Under the pieces are notes generated by a model. It was not told where the DNA came from, did not search any database, and worked only from the letters and a program-made list of their open reading frames with translations. Below, piece by piece: positions 1-64,000 of a DNA stretch of 64,000 nt. Location: NCBI GenBank assembly GCA_022560615.1, contig JADFSR010000001.1, positions 248,001-312,000 on the forward strand. The letters are read 5' to 3'. This stretch comes from Gemmatimonadota bacterium. GTDB lineage: Bacteria; Gemmatimonadota; Gemmatimonadetes; Longimicrobiales; Gaopeijiaceae. The translations under genes and the position numbers were made by a program. Every line of letters starts with the position of its first letter. Position 1 is the stretch's first letter.

Positions 1-349
1 TCACGCGCGCGGGGTGGTGAGAGTGCAGCTCCACCTCATAGACCAAGATCGAGAACGCGATCCCTAGCGCGCCGAAAGCGCCCATATGGATCATGGTGAA
101 ATATGCGACCAGGTCGAGCCGGATCTCGGTGACGGCCTCCGGCGTCATCCCCAGGAACAAGACACTGCCCATGAGGGATGGAGTGTAGAACGGTTGGCCG
201 GCAACGGTGTCGACCAACAGAAAGAAGAGCCCCAGCACCGACCCGCCGATCGCCGCGGAATAGAACGCGTCATACAGTAGGTCCTCGAGCTTGGTGGGAC
301 CCTCTCTCTGTCCCTCTCGGCGCTCGTCATGGACAGCCGGGTTCTCCAT
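1..349 (-). CDS. Hypothetical membrane protein (3' end beyond window)
   Basis: A reading frame opens at an ATG with an AGGAG Shine-Dalgarno 8 nt upstream and runs off the left edge, giving 116 visible residues. An Arg/Glu-rich N-terminus (about 25 residues) is followed by at least three hydrophobic segments separated by short loops, so an integral membrane protein is likely. The frame lies downstream of ctaG in the same direction and may belong to the oxidase operon. I do not recognise the family, and the C-terminus cannot be seen. Confidence 0.6.
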   Translation of the reverse strand, partial: MENPAVHDERREGQREGPTKLEDLLYDAFYSAAIGGSVLGLFFLLVDTVAGQPFYTPSLMGSVLFLGMTPEAVTEIRLDLVAYFTMIHMGAFGALGIAFSILVYEVELHSHHPARV

Positions 350-513
350 CGCGGACGCTCCTTTGCGACGGTTCCCGGCCAGGCCCGGTACACCTGTCGG
401 GGACCTCGATATCGTAGCCTACTGCGCAGAGGGTGCGCCCCACAAGTGCAGGCGGCACCGGACGATCCCCGAGCGGGACGCGGGCGCGGCTCGACGCGCG
501 GCCGGGGGCCGGC

Positions 514-1329
514 TCAGGTAGCAGAAGCCTCTGCGGCGCTCTCCGAGTGCACCCATCGTTTGAAGACGACGACGACGCCCACGAACAGGATCCAGGCGGT
601 ACCGATCTTCATGATCGCGCCGCCGAACTGTTGATCGTTGAGGGCGTCACCACCAGGCGGCGGCGCCAACTCGTAGATCGAGTAGATCGGATGCTCGCTG
701 AAGATCATCATCGCGAACGGCGGACGAATCAGGAACGCGTTGAGCGCCAGGTAGGCGATCTTGCCGAGCGGGTGGAATCCGGGGCGATGGGGTACGGGCG
801 CGATGACCGGCCACCAGAAGATCAGCCCGCCCGCGAACCACGCGGCGTCCAGCAGGAACGAGCCCAACTGGGTGGGCATGAGGGAGTCGACCACGCCGGG
901 CCAGTGGGTGACCGTCATGACGATGTTGAAGATGAAGAATGCGCTCACGGGGCTCGTGACTTCCTCGAGCATGGAGAGCGTGCGCGGACGAGTCAGGAGG
1001 CCATCGTACGCCTTCGGCGGGAGTGAGAGCAGGAGCAACGCGGGCGCCGCGAGGCCCACGGCCAGGAACTGGATCATGTGCACGCTCGCGAGATAGCCGG
1101 CGCCGAGCGGGCCGAGCGGCCAATCCAGCGATGCCCACAGGAGAAATACGCCGAGCCCGAACGCCAACCGACGCCAGCGCGTGGTCCGGTCCGACTCCGG
1201 GTCAGCGGACGGACGCCGCACGAGACGACGATACGCCAGCACGAGCAGCACCACACCGACCCAGACGCCCAGCAGAGGCCGCCAGGTCCAGGTCCAAGGC
1301 TGCTGCTGCGCGAAGCACCACCACTGCAT
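514..1329 (-). CDS. ctaG: Cytochrome c oxidase assembly protein, CtaG (caa3) family
   Basis: This 271-residue, roughly seven-helix membrane protein resembles the caa3_CtaG family, which helps assemble the copper centre of haem-copper oxidases in the membrane. Seen in the sequence: a Trp-rich N-terminal segment, a long helix carrying the HMIQ sequence, a THWPG loop and a conserved C-terminal block with RPPFAMM. It starts 4 nt after the Sco1 gene stops, so the two assembly factors are co-transcribed at the end of the oxidase operon. This is the Bacillus-type CtaG, unrelated to the Cox11-type protein that shares the name. Confidence 0.85.
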   Translation of the reverse strand: MQWWCFAQQQPWTWTWRPLLGVWVGVVLLVLAYRRLVRRPSADPESDRTTRWRRLAFGLGVFLLWASLDWPLGPLGAGYLASVHMIQFLAVGLAAPALLLLSLPPKAYDGLLTRPRTLSMLEEVTSPVSAFFIFNIVMTVTHWPGVVDSLMPTQLGSFLLDAAWFAGGLIFWWPVIAPVPHRPGFHPLGKIAYLALNAFLIRPPFAMMIFSEHPIYSIYELAPPPGGDALNDQQFGGAIMKIGTAWILFVGVVVVFKRWVHSESAAEASAT

Positions 1330-1333
1330 CGCC

Positions 1334-1963
1334 TCAGAAACCTTCCACGAGCAGCGGCAGGTCGTGAGCCCAATCCGCCTGCCGCACGCCGAAAGGGTAC
1401 CGGACGTGGGCCAGCCCGTCCGGACCGAACGCCAGGACCGCGGCGGGGTGCCCGACCATCGGCTCCGAGCCGTGCTCCCCCGGGATGACGGCGACTCCGG
1501 GCAGCATCATCGACGACAGCGCGGCGTTGATATCGTCCAGAGACCCCCGAAGCCCGATGAAGGCCCGGTTGAAGTTGTCCAGCCACGAACGCAGTCTCTC
1601 GGGCGTGTCCCGCTCGGGATCCGTAGAGACGAAGACGACCTTGGTGCGATCGCGTACCTCGGGCGGCAGATCCCCGAATACAGCGCCCAGGTTCGCCATG
1701 TGGACCGGGCAGACGTCCGGACAGTGCGTGTAGCCGAAGAAGAGGAGCGTCAGGTACCCGTTGGTTTCCGCTCTCAGATCGAACGCTTCACCGTTCGTAT
1801 CGGTGAGCGTGAGGTCCGGCTTCGCGATCGGCGTGTCCATGACCCAACCCCGCAGCTCGCCCACATTGCCACCCTCCGCCGGCACGCCACACGCCGAGAC
1901 CGAGATGCCGACAAGCGTGACCAGGAGAAGGCTCCTCGCCTTCGCATCACTGCGACGTGACAT
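1334..1963 (-). CDS. SCO1/SenC copper chaperone lipoprotein
   Basis: This 209-residue thioredoxin-fold protein is predicted to deliver copper to the CuA site of oxidase subunit II. An N-terminal hydrophobic stretch ends in a lipobox with Cys25. The metal motif CPDVC places Cys81 and Cys85, and the distal ligand is His172 in GHPA; all three SCO copper ligands are therefore present. The gene overlaps the HmuY-like gene upstream by 17 nt and is followed 4 nt later by ctaG. Membrane-anchored, outward-facing location is inferred from the lipobox. Confidence 0.92.
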   Translation of the reverse strand: MSRRSDAKARSLLLVTLVGISVSACGVPAEGGNVGELRGWVMDTPIAKPDLTLTDTNGEAFDLRAETNGYLTLLFFGYTHCPDVCPVHMANLGAVFGDLPPEVRDRTKVVFVSTDPERDTPERLRSWLDNFNRAFIGLRGSLDDINAALSSMMLPGVAVIPGEHGSEPMVGHPAAVLAFGPDGLAHVRYPFGVRQADWAHDLPLLVEGF

Positions 1964-2615
1964 CGGTGCCTCCCCCTCCTTGATAGACGAACTCGAACGT
2001 CAGACAGCCTGCCTGCGGGCCCGGGCAATAGTACCCCAGGATCCGGAGCTTGGCGTACCGCCCGTCCGCTGTGCGGACGGCCCACACGGTGGGCCGTGGC
2101 TCCAGGATGTGGCTCGTCCAATTGTAGTTGTACCAACGCTCGATCGCCGCGTTCGTCGTATCGCCGGGTTGGGGCGAGCCGATGTATCCGGTCGACGGCA
2201 CCTCCGAGACCGAGTCGTATTCGACGCCGCCCAGCTCGAGCAAGCCGCCGTCACCCGCGAAGGCCCTTCCTCCGTTGGCAACGATCCTGTGTCGCAGAAA
2301 TGCGAGGTCCCAATCCATCGGGCCGGGGGCCTCGACCACCGAGGCACGAGAAAAGTCGAAAAAGCGCCAGCCCTCCTCCCCTGTCGCGTCTACGGTTACG
2401 GTGTCGGGCCCCAATGTGGCCGCGCCCACGTCGGTGGGAGCCGGCGTCGTGGCCACGAAGGTGGGGATGTTCCTGCGGCCCAGCGACGCCACGACGAACA
2501 GAACCGCTCCGAGCGCGAGAACGCCCACGAGCGCAAGAGTAACACGATCGTGGGCGAGAAACTCGAGACGCTTCACGGAGTCCGCGAGCGACCCGCCGCC
2601 CGGGTGTGAGAGCAC
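1947..2615 (-). CDS. HmuY-like membrane-anchored protein
   Basis: The GTG start overlaps the stop of the upstream small gene by one base (TAGTG), giving 222 residues; the open frame extends much further upstream but only as a shadow of other genes. One transmembrane helix lies near residues 22-42. It is followed by a beta-rich domain with a WRFFDFS strand and a DWDLAFLRHRI block leading to an NGG turn, the pattern I associate with HmuY-family haem-binding proteins. Placement inside an oxidase operon suggests handling of haem or another oxidase cofactor, but this is inference. The haem-ligand histidines of HmuY were not confirmed. Confidence 0.6.
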   Translation of the reverse strand: MLSHPGGGSLADSVKRLEFLAHDRVTLALVGVLALGAVLFVVASLGRRNIPTFVATTPAPTDVGAATLGPDTVTVDATGEEGWRFFDFSRASVVEAPGPMDWDLAFLRHRIVANGGRAFAGDGGLLELGGVEYDSVSEVPSTGYIGSPQPGDTTNAAIERWYNYNWTSHILEPRPTVWAVRTADGRYAKLRILGYYCPGPQAGCLTFEFVYQGGGGTDVTSQ

Positions 2616-2809
2616 TACTCGTCGTAGCCCAGGAATCGACCCAGATGTCTCAGGTACACAGCTAGCGCCAGCCCCAGGACGATGAAGACCGTTCCCTGGA
2701 TGAAGCCGCCGGCCCTGTCCGCGGCGGCGTTCAGCTCCCACGCACCGTAACCCAGGCAGAAGACGATCGCGGTCGTGATCAGGAAGCGGTGGAAGTGGAC
2801 GAGTGACAT
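2615..2809 (-). CDS. Small two-helix membrane protein of the oxidase operon
   Basis: A 64-residue protein with two hydrophobic helices (about residues 8-25 and 35-55) and a charged C-terminus. It lies 9 nt after the subunit IV gene and overlaps the HmuY-like gene by one base, so it is translated as part of the oxidase operon. It could be a small accessory oxidase subunit, but I do not recognise a family. Confidence 0.65.
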   Translation of the reverse strand: MSLVHFHRFLITTAIVFCLGYGAWELNAAADRAGGFIQGTVFIVLGLALAVYLRHLGRFLGYDE

Positions 2810-2818
2810 CGTTGAACG

Positions 2819-3094
2819 CTAGAACTCCCTGATCACCACGAGGACGAGGATGATCGCCAACGGAATCGGCGAGGCAGCCAAGATCCAGAGCCGCCTGGGC
2901 TCGAAGCGGAGGTGCATGAAGTAGAGCGCCACCAGATAGGCCTTCCAAAGAGCCATGAGGATCAGGCCCACCGCGAGCCAGACCTGGGGTAGGTCGGCGA
3001 ACATCGCGAACAGCACCTCAAGGACCGTGAGAACGGCGAGCACCACAAATACGAGCATGTACGGTGGAGCCTTGTGCTCTTCCCCGGTTGCCAT
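2819..3094 (-). CDS. ctaF: Cytochrome c oxidase subunit IV (prokaryotic)
   Basis: A 91-residue membrane protein with three helices. The last two are joined by the segment KAYLVALYFMHLRFEP, typical of the small fourth subunit of bacterial aa3/bo3-type oxidases, where it stabilises subunit I. It follows the subunit III gene after 36 nt and precedes the small two-helix gene. Length and helix count fit the family. Confidence 0.85.
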   Translation of the reverse strand: MATGEEHKAPPYMLVFVVLAVLTVLEVLFAMFADLPQVWLAVGLILMALWKAYLVALYFMHLRFEPRRLWILAASPIPLAIILVLVVIREF

Positions 3095-3130
3095 GCGCCC
3101 TCCTCTTGGGCTGAGCGGTCGACCTGACCG

Positions 3131-3778
3131 CTATATCAGATAAACGACCGTGAACAGGAGGATCCAGACCAGGTCCACGAAGTGCCAGTAGAGACCCATG
3201 ATCTCCACGCCGCCGAGATCGCCGGCGGTGTAGGCACCTTTGCGGGCGCGCCACAATGTGAAGCACAGGCAGAGTACTCCGATGGACACGTGTGCGCCGT
3301 GGAAGCCGGTCATCGTGTAGAAGGTGGCGCCGTAGAGCGGACCTCCGATCACCGCGCTCCCTTCGGCCGCCCCTCGAGCAATGGCGTGGTACGATTCGGC
3401 CATCGGCACGAAGCCCTCGCTGGACAGGATCGTGTACTCCACCGCCTGCACGCCGACGAAGAAGGCCCCGAGCAGGATCGTGCCGAGAAGCCACTTCTGC
3501 AGACCCTTCTGGTCTCCCTGCTCAATCGCCGCGAACGCCTTCACCATCGTGACGCTCGAGCAGATGAGCACGAAGGTGTTGAAGGCGGTGAGCGGTACGT
3601 TGAGCACGACCCCGGGCGCGGCGAAGGCCTCCGGGTGCGCGAAGCGCAGGATGATGTACGACCCGATCAGGCCGGTAAAGAACATGACCTCCGAGAGCAG
3701 GAACACCCACATCCCGAGCTTGAGGTGGTAGACCTTCATTCCGGCCATGGGGGCCCGGTCAGCGGTCATCGTCGTCAT
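3131..3778 (-). CDS. ctaE: Cytochrome c oxidase subunit III
   Basis: This 215-residue protein has five hydrophobic helices and the subunit III hallmarks MWVFLLSEVMFF, TGFHGAHV and YWHFVDLVWI. Subunit III stabilises the catalytic core and may help proton uptake; it binds no metal. Its start overlaps the subunit I stop by 4 nt (ATGA), indicating translational coupling. Length fits the shorter five-helix bacterial form. Confidence 0.93.
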   Translation of the reverse strand: MTTMTADRAPMAGMKVYHLKLGMWVFLLSEVMFFTGLIGSYIILRFAHPEAFAAPGVVLNVPLTAFNTFVLICSSVTMVKAFAAIEQGDQKGLQKWLLGTILLGAFFVGVQAVEYTILSSEGFVPMAESYHAIARGAAEGSAVIGGPLYGATFYTMTGFHGAHVSIGVLCLCFTLWRARKGAYTAGDLGGVEIMGLYWHFVDLVWILLFTVVYLI

Positions 3779-5592
3779 ACCTCAGCTCCCTCCGGAGTCG
3801 GGGTAGGTTCGGGAACACCTCTCGACGGGCCGGGACCCTCGCGGGGGGGCGTCGTCTGCGGCAGGAAGTCGTCGTCGGATTCGGGTGAGCTGTACTCGTA
3901 CGGACCGCGGTAGACCGTCGGCATCCGCGCAAAATTCCCGTGCGGCGGCGGCGACGGAACCGACCACTCGAGCGTGTTGGAATTCCAGGGGTTGTCGCCC
4001 GCCTTCTTGCCCTTGAAGATGCTCCAGAAGAAGTTGATGACGAAGAGCACCTGCGTCGCGATCAGCGCGAACGCGAAGACCGAAATGAACTGGTTCATCG
4101 GTTCAAGCTCCTGCAGGAACTCGTACTGCCTGAAGTCGTAGATCCGCCGCATCATCCCCTGCAGTCCCAAGTTGTGCATGGGGAAGAAGACGAGGTTGTA
4201 GAAGATGAACGACATGACCCAGTGCACCTTGCCCAGCGGCTCGTTCATCATCCGTCCGAACATCTTCGGGAACCAAAAGGTGATTCCGGCGAAGATCGCG
4301 AACAGGCTACCGCCGAAGAGCACGTAGTGGAGGTGCGCGACGATGAAGTAGGTGTCGTGGATGTAGACATCCACCGGCGTCGAGGCCATGAAGATCCCGG
4401 ACAGTCCGCCGATGATGAACATCGACACGAAGGAGAGCGCGTGCAGCATCGGCACATCGAAGTGGATGTCGGCCTTCCACAACGTCCCGAGCCAGTTGAA
4501 CGTCTTGATCGCCGACGGAACCGCGATCGCCATGGTCGAGATCATGAACGAGGTGCCCAGCAGCGGGTTCATGCCGCTCTGGAACATGTGGTGTCCCCAT
4601 ACGATCCAGCCCAGGAACCCGATGCTGATCAGCGCGAGCACCATCGAGTGATATCCGAAGATGGGCTTACGAGCCCGGTTCGAGAGCACCTCGGACGTGA
4701 TCCCCATCGCGGGTAGGATGAGGATGTAGACCTCAGGGTGCCCGAAGAACCAGAAGAGGTGCTGCCACAGTAGCGGCTCACCGCCCACATCGGCCCGGAA
4801 GAACCCGGTCCCGATGGTCTGATCGAACAGGAGCATGATCAGCGCGCCCGCCAGGATCGGAATCGCCAACAGGACGAGCACCGCCGTGACGAAAAGCGAC
4901 CACGTCGCCAGAGGAATACGAAACCAGGTCATGCCCGGCGCGCGCAGGTTGATGACGGTGGTGATGTAGTTCACGGCTCCAACGAGCGACGAGAAGCCAA
5001 GAATCGTCAGGCTCACGAGCCAGAGCTGTTGCCCGAGGTATACCCCAGTCCATTCGCCCGACGTGCTCAGCGGCGCGTATGCCGTCCAGCCAGCACCGGC
5101 AGCACCTCCCTCGACCCAGAAGCTCGCGAGCATGAGCATGCCTGCGGGGACCGCGAGCCAGAATGACGCCATGTTCAGGCGCGGGAAAGCCATGTCCTCG
5201 GCGCCGATCTGCAGCGGGATGAGGAGGTTGCCGAAGAGCCCCACCAGCAGCGGCATGATCGCGAAGAAGATCATGATCGTGCCGTGCATCGTCACCAGGG
5301 AGTTGTAGAACTCTGGCAGCATGATCGCGCCATCCGGCGTCGGCGCCATCATCGCGTCCGGCAGGATCCCGCCACCCGGCATCGGCTGGCCCGGGAAGCC
5401 GAGCTGCCAACGCATCATGCTCGCGAGCGCACCACCGACCACGAGGAAGAAGAGGCTCAGGAACATGAACTGCTTCGCGATCATCTTGTGGTCGGTGGCG
5501 AAGACGTATCGGCGAATCCAGGGGATCTCGTGGTGGTCGTGCTGCCCACCAGCGACGATCGCGCCCGCGATCTCTTGTTCGGTCGTGCTCAT
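3775..5592 (-). CDS. ctaD: Cytochrome c oxidase subunit I (aa3-type haem-copper oxidase)
   Basis: A 605-residue catalytic subunit that reduces O2 to water and pumps protons across the inner membrane. About twelve helices are visible. Haem and CuB ligands can be placed in TMHGTIM (low-spin haem His), HPEVYILILP (CuB His and Tyr), WGHHMF (two CuB His) and AHLHYV (haem a3 and haem a His). The Glu-less or Glu-bearing state of the D-channel was not resolved by eye. A Pro-rich C-terminal tail of about 60 residues follows the last helix. The gene lies between subunits II and III, as in canonical cta operons. Confidence 0.96.
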   Translation of the reverse strand: MSTTEQEIAGAIVAGGQHDHHEIPWIRRYVFATDHKMIAKQFMFLSLFFLVVGGALASMMRWQLGFPGQPMPGGGILPDAMMAPTPDGAIMLPEFYNSLVTMHGTIMIFFAIMPLLVGLFGNLLIPLQIGAEDMAFPRLNMASFWLAVPAGMLMLASFWVEGGAAGAGWTAYAPLSTSGEWTGVYLGQQLWLVSLTILGFSSLVGAVNYITTVINLRAPGMTWFRIPLATWSLFVTAVLVLLAIPILAGALIMLLFDQTIGTGFFRADVGGEPLLWQHLFWFFGHPEVYILILPAMGITSEVLSNRARKPIFGYHSMVLALISIGFLGWIVWGHHMFQSGMNPLLGTSFMISTMAIAVPSAIKTFNWLGTLWKADIHFDVPMLHALSFVSMFIIGGLSGIFMASTPVDVYIHDTYFIVAHLHYVLFGGSLFAIFAGITFWFPKMFGRMMNEPLGKVHWVMSFIFYNLVFFPMHNLGLQGMMRRIYDFRQYEFLQELEPMNQFISVFAFALIATQVLFVINFFWSIFKGKKAGDNPWNSNTLEWSVPSPPPHGNFARMPTVYRGPYEYSSPESDDDFLPQTTPPREGPGPSRGVPEPTPTPEGAEV

Positions 5593-5663
5593 GTGGCCTT
5601 CCGGTCAAAACCGTTTTTCGTGTGACGTTGGTTCCCCATGTGGACGCTCCACCATGGCCGCGG

Positions 5664-6332
5664 TTAGGGGCGCTGCTGCGCCTGGGCGGTTGCCCAAGCC
5701 TGAAAGTCTGCCGCCGTGTGGATCGTGAGCGTCCCGCTCATGGTGTAGTGACCAATTCCGCACAGCTCGGCACAGCCGATCGTGTAGTCACCGGTCGCGG
5801 TCGCTTCGAACCAGACCGCGATGTCCCTGCCCGGAATGGCATCCTGCTTCACGCGCATCTCGGGCAGGAATAGTGAATGCAGCACATCCTCGGCGCGGAG
5901 GTGGATCCACACGGGCCGATCGACCGGGGCATGGATCTGATTCCGGACCACGAAGTCGTCGGCAGTCCCGAGGGCGCCGTCGGGCCCGGGGTAGGTCACG
6001 TTCCACTCGAACTGCTTGGCGGTCACGATGATCTCCATCGAGCCGGGCGGAACCTCGGATTTCATCCGGTCCCACACGCCTTTGCTCGCGATGCCGATCC
6101 CGAGACAGATAACGAGTGTACCCAAGGTCCACACAAGCTCTAACTTGTTGCTCCCGTGGTCGTACGTGGCCTTTCGCCCTTCCTTGTGGCGATACCTGAC
6201 GAGGAAGTAGATGAGCGCACTCTCCGTGAGGACGAAGATGACGCCGGTGATCCACAGGATGACGTAGTAGATCCTGTCGACGTCGTCCGAGAACGTCGAG
6301 AAGGCTTCCGGGAGCATCCAGCTCCAATTCAT
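5664..6332 (-). CDS. ctaC: Cytochrome c oxidase subunit II (CuA)
   Basis: A 222-residue subunit that takes electrons from cytochrome c. Two N-terminal helices (about residues 22-45 and 65-85) anchor an outward cupredoxin domain. The full CuA set is visible: His152, Cys187, Glu189 (backbone), Cys191, His195 and Met198. There is no CXXCH motif, so this is not the caa3 form with fused cytochrome c; the separate c cytochromes upstream may be the donors. It starts the oxidase operon after a 46-nt gap from the cupredoxin lipoprotein gene. Confidence 0.95.
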   Translation of the reverse strand: MNWSWMLPEAFSTFSDDVDRIYYVILWITGVIFVLTESALIYFLVRYRHKEGRKATYDHGSNKLELVWTLGTLVICLGIGIASKGVWDRMKSEVPPGSMEIIVTAKQFEWNVTYPGPDGALGTADDFVVRNQIHAPVDRPVWIHLRAEDVLHSLFLPEMRVKQDAIPGRDIAVWFEATATGDYTIGCAELCGIGHYTMSGTLTIHTAADFQAWATAQAQQRP

Positions 6333-6378
6333 AGTTGTCTCCGGCCGTGAGGCTCAGGACCTACCCGTCCGAAATCCC

Positions 6379-7242
6379 CTACTGAGGGTCCACCGTCCGG
6401 TGGCCCTGGGGATGCATCAGGTCGATCGGCTCGCCGAGCGGAACATGAGCCGCTGACATGTCCGAGTTGAACTCGAACGAGAGCTCGGCGGTCTCGCCCG
6501 TCACGACCGTGATGCTCTGGGTGATGGTCCCGTACATCTCGTGCCATGCCTCGACCACGTAGTCGCCGGGTGGCAGCCCTTGCAACGAGACCGATCCGTC
6601 CGTACCGGTGACCGCGAAGTACGGATGGTCCACGACGCCGATGTAAGCCGACATCCAGCCGTGCACGTTGCAGATCAACGGCACCATGATCTCGGCCGTC
6701 GCGAACGAGCGGTTCGTCTCCATGACGACCGGCTGACTCACGTTGAACGGCCGGTTCTCGGTCGGCGACGCGTTGATGTTGTGCAGGATCCCGTCGCTGT
6801 TGACTATGGTGTAGTCCTGCCCTGTCTGCACGCCGAGGACGTGGGGCGTGTACATGCAGCCGTCCTGGTCCAAGGCCACCCGCTCGGTGGGCGTCGGGAA
6901 GTCCATGCCCTCGAGGCCTTCCTTCACGTACACGAAGACGTTCGCGAGGCCACCGCCGTCGCCCACGATCACGGTCTCTGCCGTCGGAGTCATCGCATGC
7001 TTCGACGCGCAGACCGCCTCGTCGGACATGTCGATCTCGGCCATGGCCGGAGCCATGCCGGAGAAGGTGACCATGCCCGACGCGTGCCCGACCGTAGCCG
7101 GGTCGACGGGGGACGCCGCCGGCGCCGACTCACCTCCGGCGGAGGCGCCCGAGCCACCACCCTCATCCCCTCCACATCCCGCCACCGCCAACAGCGCGGT
7201 GACGAAGGCGACGCGCCCGGTCTTCCAAACTCTCTCAATCAT
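6379..7242 (-). CDS. Cupredoxin-like lipoprotein with carboxypeptidase-type regulatory domain
   Basis: I chose the ATG with GGAGG 4-5 nt upstream; it overlaps the preceding gene's stop by 8 nt and gives 287 residues. A lipobox places Cys23, followed by a Gly/Ser-rich linker. A cupredoxin-like region then shows a plausible type 1 copper set: His154 (LHN), Cys191, His194 and Met197 (CNVHGWM). Residues about 206-265 look like a carboxypeptidase regulatory (Ig-like) domain. Its place between the c cytochromes and the aa3 oxidase suggests an electron carrier between the two. That role is inference. Confidence 0.75.
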   Translation of the reverse strand: MIERVWKTGRVAFVTALLAVAGCGGDEGGGSGASAGGESAPAASPVDPATVGHASGMVTFSGMAPAMAEIDMSDEAVCASKHAMTPTAETVIVGDGGGLANVFVYVKEGLEGMDFPTPTERVALDQDGCMYTPHVLGVQTGQDYTIVNSDGILHNINASPTENRPFNVSQPVVMETNRSFATAEIMVPLICNVHGWMSAYIGVVDHPYFAVTGTDGSVSLQGLPPGDYVVEAWHEMYGTITQSITVVTGETAELSFEFNSDMSAAHVPLGEPIDLMHPQGHRTVDPQ

Positions 7243-9070
7243 GCTGCCTCCGTACGTCATTAGGTCGTGTGTGTATCCATGTCCCGATCATAGCGCTGAG
7301 GCCGGCGATCGCCAGGAACCCCGCGATGACCGTCCACCAGACGCCCAGGTCCGAATGTCCGGCGTCCCAACCGGCGCTGGCACTCCGGTAGGCTGCGAAC
7401 GCCATCCCGAGCCAAGCGACGCCCACGCCCATCCCGAAAGCCAGTTCAACGGACTTCGTCAACCTGAACCTTGGCAGTCGCCTTGTTATTCCGGCGCTCG
7501 CTCCACTCGCCTCCCACTGCGCTTGCCGGATCACAAGCAAACCGAACAAGAGCGTGAGCACCAGAGCGATCGGGGGCGCCACGTAGACCGACATCGGGGT
7601 CGGTTGCTCGAGGAACAGGAAGTACCACGTGCTCACCGCCCCCTGGTTTCCACTTTCGCCGTTGTCCCCATCCCACGCTTGGAACGCCACCGGCACCGTC
7701 TGGCCCACGGGGAAGACGAGATCCTCGGCCCCACCGGTGTCGAGCGACCTCACGAAGAGGACCCTCCACTCGCCGTCGGAGTGTTCCGCCTCTGCCCTCA
7801 CGTGCTGTTCACCGTCGGGCTGAGGAACCGCGGTGCCCATGCCGCGCGCGATGCTCTCCAACGCGTCCGGAACGTCGCTCCGCCACGTCCAGGTGTTCGT
7901 CGGTCGGCGCGTGTCTCCCTGGAGGAAGTACGGACGCTCCATGCCGTCCGACAGCGTCACCGGGAACTGGACGACGAGCTGGTCGGGCGCTCCCGAAGCC
8001 GTCGCCGCGCCCTCATCGCCCGGCCCCATGGTCTCGATCATCCGCTGCCCGAAGTCCGCCCAATCCGGGTCGGGGCTCGCGGACGGATCGGTCCACGAGA
8101 CGAGCAAGGCCAGCTCCTGTCCGTCGTGTAGGGCCTGGACCCACACGCCGCGGACGCGGGGGTTGAACCAGCGCGGCTTCACCACGATCTGGCCCACGAG
8201 AGGCACGTAGATGGCCTCTACCGCCTGCCAAGCCTCATCGCTCAGGGTCTCAGGAACGGTGCCGCCGATGATTCGCTTGGCCGAGACGACCTCGCGCACC
8301 TCGGGGAACTCCTCGGGTGACAGGCTGCGCACGTAGTGGGCGATGCCCCACAGGTCGTCGTCCGTGATCACATCGGCGATCTCGGAGAACGCCGGCATCG
8401 GCGTGCCGTCGAGACCCGTGCGCAGAACCCGGTAGATCTCCTCCACCGAGCCGCCACCGTTGAACGTCCAGTTCGCGGTCAGGTCGGCCGCGAAGATCGG
8501 GAAGCCGGCGTCGTCGCTCAGCGTCGCTGCCGACTCCCCGTCGCCACGGCCCTCCTGGCCGTGACAGCGCCAGCACTCGACGATGGTCTCGTAGACCTCC
8601 CGGCCACGAGCGATCGCCTCGTCCGTGCCGCGGGTAGCGCGGCTGAATTCGAGTTTTGCCGGCGCTTCGCCTTGGAAAAAGCGCGAGAAGGTCTTGAGAT
8701 AATCGACCAGGGCGAGGCGCTCGCCCTGGGTGAGCACGTCCTCCCAGCCCGGCATCGCGGTACCGGGCATGCCCTGGTCGATCACCTTGAGCATGTCGGC
8801 GTCGGTGGGCAGCTCGCCGGTAGCGGTGGTCCGAACCTGGTAGAGCGCGAGCGTGAAGTCCCGAGGTCGCGGCAGCATCGTGTTGGCCGCCGGGCCGTTT
8901 CCGGTGCCGTCCTCACCGTGGCAGCCCGCACACCATTCTACGTATACGCCCTCGCCGTCCACTTGAGCCGCGACAGTCGCGGGCACGAGCGGGACCGCCA
9001 CGAGCGCGAGTGCCAGGGACGCGGCCGCGAGACGCGCATCACACAACAACGGCAGCGCGAGGCGCATCAT
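7235..9070 (-). CDS. Dihaem cytochrome c fused to ethylbenzene-dehydrogenase-type haem domain
   Basis: A 611-residue protein with a signal peptide (about 1-35) and two cytochrome c domains with CAGCH (Cys47-His51) and CWRCH (Cys166-His170); Met106 in TAMPGW and a TPMPAF segment are candidate distal ligands. Residues about 270-500 resemble the EB_dh family, the haem b gamma-subunit fold of ethylbenzene/DMSO-type reductases. Three C-terminal helices (from about residue 505) anchor it. It overlaps the next cytochrome gene by 4 nt. No molybdopterin subunit is nearby, so the EB_dh domain has no obvious usual partner here. Confidence 0.8.
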   Translation of the reverse strand: MMRLALPLLCDARLAAASLALALVAVPLVPATVAAQVDGEGVYVEWCAGCHGEDGTGNGPAANTMLPRPRDFTLALYQVRTTATGELPTDADMLKVIDQGMPGTAMPGWEDVLTQGERLALVDYLKTFSRFFQGEAPAKLEFSRATRGTDEAIARGREVYETIVECWRCHGQEGRGDGESAATLSDDAGFPIFAADLTANWTFNGGGSVEEIYRVLRTGLDGTPMPAFSEIADVITDDDLWGIAHYVRSLSPEEFPEVREVVSAKRIIGGTVPETLSDEAWQAVEAIYVPLVGQIVVKPRWFNPRVRGVWVQALHDGQELALLVSWTDPSASPDPDWADFGQRMIETMGPGDEGAATASGAPDQLVVQFPVTLSDGMERPYFLQGDTRRPTNTWTWRSDVPDALESIARGMGTAVPQPDGEQHVRAEAEHSDGEWRVLFVRSLDTGGAEDLVFPVGQTVPVAFQAWDGDNGESGNQGAVSTWYFLFLEQPTPMSVYVAPPIALVLTLLFGLLVIRQAQWEASGASAGITRRLPRFRLTKSVELAFGMGVGVAWLGMAFAAYRSASAGWDAGHSDLGVWWTVIAGFLAIAGLSAMIGTWIHTRPNDVRRQHD

Positions 9071-9876
9071 TGCCCCGCCCCCTCGGTGCCTTCACCGCCT
9101 TCGGTCTCCTCCCACGCCCGGGGCGAGTGCCCCGTTTGCTCATACAGAAAGATGATGACCGACCAGATCTCGTCGGCCGTCAGGAAGTTCTCCCACGCAG
9201 GCATCGCCGAGTTCCATGGCGCGCCTTCGTTCGGGAGGCCAGGCCCACCCGTCGCGATGCGCCAAAAGACGAAGCTCTCGGTGAGCTGCGCGATGGTGCC
9301 GACGTCCTGGAAATTGAGCGGCGCGGGGTTGAAGCCCGGCGCGTAGTGGCCGCGTCCCCTGAGCGCGTCGCCGTGACACGCGACACAGTTCTGGTAATAG
9401 ACACGCTTGCCCTCTTCATAGTGCTCATCTAGCGATCCAGCGGTCCTGAGAGGGTTTTCGAGCCCGGTCAGCTCGATCGTCTCTCCCTGGAAGGGGATCG
9501 AGCTCGGGGGCGCCGGATGGATCGCGCGGAAGCTCGGCGGCGCCGACATGTCCGGGCGTGCGCGCCCGTACGCGATGAACGCCATCAGGAGCGGGACCGC
9601 GACCAGGAGCACCCCACGGGCGACCTTGCGGTCGGGGCGGACCAGAACCTCGTGGATCGGCTTCTTGAAGTCGGTCCAACGCTGCTCGTTGTCGCTCACC
9701 CATAGCAGGATTCCCACCATGACCGTGACCAGGTACTGGAGCACGACGGTGTTGGGTACCGGCGCGCTCGCGACTCCGAAGAGCGGCGGGATGTAGGGGA
9801 TCCCGAACTCGATCAGCGCGTAGGCGACGGCCAGGATCGCGATCGCCTGCCGGAACGGGGTTCTCAACCAGCCCAT
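9067..9876 (-). CDS. Membrane-anchored monohaem cytochrome c
   Basis: A 269-residue protein with three hydrophobic segments (about residues 10-35, 42-60 and 86-104), then a periplasmic cytochrome c domain with CVACH (Cys164, Cys167, His168) and a candidate distal Met in NSAMPAW near residue 225. A Glu/Gly-rich tail closes it. It overlaps its downstream neighbour by 4 nt and lies one base from the upstream dihaem gene, so the three cytochromes are tightly coupled. It probably passes electrons within the same membrane complex. Confidence 0.82.
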   Translation of the reverse strand: MGWLRTPFRQAIAILAVAYALIEFGIPYIPPLFGVASAPVPNTVVLQYLVTVMVGILLWVSDNEQRWTDFKKPIHEVLVRPDRKVARGVLLVAVPLLMAFIAYGRARPDMSAPPSFRAIHPAPPSSIPFQGETIELTGLENPLRTAGSLDEHYEEGKRVYYQNCVACHGDALRGRGHYAPGFNPAPLNFQDVGTIAQLTESFVFWRIATGGPGLPNEGAPWNSAMPAWENFLTADEIWSVIIFLYEQTGHSPRAWEETEGGEGTEGAGQ

Positions 9877-9877
9877 G

Positions 9878-10657
9878 TCAGCCCCCCTGCCCGGAGAGGA
9901 ACTGGACCAGCACTTCGAGTTGCCGCGCCGATATCATGTCGACGAGTGTCGGGGGCATTTGGCCCAGAACCTCTTCGTAGCCGTCCGCGGCCTCGGCCAT
10001 CGGATCGAGGATCGACCGTCGGATGCGGTCCGAGTCGATGCGGTCTCCCATTCCGTCGAACGGCGGGCCGATCTCGACTCCTTCCCCGTCGAGTATGTGA
10101 CATCCGAAGCACAGATTGGCGCGCATGATCTCGAGCGGATCCAGCGACGCGGTGAGGGGACCGCCGGAAGGTGGCGCGGCCGCGTCGGCCTCCGCGGCGC
10201 TAGCAACGTCCCCGCCGGTCACGGTGACCGCGCCGCCCTGGTCCTGCAAAAACGCCACCAGCGCCCAGATCTGGGCGCCGGAGAACACCCGCGCCTGGAA
10301 CACCATGGGGTCGAAGCCCTCGAGCACGTACGCGGTCGGGCTGGTGAGGGACTCGTAGATGTACGTCTTGCAGTCCACCCCCGGGACTCGGGTCCCGCAG
10401 CGCTGACCGATCGTGCCCTCACCCCCGTGATCGGTGAGCAGGTTCGGAGCACGCGTTTCGAGGCCGTGGCAAACGAGGCAGCCGCCGCCACCGTTGAAGA
10501 GTTCCCGGCCGGCCTCCACGAGCTCCGCTTCCGTGACGTCCGCCGAGAAGCTGAGCTCCTCGGGAACCACGGACTCGAGCTGCGGAATCGCGTTCGCGAC
10601 CCACGTATAGAGGACGAGCGTGCCGAGCACCACACCGAGAACCTTCAGGTTCGTCAT
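9878..10657 (-). CDS. Membrane-anchored dihaem cytochrome c
   Basis: A 259-residue protein with an N-terminal anchor (about residues 5-24) and two CXXCH sites: CLVCH (Cys60-His64) and CFGCH (Cys183-His187). An extra pair, Cys87 and Cys96, lies between them and could form a disulphide. Met residues near 118 and 232 are candidate axial ligands. The gene sits 4 nt after the CydA-like gene and one base before the next cytochrome, suggesting subunits of one complex. Confidence 0.82.
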   Translation of the reverse strand: MTNLKVLGVVLGTLVLYTWVANAIPQLESVVPEELSFSADVTEAELVEAGRELFNGGGGCLVCHGLETRAPNLLTDHGGEGTIGQRCGTRVPGVDCKTYIYESLTSPTAYVLEGFDPMVFQARVFSGAQIWALVAFLQDQGGAVTVTGGDVASAAEADAAAPPSGGPLTASLDPLEIMRANLCFGCHILDGEGVEIGPPFDGMGDRIDSDRIRRSILDPMAEAADGYEEVLGQMPPTLVDMISARQLEVLVQFLSGQGG

Positions 10658-10661
10658 CGGC

Positions 10662-12458
10662 TCAGTCCCCGGTCGCGGGTACGGGGGACGGCACCGAGCC
10701 CACCCCGGAGATCACCGGCTTCTCCGCCAGGCCTCCGATCCAGAAGATGAAGGACACCATCCCCAGGAACATCAGCACACAAGCCGAGATCACTATGGCG
10801 GCATAGCCCAGCGCCGGCGTGGCCGCGTCGACGCTCGTATCCCGCATGACCTCATAGATGTGCCAATGCTGCCGGATTCCGCTGCGCGCGAATCCCATGA
10901 GCCCCATGAGCCACGTAAACGTGACCGCCAGAATCAGGAGCGCGTATTGTGCGCGATCCGGCATCTCGCCCCAGCGGATCTCACCCCTGGACTCGGCTCC
11001 CCGCATCATCAAGACGTCGATCGTGAGGACGCCGGTGATCGTCGTGAGCACCGCGAGCACCTGATAGACGCTGAAGCCGATGCGGGTGAGCGCCGGTACG
11101 AAGTAGCCGTAGACGCCGTAGAAGAGCACCACCGCCGCCGAGATCACGAACAGCGCCCCCTGGATCGTAGTGCCCCTCCGAGCCCACGAAATCGTCGGAC
11201 GCTTGTTCGCCCTCCGGTAAAGCAGGAAGGACAGGAAGGTCGTGAGGATCATCAGATTCACGGCGGTGTTCTTGGCGCTCATGACGCCCAGAACCCCGAG
11301 GAACGGATGGAACTGGCCGCCCATAGCGGTAAGCTCGTCCCGGCTCGCGATCATGTTGCGCGGCGTCGCCCATACGATGACCCCGAGGACGAGCACCGCG
11401 AGCATCCACTTGGTGTAGGGCTGGAAGCGCTCGGCGCCGGGAATGCGCCCCATGCCGACCCACAGGTAGTAGTTTCCCGCCAGGAAGAGCACGCCGATCA
11501 GGAAGGCCTGCACGACCCAAAGCCAGCTCATGAAGCCACCCATCATCGTGGTGCCCATCTGCTGGTTGAATTCGTAGATCTCCCTGCCCAAGTAGTAGCC
11601 GGCGAAGGGGAGCACGATCAGCGCGCTGATCGCGACGAAGTTCCCGATATAGCCCATCCAGTCGTAGTGGGCCCGCTCCTCCTCGGTCTCTGAATTCAGG
11701 AAGCGAAACGCAGCGTATGCACCGACGATCGCTCCGCCGAAGACGATGTTCGCGATGAATCTGTGGATGTTGATCGGCATCCATGTGGCGTTCGCGAACG
11801 CGCTCCAGAACCGGACCATGTCCGGCGCGGTGTCGGGGGTGACCTCCGCCGGCGGGCTCATCATGTAGGTCACCCAGGAGTTGGCGATGACCATCACGAT
11901 CGTGCCCCAGATGTTCAGCAGGACGCCGAGCCCCCAGTGGCCCCACTTCGCGCGTCCTTTCTTCCAATGGTCCCAGCCGTAGTAGTACAGGTAGAGCGTG
12001 AACGACTCGAAGAAGAAGACCCCGACGTAGACCCACATCGACGGAGCGAAGATCTCGGCGAGGTAACCCCACACCCGCGGGTACAGCGTGATGAGCGCGA
12101 AGACCAGCACCGCGCCCCAGATGGCAGTGGCCGAGTAGGAGATGAGAAGCAGCCGGGTGAACTCCTTGGCCAACTTGTCGAAGCGCTCTTCCTTGTTGAC
12201 CATGCCGATCAACTCCGCGACCACCGCGAACATCGGCACGCCGAGCACGAAAGCGGCGAAGAAGAGATGGAGCTGCGCGGCGATCCACACCGCGGCCCGC
12301 GATCCGATGAGGGGAAAGTCACCGTACTCCCGGGGCGTGTAGCCCTGAGCGAGCAGTGGGTCCGCCAGCAGCGCTAGCAGGGCTACCACCCCACCCGCGC
12401 ACAGCAACGGCAGCGCCGTCCGCCGCAGGATTCGAGCGAGCGACGTACGCTCAGGCAT
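10662..12458 (-). CDS. CydA-like (cytochrome bd subunit I family) membrane protein without CydB
   Basis: I chose the ATG with AAGGAAAGG upstream, 8 nt inside the preceding gene; the GTG 24 nt earlier is possible. The 598-residue protein has many helices and CydA features: an N-terminal QLHLFF helix matching the conserved His, FFFESFTLYLYYYGWD matching the bd Glu-containing helix, and an INIHRF segment matching the second conserved His. The quinol-loop motif GRQPW appears as a variant, SGIRQHW. No cydB gene is adjacent, while c cytochromes follow at once. A quinol-to-cytochrome c role, rather than O2 reduction, is a reasonable but untested inference. Confidence 0.78.
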   Translation of the reverse strand: MPERTSLARILRRTALPLLCAGGVVALLALLADPLLAQGYTPREYGDFPLIGSRAAVWIAAQLHLFFAAFVLGVPMFAVVAELIGMVNKEERFDKLAKEFTRLLLISYSATAIWGAVLVFALITLYPRVWGYLAEIFAPSMWVYVGVFFFESFTLYLYYYGWDHWKKGRAKWGHWGLGVLLNIWGTIVMVIANSWVTYMMSPPAEVTPDTAPDMVRFWSAFANATWMPINIHRFIANIVFGGAIVGAYAAFRFLNSETEEERAHYDWMGYIGNFVAISALIVLPFAGYYLGREIYEFNQQMGTTMMGGFMSWLWVVQAFLIGVLFLAGNYYLWVGMGRIPGAERFQPYTKWMLAVLVLGVIVWATPRNMIASRDELTAMGGQFHPFLGVLGVMSAKNTAVNLMILTTFLSFLLYRRANKRPTISWARRGTTIQGALFVISAAVVLFYGVYGYFVPALTRIGFSVYQVLAVLTTITGVLTIDVLMMRGAESRGEIRWGEMPDRAQYALLILAVTFTWLMGLMGFARSGIRQHWHIYEVMRDTSVDAATPALGYAAIVISACVLMFLGMVSFIFWIGGLAEKPVISGVGSVPSPVPATGD

Positions 12459-13896
12459 CGACACCCTTTCCTTGTGAGCCACCTCCGTCGTCCGAACGCA
12501 GGAAGAAGGGGAGCTTCTTGGAGAAGTCTACGGGCATCGAGCGACGCACCTCAGCCATGACTTCGAGGTCGACTGCGGAATAACCGCGCTTTCTCGCGAA
12601 CTCTTCGACCCGGTTGGTGACGACGCCTCGAACGAAGCTCGGAATCCGCTCCAGCCGTTGCCGCGCCTCGGGCGTCCACTCGAGCGCCGTCTCGGTCGCC
12701 TGACCGTACGTGATCGGGCGCTGGCGCTGGACGAGCGGCCGATCGCCCGGCGGGTCGTACACACACGACTCGTCGCTTCCCAGCAGGTCGCCGGACTGGG
12801 CGTACGCGCGGGCGCGACACCCACCGCACACCTCGCGGTACTCGCAGCGCCCACACTTACCGCTGAGCTCTCCCTCGCGGAGCGCGCCGAAGACGGGGGA
12901 AGATGTCCACACCTCGCGGAACGATTCACGCGTGAGATCACCCGCGACCGTCGGAAGGTACGGGCACGGTGTGACCTTCCCCTCCGGCGTGATGCGACAG
13001 TAGTGGACGCCGCACGGGCAGCGCGTCTCGTAGTTGAGGAGTCCCGACTCGACTCCGGCCTCGAGAACGTGGCGCATCAGCTGTGGCTGGCACTTGGAGC
13101 GGACCATGAGACGGCCGCGATACTCCTGCTCGAGCGAGAGCAGCTCGGCGAGGACCTCCTCGTTCTCCCTCGGCGTCAGCCCCTGCATTCCCTCGCCGCG
13201 CCCGGTAGGAACGAGAAAATAGAGGTTGAACGAGACCGCACCCTTTTCCGCCGTCCAGGCTACCAGGTCGGAAAGCTCGTCGCGGTTCCCCCTCGTGAGG
13301 CTGGTCTGGATGACGAAGTCCAGCTCGTGCCGCACGAGGCGGTCCACCGCGGCGAGCGTTCCTTCGAGCGCGCCGACTCCGTGGCGGAATCGATCGTGAT
13401 ACGTCGGATTGAGGGAGTCCACGCTCACCGCCACGCCCCGCACACCGGCTGCCTTCAGAGAGTCGATGCGCTCGTGCGTGAGGCCGATCCCGTTCGTGCC
13501 CACCACGACCGTAGCCCCCGCCGAGGCGGCGCGCTCCGCGATAGACTCCAGGTCGTCGCGCAGAAGAGGCTCGCCACCGCTGAGGATGAGCAGCATCGAC
13601 GGGTTCACCGCTAGCAGATCGTCGAGAATGCGGAAGCACTCAGCGGTGGACAGCTCACCCTCGGTCCCGTGCCAGGCCCCTGCCGAGATGTAGCAGTGGG
13701 AGCACTCGAGGTTGCAGCGGCGCGTGAGGTTCCAGGCGACCACGTGGGGAAGAAGTGTTCCTCCGGCGCTGGTGTCCACCGGGTCGCCCCACGGCAGCGC
13801 CGAGCCAGAGGCCGGCGGAAAGTCGACGACCGGCAGCGGCGGCACGCGCGAGGCGGCGCTCCCCATGCCTGACGTGCCGGTGTCCGCTACGCTCAC
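12451..13896 (-). CDS. NirJ/AhbD-like radical SAM-SPASM protein with C-terminal PCP_red-like domain
   Basis: The GTG start overlaps the upstream stop (GTGA) and gives 481 residues; a frame continues upstream but overlaps the USP gene. The radical SAM cluster motif CNLECSHCY is followed by LILSGGEPLL and VPTGRG, a pattern of haem d1/haem b biosynthesis enzymes NirJ and AhbC/D. A SPASM-type region with Cys clusters (RCPCGVHYC, PCPY, CGRCEYREVCGGC) follows. Residues about 405-454 match the PCP_red pattern (EWTPEARQRL...IPSFVRG), otherwise known at the C-terminus of protochlorophyllide reductase BchB/ChlB. It may modify a tetrapyrrole or a peptide for the neighbouring cytochromes. The fusion is unusual. 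Confidence 0.8.
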   Translation of the reverse strand: MSVADTGTSGMGSAASRVPPLPVVDFPPASGSALPWGDPVDTSAGGTLLPHVVAWNLTRRCNLECSHCYISAGAWHGTEGELSTAECFRILDDLLAVNPSMLLILSGGEPLLRDDLESIAERAASAGATVVVGTNGIGLTHERIDSLKAAGVRGVAVSVDSLNPTYHDRFRHGVGALEGTLAAVDRLVRHELDFVIQTSLTRGNRDELSDLVAWTAEKGAVSFNLYFLVPTGRGEGMQGLTPRENEEVLAELLSLEQEYRGRLMVRSKCQPQLMRHVLEAGVESGLLNYETRCPCGVHYCRITPEGKVTPCPYLPTVAGDLTRESFREVWTSSPVFGALREGELSGKCGRCEYREVCGGCRARAYAQSGDLLGSDESCVYDPPGDRPLVQRQRPITYGQATETALEWTPEARQRLERIPSFVRGVVTNRVEEFARKRGYSAVDLEVMAEVRRSMPVDFSKKLPFFLRSDDGGGSQGKGVDA

Positions 13897-16064
13897 TCCG
13901 AAGCGCCCTCGTCCTTCATGTACTCCTCGACCGCGGCCTTCGCTTGCTCCGGAGTGGCGGTCTTGAAGTCGATCGGGCACTCCTCCACAGCCTCGGCGAC
14001 GTCGCGGATCGGGCAGCGCGTGACGCCGCTCGCCTTGGCCTCCTCGATGAATCGCCTCATCTCCGGAGTCAGGCCGTCGACACCTTCGGCCGCGGCTTTG
14101 AGCTGCTTGGACTGGAGCTCGCGGAACATGACGAGCATCGTGTCCATGTCGAACTCGTCGGCCTCGATCATCGCGTCCTTGTTCTCGTCCATGACGAGCG
14201 TCGTGACGCGCCAGAAGCCGTGCCCTCGTGCGAATCGCTCCACTGTGTTGCGCGCCAGCGGCCGCGCGATGAGCGGCACGGCGCGGAGGCGCTGGAAGGC
14301 CTCGTTGGTCCAGGCGACGGGATCCGCCTCGGTCCGCTCACGGGTCTGCACCTGACCGGTGTAAGGGCACGCCGTGGAGATCATCGGTACGTCCGCCTCA
14401 GGGTCGGCGTCGCTTCCTTCGACGTGCGTCCGCTTCATCGCCTCTTCGGCCTTGACCTCCGCAAGCGCCAGCTCTTCCGCCGTCCCAATGCCCATGATGA
14501 GCTGCATGTGGGTGGGGAGGAGCTTGGTGATCGCCTCATCGAGCCGGTCGCCGGTCACGAGGGGACGCTGGTCGATGCCGAGTGGCGGAACCGCAACCAT
14601 GGGCTCGTCAGCGCTCGGCGCGGACGTGCCGTTGCTCGCCGATGCGCCGTCGCCCTCCGCCTTGCCGTTTTGTGCCCGCGCGCCCGCCAGGAGCGCCTCC
14701 GCGCGACGGCTGCCGTTGGTCGCCACGTTGTCCTCGCGGTACGTCCCGTTGGCGCCCTCGCCGTAGTTGTCGAGAACGAACTCTTCCACCGCCCGCCGCG
14801 CGATTCCCAGCGCGAAGGGCGGAACCCTGAGGATGCGCACCTCGGCATCCGGCGCCCACTCGAGTCCGGTCTCGCCGTCCTCCTCGATCCACGGAATGTC
14901 CTCGGGCCCAACGTTCTGAATCCCGACCAGCAGGACGCTGGTGTCGGTCAGGCGAATGAGGTTGTCAGCCTGGGAGCCGAGGTCCGTCCCCTCGATCCGA
15001 TGGCTGCCGTGGCGCGCTATGACGAGTACCGCGGGCTCGATCTCCTTGGCCCAGCGGAGGATACAGTCGAAGGGCTTGCCGACCAGGATCTGAGTCTCGA
15101 CCGGCACGTCGGGGAACTCTTCGGCCAGGACCTGCCCGCGCTTCAGGTTGGCCTTGCAGAGCTTCAGCAGCCCCTTGTCGATGATGTTGTTGTGGAGCTC
15201 TTCCTGCTCCTCGAACTTGAAGACCTTCGACGCCGCGACCGACAGCACGTCTTTGATGTTCCCGAAGACGACGTGGTGGTACTCCACGTCGAACGCCGAG
15301 CATATGTAGAGCGACGCGTCGAACTCCTGGGCCATCTCGAGCGCGACTCGCAGCGCCTTGTAGCTGTAGGCGGACCCGTCGACGCACACCATCATCTTGC
15401 CGTCCTGGAGCGGACGGTCGTTGCGGATGATGAGGGCGTCTTTTTCCACCTTGCGCAGCACGCGTGCGACGACCCCACCGAGCTGGGAGAACTCCTGCCG
15501 GCCGATCCCGTGCGCACCCATGATCAGGAGGTCGTAGTCGCGACCGCTGGTGCCCGCGAGCTTGTCGTCCGGGTCCTCGTCTTCCGCGACCAGCCTGCCG
15601 TCCTCGCCCAGGATGACGTCGCCTCGCACCGTGGCCCCGCCGTCGTACTTGTCGGCGATGTTGGGGTCGAACCCGATCAGGCTCGGCAGTCGACCCTCGC
15701 CACCGTTGGTCTCCCTGATGATCTCCTCGTAGTTGATCCCCTCGAGGAGCTGACGCGCGAGCGGAACGTCGGCCGCCTTGCACAGCTTCTCGGTCTGGTC
15801 GAGGAACGAGTCGGAGATCAACTGCAGGCCCTTCTCGATGAGCTTGTCGTGGATCTTGCGCTGCCGCTTGATCTCCTTGGCCGTCTGGAACCGCGCCGGG
15901 AGCCCGGTCTCCAGCTGCCGGAAGCGGACATCGTGAAGCCGCGCGGCGTAGACGTGGTTTCCGGTGATTCGACCTTCCGTGCGGCGACAGAGCTCGATCG
16001 CTCGGGCGACCGCCCAGTTGGAGGGATCGGAGTTGTCGACCGGAACCAGAATCTCTTTATACAT
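13893..16064 (-). CDS. Tandem universal stress protein with two PCP_red-like domains
   Basis: The ATG with AAGGGG at the right distance gives 723 residues; an upstream in-frame start lacks such a site. The N-terminal part holds two USP (nucleotide-binding alpha/beta) domains, starting near residues 1 and 225, each ending in a Gly-rich patch (GAHGIGR, ARHGSHR). Residues about 401-436 and 583-626 resemble PCP_red domains (EWAPDAEVRIL, AWTNEAFQRL), separated by a low-complexity Ala/Gly/Asn linker. The C-terminus is helical and acidic with a CPIRD...CPIDF pair. It heads the run that continues into radical SAM and cytochrome genes. Function unknown; a scaffold or cofactor-handling role is speculation. 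Confidence 0.75.
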   Translation of the reverse strand: MYKEILVPVDNSDPSNWAVARAIELCRRTEGRITGNHVYAARLHDVRFRQLETGLPARFQTAKEIKRQRKIHDKLIEKGLQLISDSFLDQTEKLCKAADVPLARQLLEGINYEEIIRETNGGEGRLPSLIGFDPNIADKYDGGATVRGDVILGEDGRLVAEDEDPDDKLAGTSGRDYDLLIMGAHGIGRQEFSQLGGVVARVLRKVEKDALIIRNDRPLQDGKMMVCVDGSAYSYKALRVALEMAQEFDASLYICSAFDVEYHHVVFGNIKDVLSVAASKVFKFEEQEELHNNIIDKGLLKLCKANLKRGQVLAEEFPDVPVETQILVGKPFDCILRWAKEIEPAVLVIARHGSHRIEGTDLGSQADNLIRLTDTSVLLVGIQNVGPEDIPWIEEDGETGLEWAPDAEVRILRVPPFALGIARRAVEEFVLDNYGEGANGTYREDNVATNGSRRAEALLAGARAQNGKAEGDGASASNGTSAPSADEPMVAVPPLGIDQRPLVTGDRLDEAITKLLPTHMQLIMGIGTAEELALAEVKAEEAMKRTHVEGSDADPEADVPMISTACPYTGQVQTRERTEADPVAWTNEAFQRLRAVPLIARPLARNTVERFARGHGFWRVTTLVMDENKDAMIEADEFDMDTMLVMFRELQSKQLKAAAEGVDGLTPEMRRFIEEAKASGVTRCPIRDVAEAVEECPIDFKTATPEQAKAAVEEYMKDEGASE

Positions 16065-16427
16065 GGCACCCCTTGGTTGTCTGCAACACACACGCACGGG
16101 TGCCCACAACGCCAGACCGTCGCTCTCGGGTCTCGGCGCCCCCTATATACAGCGGCCTGGGCCACTTCGGGCGACCGTGCTGGTTCTGCGTTTTATGTCC
16201 GGTGGCCTACTAGGCGAACTGCCCCCACCGGTTCTTAACTAGATGTTGAGGAGGCTCGGGCAGGCGCGCTCGACCAGCCGATCCGGCCCGAAGGGGGCTA
16301 GTATGGGATGGCCACCAAGAGGTTGTCAACCGTCCCCCAAGAGCCCCAAAGCCCCCCACCAACGGCCTGATCTAAAAGTCTGAAGTGACCCACGACAAGC
16401 CGCAGGATACGCGGGCGCGCGCGCCCG
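16065..16427. other. Intergenic region with possible promoter for the downstream minus-strand run
   Basis: No gene is supported in these 363 bases. A TATATA at 16144-16149 reads as a possible -10 box (GTATATAG) on the minus strand, 80 nt before the USP start, but no convincing -35 accompanies it. A 14-bp perfect GC palindrome at 16413-16426 follows the permease stop directly but lacks a loop and T-tract. Promoter assignment is weak. Confidence 0.35.
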
Positions 16428-17141
16428 TCAGGCCCTTCTCGACACCCCGAGCGATCCTGTCAGCCGACCGGCCAGAACCCAGGTCGCGACCGCCATGACC
16501 ACACCCCAGACCCCCAGGGCCGTACCTCCACCGACCGCCGTCATCATGCTCATCGAAAGCAGCGCCTCGTGGAGCGCGCGAAACGGAGCCACGCTCTCTA
16601 CAGCGGCCCCGAGGGATCCCGGCACGGGCGTGCGGAACACTCCGGACGCGTGCAGGAGTAGCAGGGTACTGACCGCGGAAAAGAGGGCCGCCTCCGCGAG
16701 CGACCGGGTCGCGGCGGCCACGAGCACGCCTAGGAGGTTCGCGACCCACACCGTGGCCGCGAGCGCCACGAAGGCCACGAGGAACGCGCGCGGACCCGCA
16801 CCCGCCCCGACAGCGGCCACCGCGAGCGCGGGCCCCAGCTGTAGCACGTCGAGCACAGCTCCGGCGGCTGTCCGCTGCAGAAAATAGCTGGCAGGCGGGA
16901 CTCCGGCTCGGAGCACACGTCCCGATAGGCCGGACTCGCCGTCACGAACGAGGGGGATCGCGGACCCGAAAGCGCTGAAGATCGCGAACAGCACCGTGTA
17001 GACCGCCGCCGCGTGCACCGCCGGCGCCGCACCCATGGCGACCGGCAGGACAAGAAGTAGGGGCACCACGACGTTGAGGACGAAGAGCCGCCTGCGCGCG
17101 GTGGCGATGCGCCACTCGAGCTCCCACACGATGGCGGTCAT
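16428..17141 (-). CDS. ABC transporter permease (CcmB/ABC-2-like)
   Basis: The ATG overlaps the ATPase stop (ATGA) and gives 237 residues. About six helices span the protein after a short cytoplasmic start rich in Arg. The layout (RDGESGLSGRVL loop after helix 2, small size, pairing with a short ATPase) resembles CcmB-type haem-exporter permeases and small ABC-2 permeases. In a cluster full of c cytochromes a role in cytochrome maturation is attractive, but no CcmC/E/F/H gene is seen in the window. Substrate unknown. Confidence 0.7.
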   Translation of the reverse strand: MTAIVWELEWRIATARRRLFVLNVVVPLLLVLPVAMGAAPAVHAAAVYTVLFAIFSAFGSAIPLVRDGESGLSGRVLRAGVPPASYFLQRTAAGAVLDVLQLGPALAVAAVGAGAGPRAFLVAFVALAATVWVANLLGVLVAAATRSLAEAALFSAVSTLLLLHASGVFRTPVPGSLGAAVESVAPFRALHEALLSMSMMTAVGGGTALGVWGVVMAVATWVLAGRLTGSLGVSRRA

Positions 17142-18121
17142 CCGTCGAGCTCCGCGCCGGTGACGCTCCGAAAGACCGCGGCCAGGCCGACATTCCGTAC
17201 CGCGACGCCGCGGATCCGGGCTCCGGCCGCCACGAGCGCCCGGCACGCATCGGGGAGCGCGGCCTGGCCGCGCTCGCTCTCGAGCACGAGCGGATCTCCG
17301 CCATCCACGAGGGTGATCCCTTCACCGAGGACGAGCTCGGCGCTGTCAACTGGTCTGTCGAGCGTGAACTCGAAACGCGTGACGTCCGGCATCGCGGCGA
17401 GCAGCTCGTCGGGGCTTCCTCCGGCGACGACGCGGGCATCGTGGATGAACACGATCCGATCCGCGAGCTGGGGAAGGAGATCAAGATCGTGGCTGGCCAT
17501 CACCACCGTGCCCCCTTCAGCGGATCGCTCTCGCAGCAGGTCGGCGAGCGCCTCGCGCGAGTCCAGGTCCAGACCAACGAACGGCTCGTCGAGGAGCGTG
17601 AGCGTCGGCCGGTGCGCGAGCGCCTCCACCAGGAGCAGCTTACGTCGAGCCCCGAACGAGTAGGTCGAGACCGGTCGAGAGGCGTCCTCGGCGAGGCCCA
17701 GCCGATCGAATTGCTCCCGAACAGCGGCCTCGGCCTCTTCGCGACTGAGGCCTGCGGCTCTCGCGAAGAACACCGCGTTGTGTGTGCCGGAGAGAGACTC
17801 GAAGTGGCACGCCTCCTCGCCCGCATAACCCATCGCCACACGCCCTGCCGCGTTCCGGCGGGAGGGCAGGTGGAGCACGCCGGCGTCGGGAGCGATGTCC
17901 CGCGCCAGGAGCCTGAGCAGGGTGCTCTTCCCGGCCCCGTTCGGTCCGACGAGCGCCACAATCTCCCCTGAGCGGCCTTCCAGATCGATGCCGTCGAGCG
18001 CCGGGGCGCCGGAGTCGTAGCGGTAGCTCAGCCCCTCGGCATGGACCACCGGGTCGAACGCCGGGTCGAACGCCGGATCGGAGCCCCGGTCGGCGTCGGG
18101 GCCGGCGTCGGGGCCAGACAC
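17138..18121 (-). CDS. ABC transporter ATP-binding protein
   Basis: A 327-residue ATPase. Walker A is GPNGAGKST (about residue 59), a Q-loop-type region follows, the signature is degenerate (TYSFGARRKLLLVEAL), Walker B is LTLLDEP and the switch His is in SHD. Residues beyond about 235 form an extra alpha/beta domain as in drug or haem exporters. The first 25 residues are low complexity and are encoded by two different 12-bp tandem duplications, so translation may begin later (near VVHAEGL). Paired with the overlapping permease gene. Confidence 0.85.
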   Translation of the reverse strand: MSGPDAGPDADRGSDPAFDPAFDPVVHAEGLSYRYDSGAPALDGIDLEGRSGEIVALVGPNGAGKSTLLRLLARDIAPDAGVLHLPSRRNAAGRVAMGYAGEEACHFESLSGTHNAVFFARAAGLSREEAEAAVREQFDRLGLAEDASRPVSTYSFGARRKLLLVEALAHRPTLTLLDEPFVGLDLDSREALADLLRERSAEGGTVVMASHDLDLLPQLADRIVFIHDARVVAGGSPDELLAAMPDVTRFEFTLDRPVDSAELVLGEGITLVDGGDPLVLESERGQAALPDACRALVAAGARIRGVAVRNVGLAAVFRSVTGAELDG

Positions 18122-18124
18122 GCC

Positions 18125-18574
18125 CTACATGCCCTCCAGGCCCAGGTCGCTTCGGGCCCGATCCATGACCTCGGGCGTGATCATATGGATCTCGCGCTCC
18201 ATGGCGTAGTCGGCGTAGATGCGCTTGACCATGCCGCGCACGAAGCGGGGAACGTTCTCTAGGCGCTCGGTCGCCTCCGTAGACCAGGTCACGGGTCCAG
18301 TCGTGGCGGGGGGTGTCGCCGGGGCCTCGAAGGCGTCCTCACGAGGCGAGTCCATACCCATGCGGGTCTGCTGCATCGGCTGCTCCGGGACCGTTCGGCC
18401 GCCGATCTCTACACCCAGCGAGGTGATCAGCTGCGTCTCCATGGGGTTGGTCAGAAGTGCCATCTCCCGCTTGCAACCGGGGCAGGTGAAGATCGCCGTG
18501 AGGGTGCCGTCGCCGGGAAGCTGTCGCTCGGCGAAGGCCATCACCTCGTCGCAGGTCAGGCAGAGAAACTTCAT
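18125..18574 (-). CDS. Zinc-ribbon protein with PCP_red-like C-terminal domain
   Basis: The ATG overlaps the ATPase stop (ATGA) and gives 149 residues. The N-terminus has two CXXC pairs (CLTC at 4-7, CPGC near 31-34), a probable zinc ribbon. Residues about 95-142 follow the PCP_red pattern (TWSTEATERL...VPRFVRG, then ITPEVMDRA), the clearest copy in this cluster. It sits between the Mrp-like ATPase and the ABC exporter with minimal spacing. No enzyme motif is seen; an adaptor that binds a shared partner or tetrapyrrole is a hypothesis. Confidence 0.75.
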   Translation of the reverse strand: MKFLCLTCDEVMAFAERQLPGDGTLTAIFTCPGCKREMALLTNPMETQLITSLGVEIGGRTVPEQPMQQTRMGMDSPREDAFEAPATPPATTGPVTWSTEATERLENVPRFVRGMVKRIYADYAMEREIHMITPEVMDRARSDLGLEGM

Positions 18575-19491
18575 GAAGCTGCCTCGCGCCCCCCGACGCC
18601 TCGTTCCACTCGATCGGCCAGGGCCTGGAAGGCCTTCCCGAATAGGGAATCGTCGCTCGCGCCCGGGGGGTCGCCGCCGTCGGTACGGGCCCCCATTCCG
18701 GGGTCGAACGGGATCTCCGCCCACAGCTCCAGGCCCGTGGACTCCGTCAGGCGCCGGATGCCGTCACCGGAGAAGAGCGGGAGCGGCCGCACCGCACCCG
18801 GCGAAGCGTATCCGGACATGTTGCCCACGACGCCGATCGACTCCACTCCCGCCTCCTGGAGCATAGCCACCGAGCGCGACACGACCGAGAGCGCCACCTC
18901 CGAGGGAATCGTGACCACGAGGACGCTCGCAGGATTGGGAACCAGGTCGAGGAACCGCCCGATCTTGTCGGTGCCCGGCGGAATGTCGATCAGCAGATAG
19001 TCCAGCTCGCCCCAGACGACATCCGAAAGGAATTCCCGCAGCACCGCGGCCTCGGTCAGGCCCAGCCATACGACGCGGTCCGAGTCGGGACCTTTCCAGC
19101 GGAGCGGAGCGTCCTCCTTCAGCAAGAGCTCGGTCGAGATCCCGAGCACACCAGCGGCCCCGGCCGGTGGCACCACCCCATCGGGACCGTCCACGAGCCT
19201 GCTCCCCAGAAGACCCAGCATGCGGCCGAGCGAAGGCCCGTTGAGATCCGCGTCCACGACGCCGACGCGAGCGCCTCGCCGGGTGAGCGATACCGCGAGG
19301 TTGGCGGTCACCGCGCTCTTGCCGACACCTCCCTTGCCGCTCGCGATCGCGATGACCGCGCCGATCGTCTCAAGGCGAGCCGAGACTTTGGCGTGCTGCG
19401 CGAGCACTTGTTCCAGGAGCTGGGAGCCCGTCTCGTGCGACACCTCGGCATACCCCCGAACCTTGCGTGGCTCACCGGCCGTGTGACCCAT
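18571..19491 (-). CDS. Mrp/NBP35-like P-loop ATPase
   Basis: A 306-residue ATPase of the ParA/Mrp class with a deviant Walker A (GKGGVGKS, about residue 50), DADLNGPS switch and IDIPPGT. Mrp/ApbC proteins load or carry Fe-S clusters through a C-terminal CXXC after the segment GNMS. Here that place reads GNMSGYASPGA, so the two cysteines are missing. The ferredoxin gene ends directly before its start and the zinc-ribbon gene overlaps its stop. Either the protein uses partner cysteines or it has another role such as complex assembly. Confidence 0.82.
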   Translation of the reverse strand: MGHTAGEPRKVRGYAEVSHETGSQLLEQVLAQHAKVSARLETIGAVIAIASGKGGVGKSAVTANLAVSLTRRGARVGVVDADLNGPSLGRMLGLLGSRLVDGPDGVVPPAGAAGVLGISTELLLKEDAPLRWKGPDSDRVVWLGLTEAAVLREFLSDVVWGELDYLLIDIPPGTDKIGRFLDLVPNPASVLVVTIPSEVALSVVSRSVAMLQEAGVESIGVVGNMSGYASPGAVRPLPLFSGDGIRRLTESTGLELWAEIPFDPGMGARTDGGDPPGASDDSLFGKAFQALADRVERGVGGREAAS

Positions 19492-19734
19492 CTACGGGAC
19501 CAACAGCGTGCCCGAGGCGTCGAGAACCTCCAGGGCGTCGACCGGACACGACTTGCAAGAGCCCAGAACGTCCTCGTGCGCTGTCCCGTTCGTGTCGGCG
19601 CAAAAGATCGCGATCCCTTCGTCGTCGAGCTCGAACAGATCGGGCGCAACCTCGATGCATGTCTCGAACCCGACGCAGAGCAGCCGGTCGATCCGGACCG
19701 TCACACCGGCGACTTTACGTTCTTGCGAGTCCAT
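19492..19734 (-). CDS. Single-cluster ferredoxin
   Basis: An 80-residue acidic protein with cysteines at 20, 26, 60 and 63 in CVGFETC and CKSCPVD, the layout of short [3Fe-4S]/[4Fe-4S] ferredoxins of the Fer4_13/15 kind. Cys45 is additional. Adjacent, with no spacer, to the Mrp-like ATPase. It could supply electrons to the radical SAM enzyme of the same cluster; this is inference from context. Confidence 0.85.
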   Translation of the reverse strand: MDSQERKVAGVTVRIDRLLCVGFETCIEVAPDLFELDDEGIAIFCADTNGTAHEDVLGSCKSCPVDALEVLDASGTLLVP

Positions 19735-19970
19735 CGATCGTCTTCGGGTTTTCGCGCTGGCCCCTGCCATGCGCATGAGGGACACCATCGCCACTCGGCA
19801 TTGGGAAGAAGAGCCGTGATGACCGGACGTCGGACTAGTACGGTAGAACAAAAACAGGCGGGACACTCACGCGCCGGGCGCAGCAGCAGCCCCGCGGCGA
19901 ACCAGATGAGTCCGACACGCAAGAAGACCAGCCCTCCAAAGACGACTGCCGCTCCTACCGAGACATCCAC
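19701..19970 (-). CDS. Small membrane protein with two CXXC pairs
   Basis: The GTG start has GGAGG about 6 nt upstream and gives 89 residues. One hydrophobic segment (residues about 5-26) is followed by CPAC and CPSC separated by about 25 residues, a probable zinc ribbon. It overlaps the ferredoxin start by 34 nt, which is unusual and lowers confidence. Family not recognised. Confidence 0.5.
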   Translation of the reverse strand: MDVSVGAAVVFGGLVFLRVGLIWFAAGLLLRPARECPACFCSTVLVRRPVITALLPNAEWRWCPSCAWQGPARKPEDDRWTRKNVKSPV

Positions 19971-20001
19971 TCCATCCTCCCTCGTAGCGCAAGTGGCGGT
20001 T

Positions 20002-20316
20002 CTACGCCGCGCCTCCTCCGCTCGCTCGCTCCGCGCTCGTGATACGCACACCGACCACGCGGAACATGAGTCGTCCCAGCAACGGCAGGAGAATGGCTGC
20101 GCCCACCATCGCCAGCGCCACGGACTGAACAGGTCCCATGAATGTCAGGATGACCAGTCGCAGCACCGCGAAGGCCCCCATGAAGGCCGCGTAGTGGAGC
20201 AGCAGGCCTGCGATCTGACGCCCGCCCCCTCCTCCTTCGATGTTGATGGCCGCGCCGCCCAGGTAGAGGGCGGCGAGGATCGGGAACAACGCCATTGCAG
20301 GAAGCCAAACGATCAC
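20002..20316 (-). CDS. Hypothetical three-helix membrane protein
   Basis: A 104-residue hydrophobic protein with helices near residues 3-22, 33-55 and 62-85 and a Gly-rich loop (EGGGGGRQ). It precedes the small zinc-ribbon membrane gene by 31 nt in the same direction, so the two may act together. No family recognised. Confidence 0.5.
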   Translation of the reverse strand: MIVWLPAMALFPILAALYLGGAAINIEGGGGGRQIAGLLLHYAAFMGAFAVLRLVILTFMGPVQSVALAMVGAAILLPLLGRLMFRVVGVRITSAERASGGGAA

Positions 20317-20516
20317 TCGGGTTCTCCTCGCATACGGTCCACTAACCCATCACGTACCCGCATCCTACTACCTGCGCGCAGCGGATCACAAGCCGACACT
20401 CGCAGGGTCACGGCCACCGTAACGCGGGCGCGTCGGAGAAACGTGCACGCCTACCTGTACTCGCGGTAGACACGGCCGAAGGGTATTGAGCTGGGCGGCG
20501 GTGCGACAGAGGCGGT

Positions 20517-20753
20517 TCAGCGCTGTCTGCGACGTTCAGCGAGACCGCGGGCCAGGGGGCCGACGAGCCCGCCGACGGTGATTCCGATGACGGTGAGGAC
20601 ACCGATCGGCCCCAGGTGATCGAGTGGGTTGACGTCCGAGATCAGGGCCCCCGACACCGACGTCGCCGCGAAGCCGGCGCCCCAGATGAGCGCGCTCGCC
20701 AACGTCCACTTGAGCACGCTCTGGGTCCCGGGATCCAGTTCACTCCAACTCAT
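20517..20753 (-). CDS. Hypothetical small membrane protein
   Basis: Starting at ATG 20753, the 78-residue product has two helices (about residues 15-35 and 45-67) and an Arg-rich C-terminus. A longer in-frame start exists upstream but encodes an implausible Arg-rich leader. About 200 bases without a recognised gene separate it from its neighbour at 20316. Function unknown. Confidence 0.45.
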   Translation of the reverse strand: MSWSELDPGTQSVLKWTLASALIWGAGFAATSVSGALISDVNPLDHLGPIGVLTVIGITVGGLVGPLARGLAERRRQR

Positions 20754-20885
20754 CCGCACGTCCTTTGGCTCTCGTGAGTAGCTCCATCGGTGACGCTGTC
20801 GCCTCCATAGCCCACTCCGCAAGACCCACGCACAGCCCGAAGCACGCGCGAGTCCCGCGGCCCGTCCCCCATCCCGATCACCCTT

Positions 20886-22070
20886 CTACGGCGCGGCTTC
20901 GCGTAGCACGCCCATCAGCGCGTCCACGTCTTCGAGGTCGTTGTACACGTTCGGCGCGAGCCGGAGCGCCGTGCCGCGCAGCGAGGCCGAGACATTGCGG
21001 TCCGCGAGTGCCTGCTTGAGCGAGGCGAGATCGACACCCCCGGGCATGCGCAGACCGAAGAGGTGGCTGCTTCTCCACCGTTCGTCCTCGAACGAATATC
21101 CGAGCTCGCCCGCCTCGACGAGCATCTCCCTCGTCAGCTCGGCGCAATACGCCTGAATCCGCTCGGGCGTCCACTCGAGGAGGAGCTCGAGGCTCGCTGC
21201 TGCGATGGGGAGCAGAAAGAAGTTCGCGCGCTCGGCGGCGTCGTAGCGGACCGCGCCCCGCTGATACGCATCCTGATAGTCGACCAGCTGTTGGAAGTCC
21301 TCGCTGTTGGCGCGCGCGATCCAAGTCTCTTCGAGCGGCACGCCGTCGTCGAAGCGGGGACCGAAGTACGCGAGCGACACCGAATACGGGCCGAGCAGCC
21401 ATTTGTACGTCGCGCAGATGAGCACGTCGGGCTGCACCGCCTCAACGTCGAAGGGCATCGCCCCGACCGACTGCGTGGCGTCTACGACGAAGGCCGCGCC
21501 CACGTCGCGGCATCGCCGACCGACTTCGACTAGATCGAAGAGCGTGCCATCCGTCCAATGCACGTGCGGGACCGCTACGACAGCCGTGGATGCATCGATG
21601 GCTTCGAGAAGACGCTCGTTCCAAGCAGCGCCCCGACCGGCTCCTTCGGGCGGTGTGACCACGCGAAGCTCGGCGCCGGATTCGGATACGAGCCTGTGCC
21701 ATGAGTAGACGTTGCCGGGAAACTGTTCGTGCGTCAGCACGATATTCTGTCGCGCCTCGACTGGGAGGTTTCTAGCTGCGGTCGCGACGGCGTACGACAC
21801 GCCGGGCTGGATCGCGATGCGACGGGGGTCTCCCGCATTCACCAACTGCGAGAAGAGCGCGCGTAGCCCGTCGGCGTCCCAGAAGTCGTCCGGCGCCACG
21901 ATGCTCGTCGGCACACGCTTCCTGGTCAGAGCCTCAACGCCTGCGCGTTCGGAGGCTCGCGGCAACGGACCCATGTACGCGCAGTTGAAGTAGTGTGCGT
22001 CGCGCGGTAGCTGGAAGGCTGCTCGCTGGCAGGTGAGCGCCGGAAGGGCAGCCGTAAGGCTACTCGTCAT
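20886..22070 (-). CDS. Class V aminotransferase family PLP enzyme
   Basis: A 394-residue fold-type I PLP enzyme. The cofactor lysine lies in ATYKWLLGP, preceded by the PLP-ring Asp in VVDATQSVG and a HVHWTDG segment, as in cysteine desulfurase-, kynureninase- and isopenicillin epimerase-like proteins. The exact reaction cannot be read from the sequence. The start overlaps the lipoprotein stop by 11 nt, so the two genes are coupled. No Fe-S biogenesis genes are adjacent, which argues against a housekeeping desulfurase. Confidence 0.82.
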   Translation of the reverse strand: MTSSLTAALPALTCQRAAFQLPRDAHYFNCAYMGPLPRASERAGVEALTRKRVPTSIVAPDDFWDADGLRALFSQLVNAGDPRRIAIQPGVSYAVATAARNLPVEARQNIVLTHEQFPGNVYSWHRLVSESGAELRVVTPPEGAGRGAAWNERLLEAIDASTAVVAVPHVHWTDGTLFDLVEVGRRCRDVGAAFVVDATQSVGAMPFDVEAVQPDVLICATYKWLLGPYSVSLAYFGPRFDDGVPLEETWIARANSEDFQQLVDYQDAYQRGAVRYDAAERANFFLLPIAAASLELLLEWTPERIQAYCAELTREMLVEAGELGYSFEDERWRSSHLFGLRMPGGVDLASLKQALADRNVSASLRGTALRLAPNVYNDLEDVDALMGVLREAAP

Positions 22071-22452
22071 CGCTCGGACAATCCGGGTATAGGCCCATGC
22101 TCTCGATCACTTGCTTGAGTTCGGCATAGATGTCTTCCGGGGGCTCCGCGTCGCGGTTCTCGAGCCACGGTCCGCATCTCTCACCGTTCGCGAAGGAGCC
22201 CGTGTATCGGATACGGCCGTTCTCGTGGTAGACGATGAGCTCACCCTCCCAGATCCCGTCCATGAGCTCACCCCGGAGTTGTTGCATTTCGGGATCGGTC
22301 TCGAACATGCGGAAGACACGACCGGTGTACGGAACGAGCGTCTCGGGATCGACGTATGTGCTGTCCCGGATCGCGAGCTCGTCCAGCGAACGAGGAGGAG
22401 TCGCCTCGGCACACCCTGAAAGGAACACGATCAGTAGAGCTAGGCGGAGCAT
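22060..22452 (-). CDS. Lipoprotein with MORN/YwqK-like repeat
   Basis: The ATG start gives 130 residues with a short signal peptide and lipobox (VFLSGC, Cys14). Residues about 70-98 contain a repeat-like block (GIWEGELIVYHENG and YTGSFANGE) that resembles MORN/YwqK-type repeats. The C-terminus is acidic. Function unknown; coupling to the aminotransferase gene may be incidental. Confidence 0.6.
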   Translation of the reverse strand: MLRLALLIVFLSGCAEATPPRSLDELAIRDSTYVDPETLVPYTGRVFRMFETDPEMQQLRGELMDGIWEGELIVYHENGRIRYTGSFANGERCGPWLENRDAEPPEDIYAELKQVIESMGLYPDCPSDDE

Positions 22453-22613
22453 ATAGGCCGGCGGGGGTCGAGAATGACGTGCCCTCGGGTGATACCGGAG
22501 TCGCCCCTCCCGGATCCGATGCCGGCACACGGCCGCGTTCGTCAACGGGCGAATGAGCCCGTACAATCTTCCCTCGAGTCGGACCCGAGCAATAGTCTTC
22601 CAGGTTGAGCACC

Positions 22614-23939
22614 ATGAAAAAGATGACCACCGGTTACCAGTTGATCGCCCTCGTTTCCCTCGTCGCGACCGCCGCCTGCGGCGGGAACGACTCTGGTGCG
22701 GTCGCCGAGAGCGAAGCCGACCTGGTCGAACGCGCGCGTGGCATCCACGAGCGAGTGATCACCCTCGACACGCACAACGACATCAGCCCGGCGAACTTCA
22801 CCGCCGAGCGCAACTACACGATGGCACTTCCCACGCAGGTGAACCTCCCGAAGATGGAGGCGGGCGGCTTCGACGTATCCTGGATGATCGTCTATGTGGG
22901 TCAGGGGGATCTGACCCCTGAGGGATACGCGAGCGCGCATCAACAGGCGCTCGAGAAGTTCGAGGCGGTCCATCGGCTCACTGAAGAGATCGCGCCGGAC
23001 CGGATCGAGCTCGCACTGACGTCTGACGACGTGCGGCGCATCGTCGGGGCGGGCAAGAAGGTCGCGATGATCGGGGTTGAGAACGCGTATTCAATCGGTA
23101 CTGACATCTCTAACATCGAGCGGTTCCACGAGATGGGCGCTCGCTACATGTCGCTCGCGCACAACGGGCACAGCCAACTCGCGGACTCGAACACCGGCGA
23201 GCGGGACGACGTCTGGCTGCACGGTGGTCTCAGCGAGCTTGGACGCCAGGCGATCGCAGAGATGAACAGGCTCGGTATCATGATCGACCTCTCGCATCCT
23301 TCGAAAGAAGCGAACATGCAGACTCTAGACCTGTCCCGGGCGCCGGTCATCGCGTCGCATTCGGCAGCACGCGCAGTGGGAGACGTGAGCCGCAATCTGG
23401 ACGACGAGCAGCTCATGGCGCTCAAGGAGAACGGCGGCGTGGTGCAGACCGTCGCGTTCCGGGGTTACGTGAACCCCGAAAAGAACAACGCCAACCGAGA
23501 GGCGCGCACCGCGTTGGAGCGGAGTGTCGCCGACGAGATGGGCGTCGAGCTGGTAGACCGGGGCGGGCGCTTCAGGATGAGCGCTGAAGATCGCGACGCA
23601 TACGATGCGGCCTTCCAGCCGGTTCAGGAGGCCGTCGAGGCGCGAATGGAAGCTGAAGTGACTGCCGTCGCCCCGCCCGTCGACGTCTCCGACTTCGTCG
23701 ACCACATCGACTATCTCGTGAGCCTCATCGGCGTCGAGCACGTCGGCATCAGCTCCGACTTCGACGGGGGAGGCGGTGTCGAAGGGTGGAACGACGCGTC
23801 GGAGACGTTCAACGTGACGCTCGAGCTCGTACGCCGCGGCTACACCGAGCAGCAGATCGGGATGCTGTGGAGCGGCAACCTGCTGCGGGTGTTGGACGAC
23901 GTACAGGCGGTGGCGGCGGAGATGCAGTCCGAGGGCTGA
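22614..23939 (+). CDS. Membrane dipeptidase (peptidase family M19), exported
   Basis: The ATG at 22614 gives 441 residues with a signal peptide and lipobox-like AAC (about residue 22). The binuclear zinc motif LDTHND (about residues 48-53), the bridging Glu region, an ASHSAAR segment and SSDFDGGGG near the C-terminus are M19 hallmarks. The family hydrolyses dipeptides, often with D-residues. It is transcribed divergently from the lipoprotein gene and leads to another exported hydrolase, suggesting peptide scavenging outside the cytoplasm. Confidence 0.9.
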   Translation: MKKMTTGYQLIALVSLVATAACGGNDSGAVAESEADLVERARGIHERVITLDTHNDISPANFTAERNYTMALPTQVNLPKMEAGGFDVSWMIVYVGQGDLTPEGYASAHQQALEKFEAVHRLTEEIAPDRIELALTSDDVRRIVGAGKKVAMIGVENAYSIGTDISNIERFHEMGARYMSLAHNGHSQLADSNTGERDDVWLHGGLSELGRQAIAEMNRLGIMIDLSHPSKEANMQTLDLSRAPVIASHSAARAVGDVSRNLDDEQLMALKENGGVVQTVAFRGYVNPEKNNANREARTALERSVADEMGVELVDRGGRFRMSAEDRDAYDAAFQPVQEAVEARMEAEVTAVAPPVDVSDFVDHIDYLVSLIGVEHVGISSDFDGGGGVEGWNDASETFNVTLELVRRGYTEQQIGMLWSGNLLRVLDDVQAVAAEMQSEG

Positions 23940-24068
23940 GCCGCGCCCTTCGCGCGTACGTACGGCGGACGTGGAGGTGCGCGTGTTCAGCGTGCTGTCG
24001 TCCGTCCGCTGTACAGGATCGGGCGAAGACCTCTACTTTGGCGGACTCATCTTACCGGAGCCCCTGGG

Positions 24069-25205
24069 ATGCCTCTCACTCGCGTGCTGTTCATCCTCGT
24101 CGCCCTCGCTCTTCTTCTTCCGCCCGCGCAGAGCGAGGCGCAATTCCGACGGAACCGTGAGCCCACGATTCCTCCGCCCACCATCACGGAGTACAACCCG
24201 CGCTCGACGCTGGTCGTGCCGGAGCATGAGGTGCCGCGCGCGAAGTTCCCTGCGGTCGACCTGCATGGGCATCCGCCGACGCTGAACAACCCCGAGGCCA
24301 TCAACCGCGTGATCTCGGCGATGGACGAGCTCAACCTGCAAGTAATGGTGCAGGCCCGGGGGAGCTCCGGCGAGCGCCTCACGAGCCAGATCGAAGCGGT
24401 TCGCGCCGCGGGCTATGAGGACCGGTTCGTCTTCTTCACCACGCTGGACCTCCGGGACGTCGGACCGGGCTCCGGCGCGCTCATCGCTGCGCAGCTCGAG
24501 GCCGACGTCGCCGCAGGTGCCGTGGGCATCGGCGAGATCGGCAAGGGTTTCGGACTGGGCACACGGAAGGCGGACGGGACCCGGCTCCGGCTGGACGATC
24601 CGGAGCTCGACGTGGTGTGGGAGACCGCCGGCCGACTCGGCATCCCCGTATTCATCCACACGGGGGATCCGGCGGAGTTCTTCCAGCCGCTCGATCTCGA
24701 AAACGAGCGCTGGCTCGAGATGGCGATCTTCCCCAGCCGTCGGTTCAACGACCGCTCACGCTTTCCCACGTTCGAAGAGCTGATGGCGGAGCGGGATCGA
24801 CTGCTCGCGAAGCACACGAATACGACCTGGGTGCTCGCTCACATGAGCTGGTACACACAGGATTTGGGCAAGCTGGGCGAGCTCTTCGATCGCTTCCCCA
24901 ACGTGCACGGGGAGGTCGGTGCGGTCCTCTACGACCTGGGCAGGCAGCCCCGCTTCGCGCGCGCCTTCTTCGAGAAGTACAAGGACCGGATCTTGTTCGG
25001 GAAGGACTCGTTCCAGCCCGACGAGTACCCATACTACTGGCGGGTCTTCGAGACCGAGGACGAGTATTTCGACTACTACCGGAACTACCACGCTTTCTGG
25101 CAGCTGTACGGCATGGGACTGCCCGACGATGTGCTGAGGCAGCTGTACTACGGGAACGCGTTGAGGATCATCCCGAACATGCCTACCGCGGGGTTCCCGG
25201 GTTAG
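24069..25205 (+). CDS. Exported amidohydrolase-superfamily protein
   Basis: A 378-residue protein with a signal peptide ending near residue 25 (SEA). The TIM-barrel metal-hydrolase pattern is visible: DLHGHPP, EIGKGFG, HTGDP, LAHMSWY and FGKDSFQPDEYPYY. This is closest to the amidohydrolase_2/TatD-like branch. Substrate unknown. It follows the dipeptidase gene by 129 bases in the same direction and lies upstream of the PadR gene. Confidence 0.75.
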   Translation: MPLTRVLFILVALALLLPPAQSEAQFRRNREPTIPPPTITEYNPRSTLVVPEHEVPRAKFPAVDLHGHPPTLNNPEAINRVISAMDELNLQVMVQARGSSGERLTSQIEAVRAAGYEDRFVFFTTLDLRDVGPGSGALIAAQLEADVAAGAVGIGEIGKGFGLGTRKADGTRLRLDDPELDVVWETAGRLGIPVFIHTGDPAEFFQPLDLENERWLEMAIFPSRRFNDRSRFPTFEELMAERDRLLAKHTNTTWVLAHMSWYTQDLGKLGELFDRFPNVHGEVGAVLYDLGRQPRFARAFFEKYKDRILFGKDSFQPDEYPYYWRVFETEDEYFDYYRNYHAFWQLYGMGLPDDVLRQLYYGNALRIIPNMPTAGFPG

Positions 25206-25326
25206 AGCGGGCCTACGCCTCCGCAGCGGCTATACGCGCCGCGTCGACTTCGCCGACCTGGCCCCTTCCTGAAGGACGAGTCTGGAGATCGATGCTACTT
25301 GCCATAACTCTATATATATATTAAAT

Positions 25327-25338
25327 ATATACGTATAT
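25327..25338. promoter_or_regulatory. AT-rich palindrome, candidate PadR operator/promoter
   Basis: A perfect 12-bp palindrome, ATATACGTATAT, lies five bases before the first PadR ATG inside a 30-base A/T run (about 25309-25338) that stands out in a GC-rich setting. PadR-family genes commonly repress themselves through palindromes over their promoter. Operator function here is inferred from position and symmetry. Confidence 0.5.
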
Positions 25339-25342
25339 CGTT

Positions 25343-25663
25343 ATGAGGGGTGCGATGGCGCAGCGGAATAGAGCGATGAGCCCAGCCACGGTGGCGGTGC
25401 TTCGCGCGATCACCGAGGGCTCTTCCTACGGGTTCGACGTCATGGACTCGACGAGCCTCCCGTCGGGGACGGTCTATCCGATTCTCAGCCGGATGGAGAA
25501 GCGCGGCCTAGTCGTTTCTCGGTGGCAGAACCCCGAATCAGAACGCGAGGCTGGGCGTCCGCCCCGTCGCTACTACACGCTGACCCACGAGGGGCGAGCC
25601 GCCCTCGCACATGCGATGGAGCGGTTCCGCACGCTCGGACAGCCCCTCACTACCAGCAGCTGA
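25343..25663 (+). CDS. PadR-family transcriptional regulator
   Basis: A 106-residue winged-helix protein with the PadR core: VLRAITEGSSYGFDVM, SGTVYPILSRMEKRGLV and GRPPRRYYTLT. A second ATG at 25355 follows GAGGGG closely and could be the true start. It precedes a duplicated MacB-like permease with 7 nt between, a pairing typical of acidobacterial and gemmatimonad ADOP permeases. It probably controls that gene and itself through the palindrome upstream. Confidence 0.9.
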   Translation: MRGAMAQRNRAMSPATVAVLRAITEGSSYGFDVMDSTSLPSGTVYPILSRMEKRGLVVSRWQNPESEREAGRPPRRYYTLTHEGRAALAHAMERFRTLGQPLTTSS

Positions 25664-25670
25664 CGGAGAC

Positions 25671-28313
25671 GTGAACCCCGCACCAAGCCGCCGGATCGCG
25701 CTGGGGATCGTTCGCTTCGCGGCCGCGATCGTACCGGCGGCGCGCCGGCGGAGATGGCTGCGGGAGTGGTCCGCCGAGGTCTGGGCCCGGTCCGACGAGG
25801 GAGGCCCGGTCGTGTGGCCCGCGATCGGCTCGCTACGCCACGCCACTTGGCTGAGGGGGGAGGCGTGGATGATGGCGATGGATCGAATGTTGGCGGAGTC
25901 CGGCCTCACGCTTCGAACGCTCGCTCGGCGACCGCTGTTTTCGGCCGCAGTCATCGTGACGCTAGCCCTGGGGATCGGGGCGACGACCGCAGTGTTCAGC
26001 GTCGTCGACAAGGTGCTGGTGGCCCCTCTCCCGTACCCGGGCGGCGACCGGTTTTTCCAGATCACCGCGGATTTCCAGCGCTACGACATCAAGGGGCTCG
26101 ACCTCAACCCTGAGCTCTTCGTCGCCTGGCGAGAGCGGGCTGCCACGCTCGAAGCCATGGAGGCCTACTCGGTCTTCGACGGAAACTTGATCGGGGTCGG
26201 CCTTCCGACAGTCGTACAAGAGGGTCGTGTGACCGCAGGGTTCCTCCGGGACCTGCTTTCGGTAACCCCCGTGTTGGGTCGCACGTTCGATCCCACCGCA
26301 GACCAGCCGGGCGCCGAACGGGTCGCCCTTCTCTCGGAGTCGTTGTGGCGAGAGCGATTCGGGAGTCGCTCTGACGTGATGGGAGAGAGTCTTCACATCG
26401 ACGACCGATCGTTCGAGATCGTCGGGGTGCTTCCTACAGTGGCGATCCTTCCGAATGTAGACGTGTGGACGCCGGTCGAGCTCGACGTCGACTGGGCACG
26501 CGATCGCATCCGCTTCGGCTCGCTCGTAACCCTGGCTCGAGCACGTCCGGGGGTCGGCCTCGCGGACGTCGAGCAGGATCTGCTGTCCGCTTCCGAGCGG
26601 GCAGCACTGGAGGTGGGCAAGCTCGCCGACCCGTGGCGTGCCGGAGTCTTCGACTATCGGAGCCGTCTCGTGGGCGACATCGGAGCGAATCTTTGGATCC
26701 TGATGGGTGCGGTGGTAGCGGTCCTGCTCATCGCGTGCGTCAACGTGGCCAATCTTCTGCTCTCTCGGGGCGCCGAACGAATGCCGGAGCTGTTGATACG
26801 ATCGAGCCTGGGCGCATCGCGGGGCGACCTGGCGCGGCAGGTCTTCCTCGAGGGTGCGATCCTCGCCACCGTGGGCGGTTTGCTGGGGATGGGACTGGCT
26901 TGGGTCGGTGTCGACACTCTGCTCGCCTTGGTCCCGGCGGAAATCCCTCTCGCCATGGCCGCCGAAGTCGACGTGCGCGTGCTCGCGTTCGCGCTGCTCC
27001 TAACCGCGCTCACCGGAGCGCTTTTCAGCGTGATCCCCGCGCTCCGAGCGAGTCGTGTCTCGGTCCGTCGAATCCGCGCTCACGGGTCCTCGATCAGTCG
27101 ACAGGAAAAGAGGCGAGGTGAGGTGTTGCTTGGCGCTGAAGTCGCCCAGGCGAGTGCGCTTCTGGTCGCCGCGATCCTGATGGTCAACACACTCCATCAC
27201 ATGAGCCGTGCGGACGCTGGATTCGATCCCGATGGCCTTCTCTTCGTGCATCTCCAGATGCCGTCGTACACATACGGCGGCGGTAGCGACTCATCGCTAC
27301 GCGATCGATTCCTGGAGGAGCTCAGGCCCCGCGTCGCGGCGATTCCTGGAGTACAACGGGTCGGCGTCGGGTCCGCGACCCCGTTCTCGGGTATGACCTT
27401 TCTGTCTGGACTCCAACAGGAGGGCGGACCCCGGGAGGGTGCGAGCGACGGTGGACGGAACGTCTTCTCGGAAACCGAGGTGATCCAATTCTCCCACCTT
27501 TGGGTGGATGGCGACTACTTGACAGCACTCGGTCTCCCGGTCGTCCAGGGCCGCCCGCTCAGGCCGTCCGACCGCGGTGGGGAACCCGTCGCGTTGATCA
27601 ACGAAACGGCCGCGCAGGCCTATTGGCCGAATGAGTCGGCGGTGGGTCGTCGCGTACGCGCACGAGAGAGGGATCCGTGGACGACGATCGTGGGCGTGGT
27701 CAAAGACTTCGAGCACCCCGGCCTTCCTACCGCCGGCCAGGCGGAGCTCTACGCACCGCTCGAGGGGCTCAGGGAACTGGTGAACCTGCTCGTACGGTTC
27801 ACTGGAGACGCCGAGCTCATACGAGACCGGATCCAACGCGAGATCTGGGCGATCGACCCGGATCTCCCCATCCCCGCGGTGAGTACTGCCCGTGAGGCGC
27901 TCGCTGCTTCCCTGGCCATGACACGATTCTACACGTTGTTGCTGGTCGCTTTCGCCACGCTCGCCGTCACGCTCGCGTCGGTAGGCATCTACGGTGTGGT
28001 GGCCCACTCCGTAGCACGCAGGACTCGCGAGATGGGGATTCGTATCGCGTTGGGAGCTGAGCCATCCGCCGTGGCTTCCGTGGTGCTGCGGGAGGGGATG
28101 ACGGCCGTCCTGCTCGGTCTGACCGTGGGTCTTATCGGGGCGGGTATGGGCTCACGCGTCATGGAGAGCCTACTCTTCGAGGTTCGACCCACAGATCCGC
28201 TCACCTACGGCGTCGTGGCGGTCGTGGTCAGCGTGGTCGCCGCCACCGCGGTCTGGGTGCCGGCGAGGCGGGCGACCCGCGCCGATCCGGTGGAGGTGCT
28301 TCGAGCGAACTGA
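25671..28313 (+). CDS. ADOP-family FtsX/MacB-like permease
   Basis: The GTG start with GGAG upstream gives 880 residues. An N-terminal amphipathic, Arg-rich prefix (about 1-75) is followed by a helix, a MacB periplasmic domain, an FtsX core of three helices (about residues 340-460), a second periplasmic domain and a second FtsX core (about 755-880). This duplicated layout matches ADOP (acidobacterial duplicated orphan permease) proteins. No ATPase gene is adjacent, as the name implies. Substrate unknown; export or membrane signalling are both possible. Confidence 0.88.
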   Translation: MNPAPSRRIALGIVRFAAAIVPAARRRRWLREWSAEVWARSDEGGPVVWPAIGSLRHATWLRGEAWMMAMDRMLAESGLTLRTLARRPLFSAAVIVTLALGIGATTAVFSVVDKVLVAPLPYPGGDRFFQITADFQRYDIKGLDLNPELFVAWRERAATLEAMEAYSVFDGNLIGVGLPTVVQEGRVTAGFLRDLLSVTPVLGRTFDPTADQPGAERVALLSESLWRERFGSRSDVMGESLHIDDRSFEIVGVLPTVAILPNVDVWTPVELDVDWARDRIRFGSLVTLARARPGVGLADVEQDLLSASERAALEVGKLADPWRAGVFDYRSRLVGDIGANLWILMGAVVAVLLIACVNVANLLLSRGAERMPELLIRSSLGASRGDLARQVFLEGAILATVGGLLGMGLAWVGVDTLLALVPAEIPLAMAAEVDVRVLAFALLLTALTGALFSVIPALRASRVSVRRIRAHGSSISRQEKRRGEVLLGAEVAQASALLVAAILMVNTLHHMSRADAGFDPDGLLFVHLQMPSYTYGGGSDSSLRDRFLEELRPRVAAIPGVQRVGVGSATPFSGMTFLSGLQQEGGPREGASDGGRNVFSETEVIQFSHLWVDGDYLTALGLPVVQGRPLRPSDRGGEPVALINETAAQAYWPNESAVGRRVRARERDPWTTIVGVVKDFEHPGLPTAGQAELYAPLEGLRELVNLLVRFTGDAELIRDRIQREIWAIDPDLPIPAVSTAREALAASLAMTRFYTLLLVAFATLAVTLASVGIYGVVAHSVARRTREMGIRIALGAEPSAVASVVLREGMTAVLLGLTVGLIGAGMGSRVMESLLFEVRPTDPLTYGVVAVVVSVVAATAVWVPARRATRADPVEVLRAN

Positions 28314-28419
28314 CGCCCATATCCGACTTGACACGGGCGCTCGTGGAACGAAGCGAGACCCTACGCGAACTCGCCCAGGAGCGGGACGTCGTGACCTACT
28401 GCAGGCGCCAGGGAGGCCT

Positions 28420-29838
28420 CTAGGCGCGCGCCGCCCCCGCCTTCAGGCTCGGGTCCGACCGCCACATCAACTGCCGGACCATCAGAACCGAACAAATCGT
28501 CGCACACACGCCACCCGTGAGGATGCCGATCCACACGCCCCTGATGGACTGGTCGAAGACGTGCACCGCTACCCATGCGACCGGCACGCCGACCAACAAC
28601 ACGCGAAGCGTGGTGATGAAGAGTGCCGGGAATCCATGCCCGAGTCCCTGGAGCAAGCGCCCGGTCGTCATCCCCACCGCCATCATCGGGTACGCGAAGA
28701 TCATGAACCCGAGATACGTCGATCCGATCGCGAGCGCGGTCGGGTCGGATGTGAAGACGCGGAGGAGGCTTCCAGAGGTCAGGTAGGCCACGCCACCGAT
28801 GACGGCCGCAAGCGTGATCGCCCACCGATAGGTGTAAAGCGCTGTCGAGCGTACCAGATCGCTCCGCCCGGCTCCGGCGAACATGCCAACGACGGTGACC
28901 GCGGCCCCCGAGAGGCCGAAAATCGGGAGCACGACGATCATGTCCACCTTCGACGCCGCGCCGTAGGCCGCGACCGACACCGATCCAAAATCGGACAGGA
29001 TCAGATTGTACAGCATGCTGCCTGCCGACATGACGACCATGCTCGCCGCGATCGGGATCGCCAACCCATACAGCTTCACGAGAACCTCGCGCGATGGGAC
29101 CAGCGCCGACAAGCGCAGACGGACGAACGCCGACTTTCGGCGCAGCAGCAGTACGGAGAACGTCGAGACCGAGATCAAGACGGCCAGGATGGTCGCGATA
29201 GCGGCGCCCCGAAGCCCCATGCGGAGAACCAGGATGAAGAGCGCGTCGAGAGCGATGTTGGCCAGCGTCGAGATCGTCAAAACGATCATCGGGGTCTTCG
29301 CATCACCCTCCCCGGCGAGAATGGAGCGCAGGACCGCGGACACGAAGAACAGCGGCATGAATGCCGCGAGGACCTGGAAGTACTCCCAAGCCAGGTCCAC
29401 GACGTGGCCCTCCGCGCCCATTGCCGCCAGCATCCAGCGGCCGGTCGCGAGCCCGACTCCACCGAATAGGACTCCCAGAAGGAGGCCGGAACTGATCGCG
29501 GTGCCCGCAGCGGCGTCCGCGCCTCGGGCGTCGCCTCGCCCCACGCACTGAGCCACCAAAGCCGTGACCGCGGTACCGATTCCCATCGTCAGCGCCATCA
29601 TCAAGAAGAACAGCGGAGCGACGAAAGTGGCCGCCGCGAGCTCGTCCGTTCCGAGCGATCCGATGAACGCCGTATCGGCCACGATGTACATCGTGTGGAC
29701 CGTCATCCCGGCGATCATCGGCACGGCCATGATCCAGAGCGCGCGCCTGGGAGCGTCCAGGAACTCCTGGAGGCGGTCCGTGCGAGAGTCGTCGGTGACG
29801 GGACCGGCCGTGCGGTCGGCCGTATCGGTGTCGGACAT
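28420..29838 (-). CDS. MATE-family efflux transporter
   Basis: A 472-residue protein with twelve helices in two related halves, beginning with an acidic cytoplasmic leader. The segments PMIAGMTVHTMY, TMGIGTAVTALVAQ and PMMAVGMTTGRLLQGLG fit the MATE (NorM/DinF-like) antiporters that expel cationic drugs or metabolites using Na+ or H+. It stands alone, convergent with the ADOP gene. A regulator is not visible. Confidence 0.88.
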   Translation of the reverse strand: MSDTDTADRTAGPVTDDSRTDRLQEFLDAPRRALWIMAVPMIAGMTVHTMYIVADTAFIGSLGTDELAAATFVAPLFFLMMALTMGIGTAVTALVAQCVGRGDARGADAAAGTAISSGLLLGVLFGGVGLATGRWMLAAMGAEGHVVDLAWEYFQVLAAFMPLFFVSAVLRSILAGEGDAKTPMIVLTISTLANIALDALFILVLRMGLRGAAIATILAVLISVSTFSVLLLRRKSAFVRLRLSALVPSREVLVKLYGLAIPIAASMVVMSAGSMLYNLILSDFGSVSVAAYGAASKVDMIVVLPIFGLSGAAVTVVGMFAGAGRSDLVRSTALYTYRWAITLAAVIGGVAYLTSGSLLRVFTSDPTALAIGSTYLGFMIFAYPMMAVGMTTGRLLQGLGHGFPALFITTLRVLLVGVPVAWVAVHVFDQSIRGVWIGILTGGVCATICSVLMVRQLMWRSDPSLKAGAARA

Positions 29839-30029
29839 GCTGGGCGAGCGGAGGGTCGACTGGCGGTGGCGAATAGGTACGGGACGGCGGGACCGGAAAA
29901 GCTAACGCTGAATCGCTTTGGCGCCGCCCGATCGATGACCGAGACACGGGCTCCCGCTCGTCACAGCGGACGCGGCGAGCTTCCGCAGGGTGCCCGAGCT
30001 GCAGCTCGTGGCTTACCGACGCTGAGCGC

Positions 30030-30522
30030 TCAGTTCCCCACCCGCTCCCTCAGCTCCTCGAAGAAGTTCTGGACGTAGATGAAGTTCACGTCCGAATCCG
30101 GAGCGGCGCCTGAGGCGTTCTCGCTTTTCCCCGGTGAACGTCGAATCAGCCGTGTAGGTCGCGACGGCCTCGGAGACGCTGTCCGTCGTCAGGTCCACGA
30201 GACCGATGCCTCCCGTCGCCCCTGTGCCCTTCCGAAACAATAGTCCGCCTCGCTCGGGTGTGAAGAACACCTCGTAGACCTGCCGCTCGCGTTCGAGCAG
30301 GACCTCGAACGCACTCGTCGAGCTACCGTCGGCGGCAATCGTCCGAGCATGATAGGACCCACCGGCGTTGGTGACGTATGCGATCGTCCGGCCTTCCCAC
30401 GACCAAACGGGGCGACGGGTAAACGCGCCGTCCGTTGTGAGCCGCATAATGGGGCCGTCAGGCAACTCCTTGACCCATAGCTCCGGCGCCCCATCCGTGC
30501 CGAGTATGGTGACCGCAATCAC
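30030..30522 (-). pseudogene. C-terminal fragment of a PD40 (beta-propeller) protein, frameshifted
   Basis: The open frame begins abruptly inside a WD40-like/TolB-type propeller (repeats with RRPVWSWEGRTIAYV and VYEVFFTPERGG). After FTGE a GAAAA run shifts the frame; restoring it by one base continues to a sensible end, FIYVQNFFEELRERV, stopping at 30030. Such tails are common on kinase-PD40 proteins of Gemmatimonadota. The missing N-terminal part may be the relic at 32885-33361, on the other side of the PQQ dehydrogenase gene. Confidence 0.6.
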
Positions 30523-30692
30523 GTTCTCGTGGAAGGCAGGGGGATCGGACGGGCCGCGACCTATACGTGGAGCGCGGTAGGGTAGGTTAGAGTTGGTATA
30601 GTTTGGGCATCAGCCAACAGAACCGTAGGTTCGAGTCGAGCGGGCCCGAAGACCAGCTTGAGATCCCGCGTCACTTCCTCGAACGCCGGCCT

Positions 30693-32657
30693 TCACCGAA
30701 GCGCCAACGCCACCCACTCGGCCTCGCGGTCGTTACCGCCGATCGCCACCACGATGTATTGCGTACCGTCGTGCATGTAGGTCATCGGGGCACCGGTCGT
30801 CCCGGCCTCGAGCTCCTTCGTCCAGACCACCTCACCGGTAGCCTTGTCGTACGCCCGAAAATTCAGCCCGCTGCCGGTGGTTCCGATCACCGCGTCGCTT
30901 CCTTCGCCGATGAAGAGCAGGCGCTTCGTCACGAGCGGGGCCGCGCGGCCTGAGATGCCAAGAGGTCCGACGTCGAGCCCGGCCAGGAGGGGGTGATCCC
31001 GCGGCCCGTCACCGTTTGGGACCATCCACGCGTGCTCGCCCCTGCTCATGTCGATCGCGGTGATGCGCCCATACGGCGGCTTGAAGATCGGCAGGCCGTC
31101 GATCGTGGGCACAGCGCTCTCCAGGTTCGACCGGCCCGCATACATCATCGTGGCGTCGGGCCCGGTGGCGGAGTTGATCGTGTGGATGTCCGGCAATTGG
31201 TGCGAGACCGCGTAGTAGTAGCCCGTCTCGGGGTCGAAGGCGCCAGAATGCCAATTGCCCGAGCCCCAGATGCCGGGTCGGGTGAGCGTACCCAGCTCGC
31301 CGCTGGGCCCCGGCGTGGGCATAGAGGGTGGAGTAAAGATCGGCCCGAGCCGGAACGGCTTCACCAACTCCCGGGCCTTGGCGCGTAGCTCCGGCGTGAA
31401 GTCGATCAAGTCATCTTCAGTGGCGCCCTGGGCTCCGAACGGCGGCGGCTTGGTCGGGAACGGTTGGGTCGGGGACGATCGCTCGCCGGGCACAGTCGAC
31501 TGAGGCACTGAACGTTCCTCGATCGGCCAGACGGGCTCGCCGGTGTCCCGGTCGAAGACGTACAGGAAGCCCGTCTTGCTCGGTTGCATGACCGCCCGGA
31601 TGGTGCGGCCCTCGACGACGATGTCACCGAGTACCGGCGGCCCAACCGTGTCGTACTCCCAGAGGTCGTGGTGCACCATCTGGAAGTGCCACAGGCGCTC
31701 GCCTGTCTCCGCGTTCAACGCAATGAGGCTGTTCGAGAAGAGATTCGAGCCGGGTCGGTGTCCGCCGTAGTACGCCGCCGTCGGAGCCGACGACGGCACG
31801 TACACGATCCCGGTCTCTTCGTCGGCGCTCAGGCAGCACCAAGAGCCCATGTCACCGGCCCACTCCGACGAGCCGTCACCCCAGGTGTCGTGACCGAACT
31901 CGCCTTGGCGGGGCAGGATGTGGAATGTCCAAAGATGCCGACCGGTGCGAACGTCGAAGCCGCGCACGTCTTCGGGCAACGCCTCTTTGACCTCGCCACT
32001 GTCACCGGCCGAGCCGATGATGCCCGCGACGACGATGACCTCCCCGACCACGATCGGGCTGAAGCTCCATCTGAATCGCTCCGACCCACCGGGACTCAGG
32101 AGAACCCGGCCACCCTCTCCGAAGTCCGACAAGAGACGTCCGGTCGCCGGGTCGAGCGCGTACAAGTACGGCTCACGGACCAGGATGATGCGCCGATCTC
32201 CCCCTTCGCCCCAAAGTTGGACACCTCGGTTCGACCGCCCACGGACCTCTTCGATGGTCGGTTCGAACGGCTCCTGGACCCACAGCGTTCGGCCAGTGCC
32301 CGGATCGAAGGCCTCGACGAGCCCGAACGAATTGGGAGCGTATAAGACACCGTCGACTAGAACCGGCGTGGCCCTCAGATAGGCGCTCGGATTCAGATCT
32401 GGAAAGGCCTCGAGATACGATGGGTCCACGCCCGGCCTACGCCAGACGACCTCGATATCCGCAACGTTCGTCCGGTCGATCTGATCGAGTGGCGCATACC
32501 TGTTGAAGGCCAGGTTTCCTCCGTAATACTGCCACTCCGTGGACGCGTCGTCACTCTGAGCGAGGAGCTCCGCCCCTCCGCCGACACTCAGAAAAGTCAG
32601 GAGGCCAAGGACGCTGGCAAGAGTCGCGGGCCGGGGCTGGGAAACCGACGTAAGCAA
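30693..32657 (-). CDS. PQQ-dependent dehydrogenase (quinoprotein), exported
   Basis: I chose a TTG with GGAGGAG six bases upstream, giving 654 residues and a proper signal peptide (cleavage near LLAQ); an ATG 39 nt upstream is the alternative. The eight-bladed quinoprotein pattern includes EWQYYGGNLAFNRYAPLDQI, the CC pair in MGSWCCLS, W-docking repeats and GGHRPGSNLFS. No cytochrome c domain is attached, so it resembles soluble glucose/alcohol-type PQQ enzymes. Substrate unknown. It oxidises a sugar or alcohol in the periplasm and would pass electrons to the respiratory chain. Confidence 0.88.
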   Translation of the reverse strand: MLTSVSQPRPATLASVLGLLTFLSVGGGAELLAQSDDASTEWQYYGGNLAFNRYAPLDQIDRTNVADIEVVWRRPGVDPSYLEAFPDLNPSAYLRATPVLVDGVLYAPNSFGLVEAFDPGTGRTLWVQEPFEPTIEEVRGRSNRGVQLWGEGGDRRIILVREPYLYALDPATGRLLSDFGEGGRVLLSPGGSERFRWSFSPIVVGEVIVVAGIIGSAGDSGEVKEALPEDVRGFDVRTGRHLWTFHILPRQGEFGHDTWGDGSSEWAGDMGSWCCLSADEETGIVYVPSSAPTAAYYGGHRPGSNLFSNSLIALNAETGERLWHFQMVHHDLWEYDTVGPPVLGDIVVEGRTIRAVMQPSKTGFLYVFDRDTGEPVWPIEERSVPQSTVPGERSSPTQPFPTKPPPFGAQGATEDDLIDFTPELRAKARELVKPFRLGPIFTPPSMPTPGPSGELGTLTRPGIWGSGNWHSGAFDPETGYYYAVSHQLPDIHTINSATGPDATMMYAGRSNLESAVPTIDGLPIFKPPYGRITAIDMSRGEHAWMVPNGDGPRDHPLLAGLDVGPLGISGRAAPLVTKRLLFIGEGSDAVIGTTGSGLNFRAYDKATGEVVWTKELEAGTTGAPMTYMHDGTQYIVVAIGGNDREAEWVALALR

Positions 32658-32884
32658 GGCAATCTCCTCCGGTGGGGGCGCTGCATTATCCGGCACGCCT
32701 CTGAGCGCGGCAAGCGGGACCTCGGCCGTAGATCACCCATACCCCCCCAGCCATCGACCGATCGGTGATCCCCTGGATCGTCGCCTTGTCCATCTCCATG
32801 AGCCCGACCAGCATGCGGCTGAGTCGCAGCTTTTCAACGCGATCGTCGTGGTCCACGTCGCGGGCGCGGCCACGGTCACGTCGT

Positions 32885-33361
32885 TCAGCGTCGTGTTAGC
32901 CAGAGGTGCCGGCCCTCGCCGTCCTCGGTAGACAAGGCGTAGACCATGCTCGAGTCGTCAGGAGCCAGCGCGGTGAACGTGCCAACGGCGCGGGTCATCC
33001 CACCGGCCACCGGGTCGATCCTCTGGCGCATGACCGAACCTGGTTCCGAGGAGGGCGCCAGCAAGCTCCAGGCGGCCGTCAACACTGCCAGAGCCGCTAG
33101 CGTGCTCGTCGTCACCGCGATCCGCTTCCAACGTTTCGACGTCTCAGCCGGGGCCGCCGGTCGTCTTGATCTCCGCGAGAAATCGCTCGGCACCCACGAC
33201 CGCGGCCAACTCGGGCTTGAGGACCTTGAGCGCAACCTTCCGCTCGTGCTTGAGGTCGTCTGCCAGGTAGACCGTGGTCACATACCGCCCTCGCCGATCT
33301 GGCGCTCGATGGCGTAGCGGCCCGAGAGTGCATCATTCAAGCGGGAGGGTATGTCTGACAT
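32885..33361 (-). pseudogene. Serine/threonine protein kinase-PD40 relic
   Basis: From ATG 33361 the product shows a kinase N-lobe start (LSGRYAIERQIGEGGM), then a stop caused by a two-base shift. The next frame continues with TVYLADDLKHERKVALKVLKPEL, including the ATP-binding Lys, then ends. After a deletion of the rest of the catalytic domain (no HRD or DFG motif) a third frame gives a transmembrane segment and the first PD40 strand up to about 32885. Three lesions show that it is dead. Bases 32700-32884 hold no recognisable gene. Confidence 0.75.
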
Positions 33362-33457
33362 GCGGCCAAGATGCGCCCAAGTCGTTGATACGGCCAGCCA
33401 AGCAAACGGCCCACCCCGTATCAGCGAGGTCGGCCCTTCAGCCTGAGGCGGCTCGTT

Positions 33458-36232
33458 CTACAACCCCAGCCAGTAGTTCATCTTGATGATGAACCGATTG
33501 TCCGCCGGCGCACCGAAGAGCGCACCTGCGTCCCGACTCAAATCGAAGTCGCCGATCGGGACGCTGCTGAACTGCTGACGCTGCCAGACCAGGAAGATCG
33601 TCGAACCGGGTCGGTACTCCCAGCGAAGGACGGTGTTGCCAACCAGAGACCGCACGTTGAAGTCCCGGTCCGTGAACGAGTAGTCCGTCGTGCCGTCCCC
33701 GTCGAAGTCCACATACTGCTTGCCATCGACGTTGCAGATGTTCGACGTGCACCGGATTCCGTCCTCGAGCGTTTCGGCAGAACCCGCCTCGAAGCCGAAG
33801 AAGTCGTATGACTCGGCGCGTGCGAGCTGCTTGTACTCCAGGTAGTCACCCGAGGACAGCAGCGGCTGCGCGTAGAGCTGCAGCGACAGCGTCGGTGTGA
33901 ACGTCCAGTCGACCCGCGTCACCATCGAGAACGACCGGCGATCGAGCTCGGCGAAGAGGTAGCGCCGACCGTACGTCGGGTCGTACGTAAGTATCGAAGT
34001 CGAAGATACGTATTGGGCGTCGGTGGTCGACCTCGACCAATTGGGGCTCACCGACACCGACAGGTTGTCGGCCGGCTGGAAGCGGACGTCGCCGCGAACG
34101 GAGGTCGAGCCTCCCGTGCCGATGCGGTCGTCTTTGACCTGGAAGTTCGAGCCGAAGCTCACCGACTTCCTGCGATCGCTGCTGACGTTGATGCTGAAGT
34201 CGGTAGACGCCGGGTTGACCATCATCGGACCGCCCCGCGTCGCCGAGCGAGTCATCGACTGCGGGCTGTACGAGCTGTTGAGCCGCACGTTCCAGTAGTT
34301 GAGGAACTGCCAGTTCGTGTTCAGCCGGAACGATCCACGCATGCGAGCGCGCTGCCATGAAGCGACCGACCACGTGTCATCGAGCGCCTCGTGGCTCCAG
34401 TTGTGGAAGGTCATGGCGGTGACGCTGTAGTTACGGAACAGCGACCCAGGTTGAATCTCCCGGTAGCTTATCCGCGCTCCGCCGTCCAACCGCTCGGCGG
34501 TCGTCGAGAAGCCGAGGTCGTTGATCTCGAAGCCGTTCGTGACCTCCGCCGCCCAAAGGCCACCCGTCCAGTGCCGTCCGCCGCGCTTGTCCAACTGGAC
34601 ACGCCAGTTCACGCCAGCCATCGACGTAGCCGTTTCGTCCACCTGAAAGCGCGTCGCGTCCGGGCGCTGGAAGTAGTGGTTGGGCGCTGTTTGAATGCGG
34701 GTAATCGCGCGCTCGGAGCCTCGCACTTGGCTCACGCCGAGCACACCCCAGATCCCCCACGTCCGGTCGTCCCACTGATGCTCGAAGCGGGCGCCGCCGC
34801 TGAATGCCGACGAGGGGAGCCAATCGAACGATCCATCGATGGGTAGCGCACGTCGCATACCCGTGGCGATGGCAGCGAAGCTGGTCGCGCCATCGTTCAG
34901 ATCCTGCGCCAAGGACACGACACCAAACTCCGAGCGCGGCTCCACGAGGAAGTCATCTCGCGAACCGTCCTCGAAGAGAGCCTGTCCGAACTCGTTGCCG
35001 GTCACCGCCGCGAGCACCCCGACCGACAGGCCGTTCGCCGTTCGACCCGAGAGCTTGGCGGCGCCGAGGATCGTCGAGTTGGACGGAATGTCGTCGTATT
35101 CGGCGTCCGACGGAGCGCGGCCGTGAGGAGAGCGACCGACCCGCCGGCTGTAAAAGAGCTGGTTCCGGCCGCCCGAAAGGTTGAAGTCGAATACGCGCGC
35201 GTCCTCCACGAAGAACGGGCGTCGCTCGTCGAAGAACGTCTCGAACGCCGAGAGATTGATGACCGCGGGATCCGCCTCGACCTGCCCGAAGTCGGGGTTG
35301 ATCGTCGCGTCGAGCGTAAACGCCGATCCGAGACCGTAGCTCACGTCCATGCCGAAACGACCGTTCGCCGCCAAGCCATCGAAGAACGGATCGCCCTCGA
35401 TCGATGGACCGTTGTGCAGGTTGCTCACGACGTAGGGTAGGATCTCGAGCCGCCGCGAAGGACGGGTGACCCGCACGCCCTCCATGCGCCCCATTTGGCT
35501 GACACGGCCCTTCTTCAGCCGCGACACCAGCGAGTAGTACGACTGCTCGTTGCTCGAGACGCGCGAGCGGTAAAAGTTCACGCCCCACGTCTGCTCGGCG
35601 TCGGAAGCCTCGTACCGAATCTGCGAGAGCGGGATGCGAAGCTCCACGGTCCATCCCTCGGCGTCGACGGTCACCGCCGAGGACCACACCGCATCCCAGG
35701 CAGGGTCCAACTTGTCGTCGTCGTACAGATACGAATCGCTCTGCACATTGGCCGCACTGACCCCGAACATGTAGCCAGTCAGGCCGTCGAGGTTGGGATC
35801 GAGCGTAACCGCGAAGAGGTCGAACGCCCCGTGCGAGTCCCGCCGCGTGAGGCGCCTGACGATGCTCTCCGGCTCGGGATCGTGCATGCGCGCCGCGATC
35901 CAGATCGCCTCGTCACCGATGATCATGCGCACTTCGGTATCGTATTCGACCGGCGCACCCTCCACGGGCTGAGTCTGCGTGAAGTGAGTGAAGACCCTCG
36001 CGTTGGCCCACTCCGCATCGTCGAGCACACCATCAACCACGATGGATAAGAGCGGCGCGTCGGCGTCGAGAGCGGCGCGCTCAGCTGCGGGGGTGCGGGG
36101 AGCGGTCGCGCTCGGAGTCGCGACCTCGGAGCCCCGGAGGTCGGATTGAGCTGCGATGCCCACGGGCACCGACAGCGTGAGCAGCGCCGCGATCACAAGA
36201 TCGCGACCTGCCCCGTACCTATTTTCGATCAT
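33458..36232 (-). CDS. DUF5916 family protein (CBM9-like plus beta-barrel region)
   Basis: A 924-residue exported protein with a signal peptide (cleavage near AAQS). Residues about 60-240 form a CBM9-like fold (VDGVLDDAEWANA, EGWTVELRIPLSQI), followed by FNPDFGQVEADP-type and FFDERRPFFVED segments characteristic of DUF5916. The long beta-rich remainder ends in an aromatic strand and suggests an outer-membrane barrel. Function is not established for the family. It ends one base before the TAXI protein gene starts its own stop, so both could share a transcript. Confidence 0.85.
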   Translation of the reverse strand: MIENRYGAGRDLVIAALLTLSVPVGIAAQSDLRGSEVATPSATAPRTPAAERAALDADAPLLSIVVDGVLDDAEWANARVFTHFTQTQPVEGAPVEYDTEVRMIIGDEAIWIAARMHDPEPESIVRRLTRRDSHGAFDLFAVTLDPNLDGLTGYMFGVSAANVQSDSYLYDDDKLDPAWDAVWSSAVTVDAEGWTVELRIPLSQIRYEASDAEQTWGVNFYRSRVSSNEQSYYSLVSRLKKGRVSQMGRMEGVRVTRPSRRLEILPYVVSNLHNGPSIEGDPFFDGLAANGRFGMDVSYGLGSAFTLDATINPDFGQVEADPAVINLSAFETFFDERRPFFVEDARVFDFNLSGGRNQLFYSRRVGRSPHGRAPSDAEYDDIPSNSTILGAAKLSGRTANGLSVGVLAAVTGNEFGQALFEDGSRDDFLVEPRSEFGVVSLAQDLNDGATSFAAIATGMRRALPIDGSFDWLPSSAFSGGARFEHQWDDRTWGIWGVLGVSQVRGSERAITRIQTAPNHYFQRPDATRFQVDETATSMAGVNWRVQLDKRGGRHWTGGLWAAEVTNGFEINDLGFSTTAERLDGGARISYREIQPGSLFRNYSVTAMTFHNWSHEALDDTWSVASWQRARMRGSFRLNTNWQFLNYWNVRLNSSYSPQSMTRSATRGGPMMVNPASTDFSINVSSDRRKSVSFGSNFQVKDDRIGTGGSTSVRGDVRFQPADNLSVSVSPNWSRSTTDAQYVSSTSILTYDPTYGRRYLFAELDRRSFSMVTRVDWTFTPTLSLQLYAQPLLSSGDYLEYKQLARAESYDFFGFEAGSAETLEDGIRCTSNICNVDGKQYVDFDGDGTTDYSFTDRDFNVRSLVGNTVLRWEYRPGSTIFLVWQRQQFSSVPIGDFDLSRDAGALFGAPADNRFIIKMNYWLGL

Positions 36233-37171
36233 CTATCTCTGAGAAATCCAGCTTTGAGTCGCAGCATGAAGTGGAATTGGGGCGTCATCGAGGCGATCCA
36301 GGTCGATCTGCTTCGCCATGACGTGGACCTGCTCCAGAGAGACACGGTCGTTGGCCAAAATGTTCAGCAGTATCGTCACGACCTCGTCATCTAGAGAGTC
36401 CATGCCGACGATCCAATTGTGGACCGTCAGCGCTGGAATCGCCGACGTTACTCCGGGATAGGCACCCTCGGGCAGCATAGTGGTGGTGTAGTAGGGGTGC
36501 TGCGCCTGCATGGCAGCGACTACGTCGGGATCGACCGGAAGCAGCCGCACGCCCGCCGTGGTTGTCGCTTCCAGCACCGCGGCAGCCGGATAACCCACCG
36601 ACATCACGGCCGCGTCGATCGCGCCGTCCCGCAGAGCGGAGGACGACTCGGTGAACGACAAGTACCTCACGTCGATGTCGTCGTAGCTGAGGCCGTACGC
36701 TTGCAGCAGGTGCCGGGCGACCTGCTCCGTGCCACTACCGGCGGAACCAACAGAGACACGCTGTCCTGCTAGGTCAGAAATACCGGCCGCATCCGAACCC
36801 GCCGGCACCAGCACATGCGTGAGGTTGGGGTACAACGGCGCTAGGACACGCAGCCCGGACACAGGTTCCTCCCAATCTCCCAGGCCCGCCTGTGCCTGGA
36901 ACGCCGTCACCCCCAGCACGAACGCGAGGTCGATCTGACCGGCCGCGAGCCGATTGACGTTCTCGACCGAGCCGCCACTCACTTCCGCAGTGTACTGCCG
37001 GGACTCGTCCGCGATCGACAGGCGGCTCGCGAGCGCGCCCCCGAGCGGGTAGTAGATGCCGCCGGTTCCGCCGGTACCCAACGAGAGGAACGTCCGTCCA
37101 CCCTCCACGCCACACGCTGCCATCCAGGCGACGACGGCCAGAGCCGCCCACCGGATTCGGACTCTCTTCAC
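36233..37171 (-). CDS. TAXI-family TRAP transporter substrate-binding lipoprotein
   Basis: A 312-residue binding protein with a lipobox (MAACG, Cys20). The TAXI signature is clear: SLGTGGTGGIYYPLGGALA at the N-terminus, then SGGSVENVNRLAAGQIDLAFV and SVGSAGSGTEQVARHLL. TAXI proteins deliver small acids such as glutamate or alpha-ketoglutarate to a TRAP permease. The fused permease lies 20 nt upstream in the same operon. Ligand not determined by sequence. Confidence 0.92.
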   Translation of the reverse strand: MKRVRIRWAALAVVAWMAACGVEGGRTFLSLGTGGTGGIYYPLGGALASRLSIADESRQYTAEVSGGSVENVNRLAAGQIDLAFVLGVTAFQAQAGLGDWEEPVSGLRVLAPLYPNLTHVLVPAGSDAAGISDLAGQRVSVGSAGSGTEQVARHLLQAYGLSYDDIDVRYLSFTESSSALRDGAIDAAVMSVGYPAAAVLEATTTAGVRLLPVDPDVVAAMQAQHPYYTTTMLPEGAYPGVTSAIPALTVHNWIVGMDSLDDEVVTILLNILANDRVSLEQVHVMAKQIDLDRLDDAPIPLHAATQSWISQR

Positions 37172-37191
37172 TGTGATCCTCCGTGCGTTCT

Positions 37192-39039
37192 CTATTTAGC
37201 CCTAAAAAAGACAACAGAGAGCACCAATAGCCCAGCCCCGTCGGACATGAGACCGGGGAAGACCAGCGCGAGAGCACCCGCGCCGAGCAGCACACGTTCC
37301 CATACGGGCAACGGCCGGCGCGCATATCCGATGGCGGCGGCAGCGAAGGCAGTGACCCCGGCGACGGCGGTAGAGAACGAGAGTGCGATCTGCGGAATCG
37401 TACCGTCGAGCAACAACTCTGGTCCGTATACGAACATGAACGGCACGATGAAGCCGGCACTCGCGAGAACGGCTGCGGCAAGCGCGGTGCGGACCGGCGG
37501 CGAGCCGGCGATGCCCGCGGCGGCGAACGCAGCCAGCGACACCGGCGGCGTGACGTTCGAGATACATCCGAAGTAGAAGATGAAGAGGTGCGCGGAGAGC
37601 AGTGGCACACCGAGCTCGACCAGCGCGGGCGCGCCGAGCGCCGCCAATACGACGTACGCGGCCGTCGTGGGAAGACCCATGCCGAGCACGATGGAACCCG
37701 CGCCGGTCAGCATCAGCGCGATTAGCAGATTCCCCTGAGACAAGGTGATTATGAGCCCCGACATGCGGAGCCCAATTCCCGTCAATGAAGCGACACCCAC
37801 GACGATCCCGGCCGCGGCGCAGGCAGCCGCGACCTGGACCGCTCCGCGACCCGCACCCTCCATGATGAGACGTAGATCCGGCAGCGATGGTCGGGTCGTC
37901 GGCCGCAGATACGCCATGACCAGCGCCGAGGTCACGCCCCAGAAGGCGGCGCGCATCGGGGAACGGCCCATGGCGAGCAGCACTACGATCGCAACCAGCG
38001 GCAGCAGGAGGTGCAGCCGGTCCAAGACGCGCTCGTTGGAGACCTCGCGGGCCGGCTCGATGCCCATTCGCCCCGCCCGGAAGTGGATGGCCGCCAGCAG
38101 CGACACGTAATAGAGGATCGCTGGGATGATCGCTGCGGTCGCGACCTCCACGTACGGGATGTTCGTCCACGTCGCGAGTATGAACGCGCCGGCACCCATG
38201 ACGGGAGGCATGAGCTGGCCACCCGTGCTCGCGGCGGCCTCGATCGCCCCAGCGAAGAACGGCCGGAAGCCCGCGCGCTTCATCAGCGGGATCGTGAAGG
38301 TGCCGGTCGTGACGACGTTCGCGACGGCGCTTCCCGACAGCGAACCCATGAAGGCGCTCGCCACCGCCGCGGTCTTCGCCGGACCACCACGAGTGCGGCC
38401 CGCAACCTTGTTCGCGAGCGCGATCAGCAGTGTGCCGCCGCCCGCCGTTTCCAGCACGGCACCGAAGAGAACGAACAGGTAGACGAAGTCCGCCGAGACC
38501 CCGAGCGGCACGCCCCACAGGCCTTCAGTCGACAAGTAGATGTGCTCGACGAGCCGCTGGACGCCGTAGCCACGATGCGCTAGGAAGCCCGGCAGGTACG
38601 GTCCCGAAAAGGCATAACCGAGCGACAGCAGACAGACAGCGACGAGTCCCCATCCGGTGGTGCGCCGCGCCAACTCGAGCACGAGCAGGATCGCGATCGC
38701 GCCGGCAATGAGATCCATGCGTGTGGGAATCCCCGACCGGGCCACCAACTCTTGACTCTCAGAGGCGAGATAGAGGCAGACGGCGACGGTGAGTGAGGCG
38801 AGCAGCCAGTTGAGCCAGTAGATGCGCGGCTCTTCGCTTGCTTCGCTGCCGTCGGCCCCGTCGTCTGCCTTTCGTCGCCGGATCTTTCGCTGCACTCCCA
38901 CACCCAAAAAGCCCAGCGTCGCCATGAGCGCCAGGTGGACCGGCCGCTGGATGAGCGCCGTGAACGGAGATATCCCAGCCGCGTAGAGATGGAAAAGCGC
39001 CGCAATGGCCGAAGCCGCCGCGACGGTCCAGCCGACCAT
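37192..39039 (-). CDS. TRAP transporter fused permease (4TM-12TM)
   Basis: From ATG 39039 (TTG 39072 is possible) the product has 615 residues. An N-terminal four-helix DctQ-like part is fused to a DctM-like part with GGPAKTAAVASAFMGSLSGSA, SGLIITL and GMGLPTTAAYVVLAAL, typical of fused permeases that pair with TAXI binding proteins. It uses an ion gradient, commonly Na+, to import organic acids. Together with the TAXI gene it forms a complete transporter. Confidence 0.92.
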   Translation of the reverse strand: MVGWTVAAASAIAALFHLYAAGISPFTALIQRPVHLALMATLGFLGVGVQRKIRRRKADDGADGSEASEEPRIYWLNWLLASLTVAVCLYLASESQELVARSGIPTRMDLIAGAIAILLVLELARRTTGWGLVAVCLLSLGYAFSGPYLPGFLAHRGYGVQRLVEHIYLSTEGLWGVPLGVSADFVYLFVLFGAVLETAGGGTLLIALANKVAGRTRGGPAKTAAVASAFMGSLSGSAVANVVTTGTFTIPLMKRAGFRPFFAGAIEAAASTGGQLMPPVMGAGAFILATWTNIPYVEVATAAIIPAILYYVSLLAAIHFRAGRMGIEPAREVSNERVLDRLHLLLPLVAIVVLLAMGRSPMRAAFWGVTSALVMAYLRPTTRPSLPDLRLIMEGAGRGAVQVAAACAAAGIVVGVASLTGIGLRMSGLIITLSQGNLLIALMLTGAGSIVLGMGLPTTAAYVVLAALGAPALVELGVPLLSAHLFIFYFGCISNVTPPVSLAAFAAAGIAGSPPVRTALAAAVLASAGFIVPFMFVYGPELLLDGTIPQIALSFSTAVAGVTAFAAAAIGYARRPLPVWERVLLGAGALALVFPGLMSDGAGLLVLSVVFFRAK

Positions 39040-39115
39040 CCTGCCCCGACCCGGCCTCAACCCGGCTCCCAACCCATCTTTTCGATCGAGATCTCGTCTT
39101 TGGAACGCACCGGCG

Positions 39116-39862
39116 CTAGGTGAAGATGCCGAAGATCAGGGCGACGATGAACACGATCGCGATGAGGATCGCGGCCGCGCTGCCGAAGCTGCGCTTGGCG
39201 TCGATGGAGTGCGCTCCTTGCGCGATGATGAGCGCGGACCAGATCCCTGTCAGGTCCATCAGCCTGAACACGTTAGACCAGTATCCGTCGGGTAGGAAGA
39301 ACAGGAAGCTGCCCAGGTTGAGTGTCGCCTGAGCGTCCCCCGTCATGATCTTGAGCGGCACGAGGGCGAGGCCGATTAGGGCGGGCACGAACAAAGCGTG
39401 GGCCCCGACCGCGAGGTATTGGCGGTAGCGTCCCTCGTCGCCGAGCACGAACGAGAAGATCAGCCAGTAGAGCCCCGCGAAGACGACGGTCCTTAGGAAC
39501 GTCCCGATCATCGCGAAGACCGGCGTGCCGTAGCGCATGATGTTCATGAGCCACTCGGGAATCTCGGGCATGTCCCGACCGGCCTCGAGCGCCGCCTGGC
39601 GCTGCGTCTCCATAATCATGTCGAACGGGATCAGCGCGGCCTGCAGCGCAACCAGGACGGCGCCGACGAGCAGCGCTCCGACCCACACCGGATCCTTCGC
39701 GACCGCCTCCATCACCTTTCCCGGGCTCAGGAAGACGTTGAAGAGCCGGCTGGGAAGCGACGGGATCTCAGACTGTTCGGCCTCCGCGGCCACTACGGCC
39801 TCGTCGGTCGGCTCAGTCTGGCCGGCCTCTTCGGGGGCATCGGTGCTTTGGGACTCGTCCAT
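39116..39862 (-). CDS. Yip1-domain membrane protein
   Basis: A 248-residue protein with an acidic Ser/Glu-rich cytoplasmic N-terminus (about 1-35), the opening segment RLFNVFLSPGKVMEAVAKDP, and five helices in the pattern of bacterial Yip1/YIP1-family proteins. The family's bacterial role is unknown. It lies upstream of the TRAP permease in the same direction with 76 nt between. Confidence 0.7.
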   Translation of the reverse strand: MDESQSTDAPEEAGQTEPTDEAVVAAEAEQSEIPSLPSRLFNVFLSPGKVMEAVAKDPVWVGALLVGAVLVALQAALIPFDMIMETQRQAALEAGRDMPEIPEWLMNIMRYGTPVFAMIGTFLRTVVFAGLYWLIFSFVLGDEGRYRQYLAVGAHALFVPALIGLALVPLKIMTGDAQATLNLGSFLFFLPDGYWSNVFRLMDLTGIWSALIIAQGAHSIDAKRSFGSAAAILIAIVFIVALIFGIFT

Positions 39863-40072
39863 TTTGGCTTCTCCGCTCCGGATAGGTAGGCACCGTGCCT
39901 ACGAAACTGGTGCGGAGAATATTCCCGGCTCGGCCCGGAGTTGCCAGGCCTCGGCCGAAAGAATCTTCGCCAGAGTACCCTTGGCCACTCGTGGAGGAGC
40001 CTTTATCCTCATGGACTCCGGGTTCAGGGCCCATTCCTGGACCACTGACAAGACCAGATTATCGAGCACCGC

Positions 40073-40633
40073 ATGAGCTATCGGACCAACCCTGACCGAA
40101 TCCTCGACAACATCGATCGAGCGCGGAACCGCGACGCCGAGAACGCGCGCTTTCATGTCGAAAGGCAGGCCATGGCGCGGGACCTCGATACCAATATTCC
40201 GGACCTCGACGCGACGAACACGGAGCGGCTGAAGAGAATTTTTGCCAGCCTGGAGCGCGCCTACACCAAGGCCGCCCAAAGAACCGAGCTCGGCCGACTC
40301 GCCGCTCGCTTTCAGGCCGTGGGTGATATCCACCACCACCATGCTCGCGGTGACATCAGTATCTCGGTCCAGTACATGGATCACGAACGCTACGATGACG
40401 TCGGCGTGGCGCCGTTCGAGTTGTACCCCTCCGAGATCGCGGACGCGAAGAAGGAGACGAAGACGAGCCGCGCGGACGTCAACGCGCTCAAGGTGCTGCG
40501 CAGGCAGCTACGCCAGGGCGTGAAGGCGGCGTACGAGAAGCTCGAGCCCCGCATTCGCGACGCCATTCGCGACCGAGCCGACATGGGCCACATCCAGGTG
40601 CAAGTGACTGTGGATCTACGCCCTGCCGAGTAG
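40073..40633 (+). CDS. Hypothetical charged helical protein
   Basis: A 186-residue protein rich in Arg, Asp and Glu, mainly helical, with a HHHH segment near residue 85 and a predicted coiled stretch (about 125-175). It ends in a short beta-like VQVTVDL. It overlaps the next conserved gene, whose N-terminal coding begins around its stop. No family recognised; not secreted. Confidence 0.55.
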   Translation: MSYRTNPDRILDNIDRARNRDAENARFHVERQAMARDLDTNIPDLDATNTERLKRIFASLERAYTKAAQRTELGRLAARFQAVGDIHHHHARGDISISVQYMDHERYDDVGVAPFELYPSEIADAKKETKTSRADVNALKVLRRQLRQGVKAAYEKLEPRIRDAIRDRADMGHIQVQVTVDLRPAE

Positions 40634-40643
40634 CCTTCGGGAG

Positions 40644-41567
40644 ATAGCGAGGCCCGGCCGCGTCCTGCTGGTCTTTCTGGACGGCGTCGGGATCGGCGAC
40701 GACGACGCCGAGTTCAACCCGTTCGCGCGGGGGCGCGGATTGATTCCCACCTTCCTAAAGCTGATGGGTGGGAGTCTGCCTACGCTCGAGACCCCACGAA
40801 CCAGCGGCCCCCTCGGCTTGGCGATCCCGCTCGACGCGACGCTCGGCATCGAAGGCTTGCCACAGAGCGGCACTGGGCAGACCGCACTGCTCACGGGTGA
40901 GAACGCCGCCGACCTGCACGGGCGACACTTCGGTCCGTGGGTCCCCGTGGCTCTTCGGCCGCTCGTCGAGCAGCGCAGTGTTTTGCAGCGAGCGCTCGAC
41001 GCGGGGCGCTCGGCCGCGTTTGCCAACGCGTATCCCCGTGGGTGGCCGGGCAGTGGACGACGGGGCCGCTTCATCGCCGCGGCTCCACTCGCCGCCAAGG
41101 CCGCAGGCCTGCTGGACCGCCACGAGGAAGCGCTCGGCGAGGGCCGGGCCGTGTCGAGCGAGATCGTGAACGACGGCTGGCGAACCCACCTCGGTCACGA
41201 CTGGCTGCCCGAGATCTCACCTCAGGAGGCGGGCGCGAACCTGGCCGCGATCAGTAGCAATAACGATCTGACGCTGTACGCCCATTACGCGACCGACGCT
41301 GCGGGCCACTCACAGTCGATGGACGCCGCGGTCTCTGCGCTACAGCGGGTCGACGGGCTCTTCGAGGGCCTGCTGCAGGAGATGGCGACGGATACGCTCC
41401 TGCTCGTCACCAGCGATCACGGCAACATCGAGGATGTTCGCACAGGACACACCCGAAATCCGGCACTCGGCATCGCTTCGGGCCCGGGCGCGGAGCACGC
41501 GGAGGAGCTCAGCGACCTGCGCCAGGTGACTCCCTTCATCCTTGCTTGCCTGGGAGTCGATACGTAG
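40644..41567 (+). CDS. Alkaline-phosphatase-superfamily metalloenzyme (phosphoglycerate mutase-like)
   Basis: The conserved metal-binding start, VLLVFLDGVGIG, lies at about 40662-40697, upstream of the first usual start (TTG 40740). Between the in-frame stop at 40605 and 40740 no ATG, GTG or TTG occurs, so a rare start (ATA 40644 is one candidate) or a sequence error must be assumed. Other active-site blocks fit cofactor-independent phosphoglycerate mutase/phosphopentomutase-like enzymes: PQSGTGQTALLTG, YAHYATDAAGH, VTSDHGNIED and GHTRNP. About 307 residues, shorter than iPGM, so another phosphate ester is the likely substrate. Confidence 0.75.
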   Translation: MARPGRVLLVFLDGVGIGDDDAEFNPFARGRGLIPTFLKLMGGSLPTLETPRTSGPLGLAIPLDATLGIEGLPQSGTGQTALLTGENAADLHGRHFGPWVPVALRPLVEQRSVLQRALDAGRSAAFANAYPRGWPGSGRRGRFIAAAPLAAKAAGLLDRHEEALGEGRAVSSEIVNDGWRTHLGHDWLPEISPQEAGANLAAISSNNDLTLYAHYATDAAGHSQSMDAAVSALQRVDGLFEGLLQEMATDTLLLVTSDHGNIEDVRTGHTRNPALGIASGPGAEHAEELSDLRQVTPFILACLGVDT

Positions 41568-41615
41568 TCCCACGACACCATCCCGCCGCCCCAGGGTCGG
41601 CTAGATGCTCCGGGC

Positions 41616-43373
41616 GTGACGACGCGACCCAAGATCCTCGGACAGCTGCTCGTCGAGATCACCGACCTCGGCCAGGAAGCACTCCACGCGGCGCTCGCCC
41701 AGCAGCGCTCGACCGGCCTGCGCATTGGCGAGACACTCGTCCGCCTCGGAGGCGTGACAACCGGTCACGTGGCCTCGGCACTCGCGACGCAGCTCGCCTT
41801 GCAGTACGTCCCAGCTCCCCTGAATCCGAGCCGAGACGCGCTCAGGGCGGTCCGACCCGAACTCGCACGCGAGCATCAGGTCATGCCGCTGGGAGTCAGC
41901 CACCGGACGATCCAGATCGCGATGGCCGATCCACTCGACCTCAACGCCATGGACAACCTGCGCTTCCAGACGGGCCGCCGCATCGAAGCCACCGTGGCCG
42001 CCGTGGACGCCGTCCAGGAGGCGCTCGAGCTTCACTACCCCGACGACATGCAGGACCTGGTCGCGGCTCTCCCCCGCGAGCTCCGCGTTGACAGCTCGAG
42101 TGGGCCGAGCGACCTGGAGCGCGCTACGCGGGCGGCTCCGGTCGTGCGTCTGGTCGACTCGCTACTCCGCGCGGCGGTCGAGGCCGGCGCGAGCGATATC
42201 CATGTGGAGGAAACCGGTGGTGACGTCCGCGTGCGGCACCGTGTCGACGGCATCCTCCATCAGGTTGGCGACCTGCCGGCTGCGGCTCGGCGCGCGGTGC
42301 TGTCCCGCATCAAGGTCATGGCCGGCATGGACATCTCCGTGAAGCGGCGAGCGCAGGACGGGAGCATCAATCTCGAACTGGGCGGCCGCCAGCTGAACCT
42401 GCGCGTGAGCACACTTCCGGTGAATGGCGGCGAAAAGGCGGTCGTCCGTATTCTGGACCCCGGCGCCGCGCCGCCCGACCTAGATGCATTGGGTCTCGCT
42501 CCGAAGGACCTCACGCGTCTCCGACGCCTCCTGCTCTGTGGAGAGGGGGTCATCCTCGTCGCTGGCCCCACCGGCAGCGGAAAGAGCACGACGATCTTCG
42601 CGGCACTGTCGGAGCTGGATCGTGAGACTCAGAATGTCGTGACCCTGGAGGACCCGGTCGAGTATCGACTGCCTGGCGCGAACCAGATCCAGGTCGATCG
42701 GCGAGCCGGTCTCGGTTTCGCCGACGCGCTGAGGGCCGTGCTCCGACAGGACCCGGATGTCGTGATGATCGGCGAGATTCGTGATCGAGAGACGGCCGAA
42801 ATCGCGATGACCGCCGCCGTGACCGGCCATCTGGTCCTCTCGACCATCCACACGACCGACGCGCCCGGCGCGGTCACCCGGCTGTTGAACATGGGCGTGC
42901 CGTCGTTCCTCGTGGGGGGTGGGCTTTCAGGTGTCGTAGCCCAGCGACTCGTACGCCGCGTCTGCACCGAGTGCCGCGGCCAGGGGTGTGCCCGTTGTGC
43001 CGAGGGACTCCGCGGACGGACTGGCGTATTTCAGGTCCTAACGCTCACGGACCCGCTGCGAGACGCCATCTCGAGGGGAGAGCCATCCGCTCGCATTCGG
43101 CAGCTCGCGGCGGAGGCCGGGATGGGCACGCTAGGTACGGACGCTCGACGTGTCCTGGCGGAAGGACTCACGACCCCGCACGAGATTACGCGTCTCATTC
43201 AGGCCTCGAGCGGAGGTACGCTCCCGTGCGCCACCTGTGGAACCGGAGTGCCGCTCGGCGCGCTCGCGTGCCCCGCTTGCGGGCACCAGCGCGCTCGTGT
43301 GTGCGGCTGCGGAAGAACACTCGAACGGGCCTGGCGTTTTTGCCCGTGGTGCGTGCGGCGCGTGGCAGCGTGA
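41616..43373 (+). CDS. GspE/PilB-type secretion ATPase with C-terminal zinc ribbon
   Basis: A 585-residue ATPase starting at GTG. An N-terminal MshEN-like domain (about 1-140) precedes the motor core with Walker A GPTGSGKSTT (about residue 315), the Asp box, Walker B and VLSTIHTTDAPG. The family zinc site appears as CTECRGQGCARC (about 450-464). Beyond the usual end, residues about 535-585 add six to eight cysteines in CATC, CPACG, CGCG and CPWC pairs, a double zinc ribbon I do not know from GspE. No other type II or IV pilus gene is nearby. Confidence 0.88.
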   Translation: MTTRPKILGQLLVEITDLGQEALHAALAQQRSTGLRIGETLVRLGGVTTGHVASALATQLALQYVPAPLNPSRDALRAVRPELAREHQVMPLGVSHRTIQIAMADPLDLNAMDNLRFQTGRRIEATVAAVDAVQEALELHYPDDMQDLVAALPRELRVDSSSGPSDLERATRAAPVVRLVDSLLRAAVEAGASDIHVEETGGDVRVRHRVDGILHQVGDLPAAARRAVLSRIKVMAGMDISVKRRAQDGSINLELGGRQLNLRVSTLPVNGGEKAVVRILDPGAAPPDLDALGLAPKDLTRLRRLLLCGEGVILVAGPTGSGKSTTIFAALSELDRETQNVVTLEDPVEYRLPGANQIQVDRRAGLGFADALRAVLRQDPDVVMIGEIRDRETAEIAMTAAVTGHLVLSTIHTTDAPGAVTRLLNMGVPSFLVGGGLSGVVAQRLVRRVCTECRGQGCARCAEGLRGRTGVFQVLTLTDPLRDAISRGEPSARIRQLAAEAGMGTLGTDARRVLAEGLTTPHEITRLIQASSGGTLPCATCGTGVPLGALACPACGHQRARVCGCGRTLERAWRFCPWCVRRVAA

Positions 43374-43378
43374 ACCCG

Positions 43379-43481
43379 CTAGGTGAATGAAGTCTCCCGC
43401 ACCGTGAGCCCGCGGATGCGATCGAGATCGAGCTCGACGCCCAGACCAACCCCAGTCGGTACCCGCATGACCCCGTCTTCG
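43379..43481. repeat. Left direct repeat of genomic island (att-like)
   Basis: Bases 43383-43481 are identical over 99 bp to 47349-47447. Three more bases (the TAG complement) match beyond one substitution. The copy encodes the last codons and stop of the racemase gene but is cut off from it, lying directly after the GspE stop. It looks like the displaced original 3' end left by an insertion. Confidence 0.92.
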
Positions 43482-43581
43482 GTGGGCCGCACCCCAGAGG
43501 CCAGCTCGCGCCGACGGGTACGCGAAGAGTAGTTTCGCCAACGACCACTATGGTCCCGAACCACCGCGAGGGGAGGCACTC

Positions 43582-44571
43582 CTGAGAGAGCACAACTTCA
43601 AGACCCTGACTCGTCGGCTGTCCCAGTCGGGCTTCGACAGAGCGTTCGTCGACAAGGCGATCCTTCCTGATTGGTGGGACGAACGTTGTGAAAACGATAC
43701 CGGGCTAGTGCCAGATCTCGAGGTGCGAATAGCTCGTTTCTTGGAGCAACCGCTTGCGGTCATCAAGGATCCGGCTCAGCCGCTCTCGTCACCCGTGTAC
43801 CCAGGAGCGCGGCTCCGTCGTGTGCGTGACCTTGATCGCGACCGGCTCGCCCCGGCTATCCATACCGCTCTCCGGGTAGCGAAGGCCGTTGTCCGGGCTC
43901 TCAGAGATCCTGTCGAACCGCGCGCCATCCCATCGGACGGTCTGATCTGGCGCACACAGATCGAGGCGTCCGGACCGGTTGACTTGGACGACGTCCTCGC
44001 GGACCTCTGGAGCCGTGGAGTCCCAGTCGTCCCTCTCGATCTGCTGCCTGCGCCGAGTTTCCAAGGCCTCGCCTGCATTGTTGGGGGCAGACCAGTCATT
44101 CTCCTAGGCCACAGGCATGACGAGCCCGGTCGAGTTGCCTTCATTGTCGCACACGAAGCTGGACACATTGCAGGCGATCATTGCGAGGAAGGCAGCCCCG
44201 TCGTCGATGAAGACGAGGCGATCGAGGACGAAAGCCCTATGGAGCGCGATGCGGATCAGTTCGCGATCCGCACACTCGTGGGCAATGACGATGTTCCGGC
44301 AATCGACGCGGGTGATTTCAGGCAGCTCGCGAAAACGGCGGTGGCTGTGGAACGGGCGAGCGGAGCTGACGCCAGCGCCTGCATCTTCGCCTGGGCCCGC
44401 AAGACGGGCGACTATGGCATGGCCACGATGGCCGTTCACGCCTTGTATAGAGCGAAAGGGGCCAGTCGATCACTTAGACGACATTTGGACCAGCACGTCG
44501 ATCTGGAAGGGGCAACAGAGAGCGACCGCAATCTGCTGCGACTCGTCAGGGGTGATCCTGCGCCCGGATGA
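43582..44571 (+). CDS. ImmA/IrrE-family metallopeptidase
   Basis: A frame without ATG, GTG or TTG before 43708 carries plausible protein (LTRRLSQSGFDRAFV, ILPDWWDERC) from about 43590; CTG 43582 with GGGGAGG six bases upstream is the likely start, giving 329 residues. The zinc motif HEAGH (IVAHEAGHIAGDHC) with a downstream ERDADQFA Glu places it in the ImmA/IrrE family, which cleaves phage or stress repressors and often pairs with toxins. First gene of a three-gene run joined by ATGA overlaps, on the island. Confidence 0.8.
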   Translation: MREHNFKTLTRRLSQSGFDRAFVDKAILPDWWDERCENDTGLVPDLEVRIARFLEQPLAVIKDPAQPLSSPVYPGARLRRVRDLDRDRLAPAIHTALRVAKAVVRALRDPVEPRAIPSDGLIWRTQIEASGPVDLDDVLADLWSRGVPVVPLDLLPAPSFQGLACIVGGRPVILLGHRHDEPGRVAFIVAHEAGHIAGDHCEEGSPVVDEDEAIEDESPMERDADQFAIRTLVGNDDVPAIDAGDFRQLAKTAVAVERASGADASACIFAWARKTGDYGMATMAVHALYRAKGASRSLRRHLDQHVDLEGATESDRNLLRLVRGDPAPG

Positions 44572-45176
44572 AACTCGCTGTTGACACCGACGCTTTCTGC
44601 AAGCTCGGCATAGCGAATCTGCTGAAACCGACCGCCTCGGCACTGGGCATTCCCATCACCGATTGGGTCCGGTTGCCAGCACTTCCCTACATGTTGGAGC
44701 GGGGGCAACTTCGTGCACGCTTCGGGGCCAAGAAATGCGACGCTCTCTTGCCCGTAGCAAGAAGCGTGGGCGCACTCGGGCGTGTGGACGGCGACCTTCT
44801 CGAAAAGCTCGTGACACTCAGTGACGTGGATCCGGGCGAAGCTCTGATCCTCGGGGCCGCGGCTGCACCTAACGTAAAAGTCCTGACGCACGATAAGCGA
44901 GCTCTGCGCGCCGTTGCCAATGTACCGGACGTCGCCACAGAGTTGTCCGGTCGAGTAATCGTGCTTGAGGCGGTCCTGCTCTCATTGTGCGAGAGCTTCG
45001 GAGACGGGTTCGTGGCGACCGCAGTCGAACCGCTACATGACTTCGACACCATGGTGAAGGTATGCTTCAGTGGGAAGTCCACGCCGAAGGAGGGGCTCGC
45101 TTCGTACTACAACACGCTGGCTGACGAAGTGAGGCCGTTGGCCTTGTGGAAGCATGAAATGGAGTCGGAAGGATGA
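44568..45176 (+). CDS. PIN-like domain protein
   Basis: A 202-residue protein beginning with beta-strand KLAVDTDAFCKL (Asp6 and Asp8), then a central DPGEALILG acidic site and VLTHDKRALRAV, the order of acidic residues expected of PIN-fold ribonucleases. The match to named PIN families is not certain. The ATG overlaps the ImmA stop (ATGA), and its own stop overlaps the next start. Metallopeptidase plus PIN pairs occur in toxin-antitoxin-like and defence loci. Confidence 0.65.
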   Translation: MKLAVDTDAFCKLGIANLLKPTASALGIPITDWVRLPALPYMLERGQLRARFGAKKCDALLPVARSVGALGRVDGDLLEKLVTLSDVDPGEALILGAAAAPNVKVLTHDKRALRAVANVPDVATELSGRVIVLEAVLLSLCESFGDGFVATAVEPLHDFDTMVKVCFSGKSTPKEGLASYYNTLADEVRPLALWKHEMESEG

Positions 45177-46234
45177 GCTTTGGTCCCGATCATTATGTCC
45201 CGGTATTGAAGGTCAAGCGCGGGGAGAAGACGGCACTTGGGCTCGTGGCCGCGGCGTCGCAGGACCACATGACGCCTCTGCTTGAGGTAGTAGAGCGGAA
45301 AAAGGAAAAGACGTTGGCGGCGCACATCGAGACCGCCTTCAAGGACCTCGCCAAGAACTTGTCTGGCTACTCCCGCTGTTTCTTGGACGCCCGCGAGCTG
45401 GCTCCTGACGGCCCAAGCGCCTCGGCGGCGGTTTTCGGTCGTGCGAAGGCTGAACGCATTTCCTTCACGCCAGTCACCGGAATAGAGCGGTCGGAAGACG
45501 TTGCAGCCGCGCTCTCTTATCGAACACAGGGTTTCGCACTTCGACTTACCCGTGACGAGTTCGAGCGTGGTACGCTTCGCTCAACCGTTCCTGAGTTCTT
45601 GGGTGACCACGGATTGGCTCCTGAGGAAGTAGACCTGATAGTCGATTTCGGCGCCGCAGACGACATGGTTGTGGAAGGCATCCTCAGGCTGACAGACGCT
45701 TTTCTCGCTGACGTGCCCCACCACAGACGGTGGCTCACTCTTACTGTTTCGGGTTCAGCCTTCCCTTCCAGCATGGGGCGGGTAGGTCGTAACTCTCACG
45801 TGCTAGTCGAGCGCTCTGAGTGGATCGCCTGGCGGGACGGCCTTTTCGCCCTCAGGGGTGACATCGAGCGCCTTCCAACGTACAGCGATTGCGCGATCCA
45901 GCACCCGGCCGGTGTCGAGGACTTCGATCCTCGGTTGATGGCGGTGTCGGCGTCGATCAGGTACACGGAGAGTGATGATTGGCTTCTGATCAAAGGGCAG
46001 AGCACACGCAAAACTCCTGCGAAACAGCAATTCCCACAACTTTCTACTCAGCTCGTGTATGGCAGCCTCAGATCCCGCTTTGCCGGTGGCTCACACTGCC
46101 GTGGGTGCCAATCAATGTGGGAGGCCGCGAACGGTGTGCCGAGATTAGGGTCGGCCGAGGTGTGGCGGCGGCTTGGGACCATTCATCATCTGACGTGTGT
46201 CACTGAGGAGTTGCCGGCGCTGTTCTGGCCTTGA
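45173..46234 (+). CDS. Beta family protein (T4 beta-like/sce7725 family)
   Basis: A 353-residue soluble protein that starts YVPVLKVKRGEKTALGLV, a signature of the phage T4 beta-like/sce7725 family, and continues with MTPLLEVVERKK and an SRCFLDARELAPDG block. Its biochemical activity is unknown. Codons use A/T at third positions more often than the flanking genes, fitting import. It is translationally coupled to the PIN-like gene and its 3' end overlaps the convergent sce7726-like gene by 35 bp. Confidence 0.75.
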   Translation: MSFGPDHYVPVLKVKRGEKTALGLVAAASQDHMTPLLEVVERKKEKTLAAHIETAFKDLAKNLSGYSRCFLDARELAPDGPSASAAVFGRAKAERISFTPVTGIERSEDVAAALSYRTQGFALRLTRDEFERGTLRSTVPEFLGDHGLAPEEVDLIVDFGAADDMVVEGILRLTDAFLADVPHHRRWLTLTVSGSAFPSSMGRVGRNSHVLVERSEWIAWRDGLFALRGDIERLPTYSDCAIQHPAGVEDFDPRLMAVSASIRYTESDDWLLIKGQSTRKTPAKQQFPQLSTQLVYGSLRSRFAGGSHCRGCQSMWEAANGVPRLGSAEVWRRLGTIHHLTCVTEELPALFWP

Positions 46235-46820
46235 GGTGGAAGCGAACGGCAGACGCAATCTCCTCGATATCGAAGTGAGAGCACGCTCGATCCCACAGGA
46301 TCGCTCGCGGCTTGCTGCGCACTCCTATGTCCAGATTCCGCTCTGCCAGAAGATCGAGCGTGTGGTCCCGCCACAGCAGTTCAACTAGGGCGCGAGAATC
46401 CCGCTGCGGGTTGGACTCGGCGGGACGCAGGGTGCGGAAGATCAACGTACCCTCTTCCCAGGTGATTAGCGTCACGCCCCACCAGTCAGGGAGTATGCCC
46501 ACAGCATCGTCGAGGTGGCGGGCCCCGACGACAAGCGTGGCTCGGTCCAGCACTTGGCTATAGAGTTCAACCTGGCCACTCAGGCGCCGCAGGGAATCCC
46601 GGTCCGACTTTATCTCATATCCGTGCATTAAGCCGTTCACGACGGCGAGGTCGATGCGTACTTGACCGCGACGGATGCCTAGCTCGTGAAGAATGGTGGT
46701 GTCTTCACCGGAGTCGTGGGCGCGCATGAGTCGAGCTCGGAGCGCCGACCGGATCTCCAGTTCGGATGGCGGCGAGGGGGTCACCGCCCGAACTCCAGCA
46801 CCTGCTTCACGGGTTTCCAT
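46200..46820 (-). CDS. sce7726-family protein, putative PD-(D/E)XK nuclease
   Basis: The ATG at 46820 (AGGA upstream) gives 206 residues; GTG 46856 is an alternative. Motifs fit the sce7726 family: ELGIRRGQVRIDLAVVNG followed by HGYEIKSDRDSL, a D...ExK arrangement like PD-(D/E)XK nucleases, and DWWGVTLITWEEG. The family often lies beside sce7725/beta proteins, as here. It overlaps the small upstream gene by 14 nt and faces the beta gene. Confidence 0.8.
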   Translation of the reverse strand: METREAGAGVRAVTPSPPSELEIRSALRARLMRAHDSGEDTTILHELGIRRGQVRIDLAVVNGLMHGYEIKSDRDSLRRLSGQVELYSQVLDRATLVVGARHLDDAVGILPDWWGVTLITWEEGTLIFRTLRPAESNPQRDSRALVELLWRDHTLDLLAERNLDIGVRSKPRAILWDRACSHFDIEEIASAVRFHLKARTAPATPQ

Positions 46821-47112
46821 CAGCGTTCCTGGTCGGAAGCTCATTCTCCCCTTCACCGTCCTTCCTTTCGACGATTTGTAGCGTGGCGTCAGTCATGCCG
46901 GAGAGTCGTCGTCGGATGGCCTCAAACTCGCGCTTTTTGTCTGGGTGGACTGTCTCGCGCTGGATGACCCGTTGGAGCGCCCGCCTGGCCACCTCGCTCT
47001 TCGGCGCATTGAAGTAGAGCGTGCAAAAGGCGTGAAGGTCGAGGTTTAGGTTGGGTGGAAGCTCCAGTGGGAACGTGTGGCTTCCGTGCTTATAAGGCTT
47101 CTTCGCAGCCAT
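46807..47112 (-). CDS. Small ribbon-helix-helix-like protein of the island
   Basis: ATG 47112 with AGGAG seven bases upstream gives 101 residues. A Lys-rich start and a beta-type strand (HTFPLELPPNLNLDL) lead into a helix (KSEVARRALQRVIQ) and a basic second helix, a layout suggestive of a ribbon-helix-helix DNA-binding protein. It may act as regulator or antitoxin for the following nuclease-like gene. Fold assignment is tentative. Confidence 0.55.
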   Translation of the reverse strand: MAAKKPYKHGSHTFPLELPPNLNLDLHAFCTLYFNAPKSEVARRALQRVIQRETVHPDKKREFEAIRRRLSGMTDATLQIVERKDGEGENELPTRNADGNP

Positions 47113-47344
47113 CGCCAACTCCTGTCGCGCTGCACCGCGGACTGGCCGACCTGGAGTAGACACCACAACGAGTCGTAGTTGTTCGGGCACCGCCGCCGAA
47201 GGCGGTGGTCCGAGGAGGAGAAACGACCTCCAAGGCCACGACCCCCCTGCGGCCAACACCATGAGTGACAGTACTTACCGGTTCGTGGGTCACGGTGGCA
47301 CGGCAACGCAGCCCGCCCCCCTTTCCGATCACACTTTCTAGGAC

Positions 47345-47447
47345 CTACGTGAATGAAGTCTCCCGCACCGTGAGCCCGCGGATGCGATCGAGATCGAGCT
47401 CGACGCCCAGACCAACCCCAGTCGGTACCCGCATGACCCCGTCTTCG
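47345..47447. repeat. Right direct repeat of genomic island (att-like)
   Basis: Bases 47349-47447 repeat 43383-43481 perfectly. This copy is continuous with the racemase gene and supplies its last 33 codons and stop. The one mismatch outside the 99 bp is a synonymous Thr codon change (ACG here, ACC on the left), so either copy restores the same protein end. This is how elements that target gene 3' ends leave the host gene intact. Confidence 0.92.
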
Positions 47448-48448
47448 ACCTCGAACTCCGGCGTGACGATGTCCTGCTCCCAGTACCGTCGACTCGCGGA
47501 GATGTCCCCCGGAAGAGTGAAACCCGGAAGCGAGGCCAACGCCACGTTGTACGCCCTCCCGACCCCGGACTCGAGCATGCCGCCGCACCAGACCGGCATG
47601 CCCCGAGCTCGCATCGTGTCGTGCAGTCGCCGGCTCACGCCGAGCCCCCCCACCCGACCGGGCTTGATGTTCACGATTTGGCAGCTGCCCAACTCCAGCG
47701 CGAGCGCCAGATCACCTTCGGACTTGATCGACTCGTCGAGGCAGACCGGCGTGCTGATGCGCTCCCGCAGGCGTGCGTGGTCGAGAAAGTCGTCATACGA
47801 GAGCGGTTGTTCGATCATCATCAGATCGAGCGCGTCCAGTTCCTGGAGTCGAGCCACGTCGTCGAGCGTATAGGCCGAATTCGCGTCGGCCATGAACGCA
47901 ACGTCTGGGAACCGCTCCCGCAGCCCCGCGAGCATCTCGATGTCGCGGCCCGGCTTGATCTTGATCTTCACTCGGGCGTAGCCGTCGTCGAGGTAACCCT
48001 CAACACTCTCCTGTAGCTCCTCGTCCGTGGCCTTGAGCCCGATGCTCACACCGACCGGTACGACGTCCCGATCACCGCCCAGTTTCTCGGAGAGTGAGAC
48101 ACCGTCGGCACGCGCCGCGAGGTCCCAGCCGGCCATCTCTACGGCGGCCTTCGCCATGTTGTGGCCGCGCACCCAACGGACGGGAGCCAAGATGTCCTCC
48201 GGCGCTTCCGCATCCCGCCCGACGATAGCTGGAAGGATGAACTCCGTGAGCACGTGCCACGCGGTGTCCGTGGTCTCGTAGGAGTAGGCCGGGTCCTCAC
48301 CCACGACACATTCGCTCCATCCCTCGATGCCCTCTGAGTACAGAGTCAGCAGGAGAATCCGGCGATCCTGCATGCCGCCACTGCTGATCTCGAAGTACTC
48401 CTTCAAGCGCAGCGGAATCTGCCGCAGTACCGCACGCTCGATCTTCAT
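47345..48448 (-). CDS. menC: N-succinylamino acid racemase/o-succinylbenzoate synthase family enzyme
   Basis: ATG 48448 overlaps the upstream stop (ATGA), giving 367 residues of the enolase superfamily. The catalytic set is complete: KxK with Lys163, metal ligands Asp188, Glu213 and Asp238, and Lys262. The sequence is closest to the NSAR/OSBS branch, which cannot be split by motif alone. Neighbouring GNAT and M20 genes favour N-succinylamino acid racemase activity in D-to-L amino acid conversion. The 3' end is the target of the adjacent island. Confidence 0.85.
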   Translation of the reverse strand: MKIERAVLRQIPLRLKEYFEISSGGMQDRRILLLTLYSEGIEGWSECVVGEDPAYSYETTDTAWHVLTEFILPAIVGRDAEAPEDILAPVRWVRGHNMAKAAVEMAGWDLAARADGVSLSEKLGGDRDVVPVGVSIGLKATDEELQESVEGYLDDGYARVKIKIKPGRDIEMLAGLRERFPDVAFMADANSAYTLDDVARLQELDALDLMMIEQPLSYDDFLDHARLRERISTPVCLDESIKSEGDLALALELGSCQIVNIKPGRVGGLGVSRRLHDTMRARGMPVWCGGMLESGVGRAYNVALASLPGFTLPGDISASRRYWEQDIVTPEFEVEDGVMRVPTGVGLGVELDLDRIRGLTVRETSFT

Positions 48449-49686
48449 CGACGCTCGCCGGCGAGGGCTGGGGTGCTGCCGAGAAGCGAAAAGGCTTCGT
48501 CCACCTGTCCCCAGCCCACCCGCATGAGGTACGTCGAGTTCCGGCCGTACGACTTGGCCCCCAGGATGAAGAAGTCGGGCTCGGGGTTTCTGAGCGTGTC
48601 GGCACCCTGACTCGTCTGATCCAGGCAGTCCACCGAAGATGACGCGAGTAGCGCCGCCGACAGCTTCATCGGGCCCGACGTCGCCCAGCACTCGTGTACC
48701 TGGAGCTGTCGGTAGATCGTGTGATCCCCCACGTAGCCCGTGAGCGCGATGATGCGATCGACCACGACGGTCTCCGTTTCACCAGCCAGGGAGCCGCGAA
48801 GGGTCACCTCGATGCCGGCGGAAGTTCGACGCAGCGCCTCGACGGAGCGGCCGAGGCGAACCACGATCCCCGGATCCTCCGCGGTGCCGCTCGTCGCGGC
48901 CGAGATCAGGCCACGGGCGTGCGCCGCGAGTGCGGCGCGCTGCGGGAGCGGATCGTTCGCGACCTCCCCGAGCTTCGGCGGCTGGCTTCGGATCGCCCAT
49001 GTCACTTCGGTGTCAGGGTGCCGGGAGCACAGTTCCGCCAGATCTCGGGCGGCCGTCTGCCCCGAGTAGCCCTCGCCCACCAGCAGGATCCTCTGCCCCG
49101 CCCAGTCGGACTCGTTCCCGATGACGTCTGGCAAAATACGGACGATCGAGTCGGCAACGGACCGTTCGCCCGGTGCGTGTATCCCGCTCCTGCCCAAAGC
49201 GTTGGGGTTGTGGTAGCTGCCCGTGCAGTCGAGGACCACGTCGGCGAAGACGAGGCTCTCTTCGCCCGCGCGTTCGACCAGAATGCGAAAAGGCGCCTCT
49301 CCGCGTTGGGCGGTGCCGATCTCGTCGCTCTTCAACAGCCCGTCGCGACCGATCTCGAGGACACGCGTTCCATAGCGGATGCGCGGAGCGACCTCGGCGA
49401 GCTCCGCGATCGGCTGCAGCAGGTCCCACACGAGCTCATGACCCATGGGGCACTGATCCCCGTCGGGGACCGCGATGCCGGCGGCCGCGAGCTGCGCCCC
49501 GGCCCTCACGGACACGTTCATCGACCACGGCGTGAAGGTCCGTACGTGCCCCCACGACCGCACGTTGCCAGCCGGCCCGTCCGCCATCTCGAAGATCGTG
49601 AAATCGAGCCCAGCCTCCACCGCGGCCAACCCTGCCTCCAGACCCGTAGGTCCAGCCCCGAGGATCAGAATGTGTGTGCGACTCAT
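48445..49686 (-). CDS. FAD/NAD(P)-dependent oxidoreductase
   Basis: A 413-residue flavoprotein with an N-terminal dinucleotide motif GAGPTGLEAG, a second Rossmann motif LLVGEGYSGQTAA near residue 195 and a GYVGD segment. This two-site layout resembles flavin monooxygenase/thioredoxin reductase-like proteins. Cysteines of a redox pair are not evident. It overlaps both neighbours by 4 nt, so it belongs to the amino acid operon. Substrate unknown. Confidence 0.8.
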   Translation of the reverse strand: MSRTHILILGAGPTGLEAGLAAVEAGLDFTIFEMADGPAGNVRSWGHVRTFTPWSMNVSVRAGAQLAAAGIAVPDGDQCPMGHELVWDLLQPIAELAEVAPRIRYGTRVLEIGRDGLLKSDEIGTAQRGEAPFRILVERAGEESLVFADVVLDCTGSYHNPNALGRSGIHAPGERSVADSIVRILPDVIGNESDWAGQRILLVGEGYSGQTAARDLAELCSRHPDTEVTWAIRSQPPKLGEVANDPLPQRAALAAHARGLISAATSGTAEDPGIVVRLGRSVEALRRTSAGIEVTLRGSLAGETETVVVDRIIALTGYVGDHTIYRQLQVHECWATSGPMKLSAALLASSSVDCLDQTSQGADTLRNPEPDFFILGAKSYGRNSTYLMRVGWGQVDEAFSLLGSTPALAGERR

Positions 49687-50531
49687 GTGTCATCCCGGCG
49701 CACGAGCAGGTAGTCGGAGATAAGCCCCGCACGCAGCAACTCCCGCACCTCGTAGCCTTCGTTCAGATAGTGCGTGAAGACCGCCCTAGTGGCGCCCCTC
49801 CACTGCACGGCCACATCCATAGACCGATCCATGATCTCGACGATGTTCGCGGGAATCGCAACGAGCAGCTGGTCACTCCGGTTCCCGAGGTCGGGAGTGC
49901 CCGGGTGAAGGAGCCCATCCACATCATCACCGTGCAACACCCGCTGAGCATCAGGAAAGCCCTCGTGACTCGGTCCAGGCTCCTCGCCGGCAAGTCGGGC
50001 GACGACGCGCTCCGTGTTCATGAGCCAATACGCGATGAAGCGATCGGTTCCCACGGCCCGGTGCAGCGGCGAGTCCGTGTCGCCGTACATGTCGCGTTCA
50101 TACTCGCGGGCGACGATGCCGAGCTTGCTGAAGTTCAGGTATGCGTTGCGCGACTGCAGCGGGTCGAAGGTCCAGTACATCGTCTCGACACCTCGCGCCA
50201 AGACCTGCTCGCGCTGGTACGCCTTCAACCGGGTCCCGAGCCCCGTGTCGCGCGCGTGCGCGCGCACGGCGAGCATATCGGACCAATGCACGAGCTTGCC
50301 GTCTCGCGGACCGGTCATCCCGAACACGAAGCCGACCAGACACCCGTCCGCATGGTACGCGCCGGCGCATACACCGCCCAGTATCTGAGAGACCTTCAGA
50401 ATTGCGGGAGGTACTCCCTCCGAGAATCCCTCTCCCCAAGTCTCCTCCTGGAGTTCCACGCAGGCACGATATTCCTCGATCGTGGTGAGCGGTCGGATCT
50501 CGAGGTCGGTCGTGCTCCCGGGCGAGCTCAT
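49683..50531 (-). CDS. GNAT-family N-acyltransferase, NSAR-associated type
   Basis: A 282-residue protein. Its N-terminal half has a GNAT fold: LTTIEEYRACVELQEETWG, then WSDMLAVRAHARDTGLGTRLKAYQR as the acyl-CoA-binding beta4-alpha3 region. Proteins of this length beside NSAR act as succinyl-CoA:D-amino acid succinyltransferases in a described Geobacillus pathway; that assignment is by context. It overlaps the FAD gene by 4 nt. A MITE-like element lies directly before its start and may affect its translation or transcription. Confidence 0.78.
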   Translation of the reverse strand: MSSPGSTTDLEIRPLTTIEEYRACVELQEETWGEGFSEGVPPAILKVSQILGGVCAGAYHADGCLVGFVFGMTGPRDGKLVHWSDMLAVRAHARDTGLGTRLKAYQREQVLARGVETMYWTFDPLQSRNAYLNFSKLGIVAREYERDMYGDTDSPLHRAVGTDRFIAYWLMNTERVVARLAGEEPGPSHEGFPDAQRVLHGDDVDGLLHPGTPDLGNRSDQLLVAIPANIVEIMDRSMDVAVQWRGATRAVFTHYLNEGYEVRELLRAGLISDYLLVRRDDT

Positions 50532-50533
50532 TC

Positions 50534-50698
50534 CTAGTGTCCTGTCCCAGAAGTTCGGCGAGCACCGAGGGTGCCGAGGCGCCGGCCTGGCAAGGCGCGA
50601 CGAGGAGGAATAGCAGAGCTATTTTGACGAGGAGCAACGCAGCCAGGGTGAACGCATCGGTGCCCGAATGCCGGCGAACTTCTGGGACAGGGCACTAG
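50534..50698. mobile_element. MITE-like element with 24-bp inverted repeats
   Basis: Bases 50534-50557 and 50675-50698 form a 24-bp inverted repeat with one mismatch (CTAGTG[T/C]CCTGTC...), bounding 117 bases with no coding capacity. The ends sit on TA dinucleotides, as expected for IS630/Tc1-type targets. The right end supplies the TAG stop of the M20 gene. No transposase is present, so it is non-autonomous. Confidence 0.8.
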
Positions 50699-51864
50699 CC
50701 AGACTCCACCGGGCTCATGAGCAGTTCCGCCAACAGCGCCGCACGTTCGACCAAGCCCTCGATCTCGACGTGCTCGTGTCGCGCGTGGGCGCCGTCCCCC
50801 CGGGGACCGAGCCCGTCGAGCGTCGCAGTGAACTGGCTGGTCGTATTTCCGTCGGAGCCACCGCCCGATATGTCTTCGTCTAGATCGATGCCCAGACGGC
50901 TTCCCGCCTCAATCGCGGCCCGCCAGAGCAGTCGATTCCGAGCGGTGCGCTCCAGCGGCGGTATCTGGATGCCTCCTTCGATCTCGATCGACGTGCCGGG
51001 GGTCAGCGGCTCGAGTCCGCGGATGCTCTTGGCGATCGCCTCTCCATCGGATGCCGACACGATGCGCACGTCGACCTCCGCCTCGGCTCCCGCCGCGATC
51101 ACGTTCGCTCGCGTGCCACCCCGAACGACGCCGACGTTCACAGTCACCCCACGTTCGAGATCGGTGAGCGCGTGAAGTCGTTGCACGACGTGCATCAACT
51201 CATGAATCGCCGAGGCCCCTCCCGTGGGGTCGAGCCCCGAGTGAGCGGCCTTGCCGTGGATCCGCACTTTGAAGCGCCCGACACCTTTGCGGGCTGTCTT
51301 GAGGTGGCCGTCCGGGCCCAAGGCCGGCTCGAGCACGAAAGTGCGCACAACATGCTTGGCGATCAGCCGAACGTAGCGCTTCGACTCGGGGCTCCCGGTC
51401 TCCTCGTCGGAGTTGATGAACCAGATCGGTGTCGCAGGCGGTTGATGACCGAGGTCGCGCAGCGCGCGCAGCGCGAAGAGACCCTGAACGATGCCGGCCT
51501 TCATGTCGAAGGTGCCGGGCCCGCGCACCGTGCCGTTCTCGACGACGACCGGCATCGACTCCAGCGTACCGAGTGGCCAAACCGTGTCCGAGTGCCCGAT
51601 CAGCAGCTGTGCAGGCCTGCCCCGCTCGCGCCTCTCAGGCACCGCGAACAGGTGCCCACCGGTCTCACGACCGGAGATGTGCCGCACTCGGAAGCCCAGC
51701 TCAGACAAGGCCTCGCACAGCTCCGATTGCACCGCCGCCTGGGAAGCCACCACGTCGCTCGGCGACTCCTTGCTCGCCAGCGAGACGAGCATCTCGACCA
51801 TGGCGTCGCGCTGCCCGGCCAGATACTCGAGGATCGACTGCGCTCGGGCAGAAACATCACTCAT
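50695..51864 (-). CDS. M20-family metallopeptidase/deacylase
   Basis: ATG 51864 gives 389 residues. The M20 metal and catalytic sites are visible: GHSDTVWP, FDMKAG, SDEETGS and EPAL, followed by a dimerisation domain (VRIHGKAAHSG, RANVIAA) and a C-terminal SGGGSDGN block. Closest to carboxypeptidase G2/ArgE-like enzymes. Beside NSAR and a GNAT it is a candidate N-succinyl-L-amino acid desuccinylase. Its stop codon falls inside the MITE end, so the original C-terminus may have been slightly different. Confidence 0.85.
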   Translation of the reverse strand: MSDVSARAQSILEYLAGQRDAMVEMLVSLASKESPSDVVASQAAVQSELCEALSELGFRVRHISGRETGGHLFAVPERRERGRPAQLLIGHSDTVWPLGTLESMPVVVENGTVRGPGTFDMKAGIVQGLFALRALRDLGHQPPATPIWFINSDEETGSPESKRYVRLIAKHVVRTFVLEPALGPDGHLKTARKGVGRFKVRIHGKAAHSGLDPTGGASAIHELMHVVQRLHALTDLERGVTVNVGVVRGGTRANVIAAGAEAEVDVRIVSASDGEAIAKSIRGLEPLTPGTSIEIEGGIQIPPLERTARNRLLWRAAIEAGSRLGIDLDEDISGGGSDGNTTSQFTATLDGLGPRGDGAHARHEHVEIEGLVERAALLAELLMSPVESG

Positions 51865-51892
51865 GGTGTTGGGCACCACGCCCCTTTTCCGA

Positions 51893-53230
51893 TCACCCTT
51901 CTAAGGTCTGGTAGTAGCCGGCGCGCCGATAGCTTTCGTCCAGCAGCTCGACCGGGTGCAACACGCCTTCTCGGGCCCCCTCCATCCGGAGTCCCGCACC
52001 GATCTGCATCATGCAGCCCGGGTTGGGCGTCACGACCGCGTCCGCCGCGCAAGCGCGCACCGCCGCCACTTTGTCCCGTCCGATCTCGCCGCCGAGCTCC
52101 CGGTGCGTGATGCTGTAGATGCCTGCTCCGCCACAGCATTCGTCCGCCTTCTCGACGATGCGGACCTCGGTGCCCGGTATGGCAGCGAGCACCGCGAGCG
52201 GAGGCTGCTCGACGCGCTGGGCATGCAGCAGGTGGCAGGGGTGATCGTACGCCACCGTGCACGTCACTTCCGCGCCGCCCAAAGGCCCCGCATCGGCAAG
52301 CAGCTCGGTGACGTCCTTCACCTTGGCAGCGAGCTCGCTCGCTCGCGCTGACATCTCAGGGTCGTTCTCCAACAGCACGCCATAGTCCTTCATGGCGGCA
52401 CCGCACCCTGCCGTATTCACTGCGATGGCATCGGTATCGACAGCCTCGAAGCAGGCGATGTTCGCCCGCGCGAGGGCCCGCGCCTGTTCGAGGTCCCCTC
52501 CGTGGGCGTGTAGCGCACCACAGCAATCCTGACCGCCGACCGGGACCACCTCGTAGCCGTTGGCCTCGAGTGTGCGAACGGTCGCGCGGTTCAGGCGGCT
52601 GAAGAGTCCCTCCTGCACACAGCCGATCAACACGGCGACCCGTCCGCGCGAACCCGCCACAACCGGGTTCGCCGGCAGGTCGGCCGAGCCGGTCTTGGCA
52701 ATACCCAAGGTGCGGAGGCGGCTCCAACCTGCCGTTGAAGCGAGCATCGCGAGTGCGAGCTTCGCGGTCTTGGGTGGTCCCACAGCCGGCATCAGGCGGG
52801 CGCCGAGCGACGCAACCCCGAGGCCCCGGATCGACCGACTCGCCATGAAGAAGAGGGCTCGCCGCAATGAGGACGAGAAGACCCAGAGCAGAGCGCGCGT
52901 CAGGAAACCGGAGGGACGGTGCTCAGCAACGGTTTCGCGGGCCAGCTCGAGCAGCGCACCGTACTCGACTCCCGAGGGACACACCGGCTCACACGCGCGG
53001 CACCCGAGGCATCGATCGATGTGCGTGGCGAACGCGTCGGAGCCGGGGTCGAGCCGCCCTTCGACAACTGCCCTCATGAGGTACAGGCGCCCGCGTGGAG
53101 AATCCGCCTCGTCGCCAAGACGGTTGTACGTGGGGCAAGCCGGCAGACAAAACCCGCAGTGCACACACGGGAGCAAGCGATCGCGCTGCTTCTCCAGCGC
53201 CTCGGAGAGCGTCGACAATGTATGGCTCAA
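51893..53230 (-). CDS. glcF: Glycolate oxidase iron-sulfur subunit (GlcF-like)
   Basis: The TTG start overlaps the GlcE stop (TTGA) and gives 445 residues. Two [4Fe-4S] motifs, CVHCGFCLPACP and CLGCRACEPVCP, are followed by two CCG domains (DCCGALHAHGG and ECCGGAGIYS), the GlcF layout. It passes electrons from the flavin subunits to the quinone pool at the membrane. Third gene of a glcDEF run with 4-nt overlaps. Confidence 0.9.
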   Translation of the reverse strand: MSHTLSTLSEALEKQRDRLLPCVHCGFCLPACPTYNRLGDEADSPRGRLYLMRAVVEGRLDPGSDAFATHIDRCLGCRACEPVCPSGVEYGALLELARETVAEHRPSGFLTRALLWVFSSSLRRALFFMASRSIRGLGVASLGARLMPAVGPPKTAKLALAMLASTAGWSRLRTLGIAKTGSADLPANPVVAGSRGRVAVLIGCVQEGLFSRLNRATVRTLEANGYEVVPVGGQDCCGALHAHGGDLEQARALARANIACFEAVDTDAIAVNTAGCGAAMKDYGVLLENDPEMSARASELAAKVKDVTELLADAGPLGGAEVTCTVAYDHPCHLLHAQRVEQPPLAVLAAIPGTEVRIVEKADECCGGAGIYSITHRELGGEIGRDKVAAVRACAADAVVTPNPGCMMQIGAGLRMEGAREGVLHPVELLDESYRRAGYYQTLEG

Positions 53231-54453
53231 AGTAGCACACCGCCGGGATCGAAGAGCCGCTTCAACCCGTCGCCGATCTCCCGGGCAGCGGGCGAGAGTG
53301 GAGTAGAAAGAGCCGCCGGGCTCGCGTCGATGGGACAACGGTCCACCGCGACGGTACCGCCCAACGCCTCGGCTCCCGCACGTACAGCTTGCACGACATC
53401 GCTTGGAGCAACGCCAGAGAAAGCAACCCGTGCGGAGCCTTCGGCAACGTCCGCCACGACTACGCTGTCCACACCCACGAGCGTGCCTCGTATCAGGTCG
53501 AGCAATGCGCCTAGCTCCGAGGGCAGCGTACAGGCGTGGAGCAGGACTTCAGCGTCCGCGCCGGCGTCTCGGGTGGTGGCAAGCAATGCCTCTGCCTCCG
53601 GCCCCTCTCTCGAAGCGAAGGAGACCCCCGCGTGCGCCTCGAGCATGCGCTGGTCCGCATCGACCGTGTCTTCGGCACCGTGCAGGCGCACCAGCAAGCT
53701 CGCGGCCCCGGTCGAGAAAGAGAGCACGATCGACGCAGGAAGCGTCGGTGCGGTCGCGACCGCCCTGGCAGCGGGCACCAGCGCAGCGGGCTCGGCGGCC
53801 TCGAGCACGAGCACCCTGTCGACCACCGGCACGGGAAAGAGCCGCACCGTGACCGACGTCACGACCGCGAGACGACCGCGGCTGCCTACCATCGGCTTGA
53901 TCAGATCAAAGCCCGCGACGTTCTTCACCACGCGGCCACCGAGCCGAAGCGTGCGGCCGTCGCCGCACACGACCGTCATTCCGAGCACGTGATTGCGCAC
54001 GTGTCCGTAGAGGGCCCACAAGGGCCCGGTCACTCCCGCCACGGCGAGTCCACCCAAGGTGCGGTTTGGCACGTCCATCGGGTCGAACGGGAGCCACTGG
54101 CGGTGCTCGCCCGCCACGCCAGCGAGCTCCGCCAGGGGGGTTCCGGCCCCGGCGGTCAGCGTGAGATCCGCAGGCTCGTACATCTCGACTCCGCTCAATC
54201 GCGCGGCAGAGAGCACGATGTACGGAAGCTCGGGCCGGCGGTCCCTTAGGTGTGCACCGGTCCCCACCGCGATCACCCCGACCGCGGCGGCGTGCGCCCA
54301 CGCAAGAAGCTCGACGACTTCTTCGACCGAGCCGGGAGCGACGACCGCGTCCGGTTCCCGCCCAAGCGCGATCCGTGCCGAGCCGCTCGGCGGAAGTTCG
54401 AGCGCCTCCGCGGAAACCACGTCGGACAGGGGGGTCGCGCTGCCCACTGTCAC
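53227..54453 (-). CDS. glcE: Glycolate oxidase FAD-binding subunit (GlcE-like)
   Basis: A 408-residue FAD_binding_4 protein, GTG start overlapping the GlcD stop (GTGA). A PP-loop-like region (VAPGSVEEVVELLAWAHAAAVGVIAVGTGAH) and the FDPMDVPNRTLGGLAVAG block carry FAD contacts. It is shorter and more divergent than GlcD, as usual for GlcE. Together with GlcD and GlcF it oxidises glycolate or another 2-hydroxy acid. Confidence 0.88.
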   Translation of the reverse strand: MTVGSATPLSDVVSAEALELPPSGSARIALGREPDAVVAPGSVEEVVELLAWAHAAAVGVIAVGTGAHLRDRRPELPYIVLSAARLSGVEMYEPADLTLTAGAGTPLAELAGVAGEHRQWLPFDPMDVPNRTLGGLAVAGVTGPLWALYGHVRNHVLGMTVVCGDGRTLRLGGRVVKNVAGFDLIKPMVGSRGRLAVVTSVTVRLFPVPVVDRVLVLEAAEPAALVPAARAVATAPTLPASIVLSFSTGAASLLVRLHGAEDTVDADQRMLEAHAGVSFASREGPEAEALLATTRDAGADAEVLLHACTLPSELGALLDLIRGTLVGVDSVVVADVAEGSARVAFSGVAPSDVVQAVRAGAEALGGTVAVDRCPIDASPAALSTPLSPAAREIGDGLKRLFDPGGVLL

Positions 54454-55895
54454 GAAATCACGCCAGCCGGCAACTCGCTCGTGCTCGACGTCCGACTCGG
54501 AAGCACCTTTCCCGGGTTGAAGAGCTCATCGGGATCGAAGAGTAGCTTCACGGAACGCAGCATCTCCAGTTCCGTCTCGTTGTGCACGAGTGGCATGTAG
54601 TCGCGCTTGTCGATGCCCACACCGTGCTCGCCGGTGATCGTGCCGCCCACGTCGACGCACAGCTGCATGATCTCCTTGGATGCGCGCTCCACGCGGTCCA
54701 GCTCGTCCGCGTCCTGCCGATCGAATAGGAGGTTGGGGTGCAGATTACCGTCTCCGGCATGGAAAACGTTCGCGATCTTGAGGTCGTAACGCTCACCGAT
54801 CTGAGCGATGCGTGCGAGCACCTCCGGGAGCTTCGTGCGCGGCACCGTCGCGTCTTGGACCAGCAGATCGGGCGCGATTCGCCCCATGGCGCCGAATGCC
54901 TTCTTGCGGGCCGTCCAAAGCGCCGCGCGGTGCTCGGCATCCGTGGCCCTCTGTACCTCGCGTGCACCCTCGGCGATACAACACTCTTCCGCCTTGACCG
55001 CGTCCGCCTCGAGACCCGCCTCGGTGCCGTCGAACTCGACGACCAGCGCAGCGGCAGCGTCGACGGGGTAGCCAGCGGCGAAGACACTCGCCTCCAGGGC
55101 CCGGATCGTGGCCTGGTCCACGATCTCGATCGCGGCCGGCATGAGACCAGACGCCATGATCGCGGTCACCGCACGCCCCGCGTCCTCCATGGTGTCGAAG
55201 ATGCCGAGCAAGGTGCGCACGCCCTCCGCGATGGGTAGCAGACGCAACTCGATCTCGGTCGCGATTCCGAAGCAGCCCTCCGAACCGACGAAGAGCCCCA
55301 CCAGGTCGAGTGACCCGTACGCAGCTCCCGCGGCACCCCCGAGCTGAACGACGCGCCCTCCGGCCAGTACCACGGTGAGTCCCGTGACGTACCGGGACGT
55401 GACGCCGTACTTGAGGCAGTGTGGTCCGCCGGAGTTCTCGGCCACGTTGCCACCCAGGGTGCAGGCGCTCTGCGACGATGGGTCAGGCGCGTAGTACAAC
55501 CCGTGCGGACCGCTCGCCTCCGTGAGGCGTGCGTTGACCACACCCGGCTGCACTCGGGCGAGCCGGTTCTCCGGATCGATGTCCAGGATCCGGTTCATGC
55601 GGGCCGTGCCAACGACCACGCCGTTCTCGGTCGCGAGGGCGCCGCCGGACAGTCCCGTGCCCGCACCTCGTGGGACGACCTCGATCCCCTCCGCGTGTAG
55701 AGCCTCGACGACGCGGGCGACCTCATCGGTCGAGTTCGGCAGCACCACCGCACGGGGCGTAATCCGATACGCTGTGAGGCCATCGGACTCGTATACGAGC
55801 AGGCGATCCGGGTCCGTGATGACGTGCTTCGCCCCGACAATTCCGGACAGGCGACGCACGAGCGCGGAGGGCATAGAGGGTAAAAGCTGGCTCAT
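54450..55895 (-). CDS. glcD: Glycolate oxidase catalytic subunit (GlcD-like)
   Basis: ATG 55895 gives 481 residues; the frame upstream is a shadow. FAD-binding blocks are clear: VVPRGAGTGLSGGALA and GGNVAENSGGPHCLKYG. The C-terminal active-site segment carries NVFHAGDGNLHPNLL and GEHGVGIDKRDYM. It acts on 2-hydroxy acids (glycolate, D-lactate or D-2-hydroxyglutarate cannot be told apart here). Operon with glcE and glcF, upstream of amino acid genes. Confidence 0.92.
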   Translation of the reverse strand: MSQLLPSMPSALVRRLSGIVGAKHVITDPDRLLVYESDGLTAYRITPRAVVLPNSTDEVARVVEALHAEGIEVVPRGAGTGLSGGALATENGVVVGTARMNRILDIDPENRLARVQPGVVNARLTEASGPHGLYYAPDPSSQSACTLGGNVAENSGGPHCLKYGVTSRYVTGLTVVLAGGRVVQLGGAAGAAYGSLDLVGLFVGSEGCFGIATEIELRLLPIAEGVRTLLGIFDTMEDAGRAVTAIMASGLMPAAIEIVDQATIRALEASVFAAGYPVDAAAALVVEFDGTEAGLEADAVKAEECCIAEGAREVQRATDAEHRAALWTARKKAFGAMGRIAPDLLVQDATVPRTKLPEVLARIAQIGERYDLKIANVFHAGDGNLHPNLLFDRQDADELDRVERASKEIMQLCVDVGGTITGEHGVGIDKRDYMPLVHNETELEMLRSVKLLFDPDELFNPGKVLPSRTSSTSELPAGVIS

Positions 55896-55939
55896 GCCCG
55901 AGCATACCCCGCTCGCAACGGGGGGTGCGATACGGCGCT

Positions 55940-56587
55940 CTAGCGGTCCCTCACGTATTCCAAGAGCGCGGCCAAACTGCGTCTGGCAGGCTCGTCCATG
56001 CCTGGAAGCAGCGACCCTCCGTAGACGATCTCGAGCAACTCCTCGGGGGTCGCGTTCTCGTGCCCGATCAACGCGTGCTCGACCTGTCGGACCCGTATCC
56101 GTCGGTGTCTCGCGAAGCGATCGAGCGCCTTCGTCACGTCCTCCAGCGGTGGGCCGTGAGCGGGGTATGCGACGGAGACGTCGAGCTCCCGCAGCCGGTC
56201 GATCGAGTCGAAGTAGTCCGCGACACATCCGGGGTACTCGGCGACCCAGGTGGTGTCGCCCCGTCCGAGCAACATGTCCCCGGCAAAAAGCGCGCGCCGC
56301 TGAGGCCAATAAAAGCACAAGTGTTCTGCCGTATGACCCGGCGTGTGAACGGCGACGAGCTCCCCGTCGTCGGTCTCGACCACGTCGCCGTCACCCAGGA
56401 GGTGGTCGACGTGCTCCACACCCTTGGGACCCCACACCTCCGCACCGATCGCATCCGCCAACGAGCGCGTCGCTCCGGCATGGTCACCGTGCCCGTGCGT
56501 CAGCACGATCATTCTTGCCGATGCGCCCCGGACGGCCGAAGCCAAGGCCCGGACGTGATCTTCCACGTCCGGACCCGGATCGATCAC
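55940..56587 (-). CDS. MBL-fold metallo-hydrolase
   Basis: From GTG 56587 the product has 215 residues with the metal motif THGHGDHAG, a downstream HTPGHTAEHLC and FAGDMLLG, plus a YPAHGPP site: a complete glyoxalase II/lactonase-like beta-lactamase fold. Conserved N-terminal sequence (NAGNASAFTLDGTRTFLVG) continues in frame upstream to about 56689 without any ATG, GTG or TTG, so the real start is probably a rare codon (for example CTG 56662) just after the GAF gene. Substrate unknown. Confidence 0.8.
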   Translation of the reverse strand: MIDPGPDVEDHVRALASAVRGASARMIVLTHGHGDHAGATRSLADAIGAEVWGPKGVEHVDHLLGDGDVVETDDGELVAVHTPGHTAEHLCFYWPQRRALFAGDMLLGRGDTTWVAEYPGCVADYFDSIDRLRELDVSVAYPAHGPPLEDVTKALDRFARHRRIRVRQVEHALIGHENATPEELLEIVYGGSLLPGMDEPARRSLAALLEYVRDR

Positions 56588-56691
56588 TGCAACCCTGTCC
56601 TTCCCTACCAGGAAGGTGCGGGTCCCATCGAGCGTAAAGGCGCTCGCGTTACCCGCGTTCAGGTAGGTCGCCTGCTCCGTCGCAGTGACTC

Positions 56692-57165
56692 CTACCGACG
56701 CTCCGCGGCGAGCTGCTCCGCGAGTTTGTCCGCAATGCTGATGAGCGCCATCTCGTCTTCCTCGGTGAACGCGGCCTTATCGTCCGAGTCGATATCGATC
56801 TGCCCGAAGATGACCTCACCCGCGCGGATCAGAACCACTAGCTCCGACTGTGTATCGGGCGAGCATACGAGGAAATTCTCCTCGGCGCTCACGTCGGCGA
56901 TATTGAGGTTGGTCCGCTCGGCGACCGCGCGCCCGCAGACACCCGTGCCCACCGGGATCTTCGCGTGGTCCGTGCCAGAACCCATGTAATTGTGAAGCCA
57001 CAGTTCCTGCTCGGCCTCGTTGAGCAGATACACACCGACCCAGTTGAAGCGGTCATCGGCCGCGTCGATCGAGCGCACTGCTTTGCGGAGCAGCGCGTCC
57101 GAGAGGTAACCCTCCTCCCGCATCTCTTGTAGGGCCAGCACCACTTCTGCACTATCCAAAGCCAT
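56692..57165 (-). CDS. GAF-domain protein, free methionine-R-sulfoxide reductase-like
   Basis: A 157-residue single GAF domain. The pattern WVGVYLL, IPVGTGVCGRAVAE, NFLVCSPDTQSELVV and GQIDIDSD follows free Met-R-sulfoxide reductase proteins, with Cys residues in VCG and LVC at the catalytic and resolving positions. The third cysteine of the E. coli enzyme was not located. It heads the minus-strand run of MBL, GlcDEF and amino acid genes. A sensing role is the alternative. Confidence 0.65.
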   Translation of the reverse strand: MALDSAEVVLALQEMREEGYLSDALLRKAVRSIDAADDRFNWVGVYLLNEAEQELWLHNYMGSGTDHAKIPVGTGVCGRAVAERTNLNIADVSAEENFLVCSPDTQSELVVLIRAGEVIFGQIDIDSDDKAAFTEEDEMALISIADKLAEQLAAERR

Positions 57166-57320
57166 TCTGTCGCATCCATGAGAACGTCACACCCACTGCA
57201 GCGCGGTCCCGCGTGGGCTTCCTGCAAGAACCCCGATCGTCAGCGTCTCTCAGGGCGAGAGGATCCCGCGGTCCCAACGACAGAGGCACGAAGGGTAGAG
57301 AAGGGGGATCGGAGCGTCAA

Positions 57321-58388
57321 TTACCGCGGCGTGAAGTCGGTTTTCGGTGTCAGCCGACGGATGAACGCGGCGATGAGGCGCGCCGAGTTGAAGAGATCCT
57401 CGATGCTGATGATCTCGTTCGGTGAGTGCATGTAGCGGTTCGGGACCGATACGAGGCCCGTCGGCACGCCCGCGCGCGTGAGGAAGATCCCGTCCGCGTC
57501 AGTGCGTGTCGCTTTGGGCGACGCCTGGATCGTGTAGGGGATTCCCTCGTCCTCAGCCACGGACGCCAACATCTCGAAGACGCCGTCGTGCGCAGCCGAA
57601 CCGCGGCTGAGCACCGGACCGCCACCGAGCTTGTGGTCGCCCAACTCCTTCTTTTCCAGGTCTGGGACGTCGGTACTGAACGTCACGTCCACGACGATCG
57701 CGACATCGGGCTCGAGCGCGTACGCACTGGGCATTGCGCCACCTCCCGCGGACCCGATTTCCTCCTGTACGGTGGCCACCGCAGTCGCACACGCGGCGGG
57801 CGGATCGGCGGAAAGCATACGGATCGCCTCCAGCACTACGAACGCCCCGATGCGGTCATCGATGGCGCGACTCGCGATCCTGTCTCCGGCAAGGCGCACC
57901 ATCCCCTGGGACATGACCATGGGGTCGCCGACCCGGATGCCCAGTTGGCCGATTTCGTCTTTGGAGGACGCGCCCACGTCGACCCATAGCTTCTTCGTCT
58001 CCGACGCCTTGGTGCGGTCCTCGGGGTCCATGAGGTGGATCGCCTTCTTGCCGATCACACCGGCAACGTCGCCGTCCTTGCTCAAGATCGTGACGCGCTG
58101 ACCGACGAGCACCTGCGGATCCCACCCGCCGATCGCAGCGATGTATACGAAGCCATCATCGTCGATGTGAGTGATCTGCAAACCGATTTCATCGATGTGT
58201 CCCGCAAGCATGACTCTCGGACTTCCCGATGAGTTCACCACCGCGAACGAGTTGCCCGTAACGTCCGTGTGCACGGTGTCCGCAAAGGTCTCAGCGTCCT
58301 CGCGCCAAACGCGAGCCGCGCGGACTTCGAAGCCGGAAGGCCCGGCGGCGTCGAGAAGCCGCTCGAGGAAGGAGATGTCGTGACTCAT
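57321..58388 (-). CDS. M42-family aminopeptidase
   Basis: A 355-residue peptidase of the glutamyl aminopeptidase/TET family. Metal and catalytic sites appear in LAGHIDEIGLQI, ASRAIDDRIGAF and VQEEIGSAGGG, and the C-terminal NRYMHSPNEIIS supplies the last His. These cytosolic enzymes form large hollow complexes that trim short peptides. It is transcribed divergently from the amidase gene. Confidence 0.92.
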   Translation of the reverse strand: MSHDISFLERLLDAAGPSGFEVRAARVWREDAETFADTVHTDVTGNSFAVVNSSGSPRVMLAGHIDEIGLQITHIDDDGFVYIAAIGGWDPQVLVGQRVTILSKDGDVAGVIGKKAIHLMDPEDRTKASETKKLWVDVGASSKDEIGQLGIRVGDPMVMSQGMVRLAGDRIASRAIDDRIGAFVVLEAIRMLSADPPAACATAVATVQEEIGSAGGGAMPSAYALEPDVAIVVDVTFSTDVPDLEKKELGDHKLGGGPVLSRGSAAHDGVFEMLASVAEDEGIPYTIQASPKATRTDADGIFLTRAGVPTGLVSVPNRYMHSPNEIISIEDLFNSARLIAAFIRRLTPKTDFTPR

Positions 58389-58531
58389 GGGAATCCGGAC
58401 GGAATGAGTTGAGGGGGGGAACCTATGGGGAGGCTACTGAAGCGGCCAAGGCTCCCTTATGCGAACTTCAAGCTTGCTCGCACCCGCCCGCGTACTCCAC
58501 GTTCACCGCTCTGCGACCGTAGGAGGCGACG

Positions 58532-60220
58532 ATGGACGAGAAGCGAGACCGCCAGGCCATGACCTTGGGCCGCCGTGAGTTCGTGAAGCTCGGTGGACTG
58601 GGAGCCGCTGCCGCCGCCACGGTCGGGACCGCGGCCTGTGCTCCCGACACCGCGGCAAACACCGCGGCAATGCGTGGCGCCGACGACGCCCCGTGGTGGA
58701 CCACTGAGACCTTCGAGTTGGAAGAAGCCACCTTCGCGGGCCTTCTGGACGACATGGCGTCGGGCCGCCGCTCTGCGGTCGAGATCACGCAGCTCTATCT
58801 GGACCGTATCGCCGCCGTGGACCGCGAGGGTCCGAAGCTTCGCGCGATCATCGAGACAAACCCTGACGCACTCGACATCGCCCGTCAGCTCGACGAGGAA
58901 CGGGCGGGCGGGAGCCTCCGTGGCCCCCTGCATGGCATCCCGATCGTGGTGAAGGACAACATCGACACCGCGGACCGCATGACGACCACAGCCGGTTCGT
59001 ACGCACTCGAGGGCCACGTCGCCGCTCAGGACAGCCACGTCGCCGCGCAGTTGCGGGAAGCGGGCGCCATCATTCTGGCCAAGGCGAACCTCTCCGAGTG
59101 GGCCAACTTCCGCTCCACTGAGTCGACGTCGGGCTGGAGTGGTCGCGGCGGTCAGTGCGGGAACGCGTACGCCGTCGACCGGAACCCGTGCGGCTCATCC
59201 GCGGGGTCGGGTGCCGCCACCTCGGCCAACCTGTGCGCCGGCTCGATCGGTACCGAGACCAACGGCTCGATCGTGTGCCCATCCTCCCTCAATGGCGTCG
59301 TCGGGCTGAAGCCCACAGTGGGCCTCGTCGGCCGCTCGGGTATCATCCCCATCTCCCACACGCAGGACACGGCGGGCCCGATGGTGCGCACGGTGGCGGA
59401 CGCGGCAGCGATGTTGACCGCGCTGGCGGGGCCCGACCCACGTGATCCCATGAGCCAAGCATCCGCCCCATTCGCCGGCACGGACTACACGTCGTTCCTC
59501 CACTCAGACGCCCTGCAGGGGGCGCGCATCGGCGTCGAACGCAGCTACTTCGGGCAGGACCGGCACCGCGACGACCTCATGGAGCAGGCGATCCTCGACA
59601 TGGCGGCCGCGGGCGCGAGCATCGTCGACCCCGCCACACTCGACAACCGCAGCCAGTACAATGCTCCCGCGTATCAGTTGATGCTCTATGAATTCAAGGC
59701 GGACTTGCGGGCGTACTTCTCAACTGTCTCGCCGGAGCTCGGCATGCGCACCCTCGAGGACCTGATCGCGTTCAACGAGGCGAATGCCGACCGGGAGATG
59801 CCATATTTCGGTCAGGAGATTCTCATCGCTGCCAACGAAATGGGACCGCTTACCGACCCGGAGTATCTGGGCTTCAAGGAAACCGCCCGGCGTCTATCGC
59901 AAGAAGAAGGCATCGACCGTCTCATGGAGGAGCACCAACTGGACGCGATCGTGGCGGCGACCACACGTGCCGCTTGGAAGACAGACCTGATCAACGGAGG
60001 TCTGTCGAGCCTGGGTTCCTCCAGCCCCGCGGCGATCTCGGGATATCCGAGCATCACGGTGCCGATGGGCTCGGTGCGCGGGCTGCCGATCGGGATGCTC
60101 TTCTTCGGCCGCGCCTGGAGCGAGGGCAGGCTGATCCAGCTCGCGTATTCCTACGAGCAAGCCACGCGGCACAGAAGGCCAGCGAGGATGCTGCCGACGC
60201 TAGACCTGCGGAACGCATAG
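58532..60220 (+). CDS. Tat-exported amidase (amidase signature family)
   Basis: A 562-residue protein with a twin-arginine signal (GRREFVKLGG followed by an Ala-rich stretch and a lipobox-like AAC near 35). The amidase triad is present: Lys in VVKDNIDT (about residue 141), and the Ser-rich NPCGSSAGSGAAT (about 217-229) holding both serines. These enzymes hydrolyse amide bonds of varied substrates. No GatA partner genes are nearby, and export rules out a tRNA-dependent role. Confidence 0.92.
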   Translation: MDEKRDRQAMTLGRREFVKLGGLGAAAAATVGTAACAPDTAANTAAMRGADDAPWWTTETFELEEATFAGLLDDMASGRRSAVEITQLYLDRIAAVDREGPKLRAIIETNPDALDIARQLDEERAGGSLRGPLHGIPIVVKDNIDTADRMTTTAGSYALEGHVAAQDSHVAAQLREAGAIILAKANLSEWANFRSTESTSGWSGRGGQCGNAYAVDRNPCGSSAGSGAATSANLCAGSIGTETNGSIVCPSSLNGVVGLKPTVGLVGRSGIIPISHTQDTAGPMVRTVADAAAMLTALAGPDPRDPMSQASAPFAGTDYTSFLHSDALQGARIGVERSYFGQDRHRDDLMEQAILDMAAAGASIVDPATLDNRSQYNAPAYQLMLYEFKADLRAYFSTVSPELGMRTLEDLIAFNEANADREMPYFGQEILIAANEMGPLTDPEYLGFKETARRLSQEEGIDRLMEEHQLDAIVAATTRAAWKTDLINGGLSSLGSSSPAAISGYPSITVPMGSVRGLPIGMLFFGRAWSEGRLIQLAYSYEQATRHRRPARMLPTLDLRNA

Positions 60221-60247
60221 CCCCCCCTCCGGCGCGAGCAGGCTCGG

Positions 60248-60733
60248 CTACTCCTTCGGCTCGACGACGATGCCCTTCGAGGGATCCATCTCAGGTCCCT
60301 GTCGCGGATCCACGCCACCGAACCCCAGGCCGGGCCCCATCGCCACGACCCTGATCGAGCCGTCCGCGATCTGCTGCTCGAGCCGCTTCTTCAACCGCCT
60401 TTGAATCCATCGTCGGCTCAGAGGAAAGAGTAGCGAAAAGCCGAGCAGGTCCGTAAGCACCCCCGGCGTGAGCAGAAACGCGGCACCGACCAGGACCGAC
60501 GCACCGTCGAGCATCGCTTGGCCCGGCAGCCGACCCTGGGCCAACTCCTCTTGGAACTGAAAGAGTACACGCAGACCTTCGGCTCGCGCCATCGCGGCTC
60601 CACCGATACCGGTCGCGACGACCAGCGCCAGGGTCGGCATGAGCCCAATGAACTGCCCGAGCTGGATGAGCAGCATCAACTCGATGATGGGGACGACGAC
60701 GAAGAGAAGAGCCAGACGGCCAAGAGTGGTCAT
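60248..60733 (-). CDS. fxsA: FxsA family membrane protein
   Basis: ATG 60733 gives 161 residues. Helices near residues 5-24, 27-47 and 75-100 and the GQFIGLMPTLALVVATGIGG block fit FxsA, which in E. coli modulates phage exclusion when overproduced. The C-terminal tail is basic, then acidic. It stands alone, convergent with the amidase gene. Confidence 0.82.
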   Translation of the reverse strand: MTTLGRLALLFVVVPIIELMLLIQLGQFIGLMPTLALVVATGIGGAAMARAEGLRVLFQFQEELAQGRLPGQAMLDGASVLVGAAFLLTPGVLTDLLGFSLLFPLSRRWIQRRLKKRLEQQIADGSIRVVAMGPGLGFGGVDPRQGPEMDPSKGIVVEPKE

Positions 60734-60876
60734 GCAAACCACTACCCGCCTGAGGACCGGCGGGGTTCAAGACCCGCGATGAACTTGTGTGCAGGACTCG
60801 GGACCGGGCTCGGGCACAAGGGGTACGCTCGAGTGTGAACTCTCTAGCCTCAAGGGCCTCAGGGGGGAATCGACGG

Positions 60877-62109
60877 ATGGAGCAGACATACTTCCGCAAA
60901 GGCTTCGGGCTCAGGAAAGAGCTCAGGCCGGTCATCGACGCCGAATTCAAATCGGCGTTGGTCGAGCAGATCCGATCAAACGGGAACAGGGGCCAGTTTG
61001 GGGATGTCTCCATCAGGCTCGCGAACAAGTTCGGCTTCTGCTACGGCGTCGATCGGGCCGTCGACTACGCCTACGAAACTGTGCACAACTTCCCGGAGAA
61101 GAAGATCTATCTGGTCGGTGAGATCATCCACAATCCATATGTGAACCAGCGGATGATCGACATGGGGATCTCCTTCATTTACCCCGACGAGTCGGGCATT
61201 TTCGACTTCTCCCGAATCACGCCGAAAGACGTTGCCGTCATGCCGGCATTCGGAGTGACTCTTCACGACTTCGATGAGTTGAAGAACATCGGATGCATCC
61301 TGGTCGACACGACATGCGGCTCGGTGTTGCATGTCTGGAAGCGGGTGGAGAGCTATGCGAAGGACGGCTTCACCGCAGTCATCCACGGCAAGGACACGCA
61401 CGAGGAGTCCCGCGCGACCGCCTCGCAGGTGCACAAATTCGACGGCGGCAGGTTCATCATCATCCGTGACATGGATGAATCGAAGCTCATTTGCGATTAC
61501 ATCGCCGACAGGCCCGGCAAGATGTCGCGCGAAGAGTTCATGACCCACTTCGAGAAGAAGGCGTCGGACGGTTTCGACCCTGACGTCGATCTCGAGTTCA
61601 TCGGCGTGGCCAACCAGACCACGATGCTTGCCAACGAGTCGCTCGCGATCGGCTGGAAGATCCACGAAACGATGGTCGAGCGTTTCGGTGACGAGCACGC
61701 CGCAACACACTTCCGCTCGTTCGGAACGATTTGCTCGGCGACGCAGGAGCGTCAGGACGCGGTCGCCGAGATGATGGAGGACCCGCCCGACGTCATGCTG
61801 GTCATTGGCGGTTACAACTCCTCGAACACGAACCACCTCGCGCACCTCTGTGAACAACACACGCGGACGTTCCACGTCGAGGACGCCTCGTGCATCGACA
61901 TCGAGAAGGGGACGATCCGGCACAAGGTTGGGCTGAGCCCCGACGCACCGCAGATCGTGACCGCGGACTGGCTCCCCGAGGGACCGTTCGTGCTCGGTAT
62001 CACAGCAGGCGCATCGACGCCCAACAACAAGATCGGTGAGGCGCTCCTGCGAATCTTGACCAGTCGCGGCATCGAGGTCGATCTCCGCGCCGACACGCAA
62101 ACCGCGTAG
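60877..62109 (+). CDS. ispH: 4-hydroxy-3-methylbut-2-enyl diphosphate reductase
   Basis: ATG 60877 with a GGGGGGAA stretch upstream gives 410 residues. The last enzyme of the MEP isoprenoid pathway. The three [4Fe-4S] cysteines lie in KFGFCYGVDRA (Cys55), VDTTCGSVLHVW and GTICSATQERQ; HEESRATA and TAGASTPNN flank the active site. Length and the N-terminal extension match the longer plant/cyanobacterial-type IspH, about 90 residues longer than the E. coli enzyme. No other MEP gene is in the window. Confidence 0.93.
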   Translation: MEQTYFRKGFGLRKELRPVIDAEFKSALVEQIRSNGNRGQFGDVSIRLANKFGFCYGVDRAVDYAYETVHNFPEKKIYLVGEIIHNPYVNQRMIDMGISFIYPDESGIFDFSRITPKDVAVMPAFGVTLHDFDELKNIGCILVDTTCGSVLHVWKRVESYAKDGFTAVIHGKDTHEESRATASQVHKFDGGRFIIIRDMDESKLICDYIADRPGKMSREEFMTHFEKKASDGFDPDVDLEFIGVANQTTMLANESLAIGWKIHETMVERFGDEHAATHFRSFGTICSATQERQDAVAEMMEDPPDVMLVIGGYNSSNTNHLAHLCEQHTRTFHVEDASCIDIEKGTIRHKVGLSPDAPQIVTADWLPEGPFVLGITAGASTPNNKIGEALLRILTSRGIEVDLRADTQTA

Positions 62110-62157
62110 CCTCAGCTGGCGGGTCGCGTTACGGTGCCACCACGGCCCCACCACCGA

Positions 62158-63570
62158 TTAGATGTGAATGGGCCTTCCGAGTGCGGCGAGTGCTCCTTCG
62201 GCTACGGCTTCCGACAACGTGGGGTGCGGGTGCATCGCCTTCTCGAGCTCCTCGACTGTCGACTCCAGGTGACGGCCCACGACGAACTCAGCGATGAGCT
62301 CTGTGGCGTGCGGTCCCACGATGTGGGCCCCCAGAATCTCCGAGTACTTCTTGTCGCGGACGACCTTCACGAAACCCTCGGCGTGGCCCCCCGCTACCGC
62401 GCGCCCGTTGGCGACAAATGGGAATTTTCCCACCGCGACATCGTATCCCTGTTCCTTGGCCTGCTCCTCCGTCAGCCCCACGGAAGCAACCTCCGGATGG
62501 CAGTACGTACAGTTCGGCACGTTGCCGTAGTCGACGGTGCCATGACCCTGTCCCGCGATGTGCTCGACGCAGACGATGCCTTCGTGGCTCGCCTTGTGGG
62601 CGAGAAGCTGGCGCCCGGCCACGTCGCCGAGCGCGTAGACGCCCGGCGTGGTGGTCATGAGTTGCTCATCGACCACGATGAAGCCCCCATCGTCGAGCTT
62701 GACTCCGGCGGCGTCGAGGCCGACGTCTTCTGAATTCGGCACGCGCCCAACCGCGGAAAGCACGTATTCAACCTTGAGCGTCTGCTCTTCACCCTTCTTA
62801 TCCTTGAACGTGACCTTGACACCGTCCGCCTCGATCTCGGCCTTCTGGAAAAAGGAGCCGGTGTAAATGTCGATGCCGCGCTTCTTGTACAGACGCTCCA
62901 TGAAGTTGGAGATCTCGGCGTCTTCGAGCGGCAGAATCCGATCGAGCGCCTCGACGACGGTGACCTTGGTGCCGTAGGAATCGTAGATGTCGGCGAATTC
63001 CACGCCGATCGCTCCAGCGCCTACGATGAACAGCGACTCGGGTGCCCTTTTCTGCATGAGCGCCCCGGTCGACGACCAGATGCGGTCCTCGTCGATCTTG
63101 AGCACAGGCAGGTCCCGCGGGCGCGAACCGGTAGCGATGATCACGTTGGCGGCCTCGTAGACGGTCTTGGAGCCGTCATGCGCCTCGACCTCGACCTTTC
63201 CGGCGCCCTTCAGGCGGCCGTGGCCGGGCAGATGCGTGACCTTGTTCTTCTTGAAGAGATGGACGATGCCCTTCGCCATCTGCTCCGCGACGCGACGGCT
63301 ACGCTCCTGCGCGGGAGCGAGATCGAAGGTCACATCCTTGGCTATGATGCCGTGCTTCTCCGCGTCCTTCATCTCATTGACCAAGAATGCACTCGAGAGC
63401 AACGCCTTCGTTGGAGTACAACCGACGTTCAGGCAGACGCCGCCTAACTCCTCCGCCTCGACGCAGGCCGCGTTCATACCGAGTTGAGCGGCCCGAATCG
63501 CAGCTACATAGCCGCCCGGGCCACTCCCGATGACGATTAGGTCGAAGCGTCCGCTGTTGTCGCCAGCCAC
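62158..63570 (-). CDS. lpdA: Dihydrolipoyl dehydrogenase
   Basis: GTG 63570 with GAGGA six bases upstream gives 470 residues. FAD motif IGSGPGGYVAA, redox disulphide GGVCLNVGC, NAD motif VGAGAIGVEFA and C-terminal HPHPTLSEA (His-Glu base) are all intact. It reoxidises lipoamide of 2-oxo acid dehydrogenases or the glycine system. Those partners are not seen nearby. It converges on ispH. Confidence 0.95.
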   Translation of the reverse strand: MAGDNSGRFDLIVIGSGPGGYVAAIRAAQLGMNAACVEAEELGGVCLNVGCTPTKALLSSAFLVNEMKDAEKHGIIAKDVTFDLAPAQERSRRVAEQMAKGIVHLFKKNKVTHLPGHGRLKGAGKVEVEAHDGSKTVYEAANVIIATGSRPRDLPVLKIDEDRIWSSTGALMQKRAPESLFIVGAGAIGVEFADIYDSYGTKVTVVEALDRILPLEDAEISNFMERLYKKRGIDIYTGSFFQKAEIEADGVKVTFKDKKGEEQTLKVEYVLSAVGRVPNSEDVGLDAAGVKLDDGGFIVVDEQLMTTTPGVYALGDVAGRQLLAHKASHEGIVCVEHIAGQGHGTVDYGNVPNCTYCHPEVASVGLTEEQAKEQGYDVAVGKFPFVANGRAVAGGHAEGFVKVVRDKKYSEILGAHIVGPHATELIAEFVVGRHLESTVEELEKAMHPHPTLSEAVAEGALAALGRPIHI

Positions 63571-63936
63571 GTGGTTCCTCACTGTATGAAAGGGGCCTGG
63601 AGCAGGCCCTGACGGGCGGAAATCGTGGGGATCACGAAGGTAGAACAGCCGGGTCGAAGGGTAAAGGTGAGCAACCGGCCCGCTGAAGAGAGCCGCGACG
63701 AGGCCCGTAACCCAGTGGACGTCAGGGAATGCGCGCTTCACCCTCGGACGGGGCCGCACCTAAGATCGGACCTGAGTTCGGGGCGATAGGGCACCTGGGG
63801 ACAGCCTCGTGGACTGGGGGTTACGGCGCCGCCGAAGACGCGGCCAGGGTCACAGAAATAGAAGGCGGATTCTAGTTTGAGTCGATGACACCCCTGATGA
63901 GCAGCGGCCAGCGCTCGCTGCATACGACCGGCAAGC
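63571..63936. other. Intergenic region upstream of lpdA
   Basis: No gene is supported in these 366 bases; the short open frames are compositionally unlike the neighbours. A perfect 7-bp stem with a 3-base loop at 63593-63609 lies 23 bases before the lpdA start and would fold in its leader RNA. Whether it has a function is unknown. Confidence 0.4.
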
Positions 63937-64000
63937 TCAGTTCCCCAGGATCGGCTGGAGGACTTCGAGTCGGCCGTCGATATCCGGGTTCGGCGTCAAT
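63937..64000 (-). CDS. C-terminal end of an unidentified protein (5' beyond window)
   Basis: One frame at the right edge reads a plausible protein end (TPNPDIDGRLEVLQPILGN) before TGA at 63937-63939. About twenty residues are visible, too few to assign a family. It could equally be a chance open stretch. Confidence 0.3.
   Translation of the reverse strand, partial: LTPNPDIDGRLEVLQPILGN

Follow-up and report, generated by a model that had tools for sequence, protein, structure and literature searches.

To our knowledge, the only characterised proteins with a PCP_red domain (PF08369) act on tetrapyrroles, in the dark-operative protochlorophyllide reductase (DPOR). We know of no function for Asr4154 of Nostoc, whose structure contains the same domain. 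Most SPASM enzymes act on peptides. ChdC is a marker of the coproheme pathway. Murali reportedly placed, in 2021, the c-oxidising OR-C and OR-N types within the cytochrome bd superfamily; we know of no determination of the cofactors of the bd-like oxidases of widespread environmental bacteria. No paper on the gene system described below, or on PCP_red outside chlorophyll, was found in the open-access literature. PF08369 has been counted among the markers of phototrophy (PMC12815261).

We analysed a window of 64,000 nucleotides, the whole stretch considered here, from a genome of Gemmatimonadota (4.5 Mb, 99% complete). All genes listed below are on the minus strand. The initial annotation had proposed four copies of PCP_red in three neighbouring proteins of a respiratory locus. 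This is borne out, with three proteins scoring above the PF08369 gathering cut-off of 32.5 bits and the fourth copy split. The domain is found at residues 407-451 (12544..12678; 55.9 bits, E 4.4e-15) of a radical SAM/SPASM protein (12451..13896, 481 aa; Pfam Radical_SAM, SPASM, PCP_red), which ends in it. It also forms the C-terminus, residues 97-141 (18152..18286; 48.7 bits, E 7.9e-13), of a zinc-ribbon (CxxC...CxxC) protein (18125..18574, 149 aa; Pfam and AF2 model). In a tandem universal stress protein (USP; 13893..16064, 723 aa; Pfam Usp 113.3 bits) the match of 49.1 bits covers two stretches, the best being residues 585-629 (copy 2, 14178..14312).

When the whole genome was searched in six frames, PF08369 matched at only four places with E<=1, all within 5.7 kb. 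The radical SAM, ribbon and USP copy 2 domains scored 61, 51 and 40.3 bits, above the cut-off, and USP copy 1 (14520..14858) gave a partial match of 22.3 bits to profile positions 1-29. The latter copy consists of residues 403-431, a low-complexity insert (approximately 14565-14771) and residues ~501-515. Its insert-free orthologues match the full profile with 39-43.5 bits (41.2 bits in G201). The weak copy is a genuine PCP_red interrupted by a linker of about 70 residues. In a control set of 14 genomes, only the cyanobacterium Synechococcus exceeded the cut-off (1/14). BchB is absent genome-wide, as judged by the PCP_red domain, whose four matches are all at the locus, and no sign of photosynthesis or of the chlorophyll pathway was observed in this bacterium.

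The other members of the locus named in the initial annotation, as well as the NirJ/AhbD-like character of the radical SAM protein, were recovered by profile searches. They are an Mrp/NUBPL-type P-loop ATPase (18571..19491; PF10609 205 bits), a single-cluster ferredoxin (19492..19734; Fer4_13 40.2 bits), a CydA-like subunit of a cytochrome bd-type oxygen reductase (10662..12458; PF01654 75.9 bits with a cut-off of 26.2) and several cytochromes. H64 and H232 of the CydA-like protein are invariant and align with histidines of solved CydA chains; we take them to be haem ligands. No CydB was found among the cluster proteins scanned, which make up a part of the ORFs. The same cluster encodes a cytochrome c (9878..10657; Cytochrom_C/Cytochrome_CBB3), a probably membrane-anchored cytochrome c (9067..9876; Cytochrome_CBB3) and a fusion of cytochrome c with the haem b-binding EB_dh domain (7235..9070; EB_dh 75 bits, two Cytochrome_CBB3). 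Its conserved distal part (3775..7260) encodes a carboxypeptidase-regulatory-like protein, CoxB and CoxA. An ABC-2 transporter pair (16428..18121) was rejected as a core component, since it is an optional passenger present in just 20 of 40 loci.

Of the 40 named loci of full length, 39 keep the set of ferredoxin, Mrp and the ribbon, USP and radical SAM proteins with PCP_red, and there it adjoins the CydA-like gene, the c-type and EB_dh cytochromes, and CoxAB. The initial annotation had proposed to survey whether this set always accompanies the CydA-like and cytochrome subunits; its association with the CydA-like oxidase is nearly perfect. Among 200 Gemmatimonadota genomes, the CydA-like gene occurs in 51, all of them with the module (51/51), and the module in 53. 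In Methylomirabilota, PCP_red is present in 57/59 CydA-like-positive vs 7/36 negative genomes (Fisher p 1.5e-15, with genomes treated as unrelated). The Mrp gene belongs to the set in both phyla. This co-occurrence suggests an unrecognised haem supply or insertion machine for a bd-type oxidase.

Our best explanation, held tentatively and at somewhat less than even confidence, is a cytoplasmic haem-supplying or haem-modifying assembly of the AhbD type that would serve the CydA-like oxygen reductase encoded alongside. All three proteins with PCP_red would be united with the ferredoxin and the Mrp-type ATPase in one conserved assembly. Its catalytic part would be an AhbD-type radical SAM enzyme acting on a tetrapyrrole, with the ferredoxin as its electron partner. 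As a docking module, PCP_red would link the enzyme with the USP and ribbon proteins, perhaps with the Mrp ATPase as the platform, and such docking could let haem pass to the oxidase under low O2. Several observations count against parts of this explanation. PCP_red occurs in two Gemmatimonadota and seven Methylomirabilota genomes with no detected CydA-like gene, many assemblies being fragmented, which speaks against an assembly dedicated to the oxidase. In the named Gemmatimonadota loci CoxAB is linked as strongly as the CydA-like gene, and gene linkage is no proof of a complex. The in-depth survey covered two phyla, Gemmatimonadota and Methylomirabilota; OR-N oxidases also occur in Nitrospirota and Nitrospinota.

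The top NCBIfam matches of the radical SAM protein are TIGR04055 (NirJ2, 284 bits) and TIGR04545 (AhbD, 266.7 bits). Both scores are far below the cut-offs of 500, which counts against an AhbD/NirJ2-type enzyme. NirJ2, AhbD and NirJ nevertheless rank well above PqqE, MftC and SkfB. The eight SPASM cysteines are spaced C-x23-C-x17-C-x36-C-x2-C-x5-C-x2-C-x17-C. The full motif of AhbD, CX3CX2C plus CX20-33CX17CX36-37CX2CX5CX2CX17-35C (PMC10452713), fits the window protein and 95 of the 96 radical SAM ORFs of the module. This spacing was found in none of the other radical SAM ORFs sampled in the genome. The enzyme might instead modify a peptide or protein, for example an oxidase subunit or a cytochrome, and have no relation to haem chemistry. 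Its closest solved structures are SkfB and PqqE, and this, together with the mostly peptide substrates of SPASM enzymes, argues for peptide modification and against the haem reading. However, both the NCBIfam order and the AhbD-type cysteine spacing point the other way, no gene for a short precursor peptide caught our notice, and we consider peptide modification improbable.

If the enzyme is of the AhbD type, the simplest reaction would be an O2- and H2O2-independent conversion of coproheme into haem b; alternatively, a variant haem would be made. Coproheme is probably available, because among the 200 Gemmatimonadota genomes ChdC is present in 48/53 with the module vs 41/147 others. Given these counts, the radical SAM protein is probably not the sole terminal haem enzyme. 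Coproheme decarboxylation by it would then be redundant, which counts against the haem reading. Replacement of ChdC by this enzyme was rejected, as ChdC co-occurs with the module in both phyla, some of the PF06778 matches in Methylomirabilota being weak and partial.

The structure of PCP_red was considered for individual copies. The AF2 model of the ribbon protein has 2kru and 2l09 as its best Foldseek/VIA matches, and its PCP_red part is predicted to adopt their three-helix fold. Over 53 columns the model and 2kru share 36% identity, with an rmsd of 1.3 A; in VIA this match has Z 8.4 (58 residues, 2.1 A), and the remaining rows do not exceed 5.7. The profile of the ribbon protein matches 2xdq_B (1.7e-9) and 2kru (8.5e-8), and that of the radical SAM protein matches the BchB chain 2xdq_B at its C-terminus (E 1.9e-9). 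The modelled USP copies have the same helix pattern, with three predicted helices at 587-594, 598-614 and 622-634 in copy 2, and at 405-411, 416-434 and 505-515 in copy 1, where pLDDT is below 50 at 442-492. VIA also lists RuvB/Rvb lid domains for the PCP_red part (Z 4-6), which we read as a common three-helix arrangement. Recent origin from a BchB of the same phylum is unsupported: the copies from BchB fall into a separate clade (support 1.0) in a tree of ~45 columns that is weak apart from this clade.

Among 156 PCP_red copies, only W, A, P and R are conserved positions, and no conserved His, Cys, Met or Tyr ligand was observed. A role as ligand of haem iron was rejected as unlikely, because a conserved metal ligand is missing. 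PCP_red might still bind a tetrapyrrole, with the four domains relaying haem or a precursor from the enzyme to the oxidase. In favour of such a relay, the domain recurs beside an AhbD-like enzyme and its only characterised carriers, those of DPOR, act on tetrapyrroles. However, the conservation pattern does not suit it, and one copy tolerates a 70-residue insert. In addition, in the passage describing the DPOR pigment site, the two subunits contribute to it, as does the opposing BchB' with D274, and the C-terminal domain is not mentioned (PMC12518044). We consider the relay quite unlikely. The initial annotation had suggested a shared tetrapyrrole- or partner-binding module in haem handling. 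A role in haem handling fits, as the set tracks the CydA-like oxidase and the enzyme has the AhbD cysteine pattern. Of the two binding options, the partner is favoured: PCP_red is appended repeatedly to other proteins (from one to at least four copies per protein), tolerates the insert and has no conserved ligand.

The partner might be the P-loop ATPase, BchL in DPOR and Mrp here, so that ferredoxin, Mrp and the PCP_red proteins would form an ATP-gated relay of a cofactor or electrons. The Mrp gene belongs to the set in both phyla, DPOR likewise joins a P-loop ATPase, ferredoxin and PCP_red, and no full-length BchB chain other than 2ynm_D (DPOR with the ATPase bound) is among the matches listed. 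However, co-occurrence is no evidence of contact, and an Fe-S relay cannot be general: the CxxC motif, present in most Mrp homologues, is absent from the window protein, its genus and several clades. The window protein has no cysteine at all. Fe-S carriage by Mrp as an essential function was rejected, as CxxC was lost repeatedly. On balance we regard the ATPase relay as unlikely.

The AF2 model of the USP protein matches the tandem USPs 4r2j, 3cis and 3ab8, and PF00582 is above the cut-off. Some USPs bind ATP or AMP. In Rokubacteria, the USP proteins contain an intact rubredoxin-like ribbon; stand-alone ribbon genes there adjoin a conserved D-Ala-D-Ala carboxypeptidase, which is functionally uninformative. 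Plasmid searches returned only ordinary USPs for the USP protein and nothing for the ribbon protein. The nucleotide binding of USPs and the rubredoxin-like ribbon would suit a redox or energy sensor, made of the USP, ribbon and ferredoxin parts, that regulates the respiratory operon and has no role in maturation. Such a sensor would not account for the AhbD-like enzyme, and Pfam recognised no DNA-binding domain in the proteins scanned; we consider it very improbable.

A broader version of the haem-supply assembly is possible but rather doubtful. The locus could encode an undescribed haem-maturation system of several proteins. PCP_red would serve it as a general assembly tag, bringing together a radical SAM haem enzyme and carrier proteins, and the system would make a non-standard haem, or load haem, for a whole class of bd-type oxygen reductases. 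A dedicated maturation apparatus is predicted for the bd-like oxidases of widespread environmental bacteria. A domain of a chlorophyll enzyme is here detached from chlorophyll and tied to respiration, and as a marker PF08369 matches many genomes through this respiratory locus instead of phototrophy.

The locus resembles several known systems. Like the c-oxidising OR-C/OR-N types of cytochrome bd, it has a CydA-like gene clustered with c-type cytochromes; the passages on these types in PMC10839748 and PMC12342949 mention no PCP_red, USP or radical SAM partners. Like AhbD, its enzyme combines Radical SAM with the full eight-cysteine SPASM pattern; unlike AhbD, it falls below the family cut-off, contains PCP_red, and is encoded beside an oxidase in genomes that also have ChdC. 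With the haem d1 enzymes NirJ/NirJ2, of which NirJ2 gives the best NCBIfam score, the locus enzyme shares the motif CX2CX5CX20C (PMC12505453); unlike these, it is below the cut-off and has the four extra SPASM cysteines of AhbD, and no nir operon was seen in the locus neighbourhood examined. In Asr4154 (2l09), solved as a 62-residue chain, PCP_red also occurs outside BchB, but there it stands alone. With BchB/ChlB, where it is C-terminal, the locus proteins share the same 45-residue domain, but they lack the nitrogenase-like core in Pfam searches, and their four copies are joined to radical SAM, USP and ribbon parts. As in the BchB/ChlB system, the partners are a ferredoxin and a P-loop ATPase, and the locus offers a tractable route to the role of PCP_red in DPOR.

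The initial annotation had described a PCP_red-like pattern occurring four times in three neighbouring proteins, and this is borne out. The radical SAM protein (12451-13896, minus strand), the double-USP protein (13893-16064, minus strand) and the zinc-ribbon protein (18125-18574, minus strand) all score over the cut-off of PF08369. When the complete genome was searched in all six frames, four matches appeared at E<=1, all of them in this locus: three at 12544-12678, 14178-14312 and 18152-18286, and a partial one at 14772-14858 (window coordinates, obtained with an offset of 248000). The partial match is a PCP_red domain interrupted by a low-complexity linker, with its second half beyond it. 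This linker is reduced to about 6 residues in some orthologues, and in the orthologues with a shortened linker the same segment scores 39-43.5 bits against PF08369.

The predicted structures agree with this assignment. AlphaFold2 models the PCP_red domain of the ribbon protein as three confident helices. Foldseek ranks two solved structures highest for this model: the PCP_red domain of Chlorobium BchB (2kru; VIA Z 8.4, 58 residues, 2.1 A) and Asr4154 of Nostoc (2l09; VIA Z 5.3). The ribbon model also aligns with chain 2ynm_D of the dark-operative protochlorophyllide reductase (DPOR), at 1.4 A over 50 residues by VIA. The C-termini of BchB in PDB were found independently by sequence profiles of the ribbon family and of the radical SAM family. 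The model of the USP protein has the PCP_red helix pattern at both copies, and its linker (residues 442-492) is disordered. PCP_red of the ribbon protein (window 18152-18286, model residues 90-149) also bears a resemblance to the lid domain in AAA+ proteins of the RuvB/Rvb type (VIA Z 4-6), possibly no more than a common three-helix arrangement.

The operon starts with genes for a ferredoxin, an Mrp-type ATPase and the ribbon-PCP_red protein, followed by an ABC pair, the USP-PCP_red and radical SAM-PCP_red genes, and a gene encoding a CydA-like subunit of a bd-type oxygen reductase. It continues with two cytochromes c, a cytochrome c/EB_dh protein, a carboxypeptidase-regulatory-like protein, CoxB and CoxA. 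Reading by eye suggests a putative CoxC and a Sco-like protein after CoxA, and CtaG matches after the CoxA region with 97.7 bits, under its cut-off. The same operon genes were observed in 14 sampled Gemmatimonadota stretches, up to the contig ends. The whole gene set is present in 39 of the 40 full-length named loci, and the ABC pair in 20 of the 40. The Mrp-type ATPase of the window (18571-19491, minus strand) has no CxxC iron-sulfur motif and not a single cysteine; this motif is kept in most Mrp homologues of the same operon and is deleted in several other clades too. Next, on the opposite strand (22605-25205, plus strand), lie dipeptidase-like and amidohydrolase-like genes, apparently unrelated to the module.

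The module, that is, the ferredoxin, Mrp and three PCP_red genes, follows the oxidase closely. In counts that ignore kinship among genomes, the module occurs in 53 of 200 Gemmatimonadota genomes and the CydA-like gene in 51 of 200, all 51 being among the 53, and in the Rokubacteria phylum (Methylomirabilota) PCP_red occurs in 64 of 95 genomes, the CydA-like gene in 59 and both in 57. As to whether the gene set always accompanies the oxidase, it does so in the surveyed Gemmatimonadota (51/51), and PCP_red nearly always does in Methylomirabilota (57/59). In many Methylomirabilota genomes the CydA-like gene and a PCP_red ORF of the size of the radical SAM protein share a contig, from adjoining to about 17 kb apart. 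PCP_red was also found in 2 of 43 genomes of the phylum of a genome labelled Armatimonadetes. What had been noticed from the sequence is right and stronger than was visible there: the four PCP_red domains belong to a conserved gene set that is tied to a bd-type oxidase. PF08369 has been listed among markers of phototrophy (PMC12815261), and the module triggers this marker in a genome whose PF08369 matches all lie in a respiratory locus (12544-18286). Judging from scores and sizes, the other Gemmatimonadota genomes in which PCP_red matches strongly twice are probably BchB-carrying phototrophs.

In Rokubacterial USP proteins PCP_red matches three times, and a rubredoxin-like ribbon with all four cysteines intact lies between PCP_red copies (sampled stretches L165 6602-8539, L168 553-2484 and L172 5985-7964, each in its own coordinates). 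The Gemmatimonadota USP proteins retain one cysteine at the ribbon site (C566, CPxTG); two invariant CP dipeptides (C684, C696) lie downstream of it. Separate Rokubacterial proteins consist almost wholly of three or more PCP_red domains (L173 3335-4225 and 14870-15877, L176 1034-2728, L198 8669-9637), and those of L173 have CydA-like and EB_dh genes nearby. In the same stretch a U32-peptidase-family protein (8153-9421) is encoded, with the ribbon-PCP_red gene on one side and the CydA-like gene on the other.

Among 156 PCP_red copies, drawn from nine contexts, conservation is confined to W, A, P and R positions, and none of the conserved residues is a candidate metal ligand. In the accessible parts of the open-access literature we found no described function of PCP_red, that in DPOR included. 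The domain is repeated, fused to unrelated proteins and able to accommodate an insertion, which is more in keeping with a docking element than with a pocket for a cofactor. Hence, in the mechanism that we infer for the module, partner docking is the more likely of the two roles proposed initially, a tetrapyrrole- or partner-binding module. The docking partner may be the oxidase, Mrp or a second PCP_red protein.

It is the radical SAM enzyme that makes a link to tetrapyrroles plausible. This enzyme scores 284 bits against the haem d1 enzyme NirJ2 and 267 bits against the haem synthase AhbD, both under the family cut-offs; its scores for PqqE (112 bits) and MftC (132 bits) are far lower. Replacement of ChdC, a marker of the coproheme pathway, was considered and rejected: ChdC is present in 48 of the 53 module genomes, and therefore the enzyme is no substitute for it. 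The radical SAM enzyme could provide an O2-independent second route for growth at low O2, or make another haem. The motif described for NirJ and AhbC is CX2CX5CX20-21C (PMC12505453). The conserved cysteines of the enzyme (61, 65, 68; 269, 293, 311, 348, 351, 357, 360, 378) reproduce the full SPASM motif published for AhbD of methanogens and sulfate reducers (PMC10452713), which occurs in none of the other radical SAM ORFs sampled from the window genome and fits 95 of the 96 radical SAM ORFs of the module.
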